This document shows, one piece after another, positions 1-42,046 of a stretch of 42,046 nucleotides of DNA (the first letter of the stretch is position 1; the number at the start of each line of letters is the position of its first letter). A model generated the notes under the pieces. It was given only the letters and a program-made list of their open reading frames with translations. It searched no databases and was not told where the DNA came from. Source of the DNA: Gracilibacteraceae bacterium (GTDB lineage: Bacteria; Bacillota; Desulfitobacteriia; Desulfitobacteriales; Syntrophobotulaceae); contig JAISAH010000058.1 of the NCBI GenBank assembly GCA_031266805.1, positions 1 to 42,046 on the forward strand, read 5' to 3'. Position numbers and translations under genes: made by a program.

Positions 1-177
1 GACCGCCACGCCGGAAAGCGCCTGCAGCCCTTCGGTTTGGCCGACGAAAACCCGGGATATTATGTTGTAGGCGCTGCTCACCATCATACCCACGATCGCC
101 GGCAGCGAGTATTTCCATAATAATTTGCCTATTTTGCCCGCCCCAAACTCATCTTGCGCGGAAACGACTGAATCCAA
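1..177 (-). CDS. MATE family efflux transporter, N-terminal fragment
   Basis: Only the first 59 codons lie in the window; the gene runs off the left edge. The reading starts at a TTG (177-175) five bases after a perfect AGGAGG ribosome binding site (183-188 on the plus strand). The peptide has a short charged N-terminus, then a segment containing KLLWKYSLPAIVGMMVSSAYN and VFVGQTEGLQALSGVAV. This is the usual opening of MatE-domain cation/drug antiporters: the end of the first membrane helix and the conserved loop. The family exports drugs, dyes or metabolites in exchange for Na+ or H+. It follows the LVIVD-repeat gene on the same strand after 70 bp, so the two may be cotranscribed. Substrate unknown. 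The TTG start is inferred from the binding site, since no ATG or GTG sits nearby in frame. Confidence 0.75.
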   Translation of the reverse strand, partial: MDSVVSAQDEFGAGKIGKLLWKYSLPAIVGMMVSSAYNIISRVFVGQTEGLQALSGVAV

Positions 178-182
178 TTTCT

Positions 183-188
183 CCTCCT
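183..188 (-). promoter_or_regulatory. Ribosome binding site fixing a TTG start
   Basis: AGGAGG on the minus strand, five bases before the TTG of the MATE gene. It is the reason for choosing TTG at 177. Confidence 0.7.
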
Positions 189-247
189 GTTTTCCCTTAA
201 AAACCCTTTAAAAACTAAGCGGGCAACATTATTAAATTAATTAATGG

Positions 248-1582
248 TCAAACAACGGCGCGCAGAATGTACATCCCGTCATGCAGCGTGGACATATAAA
301 TGATGCCGCGATCGTCGACGACACAGTCTTCCGCCGCCGCGATCAAGTTGCCGGGCAGATTCTGAGGGAACAGCATTTTTTCCGGGTTCGGCGGAATAAA
401 ATAAGCGATCTCTTTGATGTTATAAGGATTTGTGACGTCGTATACGCGCATTCCCGCGTGAAAATAGCAGCAATACACCCGATTGGGGTTATCTTCCAGT
501 CCGGGCTTGCCCATCGGTTCATGCAAGTTGTGCGGCCCAAACGGGCCGGGCGCGCCGCAAACGACGTTGAAATCCGGGAAAGGGTAGTTTTCCGGCACCT
601 CCGGATAGGGGAAGACGGACACCAAGACCGGGTCCGTGACGCTGCGCACATCAACTATAAAAATACCGTTCATCGGTTGAGCAACGTTGTTGATGATTTC
701 CGGATTGTAATATTGGTAACGCTGGCCCTCATTAGTCAGCACGGCAAAAGGCCGGCCTTTGAGCGGTAAAGCCGTATGACAGCGCGCGGCCGCGAGCCTG
801 CCGGAAAAAGGCGGACAAATTTTCAATTGCCCGACCAGTTGGGGCAGCGTAACATCAGAAATGTCCAGCAGACAAAGGCCGCCGCCATTGCACGGCACGT
901 AGGCGATATTGTCTTCCACATAGATCATGTGTGTGCCGGGGTATTCCAAATGGGTCCACTTTTTTTCTTTTTCCGGAAAATAGCCGCCAATAAACTGCTC
1001 CGGCAGCCACCAGCGCCCGACTTCTACCGGATGGCGGGGATCCTGTATGTCCAGTATTCTGTAGATCAGTTCGCAAAAACCTTTGCACATACAGGTCAGG
1101 TGAATATAGCGGCCGCCCCGGTAACAAAACCGGTGTACGCCGAAGGAATTCGGCACGCCGCTGTCCCAATGGCTCAAGAAGAGAGGGTTTTCCGGATCCT
1201 GACTGAGATCATAGATCATTACGCCTGTTTGGCCTTTGAGCGCCGTATTCACCTCGTTCAGCGTGGTTGGCCCGCCGCCGGCCAGACCCACGACTAAAAG
1301 GTTGTCCGCTATTTGCACCTTCAGAGATTTTGTGTTGGGATAATCTTCATGCCTGACCGTCTCCAGCCATTTGACGAAGCGGGGATTACGGGGATCGGTC
1401 ACGTCGATGATGTTCAGGCCGGAGTGCCGGAATGAGCCGCAGTACATATAGTACTTTTCCCCTGCTTTGTGCAGCGCCATCTGGAAGGCCATAACGCCGC
1501 TTAAGTCATGAAAACCCAGAACTTCCATGTTTTTGATGTAACCACTGTTACCGGGACTCTTTGCGTAAAACGGTTCATACAT
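248..1582 (-). CDS. LVIVD-repeat beta-propeller protein
   Basis: A protein of about 444 residues built from repeated LVIVD-type strands. Recognisable copies are GLNIIDVTDPRNPRFV, GVMIYDLSQDPENPLFL, YRILDIQDPRHPVEV, GLCLLDISDVTLPQLV, GIFIVDVRSVTDPVLV and MRVYDVTNPYNIKEI. Such repeats fold as beta-propeller blades. The biochemical role of the family is largely unknown; many members are surface proteins, but this one shows no signal peptide or membrane segment and is probably cytoplasmic. Conserved His and Cys residues (HEDYP, HNLHEP, CCYFHAGM) hint at a metal or substrate site, which is inference. AGGAGG lies 9 bases before the ATG chosen here and 6 before a GTG one codon upstream, so either could be used. 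An extended -10 box (TGCTATAAT) is found about 60 bp upstream. It is transcribed away from the VOC gene. Confidence 0.8.
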   Translation of the reverse strand: MYEPFYAKSPGNSGYIKNMEVLGFHDLSGVMAFQMALHKAGEKYYMYCGSFRHSGLNIIDVTDPRNPRFVKWLETVRHEDYPNTKSLKVQIADNLLVVGLAGGGPTTLNEVNTALKGQTGVMIYDLSQDPENPLFLSHWDSGVPNSFGVHRFCYRGGRYIHLTCMCKGFCELIYRILDIQDPRHPVEVGRWWLPEQFIGGYFPEKEKKWTHLEYPGTHMIYVEDNIAYVPCNGGGLCLLDISDVTLPQLVGQLKICPPFSGRLAAARCHTALPLKGRPFAVLTNEGQRYQYYNPEIINNVAQPMNGIFIVDVRSVTDPVLVSVFPYPEVPENYPFPDFNVVCGAPGPFGPHNLHEPMGKPGLEDNPNRVYCCYFHAGMRVYDVTNPYNIKEIAYFIPPNPEKMLFPQNLPGNLIAAAEDCVVDDRGIIYMSTLHDGMYILRAVV

Positions 1583-1643
1583 CACTGTTTGCCTCCTGTC
1601 GTTTTGCGTTTGCTGTTGTTCCGCCAGTATCCAGATTCAAGTT

Positions 1644-1652
1644 ATTATAGCA
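1644..1652 (-). promoter_or_regulatory. Extended -10 promoter element for the LVIVD gene
   Basis: Minus-strand TGCTATAAT, a perfect TATAAT preceded by a TGn extension, about 60 bp upstream of the LVIVD start. No clear -35 box is visible, as is common with extended -10 promoters. Confidence 0.5.
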
Positions 1653-1703
1653 GAAACCGGCAGCGAAGACATGCGCCGCCGTGACGCACGCGAGCAGGCT
1701 TGT

Positions 1704-1764
1704 TTTATGCAGCGCGAAGCAATCGTCTCCCGCGCGCGAACGCGATTGCTTCACAGAGCATAAA
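1704..1764. repeat. Two-tier inverted repeat (stem-loop)
   Basis: An outer stem TTTATGC (1704-1710) pairs with GCATAAA (1758-1764). An inner perfect 10-bp stem GAAGCAATCG (1716-1725) pairs with CGATTGCTTC (1743-1752). The 17-base inner loop is rich in CG steps. There is no U-tract, so a simple terminator is unlikely. The GAAGCAATCG core resembles short palindromic interspersed elements common in bacterial genomes; whether it recurs in this genome cannot be seen here. Confidence 0.6.
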
Positions 1765-1818
1765 TTTCCAGCGAATCAGTCCGGCAGTCACGACAATGCC
1801 GGCTCAAACAATTACGGC

Positions 1819-1857
1819 TATAATTATATAGGGACTGTATATTTCCATACAATCCCT
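1819..1857 (+). promoter_or_regulatory. Putative promoter and operator of the VOC-SDR pair
   Basis: TATAAT at 1819-1824 is followed by an inverted repeat: AGGGACTGTAT (1830-1840) and ATACAATCCCT (1847-1857), complementary at 10 of 11 positions around a 6-base spacer. The repeat would cover the transcription start and early leader, a usual place for a repressor operator. No good -35 box was found. The regulator is unknown. Confidence 0.4.
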
Positions 1858-1895
1858 TATTCGGCAAAAACAGAATATATGGAGGTTTTTATTTT

Positions 1896-2906
1896 ATGGC
1901 GGCAAGTTCATTTCCCCAAACGGCTCGATTCAAATACCATCATACGGGCATGTTTGTCTCCAGTCTGAAAAAGAGTATCGCCTGGTACGGAGAAATCCTG
2001 GGCTATCGGCTGCTCGACAAACAGCGCGCGGTTTTCGCGGATGGTGAGTGCGATTTGGCCAGACTAAAGCATGGCGACCATTATATCCATCTCTTTGAGC
2101 GTCCTCGCGCCACTCCTTATTCTGACGGCGCGTATATGAACACTTTAGGAATAAAGCATCTTGATTTGCAAGTCCCGGATGATAAGTACGACGAACTGCA
2201 CAGATATTTTGCTTCTAAGGGAGTCGTCTTTTTAGTCGGCGCGCCTGACGCCGCCGGTAATATTCCCACGGTTCATAACGAAAAGATCCTCGGCAAGCCG
2301 GGCGGGCTGAAAGTGATGTATATTCGCGACGCCGACGGGATACCGATCGAGATCAACGGTGATTATCGGCCGGAACTGTACTACCCTGATCTCCCGGATA
2401 AAGACGCGGCTAAATATTTCCCCGCTCCGGTTCCGCCGAATGAATTGGGGCCCGATCCGGAGTACGAAGGTTCGTTTCCGCGTGACATACCGCTCAGGTA
2501 TCATCATACGGGCATTTTTGTCAGAGATCTCGACCGAAGTATTCGCTGGTATGAAGAAATGCTCGGCTACCGTTTTCTCTACCGCCGGAAAGGGACCTAT
2601 GCTCGTTTCGACGATTTTTCCGTTCCGTGGATAGTGAACGTAGCCATGTTAAAACACGGCGAATTCTATGCGGAAATGTTTGAAATGCCGGATAATCCTG
2701 AATGTAACGAAGAACAATATCAGAATACCTTAGGCACAAAGCATCTTAATCTGTCTTTGCCTGCCGACCAGCATGAACTTTTATGGAAATATTTGACAGA
2801 CAAAAGGGCGGAGATTGTCGCCATCCCGGGCGGGCTGGAGATTTTCGATCCGGATCATACGCGCGTTGAAATCAGCGGCGGCGAAGTGACGAGGGGAGCG
2901 ATGTGA
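1896..2906 (+). CDS. Tandem VOC (glyoxalase/bleomycin-resistance/dioxygenase fold) protein
   Basis: A 336-residue protein made of two VOC modules. Module 1 begins near residue 11 with YHHTGMFVSSL and ends with the acidic ligand motif IPIEING near residue 152. Module 2 begins near residue 202 with YHHTGIFVRDL and ends with TRVEISGG near residue 330. Each has the opening His and closing Glu that bind a divalent metal in this superfamily, which includes glyoxalase I, methylmalonyl-CoA epimerase and extradiol dioxygenases. Two modules in one chain resemble two-domain dioxygenases, but in an anaerobic setting an isomerase or lyase role is more plausible (inference). The ATG follows GGAGG by about 9 bases. 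Its stop overlaps the GTG start of the next gene, so the two are translationally coupled. Confidence 0.8.
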   Translation: MAASSFPQTARFKYHHTGMFVSSLKKSIAWYGEILGYRLLDKQRAVFADGECDLARLKHGDHYIHLFERPRATPYSDGAYMNTLGIKHLDLQVPDDKYDELHRYFASKGVVFLVGAPDAAGNIPTVHNEKILGKPGGLKVMYIRDADGIPIEINGDYRPELYYPDLPDKDAAKYFPAPVPPNELGPDPEYEGSFPRDIPLRYHHTGIFVRDLDRSIRWYEEMLGYRFLYRRKGTYARFDDFSVPWIVNVAMLKHGEFYAEMFEMPDNPECNEEQYQNTLGTKHLNLSLPADQHELLWKYLTDKRAEIVAIPGGLEIFDPDHTRVEISGGEVTRGAM

Positions 2907-3739
2907 AAATCCTGTTGACCGGAGGCGCCGGGCGTTTAGGCAAATGGGTCGCCAGAGAACTTCTGGCGGGCGGGCATACGGTAACGATCACCGATCGCGT
3001 TTCTCCCGCGCCGGAACTGTTGACTGACTGTTCTTTTATCGAAGCGGATTTGACAGACCTTGAGCAGACGCGAGCCGCCGTCGCCGCCGCGGCCCCGGAC
3101 GCCGTCATCCAACTCGCCGCCGTCGCTGTTCCGACGGAGCGGACTTACCGCGTCAACACCCGCTGTGACTGGCAGATCATGCAAGCCGCGGCGGAATTCC
3201 AGGTCAAGAAGATTATTCTTGCCGGCTCGGAAGCCTCTTATGGTTTTGCCTTTGCGAAAATCCCTCTGCGCCCTCAGTATCTGCCTGTTGATGAAGAGCA
3301 TCCGCAGCTTCCTCAGGATAGCTACGGCTGCTCGAAAGTATCCGCCGAGAATTTTGCCCGGGCGTTTTGCCTTGTATATCCGTGGCTGCAAATCACCTGT
3401 CTGCGTTTAGGGCTGCAATTGGAACCGCGGGATCTGAGCAGATTTGCGGACGCGGCTTTGAGTGACGCCGATTTGAACCGTTTGTTCGGTTACTGCGATA
3501 TGCGCGACGCCGCCGGCGCCTTCCGGTCAGCGGCGGAGCGCGGCCTCCCCGGTTTTACCGTTTTGAATATCACCGGCGCGGATACCTACTCCCGCATACC
3601 GTCGAACGAAATTACCGCAAAGTATTTTCCCGGCACAGAGGTTCGGACTCCGCTTCCCGGTTTTACCGCTCTGGTATGCGCCGACCGGGCGAAAAAACTC
3701 TTGGGCTGGGAGGCAAAACACAGCTGGCGTAATCACTGA
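2903..3739 (+). CDS. NAD(P)-dependent epimerase/dehydratase (extended SDR-like)
   Basis: A 278-residue Rossmann protein. The N-terminus has the nucleotide-binding motif TGGAGRLG (residues 6-13), followed by an acidic residue after strand 2 (TITDR) and the DLTD and QLAAVA stretches typical of NAD(P)-binding epimerases. The catalytic YxxxK lies in DSYGCSKVSAE near residue 140. The family acts on nucleotide sugars and also on small hydroxy-acids and lactones. At 278 residues it is shorter than most sugar-nucleotide epimerases, so a small-molecule dehydrogenase is possible. The start is a GTG inside the stop of the VOC gene (GTGA overlap), with GAGGGGAG just upstream. Its stop lies 7 bp from the stop of the convergent phosphotransacylase gene. 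Confidence 0.8.
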   Translation: MKILLTGGAGRLGKWVARELLAGGHTVTITDRVSPAPELLTDCSFIEADLTDLEQTRAAVAAAAPDAVIQLAAVAVPTERTYRVNTRCDWQIMQAAAEFQVKKIILAGSEASYGFAFAKIPLRPQYLPVDEEHPQLPQDSYGCSKVSAENFARAFCLVYPWLQITCLRLGLQLEPRDLSRFADAALSDADLNRLFGYCDMRDAAGAFRSAAERGLPGFTVLNITGADTYSRIPSNEITAKYFPGTEVRTPLPGFTALVCADRAKKLLGWEAKHSWRNH

Positions 3740-3746
3740 CCGCTGA

Positions 3747-4721
3747 CTATACTGCCTGCCGTTTTGTTTTAATACTTTTTGCGCTTTTGTGCAGATTCCA
3801 ATTATACTCACCGGCGACAGCCAGGACGATCCCCAGATACTTTGTTTCCACCGACGAAGCGCGAGAGCACTGAATAACCGGCGCCTTGGTGCCCAGGACC
3901 AGCACTCCGGGCGGTTTGCCGGTGATGTAAGTGATGGCTTTACTGGTGATGCTGGCGGAATCAAGATCCGGGAAAACCAGCAAGTCTGCGTCTCCCGCCA
4001 CCGGGCTGTTAAATCCGTCAAATCTAGCCGCGTCGCTGCTAAGCGCCTGATCAAGAGCGATCGGTCCTTCGACTACGCAACCCGGCAGCAAACCGTCTTC
4101 GTTGAGTTTTTTCAGAGCCGCGGCGTCGATGCTGGCCGGCATTTTCGCGTCAGGCACGTCGGTCGACGCGAGGACCGCCACTTTAGGATTGTTGATCTTC
4201 ATGGCGTGTAGGGCGGTAACCGCGTTTTCAATGATCGCCCTTTTTTGCTCCAAATTAGGATGCGGGCAAATGCCCGTATCGGTGAAAGCGATGATCTTGT
4301 GATAGTTGGGCAGTTCCCGAAAGGATAGCATGGAAATGATGTTGCCGGTGGCGAAATGCAGTTCTTTTTTAAGCAGCCGGCGAATAAACTCCCTGGGCCT
4401 GAAACTGCCGTTCATGATGCAATCGCTGTCGCCGCCGTAGACCATGTCAATGGCGAGACAAACGGCTGCTTCCGCATATTTCTCGTTATAAATTTTGAGG
4501 GATGGATCCCGGACGTCTCCTATCGCAAACAGGCAATTTTCGATACAGTTTTCTATTTTTTTTTGATCACCGATCAGCACCGGCTGGATGAGCCCGTCGC
4601 TTTGAGCCCGCAGTACCGCTTCAATGGTGCGCTCGTCCTCAGGCATGACAACTGTGCATTTTAGCTTTTTTCCGTGTTTCAGGACTTTAGCCGTCAGACT
4701 GTCAAAGTTTTTGTAAATCAT
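3747..4721 (-). CDS. Phosphate acyltransferase (phosphotransbutyrylase/phosphotransacetylase family)
   Basis: A 324-residue protein of the PTA/PTB family, which swaps CoA for phosphate on an acyl group so that a kinase can make ATP from the acyl phosphate. Diagnostic blocks are PVLIGDQKKIE near residue 45, FTDTGICPHPN in the middle, and the C-terminal GDADLLVFPDLDSASI, KAITYITGKPPGVLVLG and SRASSVETK. The overall arrangement is closer to phosphate butyryltransferase than to Pta. The frame continues upstream for 49 codons, but the ATG at 4721 follows GGAGGG closely and a TATAAT box lies about 32 bp upstream, inside the longer reading, so the short form is chosen. No acyl kinase is in the window. 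Its acyl-CoA may come from the large operon beside it (inference). Confidence 0.85.
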   Translation of the reverse strand: MIYKNFDSLTAKVLKHGKKLKCTVVMPEDERTIEAVLRAQSDGLIQPVLIGDQKKIENCIENCLFAIGDVRDPSLKIYNEKYAEAAVCLAIDMVYGGDSDCIMNGSFRPREFIRRLLKKELHFATGNIISMLSFRELPNYHKIIAFTDTGICPHPNLEQKRAIIENAVTALHAMKINNPKVAVLASTDVPDAKMPASIDAAALKKLNEDGLLPGCVVEGPIALDQALSSDAARFDGFNSPVAGDADLLVFPDLDSASITSKAITYITGKPPGVLVLGTKAPVIQCSRASSVETKYLGIVLAVAGEYNWNLHKSAKSIKTKRQAV

Positions 4722-4752
4722 AATCCCTCCGCCCCTGTCGCTGACATCTACT

Positions 4753-4758
4753 ATTATA
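4753..4758 (-). promoter_or_regulatory. -10 box of the phosphotransacylase gene
   Basis: Minus-strand TATAAT about 32 bp upstream of the chosen ATG. No consensus -35 box at 17 bp spacing. It argues against the longer start. Confidence 0.4.
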
Positions 4759-4888
4759 CTGCCTTTTATTGAAGTATATTTTAGGGAGAAGAAAAAAACA
4801 ATCATCCGGAGTGATAAGTTCCGAACGTATTCATTTATGCTTAATGTCGTATCAGGAAACATTTTCAAGCCGGCGCGCAGAGGTTAAA

Positions 4889-5794
4889 ATGGACAGGACA
4901 AATTGGCGGAAAATTACATTTTTTTGCTTTGATACGGTTAATACAATTACCGTTTGGTCCGGCTCGGAAGCGGCGCTCGCTCAGGCGCGGGAGATGTGCT
5001 TTTATTATCAAAGCATTTTCAGCCGATTTGCGCCGGGAAGTGATATCTGGCGTCTTAACCATAGTCGGGGTGAAGCCATGCGCGTCGCTCCGGAAACAGT
5101 GGAAATTATTTCCATGTCCGTCGCTTATTCCGCGCTGACAGCCGGAGCGTTTGATATTACCATGGGCGCCCTTTGTGAGATGTGGGGATTTGGCCGCAGC
5201 CCCGCCGTTCCCCGCAGTGAACTCCTTATAGAAGCTTTAGGTAAAACCGGTTCAGGCGGTATCCGCGTCGAGGGGAACACTGTTCGCTGCGCGGCCGGCG
5301 CGATCCTTGACCTGGGCGGCATAGCCAAAGGCTACGCCGCGGACAAAATTGCCGACATGCTGACCGCTGCCGGCGCGGTTTGCGGTATTATCAACTGCGG
5401 CGGCGACGTTCTGACCTTCGGCGCTAAACCCGACGGTTCGCCGTGGCGCGTGGGACTGCAAGATCCCGGCCAGCCCCGGGGCAGATACAGCCGGATCGCG
5501 GTGACGCGCGGGCGAAAAGCCGTCGCCACCAGCGGCGTCTACGAGCGCCGTTTCACAGACCGGAGCGGACAAAGCTTCCACCACATACTCGATCCGCGCA
5601 CCGGCCGGCCGGCGGCAAAAGGTTTAGTGGCGGCTTCTGTGATCCACCCGTGCGGAGCTTTGGCCGAGGCGCTGGCGACGGCCTGTATATGCCTGGGCGC
5701 CGCTGAAGCGCAAAAATTGATCGCCGGGCAGGACGCGGCGGCTTACCTGATCAGCGCAGACGGTTCGTGCCTGAAAACGGGAAATATGCTGTGA
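4889..5794 (+). CDS. apbE: FAD:protein FMN transferase (ApbE), cytoplasmic form
   Basis: A 301-residue ApbE-family enzyme, which cuts FAD and attaches FMN to a Thr or Ser of target flavoproteins through a phosphoester bond. Family blocks are seen in order: FSRFAPGSDIWRLN, TAGAFDITMGAL, ILDLGGIAKGYAADKIADML, GIINCGGDV, KAVATSGVYERRF and HHILDPRTGRPA. The acidic and Thr residues of these blocks form the Mg/FAD site. It has no signal peptide or lipobox, unlike the exported ApbE of many bacteria, so it should act in the cytoplasm. The frame is open back to 4769, but the ATG at 4889 is preceded by AGAGG and fits the family length. The obvious client is the reductase at 6760, which carries two ApbE recognition motifs; cytoplasmic ApbE-reductase pairs are known, for example in Klebsiella. 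Confidence 0.9.
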   Translation: MDRTNWRKITFFCFDTVNTITVWSGSEAALAQAREMCFYYQSIFSRFAPGSDIWRLNHSRGEAMRVAPETVEIISMSVAYSALTAGAFDITMGALCEMWGFGRSPAVPRSELLIEALGKTGSGGIRVEGNTVRCAAGAILDLGGIAKGYAADKIADMLTAAGAVCGIINCGGDVLTFGAKPDGSPWRVGLQDPGQPRGRYSRIAVTRGRKAVATSGVYERRFTDRSGQSFHHILDPRTGRPAAKGLVAASVIHPCGALAEALATACICLGAAEAQKLIAGQDAAAYLISADGSCLKTGNML

Positions 5795-5857
5795 GAAACT
5801 GCAAAAATCCGTCATGAAGCAGGAAAAGAGCCGCGGGATTTTCGGCCCGCTCATACT

Positions 5858-5886
5858 TATAATGCCGCCTGAGTCTGTTTTATAAT
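5858..5886 (+). promoter_or_regulatory. Two -10-like boxes ahead of the large operon
   Basis: Two perfect TATAAT sequences, 5858-5863 and 5881-5886, lie in the 136-bp gap between apbE and the SDR gene. It is the longest gap near the start of the 16-gene plus-strand run and so a likely promoter site. Neither has a good -35 box at 17 bp, which suggests an activator-dependent promoter (inference). Confidence 0.4.
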
Positions 5887-5930
5887 AATATTGCGACAAT
5901 AAAATCTTTCTTGTAAGGGGGCGACGTACA

Positions 5931-6758
5931 ATGAATCCGGAGTATTTCAGCTATTTCAAAGACAAGGTCGGCGCTGTGACCGGAGCGTCTTCCGGCATCG
6001 GTCTGGGTTACGCCAAATACATGCTGGCTGCCGGAGCTAAGGCCGTGTTCCTCTGCGCCAGAGGCAAAGATCGCTTGGAAAAAGAAGGGGGCTATTTGGC
6101 CGAGCGGTATCCCGGTAAAGTGTTCTGGGAAACAATTGATGTTACCGATAAGAAGCAAGTGGAGAAATTCGTCGACGGCGCCTGGAGTAAATACGAACAG
6201 CTGGATCTGCTGTTTAATAACGCCGGGATAAGCCATTTATGCTCCGTGTGGGAGGTTGACGATAAACTGTGGGAAGATCTTTTCAACACAAACTTCTGGA
6301 GCGTGAAATACGGGGTGTTTGCCGCCATTAAGCACATGCTCCAGCAAAAAACCGGCGGCCATATCGTTAACACCGCTTCGATCTCCGGTCTCGTCCCTTA
6401 CCCGTATCAAGCCGCTTATTGCCCCTCCAAGTTCGCGGCGGTAGGATTCTCCCGCTCCATGCGCTATGAGTTCTATGAAGACAATATTAAAATTTCCTGC
6501 GTCTGTCCCCCGCTGGTGGATACGACAATGGTGCGGGAAACAGGGATGCCTTTGCCGGATGATGTTTTATCGGTGGAAGACGCTGTTGATTACATCATGA
6601 AGGGCATCGCCGAGAACCATGATCTGATCTGTTTTGACTATATGGAGCGGTTGAAAAATCTGCTCGACCATGTTATGGAGACGGACGGCGCTTTGTTGGA
6701 TAACGCTTTGGCGCGCAGGAAGCATATGGATGCGGTCGGCTCGCCTTGGAACCGCTAA
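5931..6758 (+). CDS. Classical short-chain dehydrogenase/reductase
   Basis: A 275-residue classical SDR that oxidises or reduces an alcohol/ketone with NAD(P). The cofactor motif TGASSGIG is at residues 17-24, NNAG at 96-99, the catalytic Ser in NTASISG near 150-152, and YCPSK puts the catalytic Tyr and Lys at 163 and 167. ARGKDRLE after strand 2 has basic residues, which leans toward NADP (inference). A C-terminal extension of about 50 residues is unassigned. The ATG follows AAGGGGG by about 9 bases. It is the first gene of the long plus-strand run; the reductase ATG starts one base after its stop. In a CoA-linked pathway it could act as a hydroxyacyl dehydrogenase, but the substrate is unknown. 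Confidence 0.88.
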   Translation: MNPEYFSYFKDKVGAVTGASSGIGLGYAKYMLAAGAKAVFLCARGKDRLEKEGGYLAERYPGKVFWETIDVTDKKQVEKFVDGAWSKYEQLDLLFNNAGISHLCSVWEVDDKLWEDLFNTNFWSVKYGVFAAIKHMLQQKTGGHIVNTASISGLVPYPYQAAYCPSKFAAVGFSRSMRYEFYEDNIKISCVCPPLVDTTMVRETGMPLPDDVLSVEDAVDYIMKGIAENHDLICFDYMERLKNLLDHVMETDGALLDNALARRKHMDAVGSPWNR

Positions 6759-6759
6759 A

Positions 6760-8799
6760 ATGAAACAAGACCGGTTTTGTCCGGGAGTTTATACCGGGCA
6801 GGCACAGGGTTTCGGAGGAATCGTGACTGCCGTGACCGGCGTCAGCCGCGACCGGATTTTGTCTGTCGATATTGACGCTCCGGAGGAAACCCCGCAAATG
6901 GCCTTCCTGGCGTGCGCGCAGCTGACACAGGAGATCGTCAGGCAGGGCCGCGCGGATGTGGACGCGGTTTCCGGCGCTACCGTAACATCCGAGGCGATCA
7001 AAGCGGCAGTCGCGGAGACGCTGCGCCAAGCCGGGGGAGAAGATGGCGCGGACGCCGCGACGGACATGCGGCCAGGGTGTTATGCCGCGGCCGCCAAAGG
7101 GTATAAGTCGGAAATAAAACTGGAAACAGAAGTGAACACGCGGGAGATCCTGACTGTCCGTATCAAAGCAGCCGCGGAGACGCCCGGTCTGGGGCAGGAT
7201 GTTCCGGAAAAAATGGCTGCCCGTATCGTGGAGACTCAATCTTTAGCCGTTGACGGCATATCCGGCGCTACGGTCACTTGCTCCGCCGTCAGGCAGGCCG
7301 TGCAGAAAACCGTCGCCATGGCGGGCGGTTCCCCCGGCGCTTTTTTGCGGCCGCCCGTTAAACCCGAGACGCTACTAACGGAAAAAACAGAGCAGACGGA
7401 CGTTGTGGTGCTCGGCGCGGGCATTGCCGGATTCTGCGCCGCGATCGAAGCTCTGCAGAACGGCGCGGAAGTAATTTTGCTGGAAAAATTGGGGCTTATT
7501 GGTGGCACCGCTATTGTCGCTCGCGGCGCCATGATGGGAACCATGAGCCGTTGGAACAGCGATCGGGGAGACGAGGCGGAAGAACTCGCCAACTGGTGGT
7601 ACGAGCGGCAGGAAAAGCATGAGAATGTGAAGTATGAGCAGCTGCTCTATGTAGCGCGAAATTCCGGCGCCTTGATCAATTGGATCGCGGATTGCGGCGG
7701 CGTGGATTTTAGCCTGGGGTACGGCGGCGACTCCCCAAAAATGTGGAGTCACCGCCCGGGGGATACTCCGGAAAAGCCGGCCTTCGCGGAACATATCTCC
7801 GGCTCAGCGGAACTGTTTGCCGGATTGAAGGCTTGTTTTCTCAGGCTTGGCGGCAAACTCCGCTTGGACACGCGGGCTGTCCGGTTGCTGCGGGACGGCG
7901 GCGGCGTTACCGGTATTGCCGCTGAAAGCCGTGAGAGCGAATACCGTATTCAGGCGCGGGGCGGTGTAGTCGTCGCGGCCGGCGGATACGAGGCGAACCC
8001 AGAGCTTACCGCCCGTCTGGCCCCCAAAAGCGCGCATTATCTGCTCAACGGCTATACGGCCGGCGATACCGGCGACGGTATTCTGATGGGTGAGGAAATT
8101 GGCGCCAAATTGGTCGGGCCGGGTTATCTGATGGGGAATTGGAACTGTATCGAGGGAATCGGCGAGTACGGCCTTGATCCCATGACACTGAAACACGAGA
8201 TCAAGTGCCTGGAAGTCAACGGGCGCATGGAGCGCTTCTATAATGAGAATACTTCGGCCGAGCGAGAGAAATGGGAGTTCGCCAAGGATGGGACCGGTGA
8301 GTTTTTTGTCATTTTTGATTCGAGTCTTGAGGCGCCGCTGTTGGAGAAGTTTGAGCGAGCGGCGGCCGGCGGCGCTCTGTTCAGGAGCGAGACCATCGAC
8401 GGACTGGCTGAGGCCGTTGGGAAAGATCCGGCGGCGTTGCGAAAAACAGTGGCCCGCTGGGATGAAATGGCAATATATGGCAAAGACGCGGATTTTGGCA
8501 ACGCTTTGATCGCCGCCATGGAACCGGGACCTTATTACATCGGCAGGATCTATGAAAAAAGCTGCGGATCAGTCGGCGGTATGGCGATTAATCTGGCGGC
8601 GGAAGTTTTAGATACGCGCGATAATCCCATTCCCGGATTATATGCCGCCGGCGAAAGCGCTAACGGCGAATTCTACTACCGCAGTTACATCTGTGGCGGC
8701 AGTTCCTTCAGTATGGGCGGAGTTTTCGGCCGAACAGCGGGGAGAAACGCCGCGCGGAGAGCGAGGAACCGGGACGGCGGACATTATGATGGGGGTTGA
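6760..8799 (+). CDS. Double FMN-binding domain plus FAD-dependent reductase (fumarate reductase-like flavoprotein)
   Basis: A 679-residue soluble flavoprotein with three parts. Residues about 6-90 and 104-188 are two FMN-binding domains, each ending in an ApbE recognition motif: DAVSGATVT (acceptor Thr 76) and DGISGATVT (acceptor Thr 173). From about 213 comes an FAD_binding_2 domain with GAGIAG (219-224) and a C-terminal GLYAAGES near residue 628. The architecture is that of cytoplasmic fumarate, urocanate or acrylate reductases, in which covalent FMN feeds electrons to FAD and then to an activated C=C bond. The usual fumarate-site signatures (HTMGG; HGxNRLGGN) are replaced by CGSVGG and EFYYRSYICGGSS, so the substrate is probably not fumarate. 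It has no signal peptide or haem motif. The frame extends upstream into the SDR gene; the ATG one base after that stop is chosen, implying coupling. Confidence 0.88.
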   Translation: MKQDRFCPGVYTGQAQGFGGIVTAVTGVSRDRILSVDIDAPEETPQMAFLACAQLTQEIVRQGRADVDAVSGATVTSEAIKAAVAETLRQAGGEDGADAATDMRPGCYAAAAKGYKSEIKLETEVNTREILTVRIKAAAETPGLGQDVPEKMAARIVETQSLAVDGISGATVTCSAVRQAVQKTVAMAGGSPGAFLRPPVKPETLLTEKTEQTDVVVLGAGIAGFCAAIEALQNGAEVILLEKLGLIGGTAIVARGAMMGTMSRWNSDRGDEAEELANWWYERQEKHENVKYEQLLYVARNSGALINWIADCGGVDFSLGYGGDSPKMWSHRPGDTPEKPAFAEHISGSAELFAGLKACFLRLGGKLRLDTRAVRLLRDGGGVTGIAAESRESEYRIQARGGVVVAAGGYEANPELTARLAPKSAHYLLNGYTAGDTGDGILMGEEIGAKLVGPGYLMGNWNCIEGIGEYGLDPMTLKHEIKCLEVNGRMERFYNENTSAEREKWEFAKDGTGEFFVIFDSSLEAPLLEKFERAAAGGALFRSETIDGLAEAVGKDPAALRKTVARWDEMAIYGKDADFGNALIAAMEPGPYYIGRIYEKSCGSVGGMAINLAAEVLDTRDNPIPGLYAAGESANGEFYYRSYICGGSSFSMGGVFGRTAGRNAARRARNRDGGHYDGG

Positions 8800-8805
8800 T
8801 ATGTC

Positions 8806-9762
8806 ATGGGAAAGAGAGAACGGGTATATATCTGCGAATGTTGGGGCCGGGACGGACTGCAGAACATCGCTAAGATCATTCCCACCGCCGAAAAAACAGA
8901 ACTGATCAACAAAATGGCTCACGCGGGGTACGCCCGGATCGAGACTACGTCGTTCTCCAATCCGAAACAGCTGCCGCAATTTGCGGACGCGGAAGATGTA
9001 CTGCGGCGGATTGAGCGGGTCCCCGGCGTTTGCTACAAAGCGACCACCATCAACGAGCGGGCTTTAGATCGGGCGATCGCGGCTAAAAACGCGGGGTATG
9101 GCCCCACCGAGGTTACGTTTATGATTTCTGTCAGCGAACGGCACAATATATTTAACACCAAATTAAACCATGCCGAACATTGGGCGCAATTTGAGCGCAT
9201 GGCGGAAAAAGCGCATGCGAACGATCTGAAAATCATCGCCACGCTGGGGACCGTTTACGGCTGCCCGCTCGACGGCGACGTCCCGCCCGAACAGGTTTGG
9301 CGTATGACAGAAAAGTATTTGACGCTGGCGCCTGAGTATATCGTGCTGGGAGATACAACCGGCGCCGGCAATCCGTTGACCGTGAAAGAGATGTTTGGCG
9401 AGTTAATCGCCCGACGCCCGCACATTAAGTATGTCGCGCATTTCCACGATACGCGCGGGACCGGCGTCGCTAACGTTATGGCGGCTTTTGCGAGCGGCGT
9501 CCGTTATTTTGACTGTTCGCTGGGGGGGATCGGCGGCCAGCCCGCCGGATACGGACATGTCTACCATCAGGGATTCTCCGGCAATGTTTGCAGCGAAGAC
9601 GTCATATGCATGTTTGACGAGATGGGCGTCGATACCGGTATCAGCCAGGAAGACGCCGTCGCCCTGGGCCTGCGCGCGGAAGAAATCATCGGCGCGCCGC
9701 AGCGCAGCAATGTTCTGCGCTGCGGGCCGGTCAGCCATGCGCCCAAACCTGAATATGAATAA
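8806..9762 (+). CDS. HMG-CoA lyase-like DRE-TIM metallolyase with altered active site
   Basis: A 318-residue TIM-barrel protein of the HMG-CoA lyase branch. It keeps RDGLQN (Asp16), ETTSFSNPKQLPQFADA (residues 46-62), HFHD (His212, His214) and GNVCSED (Asn260). By comparison with human HMG-CoA lyase these supply all four metal ligands. The loop that normally reads GGCPYA, with the catalytic Cys, is instead GGIGGQPAGYGHVYHQG: the Cys position is Gln245 and the loop is about six residues longer. The fold and metal site are therefore clear, but cleavage of HMG-CoA itself is doubtful; a related acyl-CoA lyase, aldolase or condensing enzyme is likely. It starts 6 bp after the reductase stop, behind a GGGGG stretch. 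The CoA-transferase and thiolase genes downstream would handle acetoacetate-type products. Confidence 0.8.
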   Translation: MGKRERVYICECWGRDGLQNIAKIIPTAEKTELINKMAHAGYARIETTSFSNPKQLPQFADAEDVLRRIERVPGVCYKATTINERALDRAIAAKNAGYGPTEVTFMISVSERHNIFNTKLNHAEHWAQFERMAEKAHANDLKIIATLGTVYGCPLDGDVPPEQVWRMTEKYLTLAPEYIVLGDTTGAGNPLTVKEMFGELIARRPHIKYVAHFHDTRGTGVANVMAAFASGVRYFDCSLGGIGGQPAGYGHVYHQGFSGNVCSEDVICMFDEMGVDTGISQEDAVALGLRAEEIIGAPQRSNVLRCGPVSHAPKPEYE

Positions 9763-9790
9763 GGAATTATTGATACGAGGAGAGTGAAGT

Positions 9791-10726
9791 ATGCTCGGTT
9801 ATGTGATCAAACGGATCCTGCTTATTCCCGTTATTCTGCTGATTGTGACGTTTTTGATTTATATCCTGGTCAACCTCTCCCCGGTTGATCCGACGTACAA
9901 CCTGCTGCCGATGAATTATACCCAGGAAATGGCGGATGAGCTTCATCGGGAAATGGGGTTAGACAAACCGATAGTCGTCCAGTATTTTAATTGGATCCGG
10001 AACGCTTTGCACGGCGATTTTGGTTTTTCCTGGTCTTCGCGTATTGACGTAATGGAACAGATGCGGCCGCGTATTCCGATCACGCTGAAGCTATCCTTGA
10101 TCACGACGTTTGTCATCATGATAATCGGGATGCCGCTGGGGATTTTATGCGCCGTCAAACAGTACAGCATATGGGATAATATCTTCAACGTTTCTTCCAA
10201 AATGCTTGGCGCCGTTCCTCAATTCTGGCTGGCGCTCCTTTTTATGCTGCTTTTTTGCCTGAAGCTGGGGTGGCTCCCCAGTTACGGCCTGAAAGGCTGG
10301 GAAAGTTATATCATGCCTATTGTGACCTTAGCCTTGCCGAGTATTGCTACCTATGTCAGGAATACCCGCAGTTCGATGTTGGACTGTATCCGTAAGGATT
10401 ATATCCGCACGGCGCGCAGCAAAGGGGCCAAAGAGAGTGAGGTTATTTTTCGCGAAGCGTTGCGCAACGCTGTTTTGCCGTTGATAACGGCCTCGTTTAA
10501 CCAGTTCGTCATGCTGATCAGCGGCGCCGTCGTCATTGAAAGGGTCTTTGCCATACCGGGTCTGGGCTCTATGGTCATCGAGGCGGTAGGCCAAAGCGAT
10601 CTGCCGATTGTCCTGGCCTGTACAACCGTTATGTGCGTGATCTGCGTGGTCATGACTCTGATTCAGGATATCGTCTATGGTCTGGTTGATCCGAGAATTA
10701 AAGCGACTTTTGTAGGCAGAAGCTGA
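9791..10726 (+). CDS. Dpp/Opp-type ABC transporter permease 1 (DppB family)
   Basis: A 311-residue membrane protein of the peptide/nickel-type ABC permeases. It begins with MLGYVIKRILLIPVILLIVT, a membrane helix typical of DppB/OppB, followed by the periplasmic-type segment with MADELHREMGLDKPI, and has about six helices in all. The EAA-like coupling loop is RSKGAKESEVIFREALRNA near residues 212-230. It pairs with the next permease to form the channel. The importer family carries di- and oligopeptides but also opines, nickel and small organic compounds, so a peptide substrate should not be assumed. GAGGAGAG lies about 7 bases before the ATG. It follows the lyase gene by 28 bp within the run of catabolic genes, suggesting that it imports the pathway substrate. 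Confidence 0.9.
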   Translation: MLGYVIKRILLIPVILLIVTFLIYILVNLSPVDPTYNLLPMNYTQEMADELHREMGLDKPIVVQYFNWIRNALHGDFGFSWSSRIDVMEQMRPRIPITLKLSLITTFVIMIIGMPLGILCAVKQYSIWDNIFNVSSKMLGAVPQFWLALLFMLLFCLKLGWLPSYGLKGWESYIMPIVTLALPSIATYVRNTRSSMLDCIRKDYIRTARSKGAKESEVIFREALRNAVLPLITASFNQFVMLISGAVVIERVFAIPGLGSMVIEAVGQSDLPIVLACTTVMCVICVVMTLIQDIVYGLVDPRIKATFVGRS

Positions 10727-10751
10727 ACCGCGGCGCGGGAAGGAGTTTGAA

Positions 10752-11654
10752 GTGAAAGGTACGGAAAACGATAACGCTCTACTGGCTAAACGGGTCAAAG
10801 CGCGGAGCGCTTGGGCGGAGACCTGGGACAGGCTCAAACAGCAGCCGGTGGCTATGATCGCGCTTGGCGGGATCGTGCTGATTTTCCTGATAGCCATCTT
10901 CGGGGATCTGATCGCGAATTACAAGGACTTGGCTATTGCCCAGAACGCCGCGGAAAAACTGCAGCCGCCCAGCCTGCGTCATCTTTTTGGCACGGACAGA
11001 TTTGGCCGCGATATGTTTGCCCGCATAGTACACGGTACGCGTATCGCTATCGCGATGGGCTTCGTTTCGACTTTAGCCGCCATTTTCGTTTCGGTGATCA
11101 TGTCCTGCCTGGCGGCTATTTACGGTAATCGCACAGATAATTTCGTGATGAGAGTGGTTGACGTCATCAGTTCCATCCCCAACCTCGTCATGGCGATCGC
11201 GATCTGCTCCGGTCTGGGGCAAGGGCTGTGGCAGCTTGTCGTAGCGCTGGCCTTCGGTTCCATACCCTATGCCACGAAGATGTGCCGCAGTGTCGCGCTC
11301 AGCGTAGTCCAGAACGAGTTTATTGAAGCGACCAGAGCATTAGGCGGCGGGACTTGGTATACGATCAGGCGGCATTTGCTGCCAAACATCGCCAGCATCA
11401 CCATCGTCACGTTTACGGGCACTGCGGCCTTCAATATTTTGATGGGCGCTACGCTGAGTTTCATCGGTCTCGGGGTTAAAGCGCCCCGTCCGGAATGGGG
11501 CCTGATGCTTTCGGAAAGCATGAGCTACATGACGCGTTATCCCTATCTGGCAATCGTGCCGGGACTGGCGATCGTGCTGACGGCCTTGTGCATCAATACT
11601 TTCGGCGATTACCTTCGGGACGCGCTTGACCCGCAGCTTAAAGGGAAGGTATAA
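10752..11654 (+). CDS. Dpp/Opp-type ABC transporter permease 2 (DppC family)
   Basis: A 300-residue permease with a GTG start behind AAGGAG. Early residues WDRLKQQPVAMIALGGIVLI and the following LFGTDRFGRDMFARIVHGTR are hallmarks of the DppC/OppC N-terminus. The coupling loop reads ATRALGGGTWYTIRRHLLPN near residues 190-210. About six membrane helices are expected. It is the second half of the translocation pore together with the preceding permease, 25 bp upstream, and receives energy from the two ATPases that follow. Confidence 0.9.
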   Translation: MKGTENDNALLAKRVKARSAWAETWDRLKQQPVAMIALGGIVLIFLIAIFGDLIANYKDLAIAQNAAEKLQPPSLRHLFGTDRFGRDMFARIVHGTRIAIAMGFVSTLAAIFVSVIMSCLAAIYGNRTDNFVMRVVDVISSIPNLVMAIAICSGLGQGLWQLVVALAFGSIPYATKMCRSVALSVVQNEFIEATRALGGGTWYTIRRHLLPNIASITIVTFTGTAAFNILMGATLSFIGLGVKAPRPEWGLMLSESMSYMTRYPYLAIVPGLAIVLTALCINTFGDYLRDALDPQLKGKV

Positions 11655-11665
11655 GGTGGTCGAAG

Positions 11666-12631
11666 ATGGCTGAGACGCTTCTGGAAATCCGTGATCTGAA
11701 TGTGCGCTATACAACCGACGGTATTATCGCCCGCGCCGTCAATCATGTCGATCTGAATATTGAGGCCGGTGAAATATTTGGCTTGGTAGGAGAGACCGGG
11801 GCCGGTAAAACGACCATCGCTCTCGCGAGCATGGGTCTGCTGCCTCGGTATACGTCGCAAGTCGAGGGCTCGATCAAGTTTAAAGGCCGGGAGATCGCCG
11901 GCGCAAACGAAAATGTCCTGCGTGACATTCGGGGCAAAAATATTTCCATGATTTTCCAGGATCCGATGACCAGTCTCAATCCGGTGTTCCCTGTGGGCAC
12001 TCAGATTGGAGATGTTATCAAATGGCATAACAAGTCTCTTTCCAAAGCGGAAGTTGAAACCCAGGTCGACGAAATACTCAAAATGGTCGGCATCGCCCCG
12101 GAGCGCAAGCGGGAATATCCGCATCAGTTCTCAGGCGGAATGAAACAGCGCGTAATGATCGCCATCGCGATAGTATGCAAGCCGGACCTACTGATTGCCG
12201 ACGAGCCTACTACGGCTTTGGACGTGACGATTCAGGCCCAGGTTATGATGACTATGCGCAATCTGCAAAAGCAGCTGGGGTCTTCCGTTCTCCTGATTAC
12301 GCACGATCTGGGCTTAGTGGCGATGTTCTGCGACAAGGTCAGCGTTTTATACGGCGGCGAGATCGTGGAACACGGCGCTCTGGAAGATATTTTCGACAAT
12401 TCCAGGTCTCACCATCCGTATACAGTCGGTCTTTTTGGCTCTTTGCCCGATTTACATTCCCGCGCTTCCCGCTTAAACCCGATTGCCGGACTTATGCCCC
12501 ATCCCGCGGAACTGCCCGCAGGGTGCAAATTCCATCCTCGCTGCCCCGAACGCATGGAAAAATGCCAAACAGGAGAAGTAGGCGCGTCTTCTTCCGGGAC
12601 CCACTCTATTAAATGCCATTTATTTGCTTAA
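11666..12631 (+). CDS. Dpp/Opp-type ABC transporter ATP-binding protein 1 (DppD family)
   Basis: A 321-residue ABC ATPase. Walker A is GETGAGKTT near residues 42-50, the Q-loop lies in [12 protein letters not shown], the signature is FSGGMKQR, Walker B is [12 protein letters not shown] and the H-loop His is in LLITHDLGL. The C-terminal oligopeptide-transport domain ends with a Cys cluster ([16 protein letters not shown]) that is typical of this branch and thought to bind an Fe-S cluster in some members. It starts 11 bp after the permease stop. Confidence 0.92.
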
Positions 12632-12642
12632 AAGAGGTGAGC

Positions 12643-13599
12643 ATGGACGAAAAAATACTGGTTGAGTGCAAAAAACTGCAAAAATTCTTTAACACGCCGC
12701 GAGGTTTGCTTCATGCCGTTGACGACGTTTCTTTCAAAATACCCAGAGAAAAAACCTTGGGCGTCGTCGGCGAATCGGGCTGCGGCAAATCAACTTTGGG
12801 GCGGACCATCCTTAATTTACTGAAAGCCACTTCCGGTGAGGTTCTGTTCGACGGAGTCAATATTGCCGGCAAGTCAGACAAAGAAATGCTCCCATATCGG
12901 GCAAAGATGCAGATGATTTTTCAGGATCCCTATTCGTCAATTGATCCGCGAATGACCATCTCTCAGATCATTGAAGAGCCGTTCGTGATCAATAAAGTGC
13001 TGAAACAAAGAAAAGAGCGGCAGGACAGAGTGCGCGAGCTGATGGAGATCGTCGGTTTGGACGCGTTTTATGTTAACGCCTATCCGCATGAACTGGATGG
13101 CGGACGCCGGCAGAGGATCGGCGTAGCGCGGGCGCTGGCTTTGAATCCGGAATTCATCGTCTGCGATGAGCCTGTATCCGCCCTGGACGTGTCGATCCAG
13201 GCCCAGATCCTTAATCTGCTCATGGATCTGAAAGACGAGCGCAAACTGACCTATATGTTCATTACGCATGATCTTTCGGTAGTAAAACACATTTCCAACA
13301 ATATTTTGGTGCTTTATCTGGGGAAAATGGTTGAAATGGCGCCTTCCGACTTAATATTTGACAATCCTGTTCACCCGTACACGAAAGCGCTGTTCTCTGC
13401 GATCCCGATTCCCGATATCGCCTACCGACATAAAGAACTGCAAGTAATCAAAGGCGAAGTGACCTCGCCGATCAACCCGCCTGACGGCTGCCGGTTCGCG
13501 CCGCGCTGTCCTTTCGTCAAAGACGGATGCGGACAGGCGGCGCCGGAGTTCAGAGAAACGGAGCCGGGGCACTTTGTAGCCTGTCACTTGTATAACTGA
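12643..13599 (+). CDS. Dpp/Opp-type ABC transporter ATP-binding protein 2 (DppF family)
   Basis: A 318-residue ABC ATPase, partner of the preceding one. Walker A is GESGCGKST, the Q-loop is in MIFQDPYSSIDP, Walker B is FIVCDEPVSALD and the switch His is in FITHDLSV. The signature reads LDGGRRQR instead of the usual LSGGQ; the Ser-to-Asp change is noted but need not be disabling, as I recall similar variants in clostridial DppF proteins. The C-terminus carries the Cys motif GCRFAPRCPFVKDGC. The start is the ATG at 12643, 2 bases after AGAGGTGA and 11 bp after the previous stop; an earlier ATG at 12613 would overlap the previous gene without a binding site. Confidence 0.92.
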   Translation: MDEKILVECKKLQKFFNTPRGLLHAVDDVSFKIPREKTLGVVGESGCGKSTLGRTILNLLKATSGEVLFDGVNIAGKSDKEMLPYRAKMQMIFQDPYSSIDPRMTISQIIEEPFVINKVLKQRKERQDRVRELMEIVGLDAFYVNAYPHELDGGRRQRIGVARALALNPEFIVCDEPVSALDVSIQAQILNLLMDLKDERKLTYMFITHDLSVVKHISNNILVLYLGKMVEMAPSDLIFDNPVHPYTKALFSAIPIPDIAYRHKELQVIKGEVTSPINPPDGCRFAPRCPFVKDGCGQAAPEFRETEPGHFVACHLYN

Positions 13600-13632
13600 T
13601 GATCGAAATTAAAGAAGACCGGAGGAAAAATA

Positions 13633-14367
13633 ATGTACCGGAGTATCCTGTACGAGAAAAAAGACCGTATCGCGCGGCTTACCCTGAACAGACCCGAGGT
13701 CAGAAACGCCGTCAATGAGACCATGCGGCAAGAAATAATCCTGGCCTTAGCGGACGCAAAGGCGGATGGAGATATTGCCGTCGTCGTCGTCAGCGCCAGC
13801 GGAAAATCGTTTTGCTCCGGGCGAGATCGGAACGAGTTCATGAACCACGACGGTTGGAGCATGGCGGAAGTCTATAGCGACTATGCCCGCGGCAAGGAAT
13901 TTTTGGATGTTTTACAATATTATCCCAAACCGTTGATCGCCGCCGTCCAGGGTTTCGCTCTGGGATACGGCGTCAGTATCGTCACATACTGTGATTTGGC
14001 GGTCGCCGGGCAATCCGCTGTTTTTGGCTATCCGGAGATTAACGAAAATATAATTCCGGCGACGGCGGCGGTCAAAGCGGCGGAAACCGTCGGGCGCCGG
14101 ATGCTGACCGAAATGATTTTTCTGGGGAACAGGTATACCGCGGATCAGGCGCTGGCCATGGGCTTGATCAATTGCGTCACTAAGGACGAAGACATTTTGC
14201 CGAAAGCTGCGGAATGGGCGGAAACAATGGCTAAGAACGATCCGACGACGAATCAACTTTGCAAGCAGTTTATCCAGAGCGTGGGGAAAACGGGCTATGA
14301 CGCCGGAGCGCTCAATTCGGTGTCAGTCCTCAGCGTAAGTTACGCTAACAATAAAAAGTGGAGATGA
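13633..14367 (+). CDS. Enoyl-CoA hydratase/isomerase family protein 1
   Basis: A 244-residue crotonase-fold protein. The CoA-binding and oxyanion-hole loop is KSFCSGRDRNEF (residues 58-69), and the second oxyanion segment is FALGYGVS. In the position of the first catalytic Glu of rat enoyl-CoA hydratase (Glu144) it has Ser115; the second (Glu164) is kept as Glu135 in FGYPE. Loss of one Glu is common in crotonase relatives that act as isomerases, hydrolases or C-C lyases, so simple hydration is not assured. It is shorter than the usual 258 residues and ends abruptly after KKWR. It begins 33 bp after the transporter ATPase behind GGAGGA, and its 3' end nearly touches the next hydratase-family gene. 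Confidence 0.85.
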   Translation: MYRSILYEKKDRIARLTLNRPEVRNAVNETMRQEIILALADAKADGDIAVVVVSASGKSFCSGRDRNEFMNHDGWSMAEVYSDYARGKEFLDVLQYYPKPLIAAVQGFALGYGVSIVTYCDLAVAGQSAVFGYPEINENIIPATAAVKAAETVGRRMLTEMIFLGNRYTADQALAMGLINCVTKDEDILPKAAEWAETMAKNDPTTNQLCKQFIQSVGKTGYDAGALNSVSVLSVSYANNKKWR

Positions 14368-14372
14368 AGCAT

Positions 14373-15140
14373 ATGGAGCAAATACTCCTCAAAGAAGAAG
14401 CGGGCGGAGTCCTGAAAATCACTTTGAACAGGCCGGAGCAATATAACGCTCTGAGCAACGACTTGATGGAACAGCTGCATGACGCTCTGGTCGCTTTCGG
14501 CCAGGACGACTCGCGGCGCGCGGCGGTAATTACCGGCGCCGGCGCGAATTTTTGCAGCGGCGCGGACATCAAGCAATTCGGCGACAGCGAGACGCAAACC
14601 CCGGAAATGATCGCCTGGCGGGCGCAAACGGCCATGGAAACGCACGGCCTGATCGCCCAACTGTCTAAGCCCGTAATCAGCAGCGTACGCGGTTATGCCC
14701 TCGCCGGCGGCTGCGGTATCGCTTTAGCGGCCGACATGGTGATCGCTTCGGAAAACGCGCTTTTTGGCTATCCCGAGTGCAAGAGAGGTTTTGTGCCGGC
14801 ATTGGTATTGGTAAATCTGACCAAGCTGATCGGGCGGCACAGAGCGTTGGAATTGCTGCTGACCGGCAGGAAAATCGGCGCTGCGGAGGCGCTGGCCTGG
14901 GGTTTGATCAATGAAGTCGTCCCCGACGGCCAATTAGAGGAACGAACGATGGATCTCGCGCGGCGACTCGCGGCCTTAGCGCCTTCGGCGGCGGCCAGCA
15001 CCAAGGCATTGCTGTACCGAGTCGAGGAAATGCCCTTGCTGGAAGGATTGCGGATTGCGAAAGAAGTCAACGAAGCTATGCGCCAAACCGGCGATTTTGC
15101 TGCCGGCGCCCAAGGTTTCCTGCAAGGGGCCAAAGTCTGA
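14373..15140 (+). CDS. Enoyl-CoA hydratase/isomerase family protein 2
   Basis: A 255-residue crotonase-fold protein with LNRPEQYNALS at the N-terminus, the oxyanion loop NFCSGADIKQF (59-69), and ALAGGCGIALAAD around residue 115. The first catalytic Glu of hydratases is replaced by Gly115; the second is present as Glu135 in FGYPE. The pattern matches enzymes annotated as enoyl-CoA isomerases or carnitinyl-CoA dehydratase-like proteins as well as hydratases, so the reaction is unresolved. The frame is open back to a GTG at 14358, but the ATG at 14373 has GGAG nine bases upstream. It lies 5 bp after the previous paralogue and 26 bp before a CoA-transferase. Confidence 0.85.
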   Translation: MEQILLKEEAGGVLKITLNRPEQYNALSNDLMEQLHDALVAFGQDDSRRAAVITGAGANFCSGADIKQFGDSETQTPEMIAWRAQTAMETHGLIAQLSKPVISSVRGYALAGGCGIALAADMVIASENALFGYPECKRGFVPALVLVNLTKLIGRHRALELLLTGRKIGAAEALAWGLINEVVPDGQLEERTMDLARRLAALAPSAAASTKALLYRVEEMPLLEGLRIAKEVNEAMRQTGDFAAGAQGFLQGAKV

Positions 15141-15166
15141 TTTTAGTTTAGAAAGAGGGAGTTTTT

Positions 15167-16303
15167 TTGAAACCACTGCGGAACATCCGAGTACTGGATT
15201 TCTCTCAGTACATCGCGGGACCGTTTTGCACCGCTTTGTTAGGGACATTCGGCGCCGAGGTCGTTAAAATTGAAAACCCTAAAGGCGACGACGCCCGTTC
15301 TTGGCCGCCCATAAAAAACGGATTCAGCGGATACTTCGCCAACTATAACGGCGGTAAAAAAAGCGTGTGCCTGAACTTCAAAGACGCCGCCGACATGGAG
15401 ACTATAAACCAATTGACCGCCAAATGCGACGTCCTGGTGCATAACTTCACCGCCTCCACGCGGGCGCGCCTGCAAATGGAGTACGAACGGATAGCGGCGA
15501 TCAATCCCCGGATCATCTACTGTAACATTTCCGGATGGGGCGAAGATGGGCCGTACAAAGATCGAAAAGGCTTTGACACGGTCTTTCAAGCCGTCGCCGG
15601 AGTGACCGGTCTCACCGGTGAGCAGGGGGGCGAGCCGATCAAAGCCGGCGTGCCGATCGGGGACGTGTCCGGCGGACTCTTCGCGGCGCTTTCCATCATG
15701 ATGGCGCTGGAAAAACGCCGCCAGACCGGTGAGGGTGAAAATATCGACCTCTCAATGGTCGAAGGCCTGTACAATTTCCTGTCGGTCTCCATGGCTTTTT
15801 ATGCTTTTAACGGCAAGGCTCCTGAACGCATGGGCAGCGGACATGTCGGCCGCGTACCCTCGCAAGTGTTCAAATGCGGAGACGGGAAGTATGTCCATAT
15901 ATCTCTGAACGACGGTCAGTGGGGCAAGTTCTGTGAGATCATGGGTATGGACGACTGGAAAGAACATGAGTATTACAAAGTAGGGCTCAACCGGGTGGAA
16001 TCCCGACAAGAAGTAGTGACCCGCATCTCGGCCGTCCTGTCCCAAATGACGCTGGACAGTCTGAGCGCCAAATGCCTGGCTGCCGGTGTTCCCTGCGGCG
16101 AGGTAAACAGTCTGGAGGATATTGAGCGGGATCCGCAGGCGGTGTTCCGGCACAGTCTGGATTATATTGATTACGACGGCGTCCGGATGCGCTTTGTTAA
16201 TTACCCGGCCAGATTCAAAGATATCGATATCCGGCAGGATCGCCATATACCCTCGATCGGCGAACACACCGCCGCGGTGCTGGCGGAGTGGCTCAATAAA
16301 TAA
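15167..16303 (+). CDS. CaiB/BaiF family CoA-transferase 1
   Basis: A 378-residue class III CoA-transferase, which moves CoA from one acid to another without a free acyl phosphate. Family blocks are VLDFSQYIAGPF, FGAEVVKIENPKGDDAR, GGKKSVCLNFK, NPRIIYCNISGWGEDGPY and, for catalysis, Asp166 in PIGDVSGGLFA, aligning with the aspartate that carries the acyl group in formyl-CoA transferase. It starts at TTG (15167), five bases after AGGGAG; no ATG or GTG is closer in frame. It lies between the second and third hydratase-family genes, consistent with activation of the pathway acid. Confidence 0.9.
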   Translation: MKPLRNIRVLDFSQYIAGPFCTALLGTFGAEVVKIENPKGDDARSWPPIKNGFSGYFANYNGGKKSVCLNFKDAADMETINQLTAKCDVLVHNFTASTRARLQMEYERIAAINPRIIYCNISGWGEDGPYKDRKGFDTVFQAVAGVTGLTGEQGGEPIKAGVPIGDVSGGLFAALSIMMALEKRRQTGEGENIDLSMVEGLYNFLSVSMAFYAFNGKAPERMGSGHVGRVPSQVFKCGDGKYVHISLNDGQWGKFCEIMGMDDWKEHEYYKVGLNRVESRQEVVTRISAVLSQMTLDSLSAKCLAAGVPCGEVNSLEDIERDPQAVFRHSLDYIDYDGVRMRFVNYPARFKDIDIRQDRHIPSIGEHTAAVLAEWLNK

Positions 16304-16326
16304 TTATGATAAACGGAGAGACACGG

Positions 16327-17118
16327 ATGAATGAGTACAAGTTTTTAGATGTTTCCTGTCGGGACGGCGCGGCTTTGATCGGGATGAACCGCGCGGAGGC
16401 GAAAAACGCGCTCAATTACGGACTGCTTACCGAGATCGTGGCCGCCTGCCGCGAGGCGGACGCAAATGAGGAAATCGGTGTCATTATTCTTTATTCCCAA
16501 ATCGCCGGAGTCTATTGCGCCGGCGCTGACACTAAAGAACGCAGGGCGATGACGGATGAAGAAGTCAAAAAAAGAAGGATCTTTGCTCGGGACTGCTACG
16601 ACTCGCTGGAAAAAATTAACAAACCGCTGCTGACGGCTGTCGACGGCAAATGCATAGGCGGCGGTTGTGAGATCATCGGTACCTGCGATATTATTCTCAG
16701 CTCGGAGCGGGCGTCGTTTCGGTACGTCGAAGTAGCCGTCGGTTCTGTCGGAGCGACGCAGCGCGTTACGCGGTTTGTGGGCAGACAGCACGCGAATGAA
16801 CTGCTCTTCACCGGCCGGACGATCGGGGCCGCCGAGGCCTTTGCTATGGGATTGGTGGCGAGGATCCTGCCGGCGGAAACATTTATGGAAGAAGTAATCA
16901 AGGTCGGCGGGCAGATCGCCTCACATCCGCGCGCTACGCTGCTGGCGACGAAAAAGGCGATAAAAATGGCGGCGACCGCGCCGCCCGAATGCGGCGTGAT
17001 GTTTGAGCAAATGGCTATAGATTACAATTTGCTAAAGAATGATTGGCGCGGCAGTCTGGACAATTTCCAGCAGCGGACGGAAAGTGAGAAGACGGGAGTA
17101 TTATCAGATGGCCGGTAA
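16327..17118 (+). CDS. Enoyl-CoA hydratase/isomerase family protein 3
   Basis: A 263-residue crotonase-fold protein. Unlike the two earlier paralogues it has both hydratase glutamates: Glu115 in GGGCEIIGTCD and Glu135 in FRYVEVAVG. The oxyanion loop is GVYCAGADTKERR (61-73). It is therefore the best candidate for a true enoyl-CoA hydratase here. The ATG at 16327 is 8 bases after GGAG; an ATG at 16306 lacks a binding site. Its last 11 bases overlap the start of iorA, so translation is probably coupled. Confidence 0.88.
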   Translation: MNEYKFLDVSCRDGAALIGMNRAEAKNALNYGLLTEIVAACREADANEEIGVIILYSQIAGVYCAGADTKERRAMTDEEVKKRRIFARDCYDSLEKINKPLLTAVDGKCIGGGCEIIGTCDIILSSERASFRYVEVAVGSVGATQRVTRFVGRQHANELLFTGRTIGAAEAFAMGLVARILPAETFMEEVIKVGGQIASHPRATLLATKKAIKMAATAPPECGVMFEQMAIDYNLLKNDWRGSLDNFQQRTESEKTGVLSDGR

Positions 17119-18889
17119 CAACAAGTATTTCATGATGGGCAACGCGGCTCTGGCAAGGGGAGCTTATGAGGCGGGCGTGGTCTTTGCCGCCGCTTATCCC
17201 GGCACTCCGTCAACCCAAATATTTGAGAATGCCGCGAAATATCCTGAAATTTACAGCGAGTGGGCGACAAATGAGGCGGTGGCGGCCGAACTGGCCATAG
17301 GCGCCCAGATGGCCGGAGTACGCGCCTTGTGTTCTATGAAGCACTTTGGTTTCAATGTCGCCGCGGATCCGATTTTTCCCTGCGTATATAACGGCGTTCT
17401 AGCCGGACTCGTATTTGTGGTCGCCGATGATCCGGGGCAGGCGACTTCCAGCACGGAACCCGACGCGCGCCGCTGGGGCCCGCAAATGCGAATTCCGATC
17501 CTTGAACCGGCCGACAGCCAGGAATGTAAGGATTTTACCAAGGCCGCCTATGAGATCAGCGAACGTTTTGACACGCCGATCCTGATCCGCCTGACGGCCC
17601 GCATCAGCCACGGAACAGGCATAGTCACATTTGCTGAACGTCAGGCGGTTCCTATTAAGCCTTATACCAGAAATCTCAGTAAAAATGTCGGCATGAGTTC
17701 TCTCGGCAAGTTTAAACACGCGCGGTTAGAAGCCCGGGTCAAAGATCTGGCCCAATTTTCGGATGAGACGGACCTGAACCGGATCGAATGGGGCGAAAGA
17801 GAAATCGGCGTCATCAGCAACGGTATATCTTACCAATATGTGAAGGAGATTTTTGGGGACGGCGCCTCATACCTGAAAATTGGATTTTCTTATCCTTTGC
17901 CGGAAAAGAAGATCCGGGAATTTGCCGCGGGCGTGCGAAAACTCTATATCGTCGAAGAATTGGATCCTTATATGGAAGAATATGTCAAACAGCTGGGGAT
18001 TCCCTGCGTCGGCAAGGAGATCATCCCGGCCGTCAACGAGTTGAGCATCGATGTGATCAAAGAGGCTTTCGGGGTAACCGGCGAAAAACGGCGGCGCTTA
18101 GATATCAAAGCCCCTGAGCGAACGCCGAATTTTTGCGCCGGCTGCACTCACCGCGGCGTTTATACCGCTATGAAAAAGCACCTTAAAAAAGTGATTGCCT
18201 GCGGCGATATCGGTTGCTACAATCTGGCGGTGCTGCCGCCTTACAGCGTCCATGAAACCATGCAGGATATGGGCGGCAGTATCCCTACCGCCATCAGTTT
18301 TTGGAAAGTATTCCAGCTCGCCGGTCGTCCGGAAAAACCCTTTGCTTTTATAGGCGATTCGACATTTTTTCATAGCGGCATGACCGGGCTGGCAGACGCT
18401 GTGTACCGCAAAGCCAATATTGTCGTATTCATTCTGGATAACAGATCGACGGCAATGACCGGTCATCAGGATCATCCCGGCAGCGGGCGCATGATGGATA
18501 AAACCCCGACGGAACCGATAGAAATAGACGATATCGCCAGAGGTATGGGCATCAAAGAAGATCAGATCAGATATGTCGACCCCTATGATCTTGCGGATTT
18601 AGATAACGCGATCCAAGAGGGAATCGCCGCCGATAAACTGTATTTCATCGTGGCGCGGCGCCCATGCCCGCTCCTGCCCGAAACCCGCAAAGCGCGGGCC
18701 GGTATATCCTGCGTGGTCAGCGCGGATAAGTGTACGAACTGCAAAGCGTGCGTCAGACAAACCGGGTGCCCGGCGCTTTCTATCGCGGAGGGGAAAGCCG
18801 TAATCGAGCGGGAAGACTGCAACGGATGCGGCATATGCGCTCAGATATGCCGTTTTCAGGCAATTGAGACGGTAGGTGGATTAAGATGA
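17108..18889 (+). CDS. iorA: Indolepyruvate:ferredoxin oxidoreductase alpha subunit
   Basis: A 593-residue protein matching IorA across its length. The N-terminal pyrimidine-type domain reads MMGNAALARGAYEAGV and AAAYPGTPSTQI. The TPP domain has GDIGCYNLA, FIGDSTFFHSGMTGLAD and DNRSTAMTGHQDHPGSG. The C-terminus carries two ferredoxin-like Cys clusters, CTNCKACVRQTGCP and CNGCGICAQIC. The enzyme converts aryl-pyruvates (indolepyruvate, phenylpyruvate) and ferredoxin to aryl-acyl-CoA, CO2 and reduced ferredoxin; relatives take other 2-oxoacids. The start is the ATG at 17108, inside the end of the preceding gene, preceded by GGGAG; the longer frame is not supported. It couples the pathway to low-potential electrons. 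Confidence 0.95.
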   Translation: MAGNNKYFMMGNAALARGAYEAGVVFAAAYPGTPSTQIFENAAKYPEIYSEWATNEAVAAELAIGAQMAGVRALCSMKHFGFNVAADPIFPCVYNGVLAGLVFVVADDPGQATSSTEPDARRWGPQMRIPILEPADSQECKDFTKAAYEISERFDTPILIRLTARISHGTGIVTFAERQAVPIKPYTRNLSKNVGMSSLGKFKHARLEARVKDLAQFSDETDLNRIEWGEREIGVISNGISYQYVKEIFGDGASYLKIGFSYPLPEKKIREFAAGVRKLYIVEELDPYMEEYVKQLGIPCVGKEIIPAVNELSIDVIKEAFGVTGEKRRRLDIKAPERTPNFCAGCTHRGVYTAMKKHLKKVIACGDIGCYNLAVLPPYSVHETMQDMGGSIPTAISFWKVFQLAGRPEKPFAFIGDSTFFHSGMTGLADAVYRKANIVVFILDNRSTAMTGHQDHPGSGRMMDKTPTEPIEIDDIARGMGIKEDQIRYVDPYDLADLDNAIQEGIAADKLYFIVARRPCPLLPETRKARAGISCVVSADKCTNCKACVRQTGCPALSIAEGKAVIEREDCNGCGICAQICRFQAIETVGGLR

Positions 18890-19467
18890 AACAGAGCGCG
18901 AAAGGCGTCATTATCTGCGGTATTGGCGGGCAAGGCGTCGTATTGGTATCCAACATTCTGACCGAAGGTCTGATGGAAATGGGTTTCGATGTTAAAAAGA
19001 CGGAAGAGCACGGCATGAGTCAGCGCAACGGCGCGGTCAACGCCCAGATCAAATTCGGGGCCAAGGTGTTCGCCCCCGCCGTCGCCAAAGGTTCCGGCGA
19101 TTTGATCATCGCCTTTGAGAAGGCCGAGAGTCTGCGTTGGTTGGAATATCTGCGGCCGGACGGTTGCCTGATCGTCAACGATGTGGAGATTGAGCCGGTT
19201 AGCGTCCAAGCGGGCAAAGAGAAATATCCGGAGAATCTGTCCGAGATTTTGCGAGCCGAAATAGCGGACACGATAATTATAAACGCCGCGGAAGCAGCCT
19301 TCCGGATGGGAACGATCAGAGCGCAGAGCATGGTGCTGCTGGGAATATCTGTTAAAAAACTAGAGCTGGGATCTTTTGCCTGGACCGCAAAGATCAGAGC
19401 CATGGTGCCGGAAAAGTATCAGGAAGCCAATATCAACGCTTTTCAATACGGGTTGAGTTTGGTATGA
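18886..19467 (+). CDS. iorB: Indolepyruvate:ferredoxin oxidoreductase beta subunit
   Basis: A 193-residue IorB, the gamma-domain partner of IorA. Recognisable parts are GIGGQGVVLVSNIL (residues 9-22), EEHGMSQRNGAVNAQIKFG and the C-terminal PEKYQEANINAFQYG. It overlaps iorA by the four bases ATGA, giving equal expression of the two subunits. It is followed after 28 bp by the amidohydrolase gene. Confidence 0.95.
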   Translation: MKQSAKGVIICGIGGQGVVLVSNILTEGLMEMGFDVKKTEEHGMSQRNGAVNAQIKFGAKVFAPAVAKGSGDLIIAFEKAESLRWLEYLRPDGCLIVNDVEIEPVSVQAGKEKYPENLSEILRAEIADTIIINAAEAAFRMGTIRAQSMVLLGISVKKLELGSFAWTAKIRAMVPEKYQEANINAFQYGLSLV

Positions 19468-19495
19468 AAAAACTCACGTAAAGACGGAGAATCAG

Positions 19496-20638
19496 ATGAA
19501 AGCCGATATTATCATCCGCAACGGCGTAATAGTCGATCCGGCACGCGCGGGTCAAACGACAAAAGATCTGGTGATCGCCGGGAAGCTGATTGCCGCCGAT
19601 TCCGCTGACGGCTGGGAAGCGAAAGAGACGGTCGACGCTTCCGGGTGCTTCGTCACACCCGGATTGACAGACGCGCATGTTCATGTTTTCGATACCGGCA
19701 GCGAACTCGGCGTTAAGGCGGACTGCCTGCCGCCGATGGGGGTGACGTCTGCCGTTGATTTTGGCAGCGCCGGATATGTCAATTTCCGCGGATTTATGCG
19801 CGAATGCGTTGAACGCAGTGACGTCCGCGTTTATAGCTTCGTCAACGTCTCGCCTGTCGGGCCGGTTTCCCTGCAGCGCCCGGAAGACGTCAGTCCGGAT
19901 GGTTTCAGCCGGCGAAAACTGGCGGAGCTGAAAGAAAAATATCCCGGCCGGCTGCTGGGACTGAAGCTGCGGCTGGGCCGGGAAACTGCCGGCGATTCCG
20001 GACTTGAAACGCTGCAAGCCGCTTTAAAACTGAGTGCGGAGCTGCATTGGCCGTTGGCCGTTCATGTCAGCAATTCTCCTGTTCCCGTGCGGAAGATAGC
20101 GGCGCTGCTGAGGGAAGGCGACGTTTTTGCCCATGTCTATCAGGACAGAGGCGGAGACTCCATCCTTGACGGCGCGGGGTCTGTTTACCCGGAAATATTA
20201 GAGGCCAGAAAACGGGGAGTGATCTTCGATGTCGGCCACGGCTGGCTGAATTTCTCGATCGAAACAGCGCAAAGATCCTTAAATCAGGGCTTTGGCCCCG
20301 ATCTGCTCGGAACGGATATGTCGGCTGTTGTGGCCTATCGGCGCGGGGTCTTTGGTTTGCCGCATATTATGTCCAAGTTCATGGCCCTTGGTTTTTCTCT
20401 GGCCGATCTTGTTTCGCTGTGTACGGTAAAACCGGCGGCGCTCTTGACTCTGATGGGTTCGGCCCCCAGCCTGAAGCCGGGGTCGGCCGCCAATATCGCG
20501 GTGTTTCGTTTAGAGACGCGCCCTGTGGTTTTTACGGATTATCACGGCGCGTCCCTCGGCGGGAACGTCTTGCTGACGCCGCAGCTGACGGTCATAGACG
20601 GCAAAATTGTTTGGCGGCAATTCGGATTTGATGTTTGA
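19496..20638 (+). CDS. Metal-dependent amidohydrolase/deacetylase family protein
   Basis: A 380-residue amidohydrolase-superfamily enzyme. Metal and catalytic residues are in the expected order: HxH at 61 and 63 (LTDAHVHVF), a Lys likely carboxylated at 157 (LGLKLRL), His190 (AVHVSN), His213 (FAHVYQ) and Asp274 (LGTDMSA). The pattern matches the branch annotated as amidohydrolase/deacetylase, related to dihydroorotases; characterised members hydrolyse acetylated hydroxy-acids or amides. It may deacylate or deamidate the imported compound before CoA activation (inference). The ATG lies after ACGGAG. Gaps of 28 and 30 bp tie it to the same transcript as iorAB and the second CoA-transferase. Confidence 0.82.
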   Translation: MKADIIIRNGVIVDPARAGQTTKDLVIAGKLIAADSADGWEAKETVDASGCFVTPGLTDAHVHVFDTGSELGVKADCLPPMGVTSAVDFGSAGYVNFRGFMRECVERSDVRVYSFVNVSPVGPVSLQRPEDVSPDGFSRRKLAELKEKYPGRLLGLKLRLGRETAGDSGLETLQAALKLSAELHWPLAVHVSNSPVPVRKIAALLREGDVFAHVYQDRGGDSILDGAGSVYPEILEARKRGVIFDVGHGWLNFSIETAQRSLNQGFGPDLLGTDMSAVVAYRRGVFGLPHIMSKFMALGFSLADLVSLCTVKPAALLTLMGSAPSLKPGSAANIAVFRLETRPVVFTDYHGASLGGNVLLTPQLTVIDGKIVWRQFGFDV

Positions 20639-20668
20639 ACCTTGAATTGTGGAAAAGAGGTGACTTGC

Positions 20669-21880
20669 ATGGCGGAAAAACATCTCCTCGCGGGGATAAA
20701 AGTGTTGGATCTGTCGCGGCAGCTGGCCGGGCCGTTCGCGACCATGACGATGGCGGACTTAGGCGCGGAAATCATTAAAGTCGAGCCGGCCGGCGGCGAC
20801 GACTCCAGGTATTGGGGACCTTTCGTCGATGGTGAAAGCTGCTATTTCTGGAGCTGCAACAGGGGGAAAAAGAGCATAGCCGTTGATCTGAAAACCCCCG
20901 CCGGAAAAGTGATCATCAAAAAACTGGTCAAAGAATGTGACGTGTTGATCGAGAATTACCGGGAAGGAGTAATGTCTCGCCTGGAATTGGACTATGACGT
21001 GTTAAAAGAAATAAACCCGCGCCTGATCTATTGCCATATCACCGGCTATGGCGAAAAAGGCCCGGACGCGAAGCGTTCAGCGGTTGACGTCGCGATTCAG
21101 GCGACGACCGGTTTAATGAGCGTCACTGGCTATCCGGACCAGGATCCCGTGCGCATAGGCGTTTCTCTCGCGGATTTGGCGACTGGGACTTTCAGTGTCG
21201 TCGGCATTTTGTCAGCCTATATCAACGCCTTGAGAACCGGCCGGGGCCAAAAAATATCAGTTTCCCTGATGGAAACGATGATTTCTTACCTTGTTTATCA
21301 TGCTCAGGGGTATCTATCGACGGGAGTGATTCCCGGCAAGCACGGTTCCGGCATCCAGAATATCGAACCGTACAGAGCGTTCAAGACGCGAAACGGCTAT
21401 ATCACCCTTGGCGTGGGCAACGATACAAACTTCAGGAGGTTATGTGAAGTGATCGGTATGCCCGAAATGGCCAAAGATCCGAGATATCTGCACAATTCAG
21501 ACCGCTGGAATAACAGAAAGGAGTTGAACGGCGCAATTTCAGATTATCTTGCACGGCAAGACAATGAGGAGGTGGAAAAACGGCTGGCCGCCAATGATGT
21601 GCCTTGCGGAGCGGTAAAGAACATCGGCGAGGTCATGGAAAGCGAACAGGTCAAAGAAATGGGGGTAGTGGTCAGTATTCCTCACCCGAAGCTGGGAAAC
21701 ATTCGCATGGTCAGGGCGCCGCTTAATTTCTCAGACGGCGCGAATTATTCCCTCCGGCATCCGCCGCTCTTAGCCGAGCATACCGCTCAGATCATGGGCG
21801 AATTGGGCTATTCTCCCGCGGAGATCGACAGGCTGGCCAAAGACATGGTGATCATGATGCTTGACAAGGGGAACGAATAA
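20669..21880 (+). CDS. CaiB/BaiF family CoA-transferase 2
   Basis: A 403-residue class III CoA-transferase, clearly distinct from the first (longer, different loops). It shows VLDLSRQLAGPFATM, LGAEIIKVEPAGGDDSR, NRGKKSIAVDLK, NPRLIYCHITGYGEKGP and the acyl-carrying Asp179 in GVSLADLATG. The ATG at 20669 follows AGAGGTGA closely; the frame is open upstream to 20642 without a better start. Two such enzymes in one operon suggest two CoA-dependent activation steps, or an activation and an exchange step. Confidence 0.9.
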   Translation: MAEKHLLAGIKVLDLSRQLAGPFATMTMADLGAEIIKVEPAGGDDSRYWGPFVDGESCYFWSCNRGKKSIAVDLKTPAGKVIIKKLVKECDVLIENYREGVMSRLELDYDVLKEINPRLIYCHITGYGEKGPDAKRSAVDVAIQATTGLMSVTGYPDQDPVRIGVSLADLATGTFSVVGILSAYINALRTGRGQKISVSLMETMISYLVYHAQGYLSTGVIPGKHGSGIQNIEPYRAFKTRNGYITLGVGNDTNFRRLCEVIGMPEMAKDPRYLHNSDRWNNRKELNGAISDYLARQDNEEVEKRLAANDVPCGAVKNIGEVMESEQVKEMGVVVSIPHPKLGNIRMVRAPLNFSDGANYSLRHPPLLAEHTAQIMGELGYSPAEIDRLAKDMVIMMLDKGNE

Positions 21881-21904
21881 AACGAAAAAAGGAGATATCC
21901 CGCG

Positions 21905-23542
21905 ATGAAAAAATCGAAAAAAATCCTGTGTCTGCTGCAAACGCTGGCGTTACTCTGTTTATTATTGTTAGCCGCGGCCTGCGGCTCGTCAGATCCGGTC
22001 CAAGGCGGCGCCGCCGAACCGGCGGAACCCGCCGCCGAAGGCGTCTTTGACCTGGAGAATGACTTCACTGTGGAAGAATCGGTGGCAATCGGCCTGCAAG
22101 AGGGATCCTTGATCAACGTCGCCTCGAACCAGGACTTCCTCGCTCATCTCCCGTGGCAGGTCCTCAATTACGCTCCTTTACACCGTCAGGTTTTTGAAGG
22201 CCTGTTCTATTTTGAAGACGGCGACGTCAACAAGCTTGCCGGCTGCATGGCTGAAAGCTGGGAATGGGATCAGGACGATAAAGGTATTACGGTTAAGTTG
22301 CACGACAATATCAAATTCTCGAACGGCAGGGAACTGACGGCGCAAGACTGTATCGACTGCTGGGAGTATACGGAAAAATATCAGCCGGCGTACTTCAGAA
22401 ATATTGAGTCCATTGAAGCGGTTGACGAGTACACTCTGTATTTCAAGTTTCTGGATTACTACGCCAATTTCCAGATCGATTTTTCCGAAGATCCGACATC
22501 GATTGTAGATCCGCGGGCTCTCGACGAGTATGGTCCGGAAAGCAATAACGCCGCCGTCGGCACCGGCCCCTACGTGATCGCGAGCTACACTCAGGGTTCT
22601 CTCCTGGTTTTGCGGGCGAACGAATACTATTGGTTCGCCCCCAAAGCGCCGCATATCGAAACAGTTAATATCCATTATATTCCAGACGAAAACACCACTT
22701 TGGTCGCTCTGCAAAATGGGGACATTGACTTTTTTGAAACCCAGAACGTCCAGACTTTATATGCTTGCGAGGACGATCCCAATCTGAATGTAGCGGAAAT
22801 GAAGACCAACGCGCTTACCTTGTGGATCAATGAATCTTCCGACCCGCTCCTGCAAATATCTGAGGTGCGTGAAGCGCTCGGTCACATGATCGACTGGCAG
22901 GATGCCTGCGACATTGTTTATGACGGATTGTACAAGGCGGCGACCGGTTATTGGGTCTCAGGAACCTTCGGTTATGTCGAAAATTCTAAAAATTGGGAAT
23001 ACGACCCGGAGTACGGTCTGCAACTGCTGGAAGAAGCCGGCGTGGACCCGTCTGATCTCAAACTGGAAATCATGGCCTATCCCAAATACAAGGATATCTA
23101 CATCGCGGTGCAGGCTCAGTTGGCGGGGTACGGCATCCAAGTGGACGTGCCGACTCTCGAACCGGCAATCATCGTGGCGCGCCACAGAGAAGGCAACTAC
23201 AATCTGGCCGCTTCCTGGATAGTTTACACGCCGTCAAATCCGATCAACGGCTTTACCAGCGGCATGTCGCCGCAAGCCGACCGCAAGACGGTATGGATCG
23301 ACGTCAGCAACCCGGGCGCCTGGGATGAACTGATGACGTTATACGAGGCGGCTTATCATGCGCCTACGCTTGAGGAACAGTATGAAGGCTGCCGCGAGAT
23401 GACGGCGTTCATCCAGGATAATTTCTGCAATATCGGCGGTTTTGAGATCTACAAATGGATCGCGCTGAGCAAGAAGTTCGCTAACGCCGTATACACCACC
23501 TATGATTTCTATCCCTGTTACTATTATATGTACGAAGTCTGA
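21905..23542 (+). CDS. ABC transporter substrate-binding lipoprotein (SBP family 5, DppA/OppA type)
   Basis: A 545-residue extracellular binding protein. It starts with a lipoprotein signal: basic MKKSKK, a leucine-rich core, then LAAAC with the lipidated Cys at 26, followed by an Ala/Pro/Glu-rich linker. The mature part has the family-5 pattern, including LAESWEWD-like and KLHDNIKFSNGRELTAQDC, and AVGTGPYVIASYTQ. It should deliver substrate to the DppBC-type permeases about 11 kb upstream in the same run. Being the last gene, it may be expressed separately as well, since binding proteins are usually needed in excess. AAGGAG lies before the ATG. A strong terminator follows 24 bp after the stop. 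Confidence 0.92.
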   Translation: MKKSKKILCLLQTLALLCLLLLAAACGSSDPVQGGAAEPAEPAAEGVFDLENDFTVEESVAIGLQEGSLINVASNQDFLAHLPWQVLNYAPLHRQVFEGLFYFEDGDVNKLAGCMAESWEWDQDDKGITVKLHDNIKFSNGRELTAQDCIDCWEYTEKYQPAYFRNIESIEAVDEYTLYFKFLDYYANFQIDFSEDPTSIVDPRALDEYGPESNNAAVGTGPYVIASYTQGSLLVLRANEYYWFAPKAPHIETVNIHYIPDENTTLVALQNGDIDFFETQNVQTLYACEDDPNLNVAEMKTNALTLWINESSDPLLQISEVREALGHMIDWQDACDIVYDGLYKAATGYWVSGTFGYVENSKNWEYDPEYGLQLLEEAGVDPSDLKLEIMAYPKYKDIYIAVQAQLAGYGIQVDVPTLEPAIIVARHREGNYNLAASWIVYTPSNPINGFTSGMSPQADRKTVWIDVSNPGAWDELMTLYEAAYHAPTLEEQYEGCREMTAFIQDNFCNIGGFEIYKWIALSKKFANAVYTTYDFYPCYYYMYEV

Positions 23543-23566
23543 TCAGGCTATTTTCTAATAATTGCC

Positions 23567-23616
23567 AAAACCCAGCCGGGAGCGTGACGTGACAGTCGCG
23601 CTCCCGGCTGGGTTTT
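23567..23616. terminator. Bidirectional intrinsic terminator
   Basis: A perfect 18-bp stem: AAAACCCAGCCGGGAGCG (23567-23584) pairs with CGCTCCCGGCTGGGTTTT (23599-23616) around a 14-base loop. The A-run on one side and T-run on the other allow it to end both the plus-strand catabolic operon and the minus-strand thiolase-CoA-transferase-PucR transcript. Confidence 0.92.
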
Positions 23617-23641
23617 ACGCCGCGCCGTCGCCCTCCTGTCC

Positions 23642-25204
23642 CTAAATCTGATAGTATTTTTCCGGATCAAGAATACCTTTGTAGATCATTACGCCAAAGG
23701 AAATATACAATCTAAGGATATTATAGTGATCATTTACATCCATTCCCAAAAGTTCGACAATTTTTTCGACCCGGTATTGCATGGTTGTGCGGTGAATACC
23801 GAGCGCTTTGGCGGACGCGGTTTGTTTTCTGTCAGAAACGATAAGTATATATAAAGTATAAGTATATTTCGTGTTGTGTTCCTGATCATATTCCAGAAGA
23901 TTAGTCAGCTGCGGCAGGCAGAACATCTGGAGAATATTCTGCTCCGCGGCGGTTTGCGAGATCAGGTTATATATCATGCAATCGGTATAAAAAAATACAC
24001 AGCCTTCCGGATTGAACAATTTCCCAATGTCTATAGCCAGGCGGGCTTGGTGGAACGCGGCGGCGGCATTTTTCAGATCGGTAAAACTAAAACTGACGCC
24101 GGCGGCGACGTTGACGCTGGATAATAATTTATCTAAGGCGCCCACAGGAATAGCGTTCTGTTCAAACAGATGGTTTGAGTTCAAAAGTAAAATCAGGTAC
24201 TGGTCAATGACCGTCGAGATGCTGTTTGTGACGCGGCGCTGCAGAAGTTCATCCAGAGAACGGGGGGAGCCAAAACTCATGTTCAGGGAAGTCGTATCAA
24301 CGGCGATCAAATAGTAGTAGGCTTTACCGCCCATCTTCAGGGTTTCTGCGCCTTGCGCTATCACGCTCTCGTCGTGTATATGGCTTTCGATCAAAGCGGA
24401 TAGAAATTTGTGCGCAAAAGTATTCTTGGTGTTCAAGACTACCCGCCCTCTGCGGACTTCCTGCCCGAGCCACGAAGTTACCAGCGACATCAGCGTCGCC
24501 TCAGAGTTCCTGAACGGGGTTCTGGCAAAAACCGCGCAATAGGCGATCACACCCTGGGCGTCCGTGACGCCGCCGACAATCACTTCCTGGGTTTTGTTCA
24601 TAAAGCCGGCGCGGATCACCGGTTTGCCGCCGTCATTGTTATCACATTGCGCTAAAAAATCCATGAACATATCGGCCAAAAAATCAAAACGAAATTGAGT
24701 CGTGATATCAGGGAATATATCGGCTAAATTGCGAAAGGCAATTACCTCGCCTTTTTGGGAAAACAAGGCGACAGGGTTACAGAACAAACTGGCGGCGAGG
24801 TCGATTACTTTGTCGATTTCGATATCCCTGAAGTTGGGGTTGCGGGCGGAATCAAACATCAGATTTGTACATTCGCGCAGCTGCAAAGACTCGGTAATAA
24901 ATTCGCTTATTTTGTTACTGATCTCAAATATGTCGGCGTCACAAACTATGTTCAAGCAGTTGACGCCCATTTCCGCGATGGTTTTTTTCAGAGGGGAAAC
25001 GTCCCCGATGCATATAATGTTTTTGATATGCCGCGGAACGCCGTAGTTGATAAAATCCTCGCACCGGCCAATTTGCACGTCGCTGCCGCGCCCCTCGCGG
25101 TTTGGCGCGGCAAATTTCAGACATCGCAATTCAGAAAAAGGAGCGTATTCAATTATAACCGGCTGGTAATCACTCAAGAAGAGCGCTATTTCCTTTAGGG
25201 TCAT
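23642..25204 (-). CDS. PucR-family transcriptional regulator
   Basis: A 520-residue regulator. The C-terminal 60 or so residues contain the PucR-type helix-turn-helix: TASAKALGIHRTTMQYRVEKIVELLG. The preceding part, with LTNLLEYDQEHNTKYTYTL, fits the GGDEF-like/PucR region. The N-terminal portion (about residues 1-280) probably senses a metabolite; PVALFSQKGEVIAF resembles small-ligand sensor segments. PucR proteins usually activate catabolic genes for purines, amino acids or related compounds when a pathway intermediate is present. GAGGAGAGG precedes the ATG. It lies 31 bp after the CoA-transferase beta gene on the same strand and is convergent with the large operon, so it is the prime candidate regulator of both. 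Confidence 0.88.
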   Translation of the reverse strand: MTLKEIALFLSDYQPVIIEYAPFSELRCLKFAAPNREGRGSDVQIGRCEDFINYGVPRHIKNIICIGDVSPLKKTIAEMGVNCLNIVCDADIFEISNKISEFITESLQLRECTNLMFDSARNPNFRDIEIDKVIDLAASLFCNPVALFSQKGEVIAFRNLADIFPDITTQFRFDFLADMFMDFLAQCDNNDGGKPVIRAGFMNKTQEVIVGGVTDAQGVIAYCAVFARTPFRNSEATLMSLVTSWLGQEVRRGRVVLNTKNTFAHKFLSALIESHIHDESVIAQGAETLKMGGKAYYYLIAVDTTSLNMSFGSPRSLDELLQRRVTNSISTVIDQYLILLLNSNHLFEQNAIPVGALDKLLSSVNVAAGVSFSFTDLKNAAAAFHQARLAIDIGKLFNPEGCVFFYTDCMIYNLISQTAAEQNILQMFCLPQLTNLLEYDQEHNTKYTYTLYILIVSDRKQTASAKALGIHRTTMQYRVEKIVELLGMDVNDHYNILRLYISFGVMIYKGILDPEKYYQI

Positions 25205-25235
25205 ATTTTTCCTCTCCTCAATTAATATAATATTA

Positions 25236-25910
25236 TTAAGCTAACATTATTTCCAGAGGGTTCGCTACGGCAAAAGCAAATTCCGTCAGAGATTCGATAT
25301 CAGACAGTTGGGCGTCCGGCGCTATTTTCGTGAGCAAAAACCCGTTGTTCTTAAATTCAAAGACCGCCATTTCCGTAATAACGATATCCGCTTCCGCAAA
25401 ACCGGTGACAGGTAAACTGCATTGCCTGACCAGTTTAGGCCGGCCTTTGTTAGTATGAATCATGGCGATGACGACTTTGTTCGCGCCGGAAATCAAATCC
25501 ATGGCGCCGCCGACACCAAGCTGATTGCCGCCGGGAACCGTCCAATTGGCAATATTTCCCTTTTCGTCGACCTGCATCGCCCCCAGCACGGTCGCGTCAA
25601 CGCGCCCGCCGCGAATCATCCCGAAAGCCAAACAGCTGTCCAGATATACGCATCCTTTGGTTTCAATAACGGACCTGCGGCTCGCGTTGATGAGCATCGG
25701 ATGTTCCTCGCCCGGTTTAGCCAGCCGGCCGGCGCCGAGCATACCATTCTCAGTCTGAATGAAAATATTATCATTAGTGATAAAGTTTGACACTTGAGAC
25801 GGAATACCAACCCCCAGGTTTAAAACAAACGGATTCTCCACATCGTTGAACAAGCGGGCCGCGTTTTTCGCGACGCGTTCAGCGGCTTCCTCTTTCGCAA
25901 GCTCTTTCAC
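25236..25910 (-). CDS. atoA: 3-oxoacid CoA-transferase subunit B
   Basis: A 224-residue beta subunit of a class I CoA-transferase (AtoA/ScoB/CtfB type). It has NLGVGIPSQVSNF near residue 31 and the catalytic Glu54 in TENGMLG, which forms the covalent acyl-CoA intermediate. VDATVLGAMQVDEKGNIANW follows in the middle. It moves CoA between acetoacetate (or another 3-oxoacid or short acid) and an acyl-CoA. A GTG at 25919 sits directly on the binding site, so the next in-frame GTG at 25910, eight bases after AAGGAG, is preferred. The AAGGAG overlaps the stop of subunit A, a sign of coupling. Confidence 0.92.
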   Translation of the reverse strand: MKELAKEEAAERVAKNAARLFNDVENPFVLNLGVGIPSQVSNFITNDNIFIQTENGMLGAGRLAKPGEEHPMLINASRRSVIETKGCVYLDSCLAFGMIRGGRVDATVLGAMQVDEKGNIANWTVPGGNQLGVGGAMDLISGANKVVIAMIHTNKGRPKLVRQCSLPVTGFAEADIVITEMAVFEFKNNGFLLTKIAPDAQLSDIESLTEFAFAVANPLEIMLA

Positions 25911-25915
25911 GTTAA

Positions 25916-26569
25916 TCACTCCTTGACGATTGCGCTGACATAAACATGGGGCGTAATAATACTCTCGGGATCAAGCTCGCCTGTCTCGACAATTTCATGA
26001 ACCAAGGCAATGGTATATTTGGCGGCGGCGGCCATCGCCGGATTGAAATTGCGCGCGGTCTTGCTGTAAACCAAATTGCCGAGACGGTCGGCTTTGCGCG
26101 CTTCAATCAGCGCGATATCAGCGTAGATGGCCTGTTCCAATACATATTTTTTACCGCCAAACTCTCTTATTTCTTTGTCTCGCCCCAAGTCGGTTCCTGC
26201 CGAGGCCGCCGTATAATAGGCGGGAATCCCCGCACCCGCCGCCCGGATGGATTCCGCCAGAGTCCCCTGCGGCACCAAGGTGACTTCTATTTCTCCGTTG
26301 TAATAAGCATGAACCGCTTCAATATTCCAGTTATAATAGCTGCCGATCAAGGTTTTTATTTGCTTATTGGTGAGCAGCACGCCAAGCCCTTCGTTGGGAC
26401 TACCCAGATCGTTAGAGATGACGGTCAGATTTTTGCGCGCCGATTTGCCCAATTCTCGCACCAGCGGAAACGGCGTGCCTTTTAAGCCGAACCCGCCTAC
26501 CATTATCCGGTCCCCGTCTTTAACGCGCGCTATGGCATCCCGGGCAGTCATAAATTTATTTACAGCCAC
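25916..26569 (-). CDS. atoD: 3-oxoacid CoA-transferase subunit A
   Basis: A 217-residue alpha subunit (AtoD/ScoA/CtfA type). The CoA-binding glycine stretch is MVGGFGLKGTPF (residues 22-33), followed by LTVISNDLG, EVTLVPQGTLAESIRAAGAG and ARNFNPAMAAAAKYTI. With subunit B it makes the heteromeric transferase. The GTG start follows AAGGA by 9 bases and lies 6 bp after the thiolase stop. The three genes thiolase, A and B form a classic acetoacetate-using unit. Confidence 0.92.
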   Translation of the reverse strand: MAVNKFMTARDAIARVKDGDRIMVGGFGLKGTPFPLVRELGKSARKNLTVISNDLGSPNEGLGVLLTNKQIKTLIGSYYNWNIEAVHAYYNGEIEVTLVPQGTLAESIRAAGAGIPAYYTAASAGTDLGRDKEIREFGGKKYVLEQAIYADIALIEARKADRLGNLVYSKTARNFNPAMAAAAKYTIALVHEIVETGELDPESIITPHVYVSAIVKE

Positions 26570-26575
26570 TTGCGT

Positions 26576-27781
26576 TCATCCTTCCGGTTTTTCAAAAGCC
26601 ATAGACATTCCCAGCCCGCCCGCGACGCAGATGGTGGCCAAACCGAAACGCGCGCCGCGCCGGCCCATTTCATGCAATAAAGTAGTACAGATCCGCGCGC
26701 CAGACATCCCCAGCGGGTGGCCGAGAGCGATAGCGCCGCCGTTAACATTGAGGATATCCGCTTTCAGGCCCAATTCTTTAGCGCAGGCTAAAGACTGCGA
26801 GGCGAAGGCCTCGTTGATCTCGATCAGATCGAAATCCCGCAAGGATATATGGGATAACTGAGGCGTCTTCAGCAATTTTTGCGTGGACGCCACCGGACCG
26901 ATACCCATGACGCGGGGATCCACACCGGCGGCCACGCCCGCGAGCAGACGCGCAAGCGGCTTCAACCCGAGAGACTTGGCTTTTTCACCTTCCATGAGCA
27001 GGAGAGCAGAGGCCCCGTCGTTACGCCCCGAGGCGTTGCCGGCGGTTGTGACGCCGCCGGTGAAAATCGGTTTGAGTTTTGCCATTTTCTCAAGATCGGC
27101 GTCTCGGCGGGGATATTCGTCTGTATCAAATATTGACTGACTGCCTTTCGGCTGCGGAACAGGCACGGGCACAATTTCGTCCCGAAAGCGCCCCGCGTCT
27201 GCTGCGGCCACGGCTTTTTGCTGACTGGCCAGCGCGAACTCATCACAGGCTTCTCTGCTGATCGCGTATTTATGGGCGACCGCGTCGGCCGTCTGCAGCA
27301 TGTTAAAACTGCCGTAGATGCTTTCGGGCTGGCTTTTGGGCTGGCTTTCGGTATTGGGATCCAGCAAAAAAGTGTTCCCCGTGCCGACTCCGTGGCGAAT
27401 TCCGCGCACATAAAAAGGAGCGGTACTCATGCTTTCCACCCCGCCGCACAGCACTGTTTCCGAAGCGCCGCAGAGAATTTGCGCCGCGCCGCTTAAAAGC
27501 GCTTGCATTCCGGAAGCGCATTGACGATGTACGGTATAGGCCGGGATACTCTCCGGGATTCCGGACATCAAGGCGGCGACACGGGCTATGTTGGGAAAGT
27601 CTGTGGATTGCTTCGTTTGTCCTGCGATCACTTCGTCTATGGCGGTTTTTTCCACGCCGGCCTTTTCCAGCGCCCCGTCAAACACGATCTGCAGGAGCCG
27701 ATCCGGCTGCACATTTTTCAGCGCTCCCCCTATATTGCCAATAGGCGTTCTTACAGCTGAAATGACGTATACTTCTTTCAT
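26576..27781 (-). CDS. Acetyl-CoA C-acyltransferase (thiolase)
   Basis: A 401-residue thiolase. The nucleophile Cys88 is in VHRQCASGMQ, the His pair partner is His355 in ALGHPLGMSG, and the second Cys385 is in TICVAGGLGMSM, where the common motif is CIGGGMG. It splits 3-oxoacyl-CoA with CoA, or condenses two acetyl-CoA. A small near-tandem duplication gives SQPKSQPES around residue 147, which makes that loop longer than usual. GGAGGTG lies 8 bases before the ATG, and TATAAT is found upstream. As the first gene of the minus-strand unit, it would finish degradation of acetoacetyl-CoA made by the CoA-transferase. Confidence 0.93.
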   Translation of the reverse strand: MKEVYVISAVRTPIGNIGGALKNVQPDRLLQIVFDGALEKAGVEKTAIDEVIAGQTKQSTDFPNIARVAALMSGIPESIPAYTVHRQCASGMQALLSGAAQILCGASETVLCGGVESMSTAPFYVRGIRHGVGTGNTFLLDPNTESQPKSQPESIYGSFNMLQTADAVAHKYAISREACDEFALASQQKAVAAADAGRFRDEIVPVPVPQPKGSQSIFDTDEYPRRDADLEKMAKLKPIFTGGVTTAGNASGRNDGASALLLMEGEKAKSLGLKPLARLLAGVAAGVDPRVMGIGPVASTQKLLKTPQLSHISLRDFDLIEINEAFASQSLACAKELGLKADILNVNGGAIALGHPLGMSGARICTTLLHEMGRRGARFGLATICVAGGLGMSMAFEKPEG

Positions 27782-27810
27782 ATCATAAGCACCTCCATGC
27801 CATTACTGTT

Positions 27811-27816
27811 ATTATA
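27811..27816 (-). promoter_or_regulatory. -10 box of the thiolase operon
   Basis: Minus-strand TATAAT about 30 bp before the thiolase ATG. No -35 match at normal spacing, which fits an activated promoter. Confidence 0.4.
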
Positions 27817-27842
27817 ATTCATGAAACAGCCAACGGCATTAG

Positions 27843-27887
27843 TTGACAGGCAGGAAAAGTGAATTGTGAATTCCTGCATCCTGTCAA
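27843..27887. repeat. Imperfect hairpin upstream of the thiolase operon
   Basis: TTGACAGG+CAGGAA (27843-27856) pairs with TTCCTG and CCTGTCAA (27871-27887), with a 3-base bulge and a 14-base loop. It lies between the MBL gene and the thiolase promoter. It may end transcription of the MBL unit or act as a regulator site; the sequence does not decide. Confidence 0.45.
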
Positions 27888-27993
27888 ATTTTATGACCCG
27901 CTTCCTTGACCGTTAAAATATGTATAGATGATGTCAAGTAAAAGAACGCAATCGCGAGGGTGTGCGACAAATTTGCAGGTAGAGAGGGGGCGC

Positions 27994-28034
27994 AACCGCC
28001 GTAGGGTTCAAAATTTTGAACCCCTACGGCGGTT
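27994..28034. repeat. Near-perfect 41-bp palindrome
   Basis: AACCGCCGTAGGG-TTCAAAA (27994-28013) and TTTTGAACCCCTACGGCGGTT (28014-28034) are complementary except for one unpaired base, with no loop. It begins 6 bases beyond the MBL stop. No U-run follows on either strand, so it is more like an extragenic palindromic element than a standard terminator, although such a stem could still slow polymerase. Confidence 0.65.
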
Positions 28035-28040
28035 CTCTCC

Positions 28041-28640
28041 CTAAATCGCGCGGACGCAGAGGTTGTGGTATTTTTCTTCGCCGATGGTGGTGCTTTCTTC
28101 ATGCCCCGGATAAACCGCGGTCGCCTCGTCCAGGGTATAAAGCTTCTCGCGGATGGAACGGGCCAGATCGTCGGCGGAACCGCCGGGAAAATGCGTATAG
28201 CCGACGTCGGTGTGAAAAAGAGTGTCGCCGCTGAACAGGATCCCCTCCGCGTAAAAACACAGCCCGCCCGGCGTGTGACCCGGCGTGTGCAAAACCTGCA
28301 GCGCCGCGCGCCCGACCGGGATGATATCGCCGTCGGATAGGAGGCGGTCGGCTTTAAGTGAAATCGCTCGCAGCAGCGGCTCGTCCGCGCTGTGGATGCA
28401 TACGGCGGCCCCCGTGGCCGCGCGCAGCTCCGCGACGGCGCCGATATGGTCGTGATGGCCGTGGGTCAAGAGGATCGCCTCGACCCGCAGCCCCAGCTCC
28501 GCCACGCGCGCCAGTATGGTTTTCCCGGCGGCGCCGGGGTCGATCACGACCGCGGTCAGGGTTTCCGCGCACCAGAACAGGTAGCAGTTTTCCCGCAGCT
28601 CGTCCGGGGAGACAAGAGTTTCATGCTTATAGCCGCTCAT
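28041..28640 (-). CDS. MBL-fold metal-dependent hydrolase (glyoxalase II-like)
   Basis: A 199-residue metallo-beta-lactamase-fold protein. The metal motif THGHHDHIG is near residues 59-67, with further ligands in HTPGHTPGG, FSGDTLF and YPGHEEST. This full set binds two metals, as in hydroxyacylglutathione hydrolase-like thioesterases. Substrates of this large group vary and the true one is unknown. AGGAGGTG precedes the ATG. It is the last of three minus-strand genes, 21 bp after the PNPOx-like gene. Confidence 0.88.
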   Translation of the reverse strand: MSGYKHETLVSPDELRENCYLFWCAETLTAVVIDPGAAGKTILARVAELGLRVEAILLTHGHHDHIGAVAELRAATGAAVCIHSADEPLLRAISLKADRLLSDGDIIPVGRAALQVLHTPGHTPGGLCFYAEGILFSGDTLFHTDVGYTHFPGGSADDLARSIREKLYTLDEATAVYPGHEESTTIGEEKYHNLCVRAI

Positions 28641-28661
28641 GGCCGCACCTCCTGTAATTTT

Positions 28662-29135
28662 TTATTTGTGAAAACGTTTCCCGGTGATTCGGGCCACATC
28701 GAGCCGCAGGACGCATACGCCGGCGAGTTCGGCATCCGTAAAATCAAAATCGCCGTCCGGCGCATAATGCCGCATGATCGCCTTCAGGCCGCGCCTTTTC
28801 TCGCCGCTGTCCCCGCAGACGCGGATATCGCCGCCGCCGACCACGCTCTCGTATTCCATAGTGTAATTGCAGGCTCTGGCCCCGGCGACGAGTTTATGCG
28901 AGCAGTCCGCCTCGAAGCCGGCGCGGGAGTCTTCGCCGAGCAGGCCGAGCTTCGAGCCCGCGGACGCGGAGTGCAGCCACAGCGTCAGGGCCTCGCCCTC
29001 CGCTTCGGCGCCGAAATTCATCGGCACGACATACGGAAAATCCGGCGTGTTTATCCCCAGACGGAGCACGTCGCATTTGCTCAGGATATCCAGGATCTCG
29101 GCCCGGTCTTTTACCTCGCGGTCGCTTCTGCGCAT
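28662..29135 (-). CDS. Pyridoxamine 5'-phosphate oxidase-like flavoprotein (NimA-related)
   Basis: A 157-residue split-barrel protein. It begins MRRSDREVKDRAEILDILSK, the usual start of the clostridial PNPOx-like/nitroimidazole-resistance group, then has LRLGINTPDFPYVVPMNFG, the flavin-facing strand pair, and LWLHSASAGSKLGLL. The basic segment GEKRRGLKAIMRHYAP is typical. These proteins bind FMN or related cofactors and are often annotated as NimA-like, but most have no proven reaction. It lies between the zinc-ribbon gene (18 bp) and the MBL hydrolase (21 bp), so it is probably in one operon with them. Confidence 0.82.
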   Translation of the reverse strand: MRRSDREVKDRAEILDILSKCDVLRLGINTPDFPYVVPMNFGAEAEGEALTLWLHSASAGSKLGLLGEDSRAGFEADCSHKLVAGARACNYTMEYESVVGGGDIRVCGDSGEKRRGLKAIMRHYAPDGDFDFTDAELAGVCVLRLDVARITGKRFHK

Positions 29136-29153
29136 GGCGTCACCTCTTTTACA

Positions 29154-29750
29154 TCACTTCTTGCTGCGTTCCAATTTCCAGTCCAGCGTGGCCGTCCGCC
29201 AGGCGTGGTCCGTCAAGCCGTGGACCGGATGCGTTCTGGCATATTCTTCCATTTCTCGCCGGGAAAACGAGGTGGCCCGGCGAACGCAGGCGTGACAAAA
29301 ACCCGCGCTGTTCACCGGCCCGCTCTCACCGCAGGCGCGGCAGCCAGCGGCCCGCCTGTCCCCTTTGACCGGACGGCCGCCGGGCCGGAGCGGCGGCAAA
29401 CCGGTTTTTTGCCCGTAAGGCAGCCTTTCGTTGCGCGCGGCCACCGCGATGGCGCAGGAGCGGGCGAGATCGGCAAAATGACGGCGCAGAGCTTCCGGTT
29501 CGGGCTGACCGGGGGCGGTCACCCCCGCCTGCCTGTATAATTCCAGGCGGTCGGCGAGGGCCAGCGCCCCGACGCAACGCCAATAAGCGGCGCGCGGATC
29601 GCCGCCTTGTCCGGGCGCGGCGTCCGCGGCCCGGATCTCCGCGAGCAGTCCTTCATAAGCGCCGCCGCAGCCGTCGCACACTTGCCGCCACCGGCGCTCC
29701 GCCGGCAGCGGCTGCCGGCAGACCGGGCAGCGGGGCTGAAATATCGACAT
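29154..29750 (-). CDS. Zinc-ribbon protein of unknown function
   Basis: A 198-residue protein I do not recognise. It has two Cys-pair modules: an N-terminal CPVC...CDGC (residues about 8-31) and a C-terminal CRACGES...FCHAC (about 139-156), each looking like a zinc ribbon. Between them is an Ala/Arg-rich helical stretch (about residues 40-110) with no known motif. The C-terminus has SRREMEEYARTHPVHGLTD. The frame is open back to 30062, across an intergenic repeat, but the ATG at 29750 with GGAGGT nine bases upstream is the likely start. It heads the minus-strand trio with the PNPOx-like and MBL genes. A nucleic-acid or protein-binding role is only a guess from the ribbons. Confidence 0.6.
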   Translation of the reverse strand: MSIFQPRCPVCRQPLPAERRWRQVCDGCGGAYEGLLAEIRAADAAPGQGGDPRAAYWRCVGALALADRLELYRQAGVTAPGQPEPEALRRHFADLARSCAIAVAARNERLPYGQKTGLPPLRPGGRPVKGDRRAAGCRACGESGPVNSAGFCHACVRRATSFSRREMEEYARTHPVHGLTDHAWRTATLDWKLERSKK

Positions 29751-29811
29751 TTGATCTGTACCTCCGGTATCTGCGCTTATTTTATCATGCCCGAAGAAGA
29801 ATGTATAGTCC

Positions 29812-29890
29812 GTCATTTCGGGCCTGTCCCGGAATCTAAATAGATATAATTCCCGCGGTCTTTTGGATTCCGGCATGAAGCCGGAATGAC
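29812..29890. repeat. Composite palindromic interspersed repeat
   Basis: Two 25-base arms (29812-29836 and 29866-29890) are complementary to each other at 18 of 25 positions, sharing GTCATT at the outside and CCGGAATC at the inside. The right arm is itself a hairpin: ATTCCGGC (29867-29874), loop ATGAA, GCCGGAAT (29880-29887). The GTCATTCCGG type end is widespread among short extragenic repeats in bacteria. Copy number in this genome cannot be judged. Confidence 0.65.
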
Positions 29891-29982
29891 AGCAAGGATA
29901 ATCTGCCTCTGGGGCGGAATGACGAACGAGGAACGTAACACCCGACACCCGACAAAGAAGCGTAAAATACCGAAAAAAACTG

Positions 29983-30011
29983 TTGACATTTGGCGCGGTT
30001 CGTTTTAGAAT
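29983..30011 (+). promoter_or_regulatory. Consensus promoter of nrdD
   Basis: TTGACA (29983-29988) and TAGAAT (30006-30011) with an exact 17-bp spacer, about 77 bp before the nrdD ATG. This is a near-perfect housekeeping sigma factor promoter. Confidence 0.85.
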
Positions 30012-30024
30012 CATTTTGGGATGT

Positions 30025-30040
30025 ACACCATATGTTGTGT
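30025..30040 (+). promoter_or_regulatory. NrdR box 1
   Basis: ACACCATATGTTGTGT matches the NrdR operator consensus ACACWATATATWGTGT at nearly all positions. It lies just downstream of the -10 box, so bound NrdR would block transcription start. Confidence 0.85.
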
Positions 30041-30055
30041 GCCGCCGTGAATATT

Positions 30056-30071
30056 TGACCATATATTGTAT
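30056..30071 (+). promoter_or_regulatory. NrdR box 2
   Basis: TGACCATATATTGTAT is a weaker copy of the NrdR box. Its start is 31 bp from that of box 1, three helical turns, the spacing typical of paired NrdR boxes ahead of ribonucleotide reductase genes. Confidence 0.8.
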
Positions 30072-30088
30072 ACGACAGGAGCGAAGTT

Positions 30089-32467
30089 ATGTTTGCCACC
30101 ATCATCAGAGAAGAAGACGAGCGGGTAATTTCCCGCATAGTCAAACGGGACGGGCGTACGCTGGAGTTTGAGCGGAAAAAAATCGCCGACGCCATGTCCA
30201 GAGCTTTTCAGGCCACGCGGACGCGCGCGGAGGCTCCCTATGTCATGGAATTGGCCCGGCAAGCCGAGCTGGACCTCCTGACGGCGGGCCTTACGCAGCC
30301 GACAGTGGAGCAGATCCAGGACGCGGTGGAAAAAATACTTATGCAAAACGGCCATGTCCGCGTCGCTAAAGCCTATATCCTCTATCGAGCGGAACGCACC
30401 CGCGCGCGGGAGATGAACACCAGACTGATGAGGATATACGAGGACATCACTTTCAAATCGTCAAAGAACAGCGATATCAAACGGGAAAACGCCAATGTGA
30501 ACGGCGACACGGCGATGGGCACCATGCTCAAATACGGCTCGGAAGGCTCCAAACAGTTTTATGAGATGTTCGTGTTAAAACCGGATCACTCCAAAGCCCA
30601 TAAAACCGGCGACATCCACATCCACGACCTTGATTTTCTCACGATGACGACCACCTGCTGCCAGATCGACATAGTCAGTCTTTTTCGTGACGGCTTCACG
30701 ACAGGGCACGGCGTTCTGCGCGAACCGGCCGATATCGCCAGTTACGCGGCTCTGGCCTGCATCGCCATTCAGGCCAATCAGAACGACCAGCACGGCGGTC
30801 AGAGCATAGTCAATTTCGATTACGGTCTGGCGCTGGGCGTGCGGAAAACCTACCGGCGCAAATACCGGGACAATTTGGCCAAAGCGCTGGAACTGCGCGC
30901 GGATGTCGCGGAAGCGGACGAATATCTCAAAGAGCTGCAGACCGAGCTTCTGGCCGAGGGGCTGGAACTGCGCATGGACGACCACGCGGATTACACGGCG
31001 GCTGAACTGGCGCGGCTCCGGCAGCAATATCCTCAGGCGGAAGGGGCTTTGGCCGGCTGTCAGGATTTCGCCCTGCGCAAGGCGGTCACGGAAACCGACC
31101 GCGCCACTTTTCAGGCGATGGAAGCGCTGATCCACAACCTGAACACCATGCACTCGCGCGCCGGGGCCCAGACCCCGTTTTCCTCCATCAATTACGGCAT
31201 GGATACTTCGGCGGAAGGGCGCATGGTGATTAAAAACGTGCTGCTCGCGCAGGAAGCCGGTCTGGGGCACGGAGAGACCCCTATTTTCCCTATCCATATT
31301 TTTCGCGTAAAAGAAGGCGTGAACTATTTTCCCACCGATCCCGGCTATGACCTGTTTCGTCTGGCCTGTCGCGTGAGCGCCAAGCGCATGTTTCCAAATT
31401 TTTCCTTTCAAGACGCTTCTTTTAACAAAGCCTACTATCAGGAAGGCCGGCCGGAGACGGAGATCGCCTACATGGGCTGCCGGACGCGGGTGATAGGCAA
31501 CGTCCATGACCCGAGCCGCGAAGTCACCTACCGGCGCGGTAATCTGAGCTACACCTCCATCAATCTGCCGCGGATCGCGATCCGCTCACATCGCAGCATC
31601 GAATGGTTTTTCGAGGAACTCGACCGCAAGATCGACCTCGTCGTCGAGCAATTGATGGAACGTTTTGAGATCCAGGCGAAAAAACACGTGCGCAACTATC
31701 CGTTCCTCATGGGCAGCGGGGTGTGGATGGACAGCGAAAACCTGGGGCCGGACGACGAGGTGCGCGAGGTGCTGAAACACGGCACTTTGTCCGTCGGGTT
31801 TATCGGGTTGGCGGAAACGCTGAAAATGCTGACCGGCTCTCATCACGGCGAGTCGGATCGGGCGCAGAATCTGGGGCTGGATATCGTGGCCCATATGCGC
31901 AAACGGATGGACGACGAAAGCCGCCAAAGACAAATGAATTTCACCCTAATCGCCACGCCGGCGGAGGGACTGTCCGGCCGGTTCGCGGCGCTGGACCGCG
32001 AGCGCTACGGCGAGATCGAGGGTGTGACCGACAAGGAATTTTATACCAATTCTTTCCATATACCGGTGTATTTCCTCCTAAGCGCGTATGACAAGATCCG
32101 CCTAGAGGCCCCGTACCACGAACTGACGAACGCCGGTCATATCACTTATGTGGAATTGGACGGCGATACGGCGAAAAATATCGACGCTTTTGAAAAAATC
32201 ATCCGCTGTATGCATGATCTGAATATCGGCTACGGCTCTATCAACCACCCCATCGACAGCGACCCGGTCTGCGGCTACACGGGCGTCGTCGGCGAATATT
32301 GCCCGAAATGCGGCCGGCGCGAGGATGATGAGGACGGCGTGCCCTTTGACCGTATCCGCCGGATTACCGGCTATTTGGTCGGAACGCTGGAGCGTTTTAA
32401 CAACGCCAAACTCTCGGAAGTGCGCCACCGGGTCAAACACGGTTTGACGGCCGGCGGGGAAGACTAA
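30089..32467 (+). CDS. nrdD: Anaerobic ribonucleoside-triphosphate reductase
   Basis: A 792-residue class III reductase, making deoxynucleotides without oxygen through a glycyl radical. An ATP-cone is at residues about 15-105 (IVKRDGRTLEFERKKIADAM to VAKAYILYR). The substrate-site Cys region contains TTTCCQIDI. The glycyl radical is Gly761 in RRITGYLVG near the C-terminus. Just before it is a zinc site with VCGYTG and CPKCG; the first Cys of the usual four is Asp here, a form I recall in other Firmicutes. The start follows ACAGGAGCG. Expression should be set by the promoter and two NrdR boxes immediately upstream. It is followed by its activase after 10 bp. Confidence 0.97.
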   Translation: MFATIIREEDERVISRIVKRDGRTLEFERKKIADAMSRAFQATRTRAEAPYVMELARQAELDLLTAGLTQPTVEQIQDAVEKILMQNGHVRVAKAYILYRAERTRAREMNTRLMRIYEDITFKSSKNSDIKRENANVNGDTAMGTMLKYGSEGSKQFYEMFVLKPDHSKAHKTGDIHIHDLDFLTMTTTCCQIDIVSLFRDGFTTGHGVLREPADIASYAALACIAIQANQNDQHGGQSIVNFDYGLALGVRKTYRRKYRDNLAKALELRADVAEADEYLKELQTELLAEGLELRMDDHADYTAAELARLRQQYPQAEGALAGCQDFALRKAVTETDRATFQAMEALIHNLNTMHSRAGAQTPFSSINYGMDTSAEGRMVIKNVLLAQEAGLGHGETPIFPIHIFRVKEGVNYFPTDPGYDLFRLACRVSAKRMFPNFSFQDASFNKAYYQEGRPETEIAYMGCRTRVIGNVHDPSREVTYRRGNLSYTSINLPRIAIRSHRSIEWFFEELDRKIDLVVEQLMERFEIQAKKHVRNYPFLMGSGVWMDSENLGPDDEVREVLKHGTLSVGFIGLAETLKMLTGSHHGESDRAQNLGLDIVAHMRKRMDDESRQRQMNFTLIATPAEGLSGRFAALDRERYGEIEGVTDKEFYTNSFHIPVYFLLSAYDKIRLEAPYHELTNAGHITYVELDGDTAKNIDAFEKIIRCMHDLNIGYGSINHPIDSDPVCGYTGVVGEYCPKCGRREDDEDGVPFDRIRRITGYLVGTLERFNNAKLSEVRHRVKHGLTAGGED

Positions 32468-32477
32468 GGCCAGACGA

Positions 32478-32978
32478 GTGCTGCTGCGGATCGCCGGCAT
32501 GGTCAACGATTCTATAGTGGACGGGCCGGGGCTGCGGCTGGCGGTTTTTTGTCAGGGCTGCCGCCGCCATTGCCCCGGCTGTCATAACCCCGCCACCTGG
32601 GATGAGAGCGGCGGCTATCAGGCGGAGACAGATGATGTGTTGGCGGCGGTCGGGCGCAATCCCCTGCTGGACGGCATAACCTTGACCGGCGGCGAGCCTT
32701 TTCTGCAGGCGGCGGCGGCGGCGCCCTTGGCTGCCGCTGTCCGGGCGCGCGGCCTGACTGTCGTGACCTATACCGGCTATCTTTGGGAGGAAATAACAGG
32801 CGGGCCGCCTGACTGGCTGGAGCTGGCGCGCCAGACCGATCTGTTGGTTGACGGTTCCTTTATCATGGGAGAACGCAATATCGACCTGCTGTTTCGCGGT
32901 TCGGCCAATCAGCGCCTGATCGACGCGCCGGCTTCACTGGTCGCGGGCGCTCCGGTCGCTTGGCGCCAATTTTCTTAG
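32478..32978 (+). CDS. nrdG: Anaerobic ribonucleotide reductase-activating protein (radical SAM)
   Basis: A 166-residue radical SAM enzyme that generates the glycyl radical on NrdD. The 4Fe-4S motif CxxxCxxC is Cys28, Cys32 and Cys35 in GCRRHCPGC. VNDSIVDGPGLRLAVF before it and the SAM-binding TLTGGEPFLQ after it are typical. The start is a GTG with only a weak AAGG ahead, suggesting coupling to nrdD, whose stop is 10 bp upstream. Confidence 0.95.
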   Translation: MLLRIAGMVNDSIVDGPGLRLAVFCQGCRRHCPGCHNPATWDESGGYQAETDDVLAAVGRNPLLDGITLTGGEPFLQAAAAAPLAAAVRARGLTVVTYTGYLWEEITGGPPDWLELARQTDLLVDGSFIMGERNIDLLFRGSANQRLIDAPASLVAGAPVAWRQFS

Positions 32979-32993
32979 AGGGAGCGGGATTTT

Positions 32994-33749
32994 GTGAAAT
33001 TTATTTCATGGAACGTCAACGGGCTGCGCGCCTGCTTGAAAAAGGGTTTTGCCAATTTTTTCCAATCAGCGGCGGCCGACGTCTTCTGCTTGCAGGAGAC
33101 GAAGCTGCAGGAGGAACAGATCACGGAGGAATGGCCCGGTTACGCGGTTTACTGGCACAGCGCCGAGAAAAAAGGGTATTCCGGAACGGCGGTCCTGACG
33201 AAACAGGCGCCTTTGGCGGTCAGCTATGGCATCGGCCGGGAGGAGCATGAGGGCGAGGGCCGGGTGATTACGCTGGAATTCGCGGATTTTCAGCTGGTGA
33301 ACGTCTACACGCCGAACTCGCGGCGCGAACTGGCCCGTCTCGCTTACCGCATGGAGTGGGACGACGCTTTCCGCGCGTATCTCAGCGGTTTGGACGAACG
33401 GAAGCCGCTCGTCGTCTGCGGCGATCTGAACGTGGCGCATCAGGAGATCGATCTGCGCCATCCCCGCTCGAACAGGCGCAACGCCGGGTTTACGGACGAG
33501 GAGCGGGGAAAATTCACTCAGCTGCTCGCGGCCGGTTTTATCGATACTTTCCGCAGCCTGTATCCGGAGCGCCGGGACGCCTACACCTGGTGGTCGTATA
33601 TGCGCAGCGCCCGTCAGAACAACTCCGGCTGGCGCATCGACTATTTTCTTGTTTCATCCCGTCTGGCGGATCGGGTACGCGACAGCGTGATCTACGCCGA
33701 CGTGCTGGGAAGCGATCATTGTCCGGTCGGTCTGGAGTTAGGGGAATAG
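32994..33749 (+). CDS. xthA: Exodeoxyribonuclease III
   Basis: A 251-residue EEP-family nuclease acting on abasic sites and 3' ends in DNA repair. It starts [13 protein letters not shown], has the metal Glu in [16 protein letters not shown], the catalytic Asp/Asn in CGDLNVAH, and ends with [10 protein letters not shown] and LGSDHCPV, giving the Asp-His pair. The GTG start follows GGAGCGGG. It lies 15 bp after nrdG and may share the NrdR-controlled transcript, linking DNA repair with nucleotide supply. It is convergent with the TetR gene, 6 bp away. Confidence 0.95.
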
Positions 33750-33755
33750 CCGGGT

Positions 33756-34358
33756 TCATTTGCCGGTGCTTTTGACCAGACTCAGCAAGGCGCTGAGTCC
33801 GTGTTCCCATTCTTCCTCTACGCGCGCGCCCGGCATAAGACTGCGCAAAATGGCGCTGTAACAGAAATACGCCTGCAAAGTCAGAAAATCCTCGATGTCC
33901 AGCGGCTCGATCCGCCCGAGCGCCAGGAGTTTTTTCAGCGCTTCTTCCGTATAAAGCCGCAGCACGTCAAAGACGTGATACTGGAAAAATTCCCGGCTGC
34001 GCCGGTCGATCCGGCTCATCATATGCGCTATATTGAGGATGCGGAGCATTTTTTCCTGATCGACTGACTGAAAATAAAAAAACGCGTAACTCACCACTGC
34101 CCGGGGCGGCGCCGAGTCCGCCATGCCGACTATCTCGGCGAGGGGGGGCTTGATGCCGGCGGCGGTCTCCTCAAACAGCTCATAGATGCACGTCAGGATT
34201 TCGTCTTTAGAGTTAAAATGGTTGTAAAGAGAAGCGGCTTTGATGCCCACGGCGGCCGCGATATCCCGCATGGTGACCCGTTCGTAGTTTTCGGCGGAAA
34301 ACATCTGGATCGCGGTTTCCATTATCCGGCTCTTGGTGTCCGGTCTGGCGTTTTCCAT
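33756..34358 (-). CDS. TetR/AcrR family transcriptional regulator
   Basis: A 200-residue repressor-type protein. The DNA-binding domain covers about residues 8-55: KSRIMETAIQMFSAENYE, then VTMRDIAAAVGIKAASLYNHFNSKDEIL. The rest is a helical ligand domain without recognisable specificity. The ATG at 34358 follows GGAGGG by 8 bases; the longer frame up to 34526 overlaps larC and is rejected. It is the last gene of the rlmH-larC run, 35 bp after larC, with its own possible targets unknown. Confidence 0.88.
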   Translation of the reverse strand: MENARPDTKSRIMETAIQMFSAENYERVTMRDIAAAVGIKAASLYNHFNSKDEILTCIYELFEETAAGIKPPLAEIVGMADSAPPRAVVSYAFFYFQSVDQEKMLRILNIAHMMSRIDRRSREFFQYHVFDVLRLYTEEALKKLLALGRIEPLDIEDFLTLQAYFCYSAILRSLMPGARVEEEWEHGLSALLSLVKSTGK

Positions 34359-34393
34359 GACGAAACCCTCCGTTCTCATGGCGCGCGGCCTGT

Positions 34394-35659
34394 TTACCGC
34401 GATTCTTCGCCGCGGCGGGCGATTATTTCGGCGGCCTGCCGGAGCGGTATCCCCGCCTCCGCCGCCAAACGGCGGCAGTCCTCGAACTCCGGCTTTATTT
34501 TGACTGTCCCGTCCGGCAGGGCGCATTCTTTCAGGCGCGCCTCGCCCCAGGGCGTGACGACGGAGCGGATCTTGCGCGGCAGCATTATTTTTTCCACCGG
34601 ATAAAGCCTCAGACCGATGGCGGTAGTCTCGCGCAAAATTATATCCCGCAGCGCCGGTACTTCCCGCTCGCCGGCCAGCAGGCCGAGCGTCACGCCCAGC
34701 CGGCCTTTTTTCATGTGGCAGGCCACGCGCCAGACGTCAAGGGCGCCGGCCCGCAGCAATAATTCTTCCGCGTAAGCCAGGGCTTCCGGATCCATATCGT
34801 CGATATTCGTTTCCAGCACATATTGAGTCGCGCGCTCATAGGCCGTCTCCGCCCCAGGCGTCTCCGCTTCGGCCAACGTGACGCGCAGGGCGTTAGGGAC
34901 GGGCAGGTCGCGCTCCCCCAGACCATAGGCGGCGCGCAGGGGGACAAAAGCCGGGCGGGCCGGGAAACGATCCGCAAAAGTCTTGATGATAGCCGCGCCG
35001 GTGGGCGTCGTCGTCTCCGCCGCCACGCGTCCCAGCGTGACCGGAACGCCGCGCAGCAGATTTTGCACCGCCGGCGCGGGTACGGGCAAAAGACCGTGGG
35101 CGCAACGGACAAAACCGCCGCCCAGCTCGACCGGCGACGACCATATTTCGTCCACGGCCAGATATTCCAGACAGAGGGCGGCGCCGACGATATCGATGAT
35201 CGTGTCTAGGCCGCTCACTTCATGCAAAGTCACGGAGTAAAGGTCCGTGCCGTGGACTTCGGCTTCGGCCGCGGCCAGCGCCCGCAAGACTTCCAAAGCG
35301 GCGGTTTTCACTTTTGGCGGCAGAGCCGCCGCTTGAATGATCGTCTCCATCTCCCGCAGCCGCCGGTGTTCGTGTCCATGCTCATGCCCATGCCCATGCT
35401 CATGCTCATGCTCATGCTCGTGTTCATGTTCATGTTCATGCTCGTGTTCATGCTCACGCGCCGTTTCCAGCACCTTCACGGTCAAACCGGAGATACCGGA
35501 TTTTTGCCCGGCCTGCACCCGGAGTTCCCAGGGTTCGGGGATCGGCAGCCCGGCCAGCTGCGCCCGGAGCCATTCCTCGTCCACGCCCAGCCCGATCAGA
35601 GCGGCCAGATTCATATCGCCGCTGATGCCGGAAAAACACTCATAGTAAAGGATCTTCAT
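34394..35659 (-). CDS. larC: Nickel-pincer cofactor biosynthesis protein LarC
   Basis: A 421-residue LarC, which inserts nickel into the pincer nucleotide used by lactate racemase-type enzymes. It starts with MKILYYECFSGISGDM, has HEVSGLDTIIDIVGAA and ETTTPTGAAII, and the C-terminal domain with LETNIDDMDPE. Here the two halves form one uninterrupted frame, unlike the Lactobacillus gene that needs a frameshift. Residues 69-98 are a run of 15 Xaa-His pairs (mostly Glu-His), probably a nickel store. No larA, larB or larE is in the window, so its partner racemase lies elsewhere. The start overlaps the end of the DUF4358 gene by ATGA. Confidence 0.93.
   Translation of the reverse strand: MKILYYECFSGISGDMNLAALIGLGVDEEWLRAQLAGLPIPEPWELRVQAGQKSGISGLTVKVLETAREHEHEHEHEHEHEHEHEHEHGHGHEHGHEHRRLREMETIIQAAALPPKVKTAALEVLRALAAAEAEVHGTDLYSVTLHEVSGLDTIIDIVGAALCLEYLAVDEIWSSPVELGGGFVRCAHGLLPVPAPAVQNLLRGVPVTLGRVAAETTTPTGAAIIKTFADRFPARPAFVPLRAAYGLGERDLPVPNALRVTLAEAETPGAETAYERATQYVLETNIDDMDPEALAYAEELLLRAGALDVWRVACHMKKGRLGVTLGLLAGEREVPALRDIILRETTAIGLRLYPVEKIMLPRKIRSVVTPWGEARLKECALPDGTVKIKPEFEDCRRLAAEAGIPLRQAAEIIARRGEESR
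35366..35455 (-). repeat. Hexanucleotide (GAGCAT-type) tandem repeat inside larC
   Basis: Fifteen six-base units coding Glu-His or Gly-His. Units vary at third codon positions (GAG/GAA, CAT/CAC), so the array is not perfectly homogenised. Any change in unit number keeps the frame and only alters the number of His residues. Confidence 0.9.
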
Positions 35660-36219
35660 TCCGCCGCGGCCTCAAAGGCCTCCCGGATCTCCTCCGCCTG
35701 AGCGGAAACCACCAGCAAAGCGTACCGCCCCTTGGTCAGGCAAACAGCGTTTTCCAGCAAAAACTCCTGTTCGGGCAAGTACCCCTCAAAATTCTTTTTC
35801 TGGGCGGCCAGACGCCCTTCCAGCGCCGGCAGCGCGGCGCGGGCCGCCTCTTTATCCGCCAAGGCCAGCACAGTCAGTTCGTCGGCCTGGATATTAGTCG
35901 CCGCCATATAAAAGACCGCGTCGTCGAGCGCCGTCCCTTCCTCCCAGGTGTAGAAACGCCGCAGTTCCGTCTCGCCGGCTTCGGTCCAGTTGGCCGTCTC
36001 GATATCAGCCGTGATCAGGGCCGCCAATTCCGCGGCGGTCGGACCCGCGGGCAAAGCTTCCTCGGGCGAAGATTCCGCGGCGTCGCCCTCGATCGGCGGG
36101 GGCGAGGAAGGTTCATCCGGAGGGGGCGGAGAAGCCGGCGCGGCCGCCGAGCAGGCGGTCAATACCAGCAGAGTGCCCAGCAGCAGTAATATTATCGGAC
36201 GGACGGCGGTGTGTCTCAA
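35656..36219 (-). CDS. DUF4358 domain lipoprotein
   Basis: A protein of about 187 residues. It has a lipoprotein signal with the hydrophobic core PIILLLLGTLLVL and lipobox LTAC, then a Pro/Ser/Glu-rich linker (about 40 residues) and a domain of the DUF4358 type, with DDAVFYMAATNIQADELTVLAL and a C-terminal GRYALLVVS. The family is common in Clostridia and has no known function; it should sit outside the membrane. The frame is open to an ATG at 36246 inside the upstream gene without a binding site, whereas the TTG at 36219 has AGAGGAG seven bases upstream and is preferred. It lies between an SGNH hydrolase and larC. Confidence 0.75.
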   Translation of the reverse strand: MRHTAVRPIILLLLGTLLVLTACSAAAPASPPPPDEPSSPPPIEGDAAESSPEEALPAGPTAAELAALITADIETANWTEAGETELRRFYTWEEGTALDDAVFYMAATNIQADELTVLALADKEAARAALPALEGRLAAQKKNFEGYLPEQEFLLENAVCLTKGRYALLVVSAQAEEIREAFEAAAE

Positions 36220-36223
36220 GATC

Positions 36224-36892
36224 TCACTCCTCTGTTTTTGTTTCATCTATCAGGTAATCCAGCCAGTAGCGGTCGAAAACGGAACGAAAATGCAAACCGT
36301 CCGGTTCATACAGGTTTTCATCCGCGTGCAGCTGCAAGACCTTGCGAATATTCAGGTAATTTACTTTTTCTTCCAGCGTCATCTGATAAAGCTCCCGGTT
36401 GAGCTCGTCCATGCGCGACGCGCTCAGATACGGCCGGGACCCTGCTTCCTTCGCCGTGACGGGAATGACGGACTGGGCGAATATCCGCGCCTCAGGCGCC
36501 GCGGCGCGCAAAGCGGCGATCATGGCCCGATAGTCGCTGATAAACGATTCGTTGGTCACATACGGCCCGAGATCATTGGAACCAAAGAGCAGAAACACGT
36601 TTTCCGGCTGATTCTCCCGCACCCAATCCAGTTCTCCGGCCGCTTTTTTCAAAGTAAAGCCGAGATGGGATATGACCTGTTCTTCTTTCAGCAAGCCGTA
36701 ATACGACAAGCCGCTGGTGATGGAATCGCCCATAAAACAGTCGCGGGCGAAAACCGTCCCGTAATCCACCGGACGGGCGGCGACGACGGCGACTTGCTCC
36801 GTCACGGCTGCCATGACCGCCTGATCGTCCGTCACGCCCTGCTGGAGGGTCGTGGCCAGCGCGACGCTTAGTATAACTATGGTTTTTAACAT
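36224..36892 (-). CDS. SGNH/GDSL-type hydrolase
   Basis: A 222-residue esterase-family protein. The nucleophile block is MGDSITSGL (Ser57), the oxyanion Asn is in LLFGSNDLG, and the catalytic Asp/His pair is in EPDGLHF near the C-terminus. A hydrophobic N-terminus (MLKTIVILSVALATTL) probably acts as a signal or anchor, so it works outside the cell, perhaps on cell-wall or glycan esters (inference). The ATG at 36892 follows AAGGAA. It lies 35 bp after rlmH and its stop overlaps the binding site of the DUF4358 gene, a pairing that suggests joint function at the cell surface. Confidence 0.82.
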   Translation of the reverse strand: MLKTIVILSVALATTLQQGVTDDQAVMAAVTEQVAVVAARPVDYGTVFARDCFMGDSITSGLSYYGLLKEEQVISHLGFTLKKAAGELDWVRENQPENVFLLFGSNDLGPYVTNESFISDYRAMIAALRAAAPEARIFAQSVIPVTAKEAGSRPYLSASRMDELNRELYQMTLEEKVNYLNIRKVLQLHADENLYEPDGLHFRSVFDRYWLDYLIDETKTEE

Positions 36893-36927
36893 GAAAGTTC
36901 CTTCTTTCGACTGGGAGGGAGTGAGAA

Positions 36928-37404
36928 TCACTTATGGTAGGTCTCGCCGCTGTTGATTTTGCAGGCGCGGTAAATCTGTTCCAGCAAGATCAGCCGCGTC
37001 AGTTGATGAGGAAAAGTGAGCAAGGAAAGCGACAGACAAAAATCCGCCCGCTCCAGCACCTCCGCGCTCAGGCCGAGCGAGCCGCCGACGATAAAAGCCA
37101 GTCCGCTTCCGCCGCTTTGCGCCCGCCGGGCCATAAACTCCGCTAAACCTGGCGAATCAAGCATCCGCCCGCCCGGATCCAGCGCCGTCACGTATTCCCC
37201 AGCTTTGAGCCGGCGCAGCAGTCTCGCGCCTTCGGTCTCCCGCGCCCGGCGCTCCTCCGCTTCCGTTTCCGGGCAGCGCTCGTCCTCCGTTTCACGCGTT
37301 TCCAGACGGACAAAGCGGCTCAGGCGTTTCTCGTATTCCCGCAGCCCGTCCGCCAGATAAGGTTCCTTGATCCGCCCCGCGCAAACAATGCTGACATGGA
37401 GGAT
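36928..37404 (-). CDS. rlmH: 23S rRNA (pseudouridine1915-N3)-methyltransferase RlmH, apparently without a standard start codon
   Basis: RlmH methylates pseudouridine 1915 of 23S rRNA. The C-terminal half has FIVGGSLGLS and the signature LTFPHQLTRLILLEQIYRA, ending in YHK. Upstream of the first normal start (an internal GTG at 37191), the frame continues with homologous sequence: SIVCAGRIKEPYLADGLREY and KRLSRFVRLE. No ATG, GTG or TTG occurs in this frame before a stop at 37456-37458. An ATC at 37404, three bases after GGTGAT, gives 158 residues, the normal family length, so I place the start there. CTG (37425) or ATT (37422) are alternatives, as is a sequence error. A TATAAT box lies about 45 bp upstream. 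Confidence 0.85.
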   Translation of the reverse strand: MLHVSIVCAGRIKEPYLADGLREYEKRLSRFVRLETRETEDERCPETEAEERRARETEGARLLRRLKAGEYVTALDPGGRMLDSPGLAEFMARRAQSGGSGLAFIVGGSLGLSAEVLERADFCLSLSLLTFPHQLTRLILLEQIYRACKINSGETYHK

Positions 37405-37449
37405 ATTATCACCGGCTTCAATCAGTTTGTGAGTGCTTCCTAAATAAAT

Positions 37450-37455
37450 ATTATA
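37450..37455 (-). promoter_or_regulatory. -10 box of rlmH
   Basis: Minus-strand TATAAT. A TTGCCA lies 15 bp further upstream, a short-spaced -35 candidate. Transcription would start near 37442, leaving about 40 bases before the proposed ATC start. Confidence 0.5.
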
Positions 37456-37567
37456 CTAATTTATCAAGTCTGGCAAGGGTGTTTTTTTATATTTCCGGAA
37501 AAAAATCGAGAAACGAATTAGGAGCGGTGAGCGGTGTTTAGCGATATTTCCATATTTCCAGCGCTCC

Positions 37568-37597
37568 TTGACAATCGGCTGGCTCGTCCGATATAAT
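37568..37597 (+). promoter_or_regulatory. Promoter of the LysR gene
   Basis: TTGACA (37568-37573) and TATAAT (37592-37597), both perfect, with an 18-bp spacer, 50 bp before the LysR start. A partial inverted repeat GTCAGGCA ... TGCCAGAC lies downstream and could be an autoregulation site. Confidence 0.75.
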
Positions 37598-37646
37598 GGG
37601 CGTCAGGCATGTTTATTGATGTGCCAGACATTTCGAGGTGGTGCAT

Positions 37647-38546
37647 GTGAATACTGTGCTGGAGGTATTCTGCAAAGTCGCTGACACGGGCAGTTTTACC
37701 AAAGCGGCGCAATCGCTGTTTCTTTCCCAGTCAGCGGTGAGTCAGCAGATCAGCAATGCAGAAGAAGAATATGGCGTGCGCTTGTTCTTACGGGGACACA
37801 GAGAAGTCAGTTTGACGCCTGAGGGAAAAATCCTGTATGCCTACGCCAAGCGTATTCTTAGCTTGTATAAGTCGGCGGCGGAAGAACTCAGCCAAAAATC
37901 AGGAATCGTCTCGGGCAGCATCATCGTGGGCGCTTCATGTACTGTTGGCGAGTACATTTTACCTCTTATCCTTGGTAAATATAAACATTTATATCCGTTG
38001 GTCAATTTACTGTTCCATGTGGGAAACAACGAATATGTGCTGGCGGGGATAAGGCAGAACAAATTTGATCTCGGCTTTGTCGGCGAACCGTGCAATCTGC
38101 AAAACCTGGAATCGGAGCTGTTCACTCAGGATGAAATGGTTCTTATCGCGGCGCCGGCGCATCCTCTGGCGCAAAAGGCGTCTGTGACCTTCGAAGATAT
38201 ATGCTCAGTTCCTTTTATCATTAGAGAAAACGGTACCGGCACCCGCCGTTTTATTGAGGATCTTCTGCGTCGCAACGGTTTGACTATTTCAGACCTGGAA
38301 ATATGGATGGAATATGGCAGCTTCGAGTCCATAAAAAGATTCGTTCAGACCGGCATGGGTATCACCATGATTTCCCGTTGGGCAGTGGAACAGGAAATAG
38401 GCCTGAAACTTCTCCGGATCCTGCCTATGGAGGGCGTTTCCTTAAAGCGAAACTTTCTTTTTGTCTACAACAAAGGTTACGCCGATTCTCAGTTGATCAA
38501 CGGTTTTAAAACATACTGCCGCGAGAGCACCGTTGCTTTGTTGTGA
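37647..38546 (+). CDS. LysR-family transcriptional regulator
   Basis: A 299-residue LysR regulator. The winged HTH is residues about 1-60: VFCKVADTGSFTKAAQSLFLSQSAVSQQISNAEEEYGVRLF. The effector domain starts near residue 90 with GSIIVGASCTVGEYILP, typical of CysB/CbbR-like co-inducer domains. The chosen GTG (37647) is 5 bases after AGGTGG; two earlier GTGs at 37638 and 37641 lie on the binding site. It is not divergent from its likely targets but upstream of them on the same strand (178-bp gap), controlling the luciferase-like, enolase and TctA genes by inference. Confidence 0.9.
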   Translation: MNTVLEVFCKVADTGSFTKAAQSLFLSQSAVSQQISNAEEEYGVRLFLRGHREVSLTPEGKILYAYAKRILSLYKSAAEELSQKSGIVSGSIIVGASCTVGEYILPLILGKYKHLYPLVNLLFHVGNNEYVLAGIRQNKFDLGFVGEPCNLQNLESELFTQDEMVLIAAPAHPLAQKASVTFEDICSVPFIIRENGTGTRRFIEDLLRRNGLTISDLEIWMEYGSFESIKRFVQTGMGITMISRWAVEQEIGLKLLRILPMEGVSLKRNFLFVYNKGYADSQLINGFKTYCRESTVALL

Positions 38547-38635
38547 AAATAAGTGGCTCTTCTTGCTGTTCGATATCATTGGCAAAAAGCGAAAAAACTG
38601 ATGCATCATACTTCCTAATCCTTGGTATAAGGTAC

Positions 38636-38641
38636 TATAAT
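38636..38641 (+). promoter_or_regulatory. -10 box ahead of the luciferase-like gene
   Basis: Perfect TATAAT 84 bp upstream of the ATG, in the 178-bp gap after the LysR gene. No consensus -35, fitting an activator-dependent promoter. Confidence 0.4.
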
Positions 38642-38724
38642 ACATAAAAACGCAGGATTTAAGCACAATTAAACAGAAATACATTTACGTAAAGAGTGTA
38701 TTTTTGTTAAAAAGGAGTGCAAAT

Positions 38725-39678
38725 ATGGAGTTTGGCGTCAGACTCACTATTCAAGGGGAAATGGGGGCCCCGGGAGACAGACTGGCTGAATATGCCCTAA
38801 ATATGGGCATCCGCGCTGAGGAGCTCGGATATGCCAGCGCTTGGATCCCTGATCATCTGAACAACGCCAGAGTCGGGCCCGGGCAGCAAGGACCGAGCAT
38901 GGAGTGCTTCACATCCATTGCCGCGTTGTTGATGAAGACCGAGCGGCTCGTCATCGGTCCCCATGTTTATTGCAACACGTTCCGTAACCCGGCGCTTTTA
39001 GCTAAAATGATAGCGACACTGGATGAGTTTTCGCAAGGACGCACTTTGCTGTCGTTGGGCGGGGGGTGGTTTGAAGAAGAGACCCGGTCACAGGGATATG
39101 GCTGGAATGACCATGATCACAGGATGCGCGCGGTAAAAGAAGCAACCGCTTTGATCAAGCGCCTGTGGACAGAGGACGAGGTCACTTTCGAGGGCGAATA
39201 CTATCAGCTGAAGAATGCCTATCAATTGCCTAAGCCTTACTCAAAGCCGCATCCTCCAATTTGGACGCCTGGGGAGTCGAAGCTTGCGCGGGAAATTGTC
39301 TGCGAATTCGGAGACTATTGGCTCATTTATTCCAAACCGCCTGAGGTGATAGCCAAAATGAAAGAGGATATCTGCCGCCAGGCCGGACGTGATATAAAAC
39401 TGGCTGTATCCGCTGTTTTCATATCAGACTATGAAAACGCGAAAATGCTGGAACGCGCCGGCGACTTCTTAAAAGAACGGGAGCATCGCTTCAAAAAGAA
39501 GCCAACGTTAGATGATATCCTAAGCCACAACATCATCGGTGATCTGGAGACGTGCCGGCGCCAGGTGAGCGCTTATAAAGGAGCAGGTGTAGACCACTTG
39601 ATCATTCAGCCGATGCCGCCGATGGAGGGGATGGAGCTCTTTGCCGCTGAAGTCATGAATAAAGGAGATTTGACATGA
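38725..39678 (+). CDS. LLM class (luciferase-like) flavin-dependent oxidoreductase
   Basis: A 317-residue TIM-barrel protein of the bacterial luciferase-like group, which uses FMN or F420. Characteristic stretches are AEELGYASAWIPDHL near residue 30, the IGPHVYCNTFRNPALLAKMIATLDEFSQGR segment and LSLGGGWFEEE, then a C-terminal region ending IIQPMPPMEGME. Family members are monooxygenases or hydride-transfer enzymes; in an anaerobe a reductase or dehydrogenase role is more likely. AAGGAG lies seven bases before the ATG. It overlaps the next gene by ATGA. Confidence 0.88.
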   Translation: MEFGVRLTIQGEMGAPGDRLAEYALNMGIRAEELGYASAWIPDHLNNARVGPGQQGPSMECFTSIAALLMKTERLVIGPHVYCNTFRNPALLAKMIATLDEFSQGRTLLSLGGGWFEEETRSQGYGWNDHDHRMRAVKEATALIKRLWTEDEVTFEGEYYQLKNAYQLPKPYSKPHPPIWTPGESKLAREIVCEFGDYWLIYSKPPEVIAKMKEDICRQAGRDIKLAVSAVFISDYENAKMLERAGDFLKEREHRFKKKPTLDDILSHNIIGDLETCRRQVSAYKGAGVDHLIIQPMPPMEGMELFAAEVMNKGDLT

Positions 39679-40775
39679 ATGACAAGATAACAAAAATCAC
39701 GGCTATGCCGGTGAGACTGCCGCTAAAAAAGCCTTACGCTCTGGCAAACGTTATTCAGAAAGCCGCGGAGTATGTGATTGTGCACTTGGAAACAGCACAA
39801 GGAATCATCGGTTATGGCGAGAGCGCCCCTTTTCCCGGTGAAACAGAGGAAACACAGGCGGACATCGTGAGCGCGATCAGGGACTATCTGGCCCCGGCGA
39901 TTTATGGTTGTTCAATATTTGATTTGGAGAGGGTCCACGAAGCTATGGACATGGCCTTGCCCAAGCGCTTTTTCGCAAAAAGCGGGATCGATATCGCCCT
40001 CTATGACGCCATTGGCAAAGCTTTGAACGAACCGGCGGTAAACATGCTTGGCGGATTATACAGAGAAGAAGTGGAAATTCTCGGCGGCATGGGCTTGCCA
40101 AAAAATGGTAACGAAGCGGCGGCTAATGCCTCAGAGTTGGTGCGGCAAGGCTTTCACACCATAAAAATGAAAATCGGCGGCGGGCCTCGTCTTGACGAAG
40201 AGAATGTGGCGGCCGTCCGCGCTTGTGTCGGCGACGACGTCAGCATCAGAGTTGACGCTAATCAAGCCTATTCTTCAGCGGAGGCGATCCCCTTGCTGCG
40301 CCGTTTGGAGAAATACCGGCTGAGCCTGATCGAGCAGCCTGTGCCGCTTTGGGATATGAGCGGCATGGCCAAAGCGGCCGCTGCCCTAGACACGCCGATC
40401 ATGGCGGACGAACCGGTTTATACTCCTCATGACGTGCTGTTGATCCATGAAAAACAGGCCGCGGATTTTGTGAAAATCAAGGTCATGCGCTGCGGCGGTT
40501 TATATCCCGCTTTAAAAGTGTGCGCCGTCGCGGAAGCTTGCGGGCTGCCGGTTGTGCTGGGCAGCGGACATGAGTCCAGCATCGGTGTTTTGGCGGAACT
40601 CCATCTGGCTTCAGCCTTGAGGACTATTCCTCACGCCGGGGAAATGAACGGCTGCACCCGGCTGGCTGTTGACAGCATTTCAAACCCCGTGGCTATCAGT
40701 TCCGGCAGGGCAAGACTAAGCGATTCCCCCGGTTTAGGCATTGAGTCTCTGGTTTGCGAGTCATATTTTATCTGA
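39675..40775 (+). CDS. Mandelate racemase/muconate lactonizing enzyme family protein
   Basis: A 366-residue enolase-superfamily enzyme that abstracts a proton next to a carboxylate. The catalytic KxK is Lys164/Lys166 (TIKMKIGG). Metal ligands are Asp194 (RVDANQAY), Glu220 (IEQPVP) and Asp245 or Glu246 (MADEPVY), and the second base is in the KIK of residues 267-269. This Lys/Lys layout belongs to the muconate-lactonizing subgroup, which includes cycloisomerases, dipeptide epimerases and o-succinylbenzoate synthase. The capping domain and lack of neighbouring peptide genes do not settle the substrate. It overlaps the luciferase-like gene by four bases and runs up to the TctA gene. Confidence 0.9.
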   Translation: MNDKITKITAMPVRLPLKKPYALANVIQKAAEYVIVHLETAQGIIGYGESAPFPGETEETQADIVSAIRDYLAPAIYGCSIFDLERVHEAMDMALPKRFFAKSGIDIALYDAIGKALNEPAVNMLGGLYREEVEILGGMGLPKNGNEAAANASELVRQGFHTIKMKIGGGPRLDEENVAAVRACVGDDVSIRVDANQAYSSAEAIPLLRRLEKYRLSLIEQPVPLWDMSGMAKAAAALDTPIMADEPVYTPHDVLLIHEKQAADFVKIKVMRCGGLYPALKVCAVAEACGLPVVLGSGHESSIGVLAELHLASALRTIPHAGEMNGCTRLAVDSISNPVAISSGRARLSDSPGLGIESLVCESYFI

Positions 40776-40788
40776 GGAGGCTGCCGAC

Positions 40789-41952
40789 GTGGATATTTTC
40801 TCCTATCTGGCCGCCGCGCTCAGTCCGGCGCATCTGCTGCTCATGCTTTTTGGCATGGTTTTTGGCATTGTCATTGGGGCGATGCCTGGGCTGACTCCGA
40901 CTTTGGGCGTGGCTCTTCTCATACCCATGACGTTTCGCCTCAGCGCGGAAGCGGGTCTTATCGTCTTGGGCGCGGTGTATATAGGCGCAGTGTATGGCGG
41001 ACATATCACCGCGGTCTTGATCGGTATTCCCGGCGCGCCCGCCGCCATTGCCACCACATTCGACGGTTTCCCGATGAACAAAAACGGCTTTGGGCAGCGG
41101 GCGCTGAATATAGGAGTCACGTCTTCTTTTATTGGAGGGTTGCTGGGGGTCTGTTCGCTTATCCTCTTCGCGCCGGCGCTCGCGCATCTGACGCTGGCTT
41201 TCGGGCCGGCCGAGAACTTTTGGGTAGCCCTGTTTGGCATTGCCGTGATTGCCAGCCTGGCCATTGATAATTTCTGGAAAGGGATCGTCAGCGGCATGCT
41301 GGGGCTCCTGCTCAGTTTCGTCGGCACTAGCGCCATGACCGGCATCGCTCGTTTTACCTTCGGACAGAGCAGCTTGATCGGCGGGATCAGCGTGGTTCCC
41401 GCGCTGATAGGCATGTTTTCCATTCCTCAGGTCATCAGCCTGTTTTGCAACCCGTCGACGCATATTATCAGCGATGTCAACAAATACCAAGAGGAAAATC
41501 ACCCTTTGCGCGACGCTCTCTATGTGATCAAAAAGCCTTTTGCCCTGGGATTAGCTTCGGTGATCGGCGTCGTCATCGGGATCCCCGGAGCCGGCGGACA
41601 AGTCGGCGGGATCGTCGCCTATGACTGGGTAAAGCGCACATCCAAAGATAAAGAGCAATTTGGCGGCGGTTTTCCCGATGGCGTCATCGCTTCGCAGTCG
41701 TCGGCTAACGCCACAGTAGGCGGGGCCTTGGTGCCGCTTTTGACTTTGGGCATTCCGGGCAGCGCCACGGCTGCTGTTTTGCTCGGCGGCCTATTGATCC
41801 ATGGCCTGTTCCCTGGCGCTAACCTCTTCACGGCCCATGCGGACGTCACATATACTTTTATCTGGTCGCTCTTTCTTGCGCACTTGGTATTGCTGCCTTT
41901 GGGTTTTATGGGAGCGCGCGTGTTTTCTAACATAAATTCTTTGAAATTTTAG
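40789..41952 (+). CDS. Tripartite tricarboxylate transporter permease TctA, apparently truncated
   Basis: A 387-residue member of the TctA family, the large membrane subunit of TctABC carboxylate importers. Family signatures are GIVIGAMPGLTPTLGVALLIP near residue 25, the IGIPGAPAAIATTFDGFPM loop, VIGIPGAGGQVGG and LGIPGSATAAVLLGG. TctA proteins are usually about 500 residues with a further hydrophobic region after the point where this one stops (MGARVFSNINSLKF), so the C-terminal 100 or so residues seem missing. The GTG start follows GAGGAGG by 8 bases; an earlier ATG overlaps the enolase gene. No tctB or tctC lies before it; the rest of the locus is beyond the window. Confidence 0.85.
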   Translation: MDIFSYLAAALSPAHLLLMLFGMVFGIVIGAMPGLTPTLGVALLIPMTFRLSAEAGLIVLGAVYIGAVYGGHITAVLIGIPGAPAAIATTFDGFPMNKNGFGQRALNIGVTSSFIGGLLGVCSLILFAPALAHLTLAFGPAENFWVALFGIAVIASLAIDNFWKGIVSGMLGLLLSFVGTSAMTGIARFTFGQSSLIGGISVVPALIGMFSIPQVISLFCNPSTHIISDVNKYQEENHPLRDALYVIKKPFALGLASVIGVVIGIPGAGGQVGGIVAYDWVKRTSKDKEQFGGGFPDGVIASQSSANATVGGALVPLLTLGIPGSATAAVLLGGLLIHGLFPGANLFTAHADVTYTFIWSLFLAHLVLLPLGFMGARVFSNINSLKF

Positions 41953-42046
41953 GCACATACTGGCCTGCTGTATTTTAGCTCAGGTTGCCTACCTTGAAAA
42001 ACTAGCGACAGACAGCATTGTCGCCTTTGCCGGAAACATCTTGACA
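41953..42046. other. Unassigned right end
   Basis: The last 94 bases after the TctA stop contain no reading frame of note. A different frame across the TctA end runs for only a few codons past the stop, giving no clear continuation of the transporter. Confidence 0.4.

Follow-up and report, generated by a model that had tools for sequence, protein, structure and literature searches.

A candidate cytosolic di-flavinylation pair in a Gracilibacteraceae bacterium: a signal-less ApbE and a reductase with two FMN_bind domains

The DNA analysed here (42,046 nt, hereafter the window) encodes an oxidoreductase in which two FMN_bind domains precede a single FAD_binding_2 domain, and, upstream of it, an ApbE-type FAD:protein FMN transferase (Table 1). 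We consider it fairly probable that the two proteins form a dedicated cytosolic di-flavinylation pair, the reductase being fed by an electron carrier and acting on a C=C bond beside a ketone or a thioester. The adjacent ApbE would move FMN from FAD onto the reductase at Thr74 and Thr171. Once modified, the reductase would carry two phosphoester-linked FMNs on the two domains at its N-terminus, and one FAD bound non-covalently in an active site of the fumarate-reductase/ketosteroid-dehydrogenase type.

Table 1. Positions of the genes, domains and motifs in the window
Feature	Position	Strand	Evidence
ApbE-type FAD:protein FMN transferase, no signal peptide	4889..5794	+	302 codons including stop; PF02424 E=6e-74
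SDR, motifs TGASSGIG and YCPSK	5931..6758	+	PF00106 E=3e-49, motifs
FMN_bind-FMN_bind-FAD_binding_2 oxidoreductase, 679 aa, no signal peptide	6760..8799	+	Pfam, motif scan
FMN_bind domain 1, residues 17-88	6808..7023	+	PF04205, 49.5 bits, cut-off 22; AF2 model of residues 1-196
Flavinylation motif 1, DAVSGAT, residues 68-74, predicted FMN site Thr74	6961..6981	+	motif scan
FMN_bind domain 2, residues 114-185	7099..7314	+	PF04205, 54.9 bits, cut-off 22
Flavinylation motif 2, DGISGAT, residues 165-171, predicted FMN site Thr171	7252..7272	+	motif scan
FAD_binding_2 catalytic domain, residues 214-638	7399..8673	+	PF00890 E=3e-41; Foldseek matches
HMG-CoA lyase-like enzyme	8806..9762	+	PF00682 E=4e-34; NF004283 247.5 bits, cut-off 246
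Remainder of co-directional cluster (importer, crotonases, CoA transferases, IorAB, others)	9791..23542	+	family searches and context

Two FMN_bind domains and their predicted flavinylation sites

The initial annotation of this region, made from the letters alone, had described two ApbE target motifs on two FMN-binding domains, with one FAD domain beside them. Family searches bear out both points (Table 1), and both motifs are intact. It had also placed an ApbE without signal peptide upstream of the reductase; the ApbE has indeed no hydrophobic N-terminus, but the SDR gene intervenes between the two. The reductase ORF starts 1 nt past the SDR stop and the HMG-CoA lyase-like gene begins 6 nt downstream of the reductase. 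The gap between ApbE and SDR is 136 nt, with which the ApbE gene could be transcribed separately from the SDR-led cluster. Just upstream of ApbE (1896-3739) lies a gene for a protein with two glyoxalase/VOC domains, which exhibits a 4-nt overlap with the start of an NAD-dependent epimerase. Further along the window, on the minus strand (34394-35659), a LarC-like protein, so identified by eye, exhibits a long His-Glu tract (HEHEHEH...) that is probably metal-binding.

The pattern D..[ST]GA[ST] has exactly two matches in the six frames of the window, DAVSGAT and DGISGAT, and both fall within the FMN_bind domains. With only two matches in 84,088 codons, a chance origin of the motifs is ruled out. 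The residue that bears FMN is the final one of the seven-residue motif (PMC12052999). The expected sites are therefore Thr74 and Thr171, rather than Thr76 and Thr173 as annotated initially, where the second threonine of "TVT" had been picked.

FMN_bind domain 2 matches domain 1 of CbFMN4 (8p2b; E=3e-11, phmmer). In a full-length AF2 model (mean pLDDT 82), the FAD domain and FMN_bind domain 2 are well shown; domain 1 is not resolved (block pLDDT about 30-60), probably because of the thin alignment there. A second AF2 model, of residues 1-196, was built on tandem FMN_bind proteins and is of moderate confidence (mean pLDDT 74). It exhibits the order strand-strand-strand-helix-helix twice, FMN_bind-like for both domains, and in each copy the last long helix begins at the predicted FMN site (Thr74 and Thr171, respectively). 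Over one domain, this model superposes on CbFMN4 domain 1 with a target TM of 0.93 and an rmsd of 1.0 A.

Flavinylation of a single domain, most likely domain 2 that adjoins the FAD domain, with domain 1 acting as a spacer or docking element, would agree with domain 2 being what the single-domain relatives share. We hold this to be unlikely: domain 1 exhibits a full motif and a score well over the cut-off, and the multi-domain proteins CbFMN4 and SaFMN3 carry 3-4 covalent flavins (PMC10339131).

Compartment, partner and relatives

The ApbE sequence matches PF02424 over residues 14-286 (249 bits, cut-off 25.6) and solved ApbE structures with E=3e-35 (phmmer). At one position, its motif AEALAT exhibits a glutamate instead of the aspartate (ADxLST) seen in those sampled copies in which the motif could be recognised; we take this residue to be a metal ligand in ApbE. 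All compartment calls were made by hydropathy, not by SignalP. This check revealed no signal-peptide-like hydrophobic stretch at the N-terminus of the ApbE, and hydropathy together with the lipobox pattern revealed none in the reductase, alternative upstream starts included. A signal peptide overlooked through an earlier start was also considered and rejected, as the upstream in-frame ATG (6670) lies inside the SDR gene and opens no signal-like stretch.

The genome encodes one other ApbE, which is lipoprotein-like and exported, and exhibits eight other FMN_bind matches in seven proteins (one has two), each of which starts with either an export signal or a membrane helix. By hydropathy, the ApbE and the reductase of the window are thus the only ApbE copy and the only FMN_bind protein of the genome that lack an export signal. 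Since the other ApbE and the other FMN_bind proteins bear such N-terminal features, neither of the two has another predicted partner in its compartment. This match of compartment and position is the strongest argument, at the level of sequence, that the predicted cytosolic ApbE and FMN_bind protein belong together. Giant exported proteins (about 1,640-2,370 aa) with one or two FMN_bind motifs occur in the same genome (L078 5070-10004, L079 108-5201, L080 1-5047, L081 108-6146) and in a sister genome (L083), and are apparently a family of surface flavoproteins in the genus.

Homologues were sampled in about 400 genomes from the phylum and 60 near relatives. The best reductase matches in this sample are 28-38% identical, with 36% for the nearest FAD domain. 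The search yielded no orthologue, not even from a genome of the same genus with a 98% identical ribonucleotide reductase. A contaminating contig was ruled out as the source of the window: the contig's anaerobic ribonucleotide reductase gene exhibits the 98% identity to this same-genus genome and 88-91% to others. The relatives are mostly of about 590 residues with one FMN_bind domain, in agreement with the initial statement that a single such domain is usual. An N-terminal hydrophobic or twin-arginine export signal is present in 36 of the 37 aligned relatives; the start of the exception (L120) is uncertain, and its near-twin L122 has a signal. Three relatives (L123, L119 and L121) exhibit two motifs ahead of the FAD domain, all with export signals. 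Many well-studied double-domain homologues with the same role would have counted against the initial proposal; those found look exported and are unstudied here. One genome of the same order (G031) contains 30 reductase matches on several contigs, and its protein at L123 10265-12175 has the FMN_bind motif at the C-terminal rather than the N-terminal side.

A maximum-likelihood tree of the FAD domains places the window protein with L050, L059 and L061 (support 88/85), on a long branch. The FMN_bind motif is absent from these three. A common lineage with the exported double-domain proteins was rejected when their FAD domains were forced to group (p-AU 6e-10). From this rejection, the layout of two FMN_bind domains with a FAD domain seems, on these sequences and with a long branch, to have arisen at least twice. 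The neighbours of the nearest relatives L174-L176 gave no useful clue to the substrate. A scan of genome contigs retrieved only two loci, both from Secundilactobacillus and 28-34% identical, in which one motif lies close to the C-terminal end of the reading frame, and plasmid records gave no match over 80% of the query.

Active site, electron supply and gene cluster

By its PF00890 domain and its fold, the reductase belongs to the fumarate reductase-like FAD_binding_2 superfamily. The full-length model scores highest with urocanate reductase (6t86), at Z 44.2 and an rmsd of 3.2 A for 438 residues. Flavocytochrome c3 reaches Z 43.6, and the ketosteroid and cyclohexanone dehydrogenases come close to it, with Z about 39-41 over the FAD domain only. 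Aligned with flavocytochrome c3, the reductase has Ala500 in place of Arg402, Gly603 in place of His504 and Ile644 in place of Arg544, and its conserved Arg492 aligns with Arg394. The complete Arg/His/Arg triad is found in 16 of 38 aligned rows, the window protein not among them. Their UrdA equivalents Arg411, His520 and Arg560 hold the carboxylate of the substrate and supply the proton; fumarate reductases conserve these contacts (PMC7921117).

The top sequence and fold matches, flavocytochrome c3 and urocanate reductase, would also suit a plain enoate reductase of the fumarate or urocanate type, acting on a free unsaturated acid after the loss of its signal peptide. This is very improbable, as the three replacements lie at positions conserved in fumarate reductases. 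With the carboxylate triad replaced, a free enoate is an unlikely substrate, and a C=C bond adjoining a ketone or a thioester appears more likely. Of the acceptors proposed initially, free enoates are accordingly disfavored; an enoyl-CoA may still serve, as may an enone. The YPGSG-type site of the relatives L051 and L052 has its counterpart here in Tyr643 and Gly647, which presumably resemble the ketone-binding tyrosine and glycine of ketosteroid dehydrogenases.

The genes from the SDR through the solute-binding protein (5931-23542) form a run of 16 co-directional genes with gaps of at most 33 nt. They encode an oligopeptide-type (Opp/Dpp) ABC importer (4 genes), three crotonases, two CaiB-type CoA transferases, IorAB, an amidohydrolase, a solute-binding protein and the HMG-CoA lyase-like enzyme; three of these labels (the permease DppC, the ATPase DppF and IorB) were assigned by reading sequence and gene context rather than by family search. 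The cluster looks like one for import and degradation of some compound. It seems to be absent from sister species: the adjacent lyase has no close match in four same-genus genomes, which are 67-88% complete, so that its absence is likely, not certain.

Such a catabolic context, the loss of the reductase triad and the Z scores of about 39-41 to ketosteroid and cyclohexanone dehydrogenases would also suit the reverse direction, in which the enzyme would resemble these dehydrogenases. The SDR would make a ketone by oxidising an alcohol, a C=C bond beside it would be introduced by the FAD domain, and the FMNs would export the electrons to a carrier. On the other side, the characterised FMN_bind-linked members are reductases, of fumarate and urocanate (PMC8238504), and all NCBIfam dehydrogenase models score far below their cut-offs on this protein (141 bits against 789 for 3-ketosteroid-delta-1-dehydrogenase). 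We regard the reverse direction as a possibility, though a doubtful one.

In the reductive direction that we prefer, the electrons must arrive via a separate carrier, since no domain for oxidising NAD(P)H can be recognised in the reductase. Nor does the cluster contain a recognisable flavin reductase or NADH-oxidising flavoprotein, and the two FMN_red matches of the genome are both on other contigs. Judging from the presence of IorAB in the same operon, the donor might be, for example, a ferredoxin that IorAB could reduce. Electrons would run from FMN to FMN to FAD, and the FAD would saturate a C=C bond beside a carbonyl other than a free carboxylate, either a ketone or a CoA thioester. The gene context further suggests that the starting compound would be imported by the ABC transporter of the operon and that the product would pass to the neighbouring SDR and acyl-CoA enzymes.

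Relation to known flavinylated systems

In Klebsiella pneumoniae, flavinylation of a soluble fumarate reductase requires a signal-less ApbE (PMC12052999). The Klebsiella/Erwiniaceae pairs resemble the present one in combining FMN_bind and FAD_binding_2 in one soluble chain with a neighbouring signal-less ApbE. They differ in having one motif instead of two and a large extra N-terminal region (the L165 motif is at residue 441, whereas FMN_bind starts here from residue 17). Their gene neighbourhood is also different, and the fumarate-type carboxylate triad is missing here. The exported proteins L123, L119 and L121 share the two flavinylation motifs preceding the FAD domain, but exhibit hydrophobic export signals (two of them lipobox-like) and FAD domains of a separate clade. 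In UrdA and the Listeria fumarate reductase, a FMN_bind domain likewise feeds a FAD domain of the same fold; these are exported and carry one FMN, and the carboxylate triad of UrdA is missing in the window protein. CbFMN4 and SaFMN3 also have several FMN-binding domains, with 3-4 covalent FMNs (PMC10339131) against two predicted FMN sites here, but their N-termini were cut off to obtain intracellular protein, and they are described as multi-FMN proteins rather than reductases with a FAD domain. Ketosteroid and cyclohexanone dehydrogenases are alike in the fold of the FAD domain, and act on ketones, not on carboxylates.

Multiple FMN_bind domains are frequent in exported proteins, with 2081 such proteins in 1530 genomes, and exported fumarate-reductase-like proteins with a FMN_bind domain are common as well (PMC8238504). 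The same survey of flavinylated proteins discarded every gene without a signal peptide (PMC8238504), and cytosolic multi-flavinylated proteins are consequently uncharted in it. The double FMN_bind plus FAD layout is not in itself new, as three exported proteins among the sampled relatives have it, and a cytosolic ApbE with a reductase flavinylated at a single site is on record in Klebsiella. The union of tandem FMN_bind domains and a cytosolic location in one enzyme is undescribed in the literature accessible to us, which covers the primary papers on cytosolic reductases thinly, and in the sampled genomes of the phylum.

We tentatively suggest that the reductase may represent a cytosolic multi-flavin relay, of an origin independent of the exported double-FMN reductases. 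The two FMNs would replace the fused N-terminal part of the Klebsiella type, and a ferredoxin-like low-potential carrier would drive a ketone/thioester-type C=C reductase in anaerobic catabolism. If this is true, the enzyme with its tandem FMNs and a cytosolic ApbE to itself would provide a compact soluble system, free of any membrane partner, in which to study the role of the second covalent FMN.
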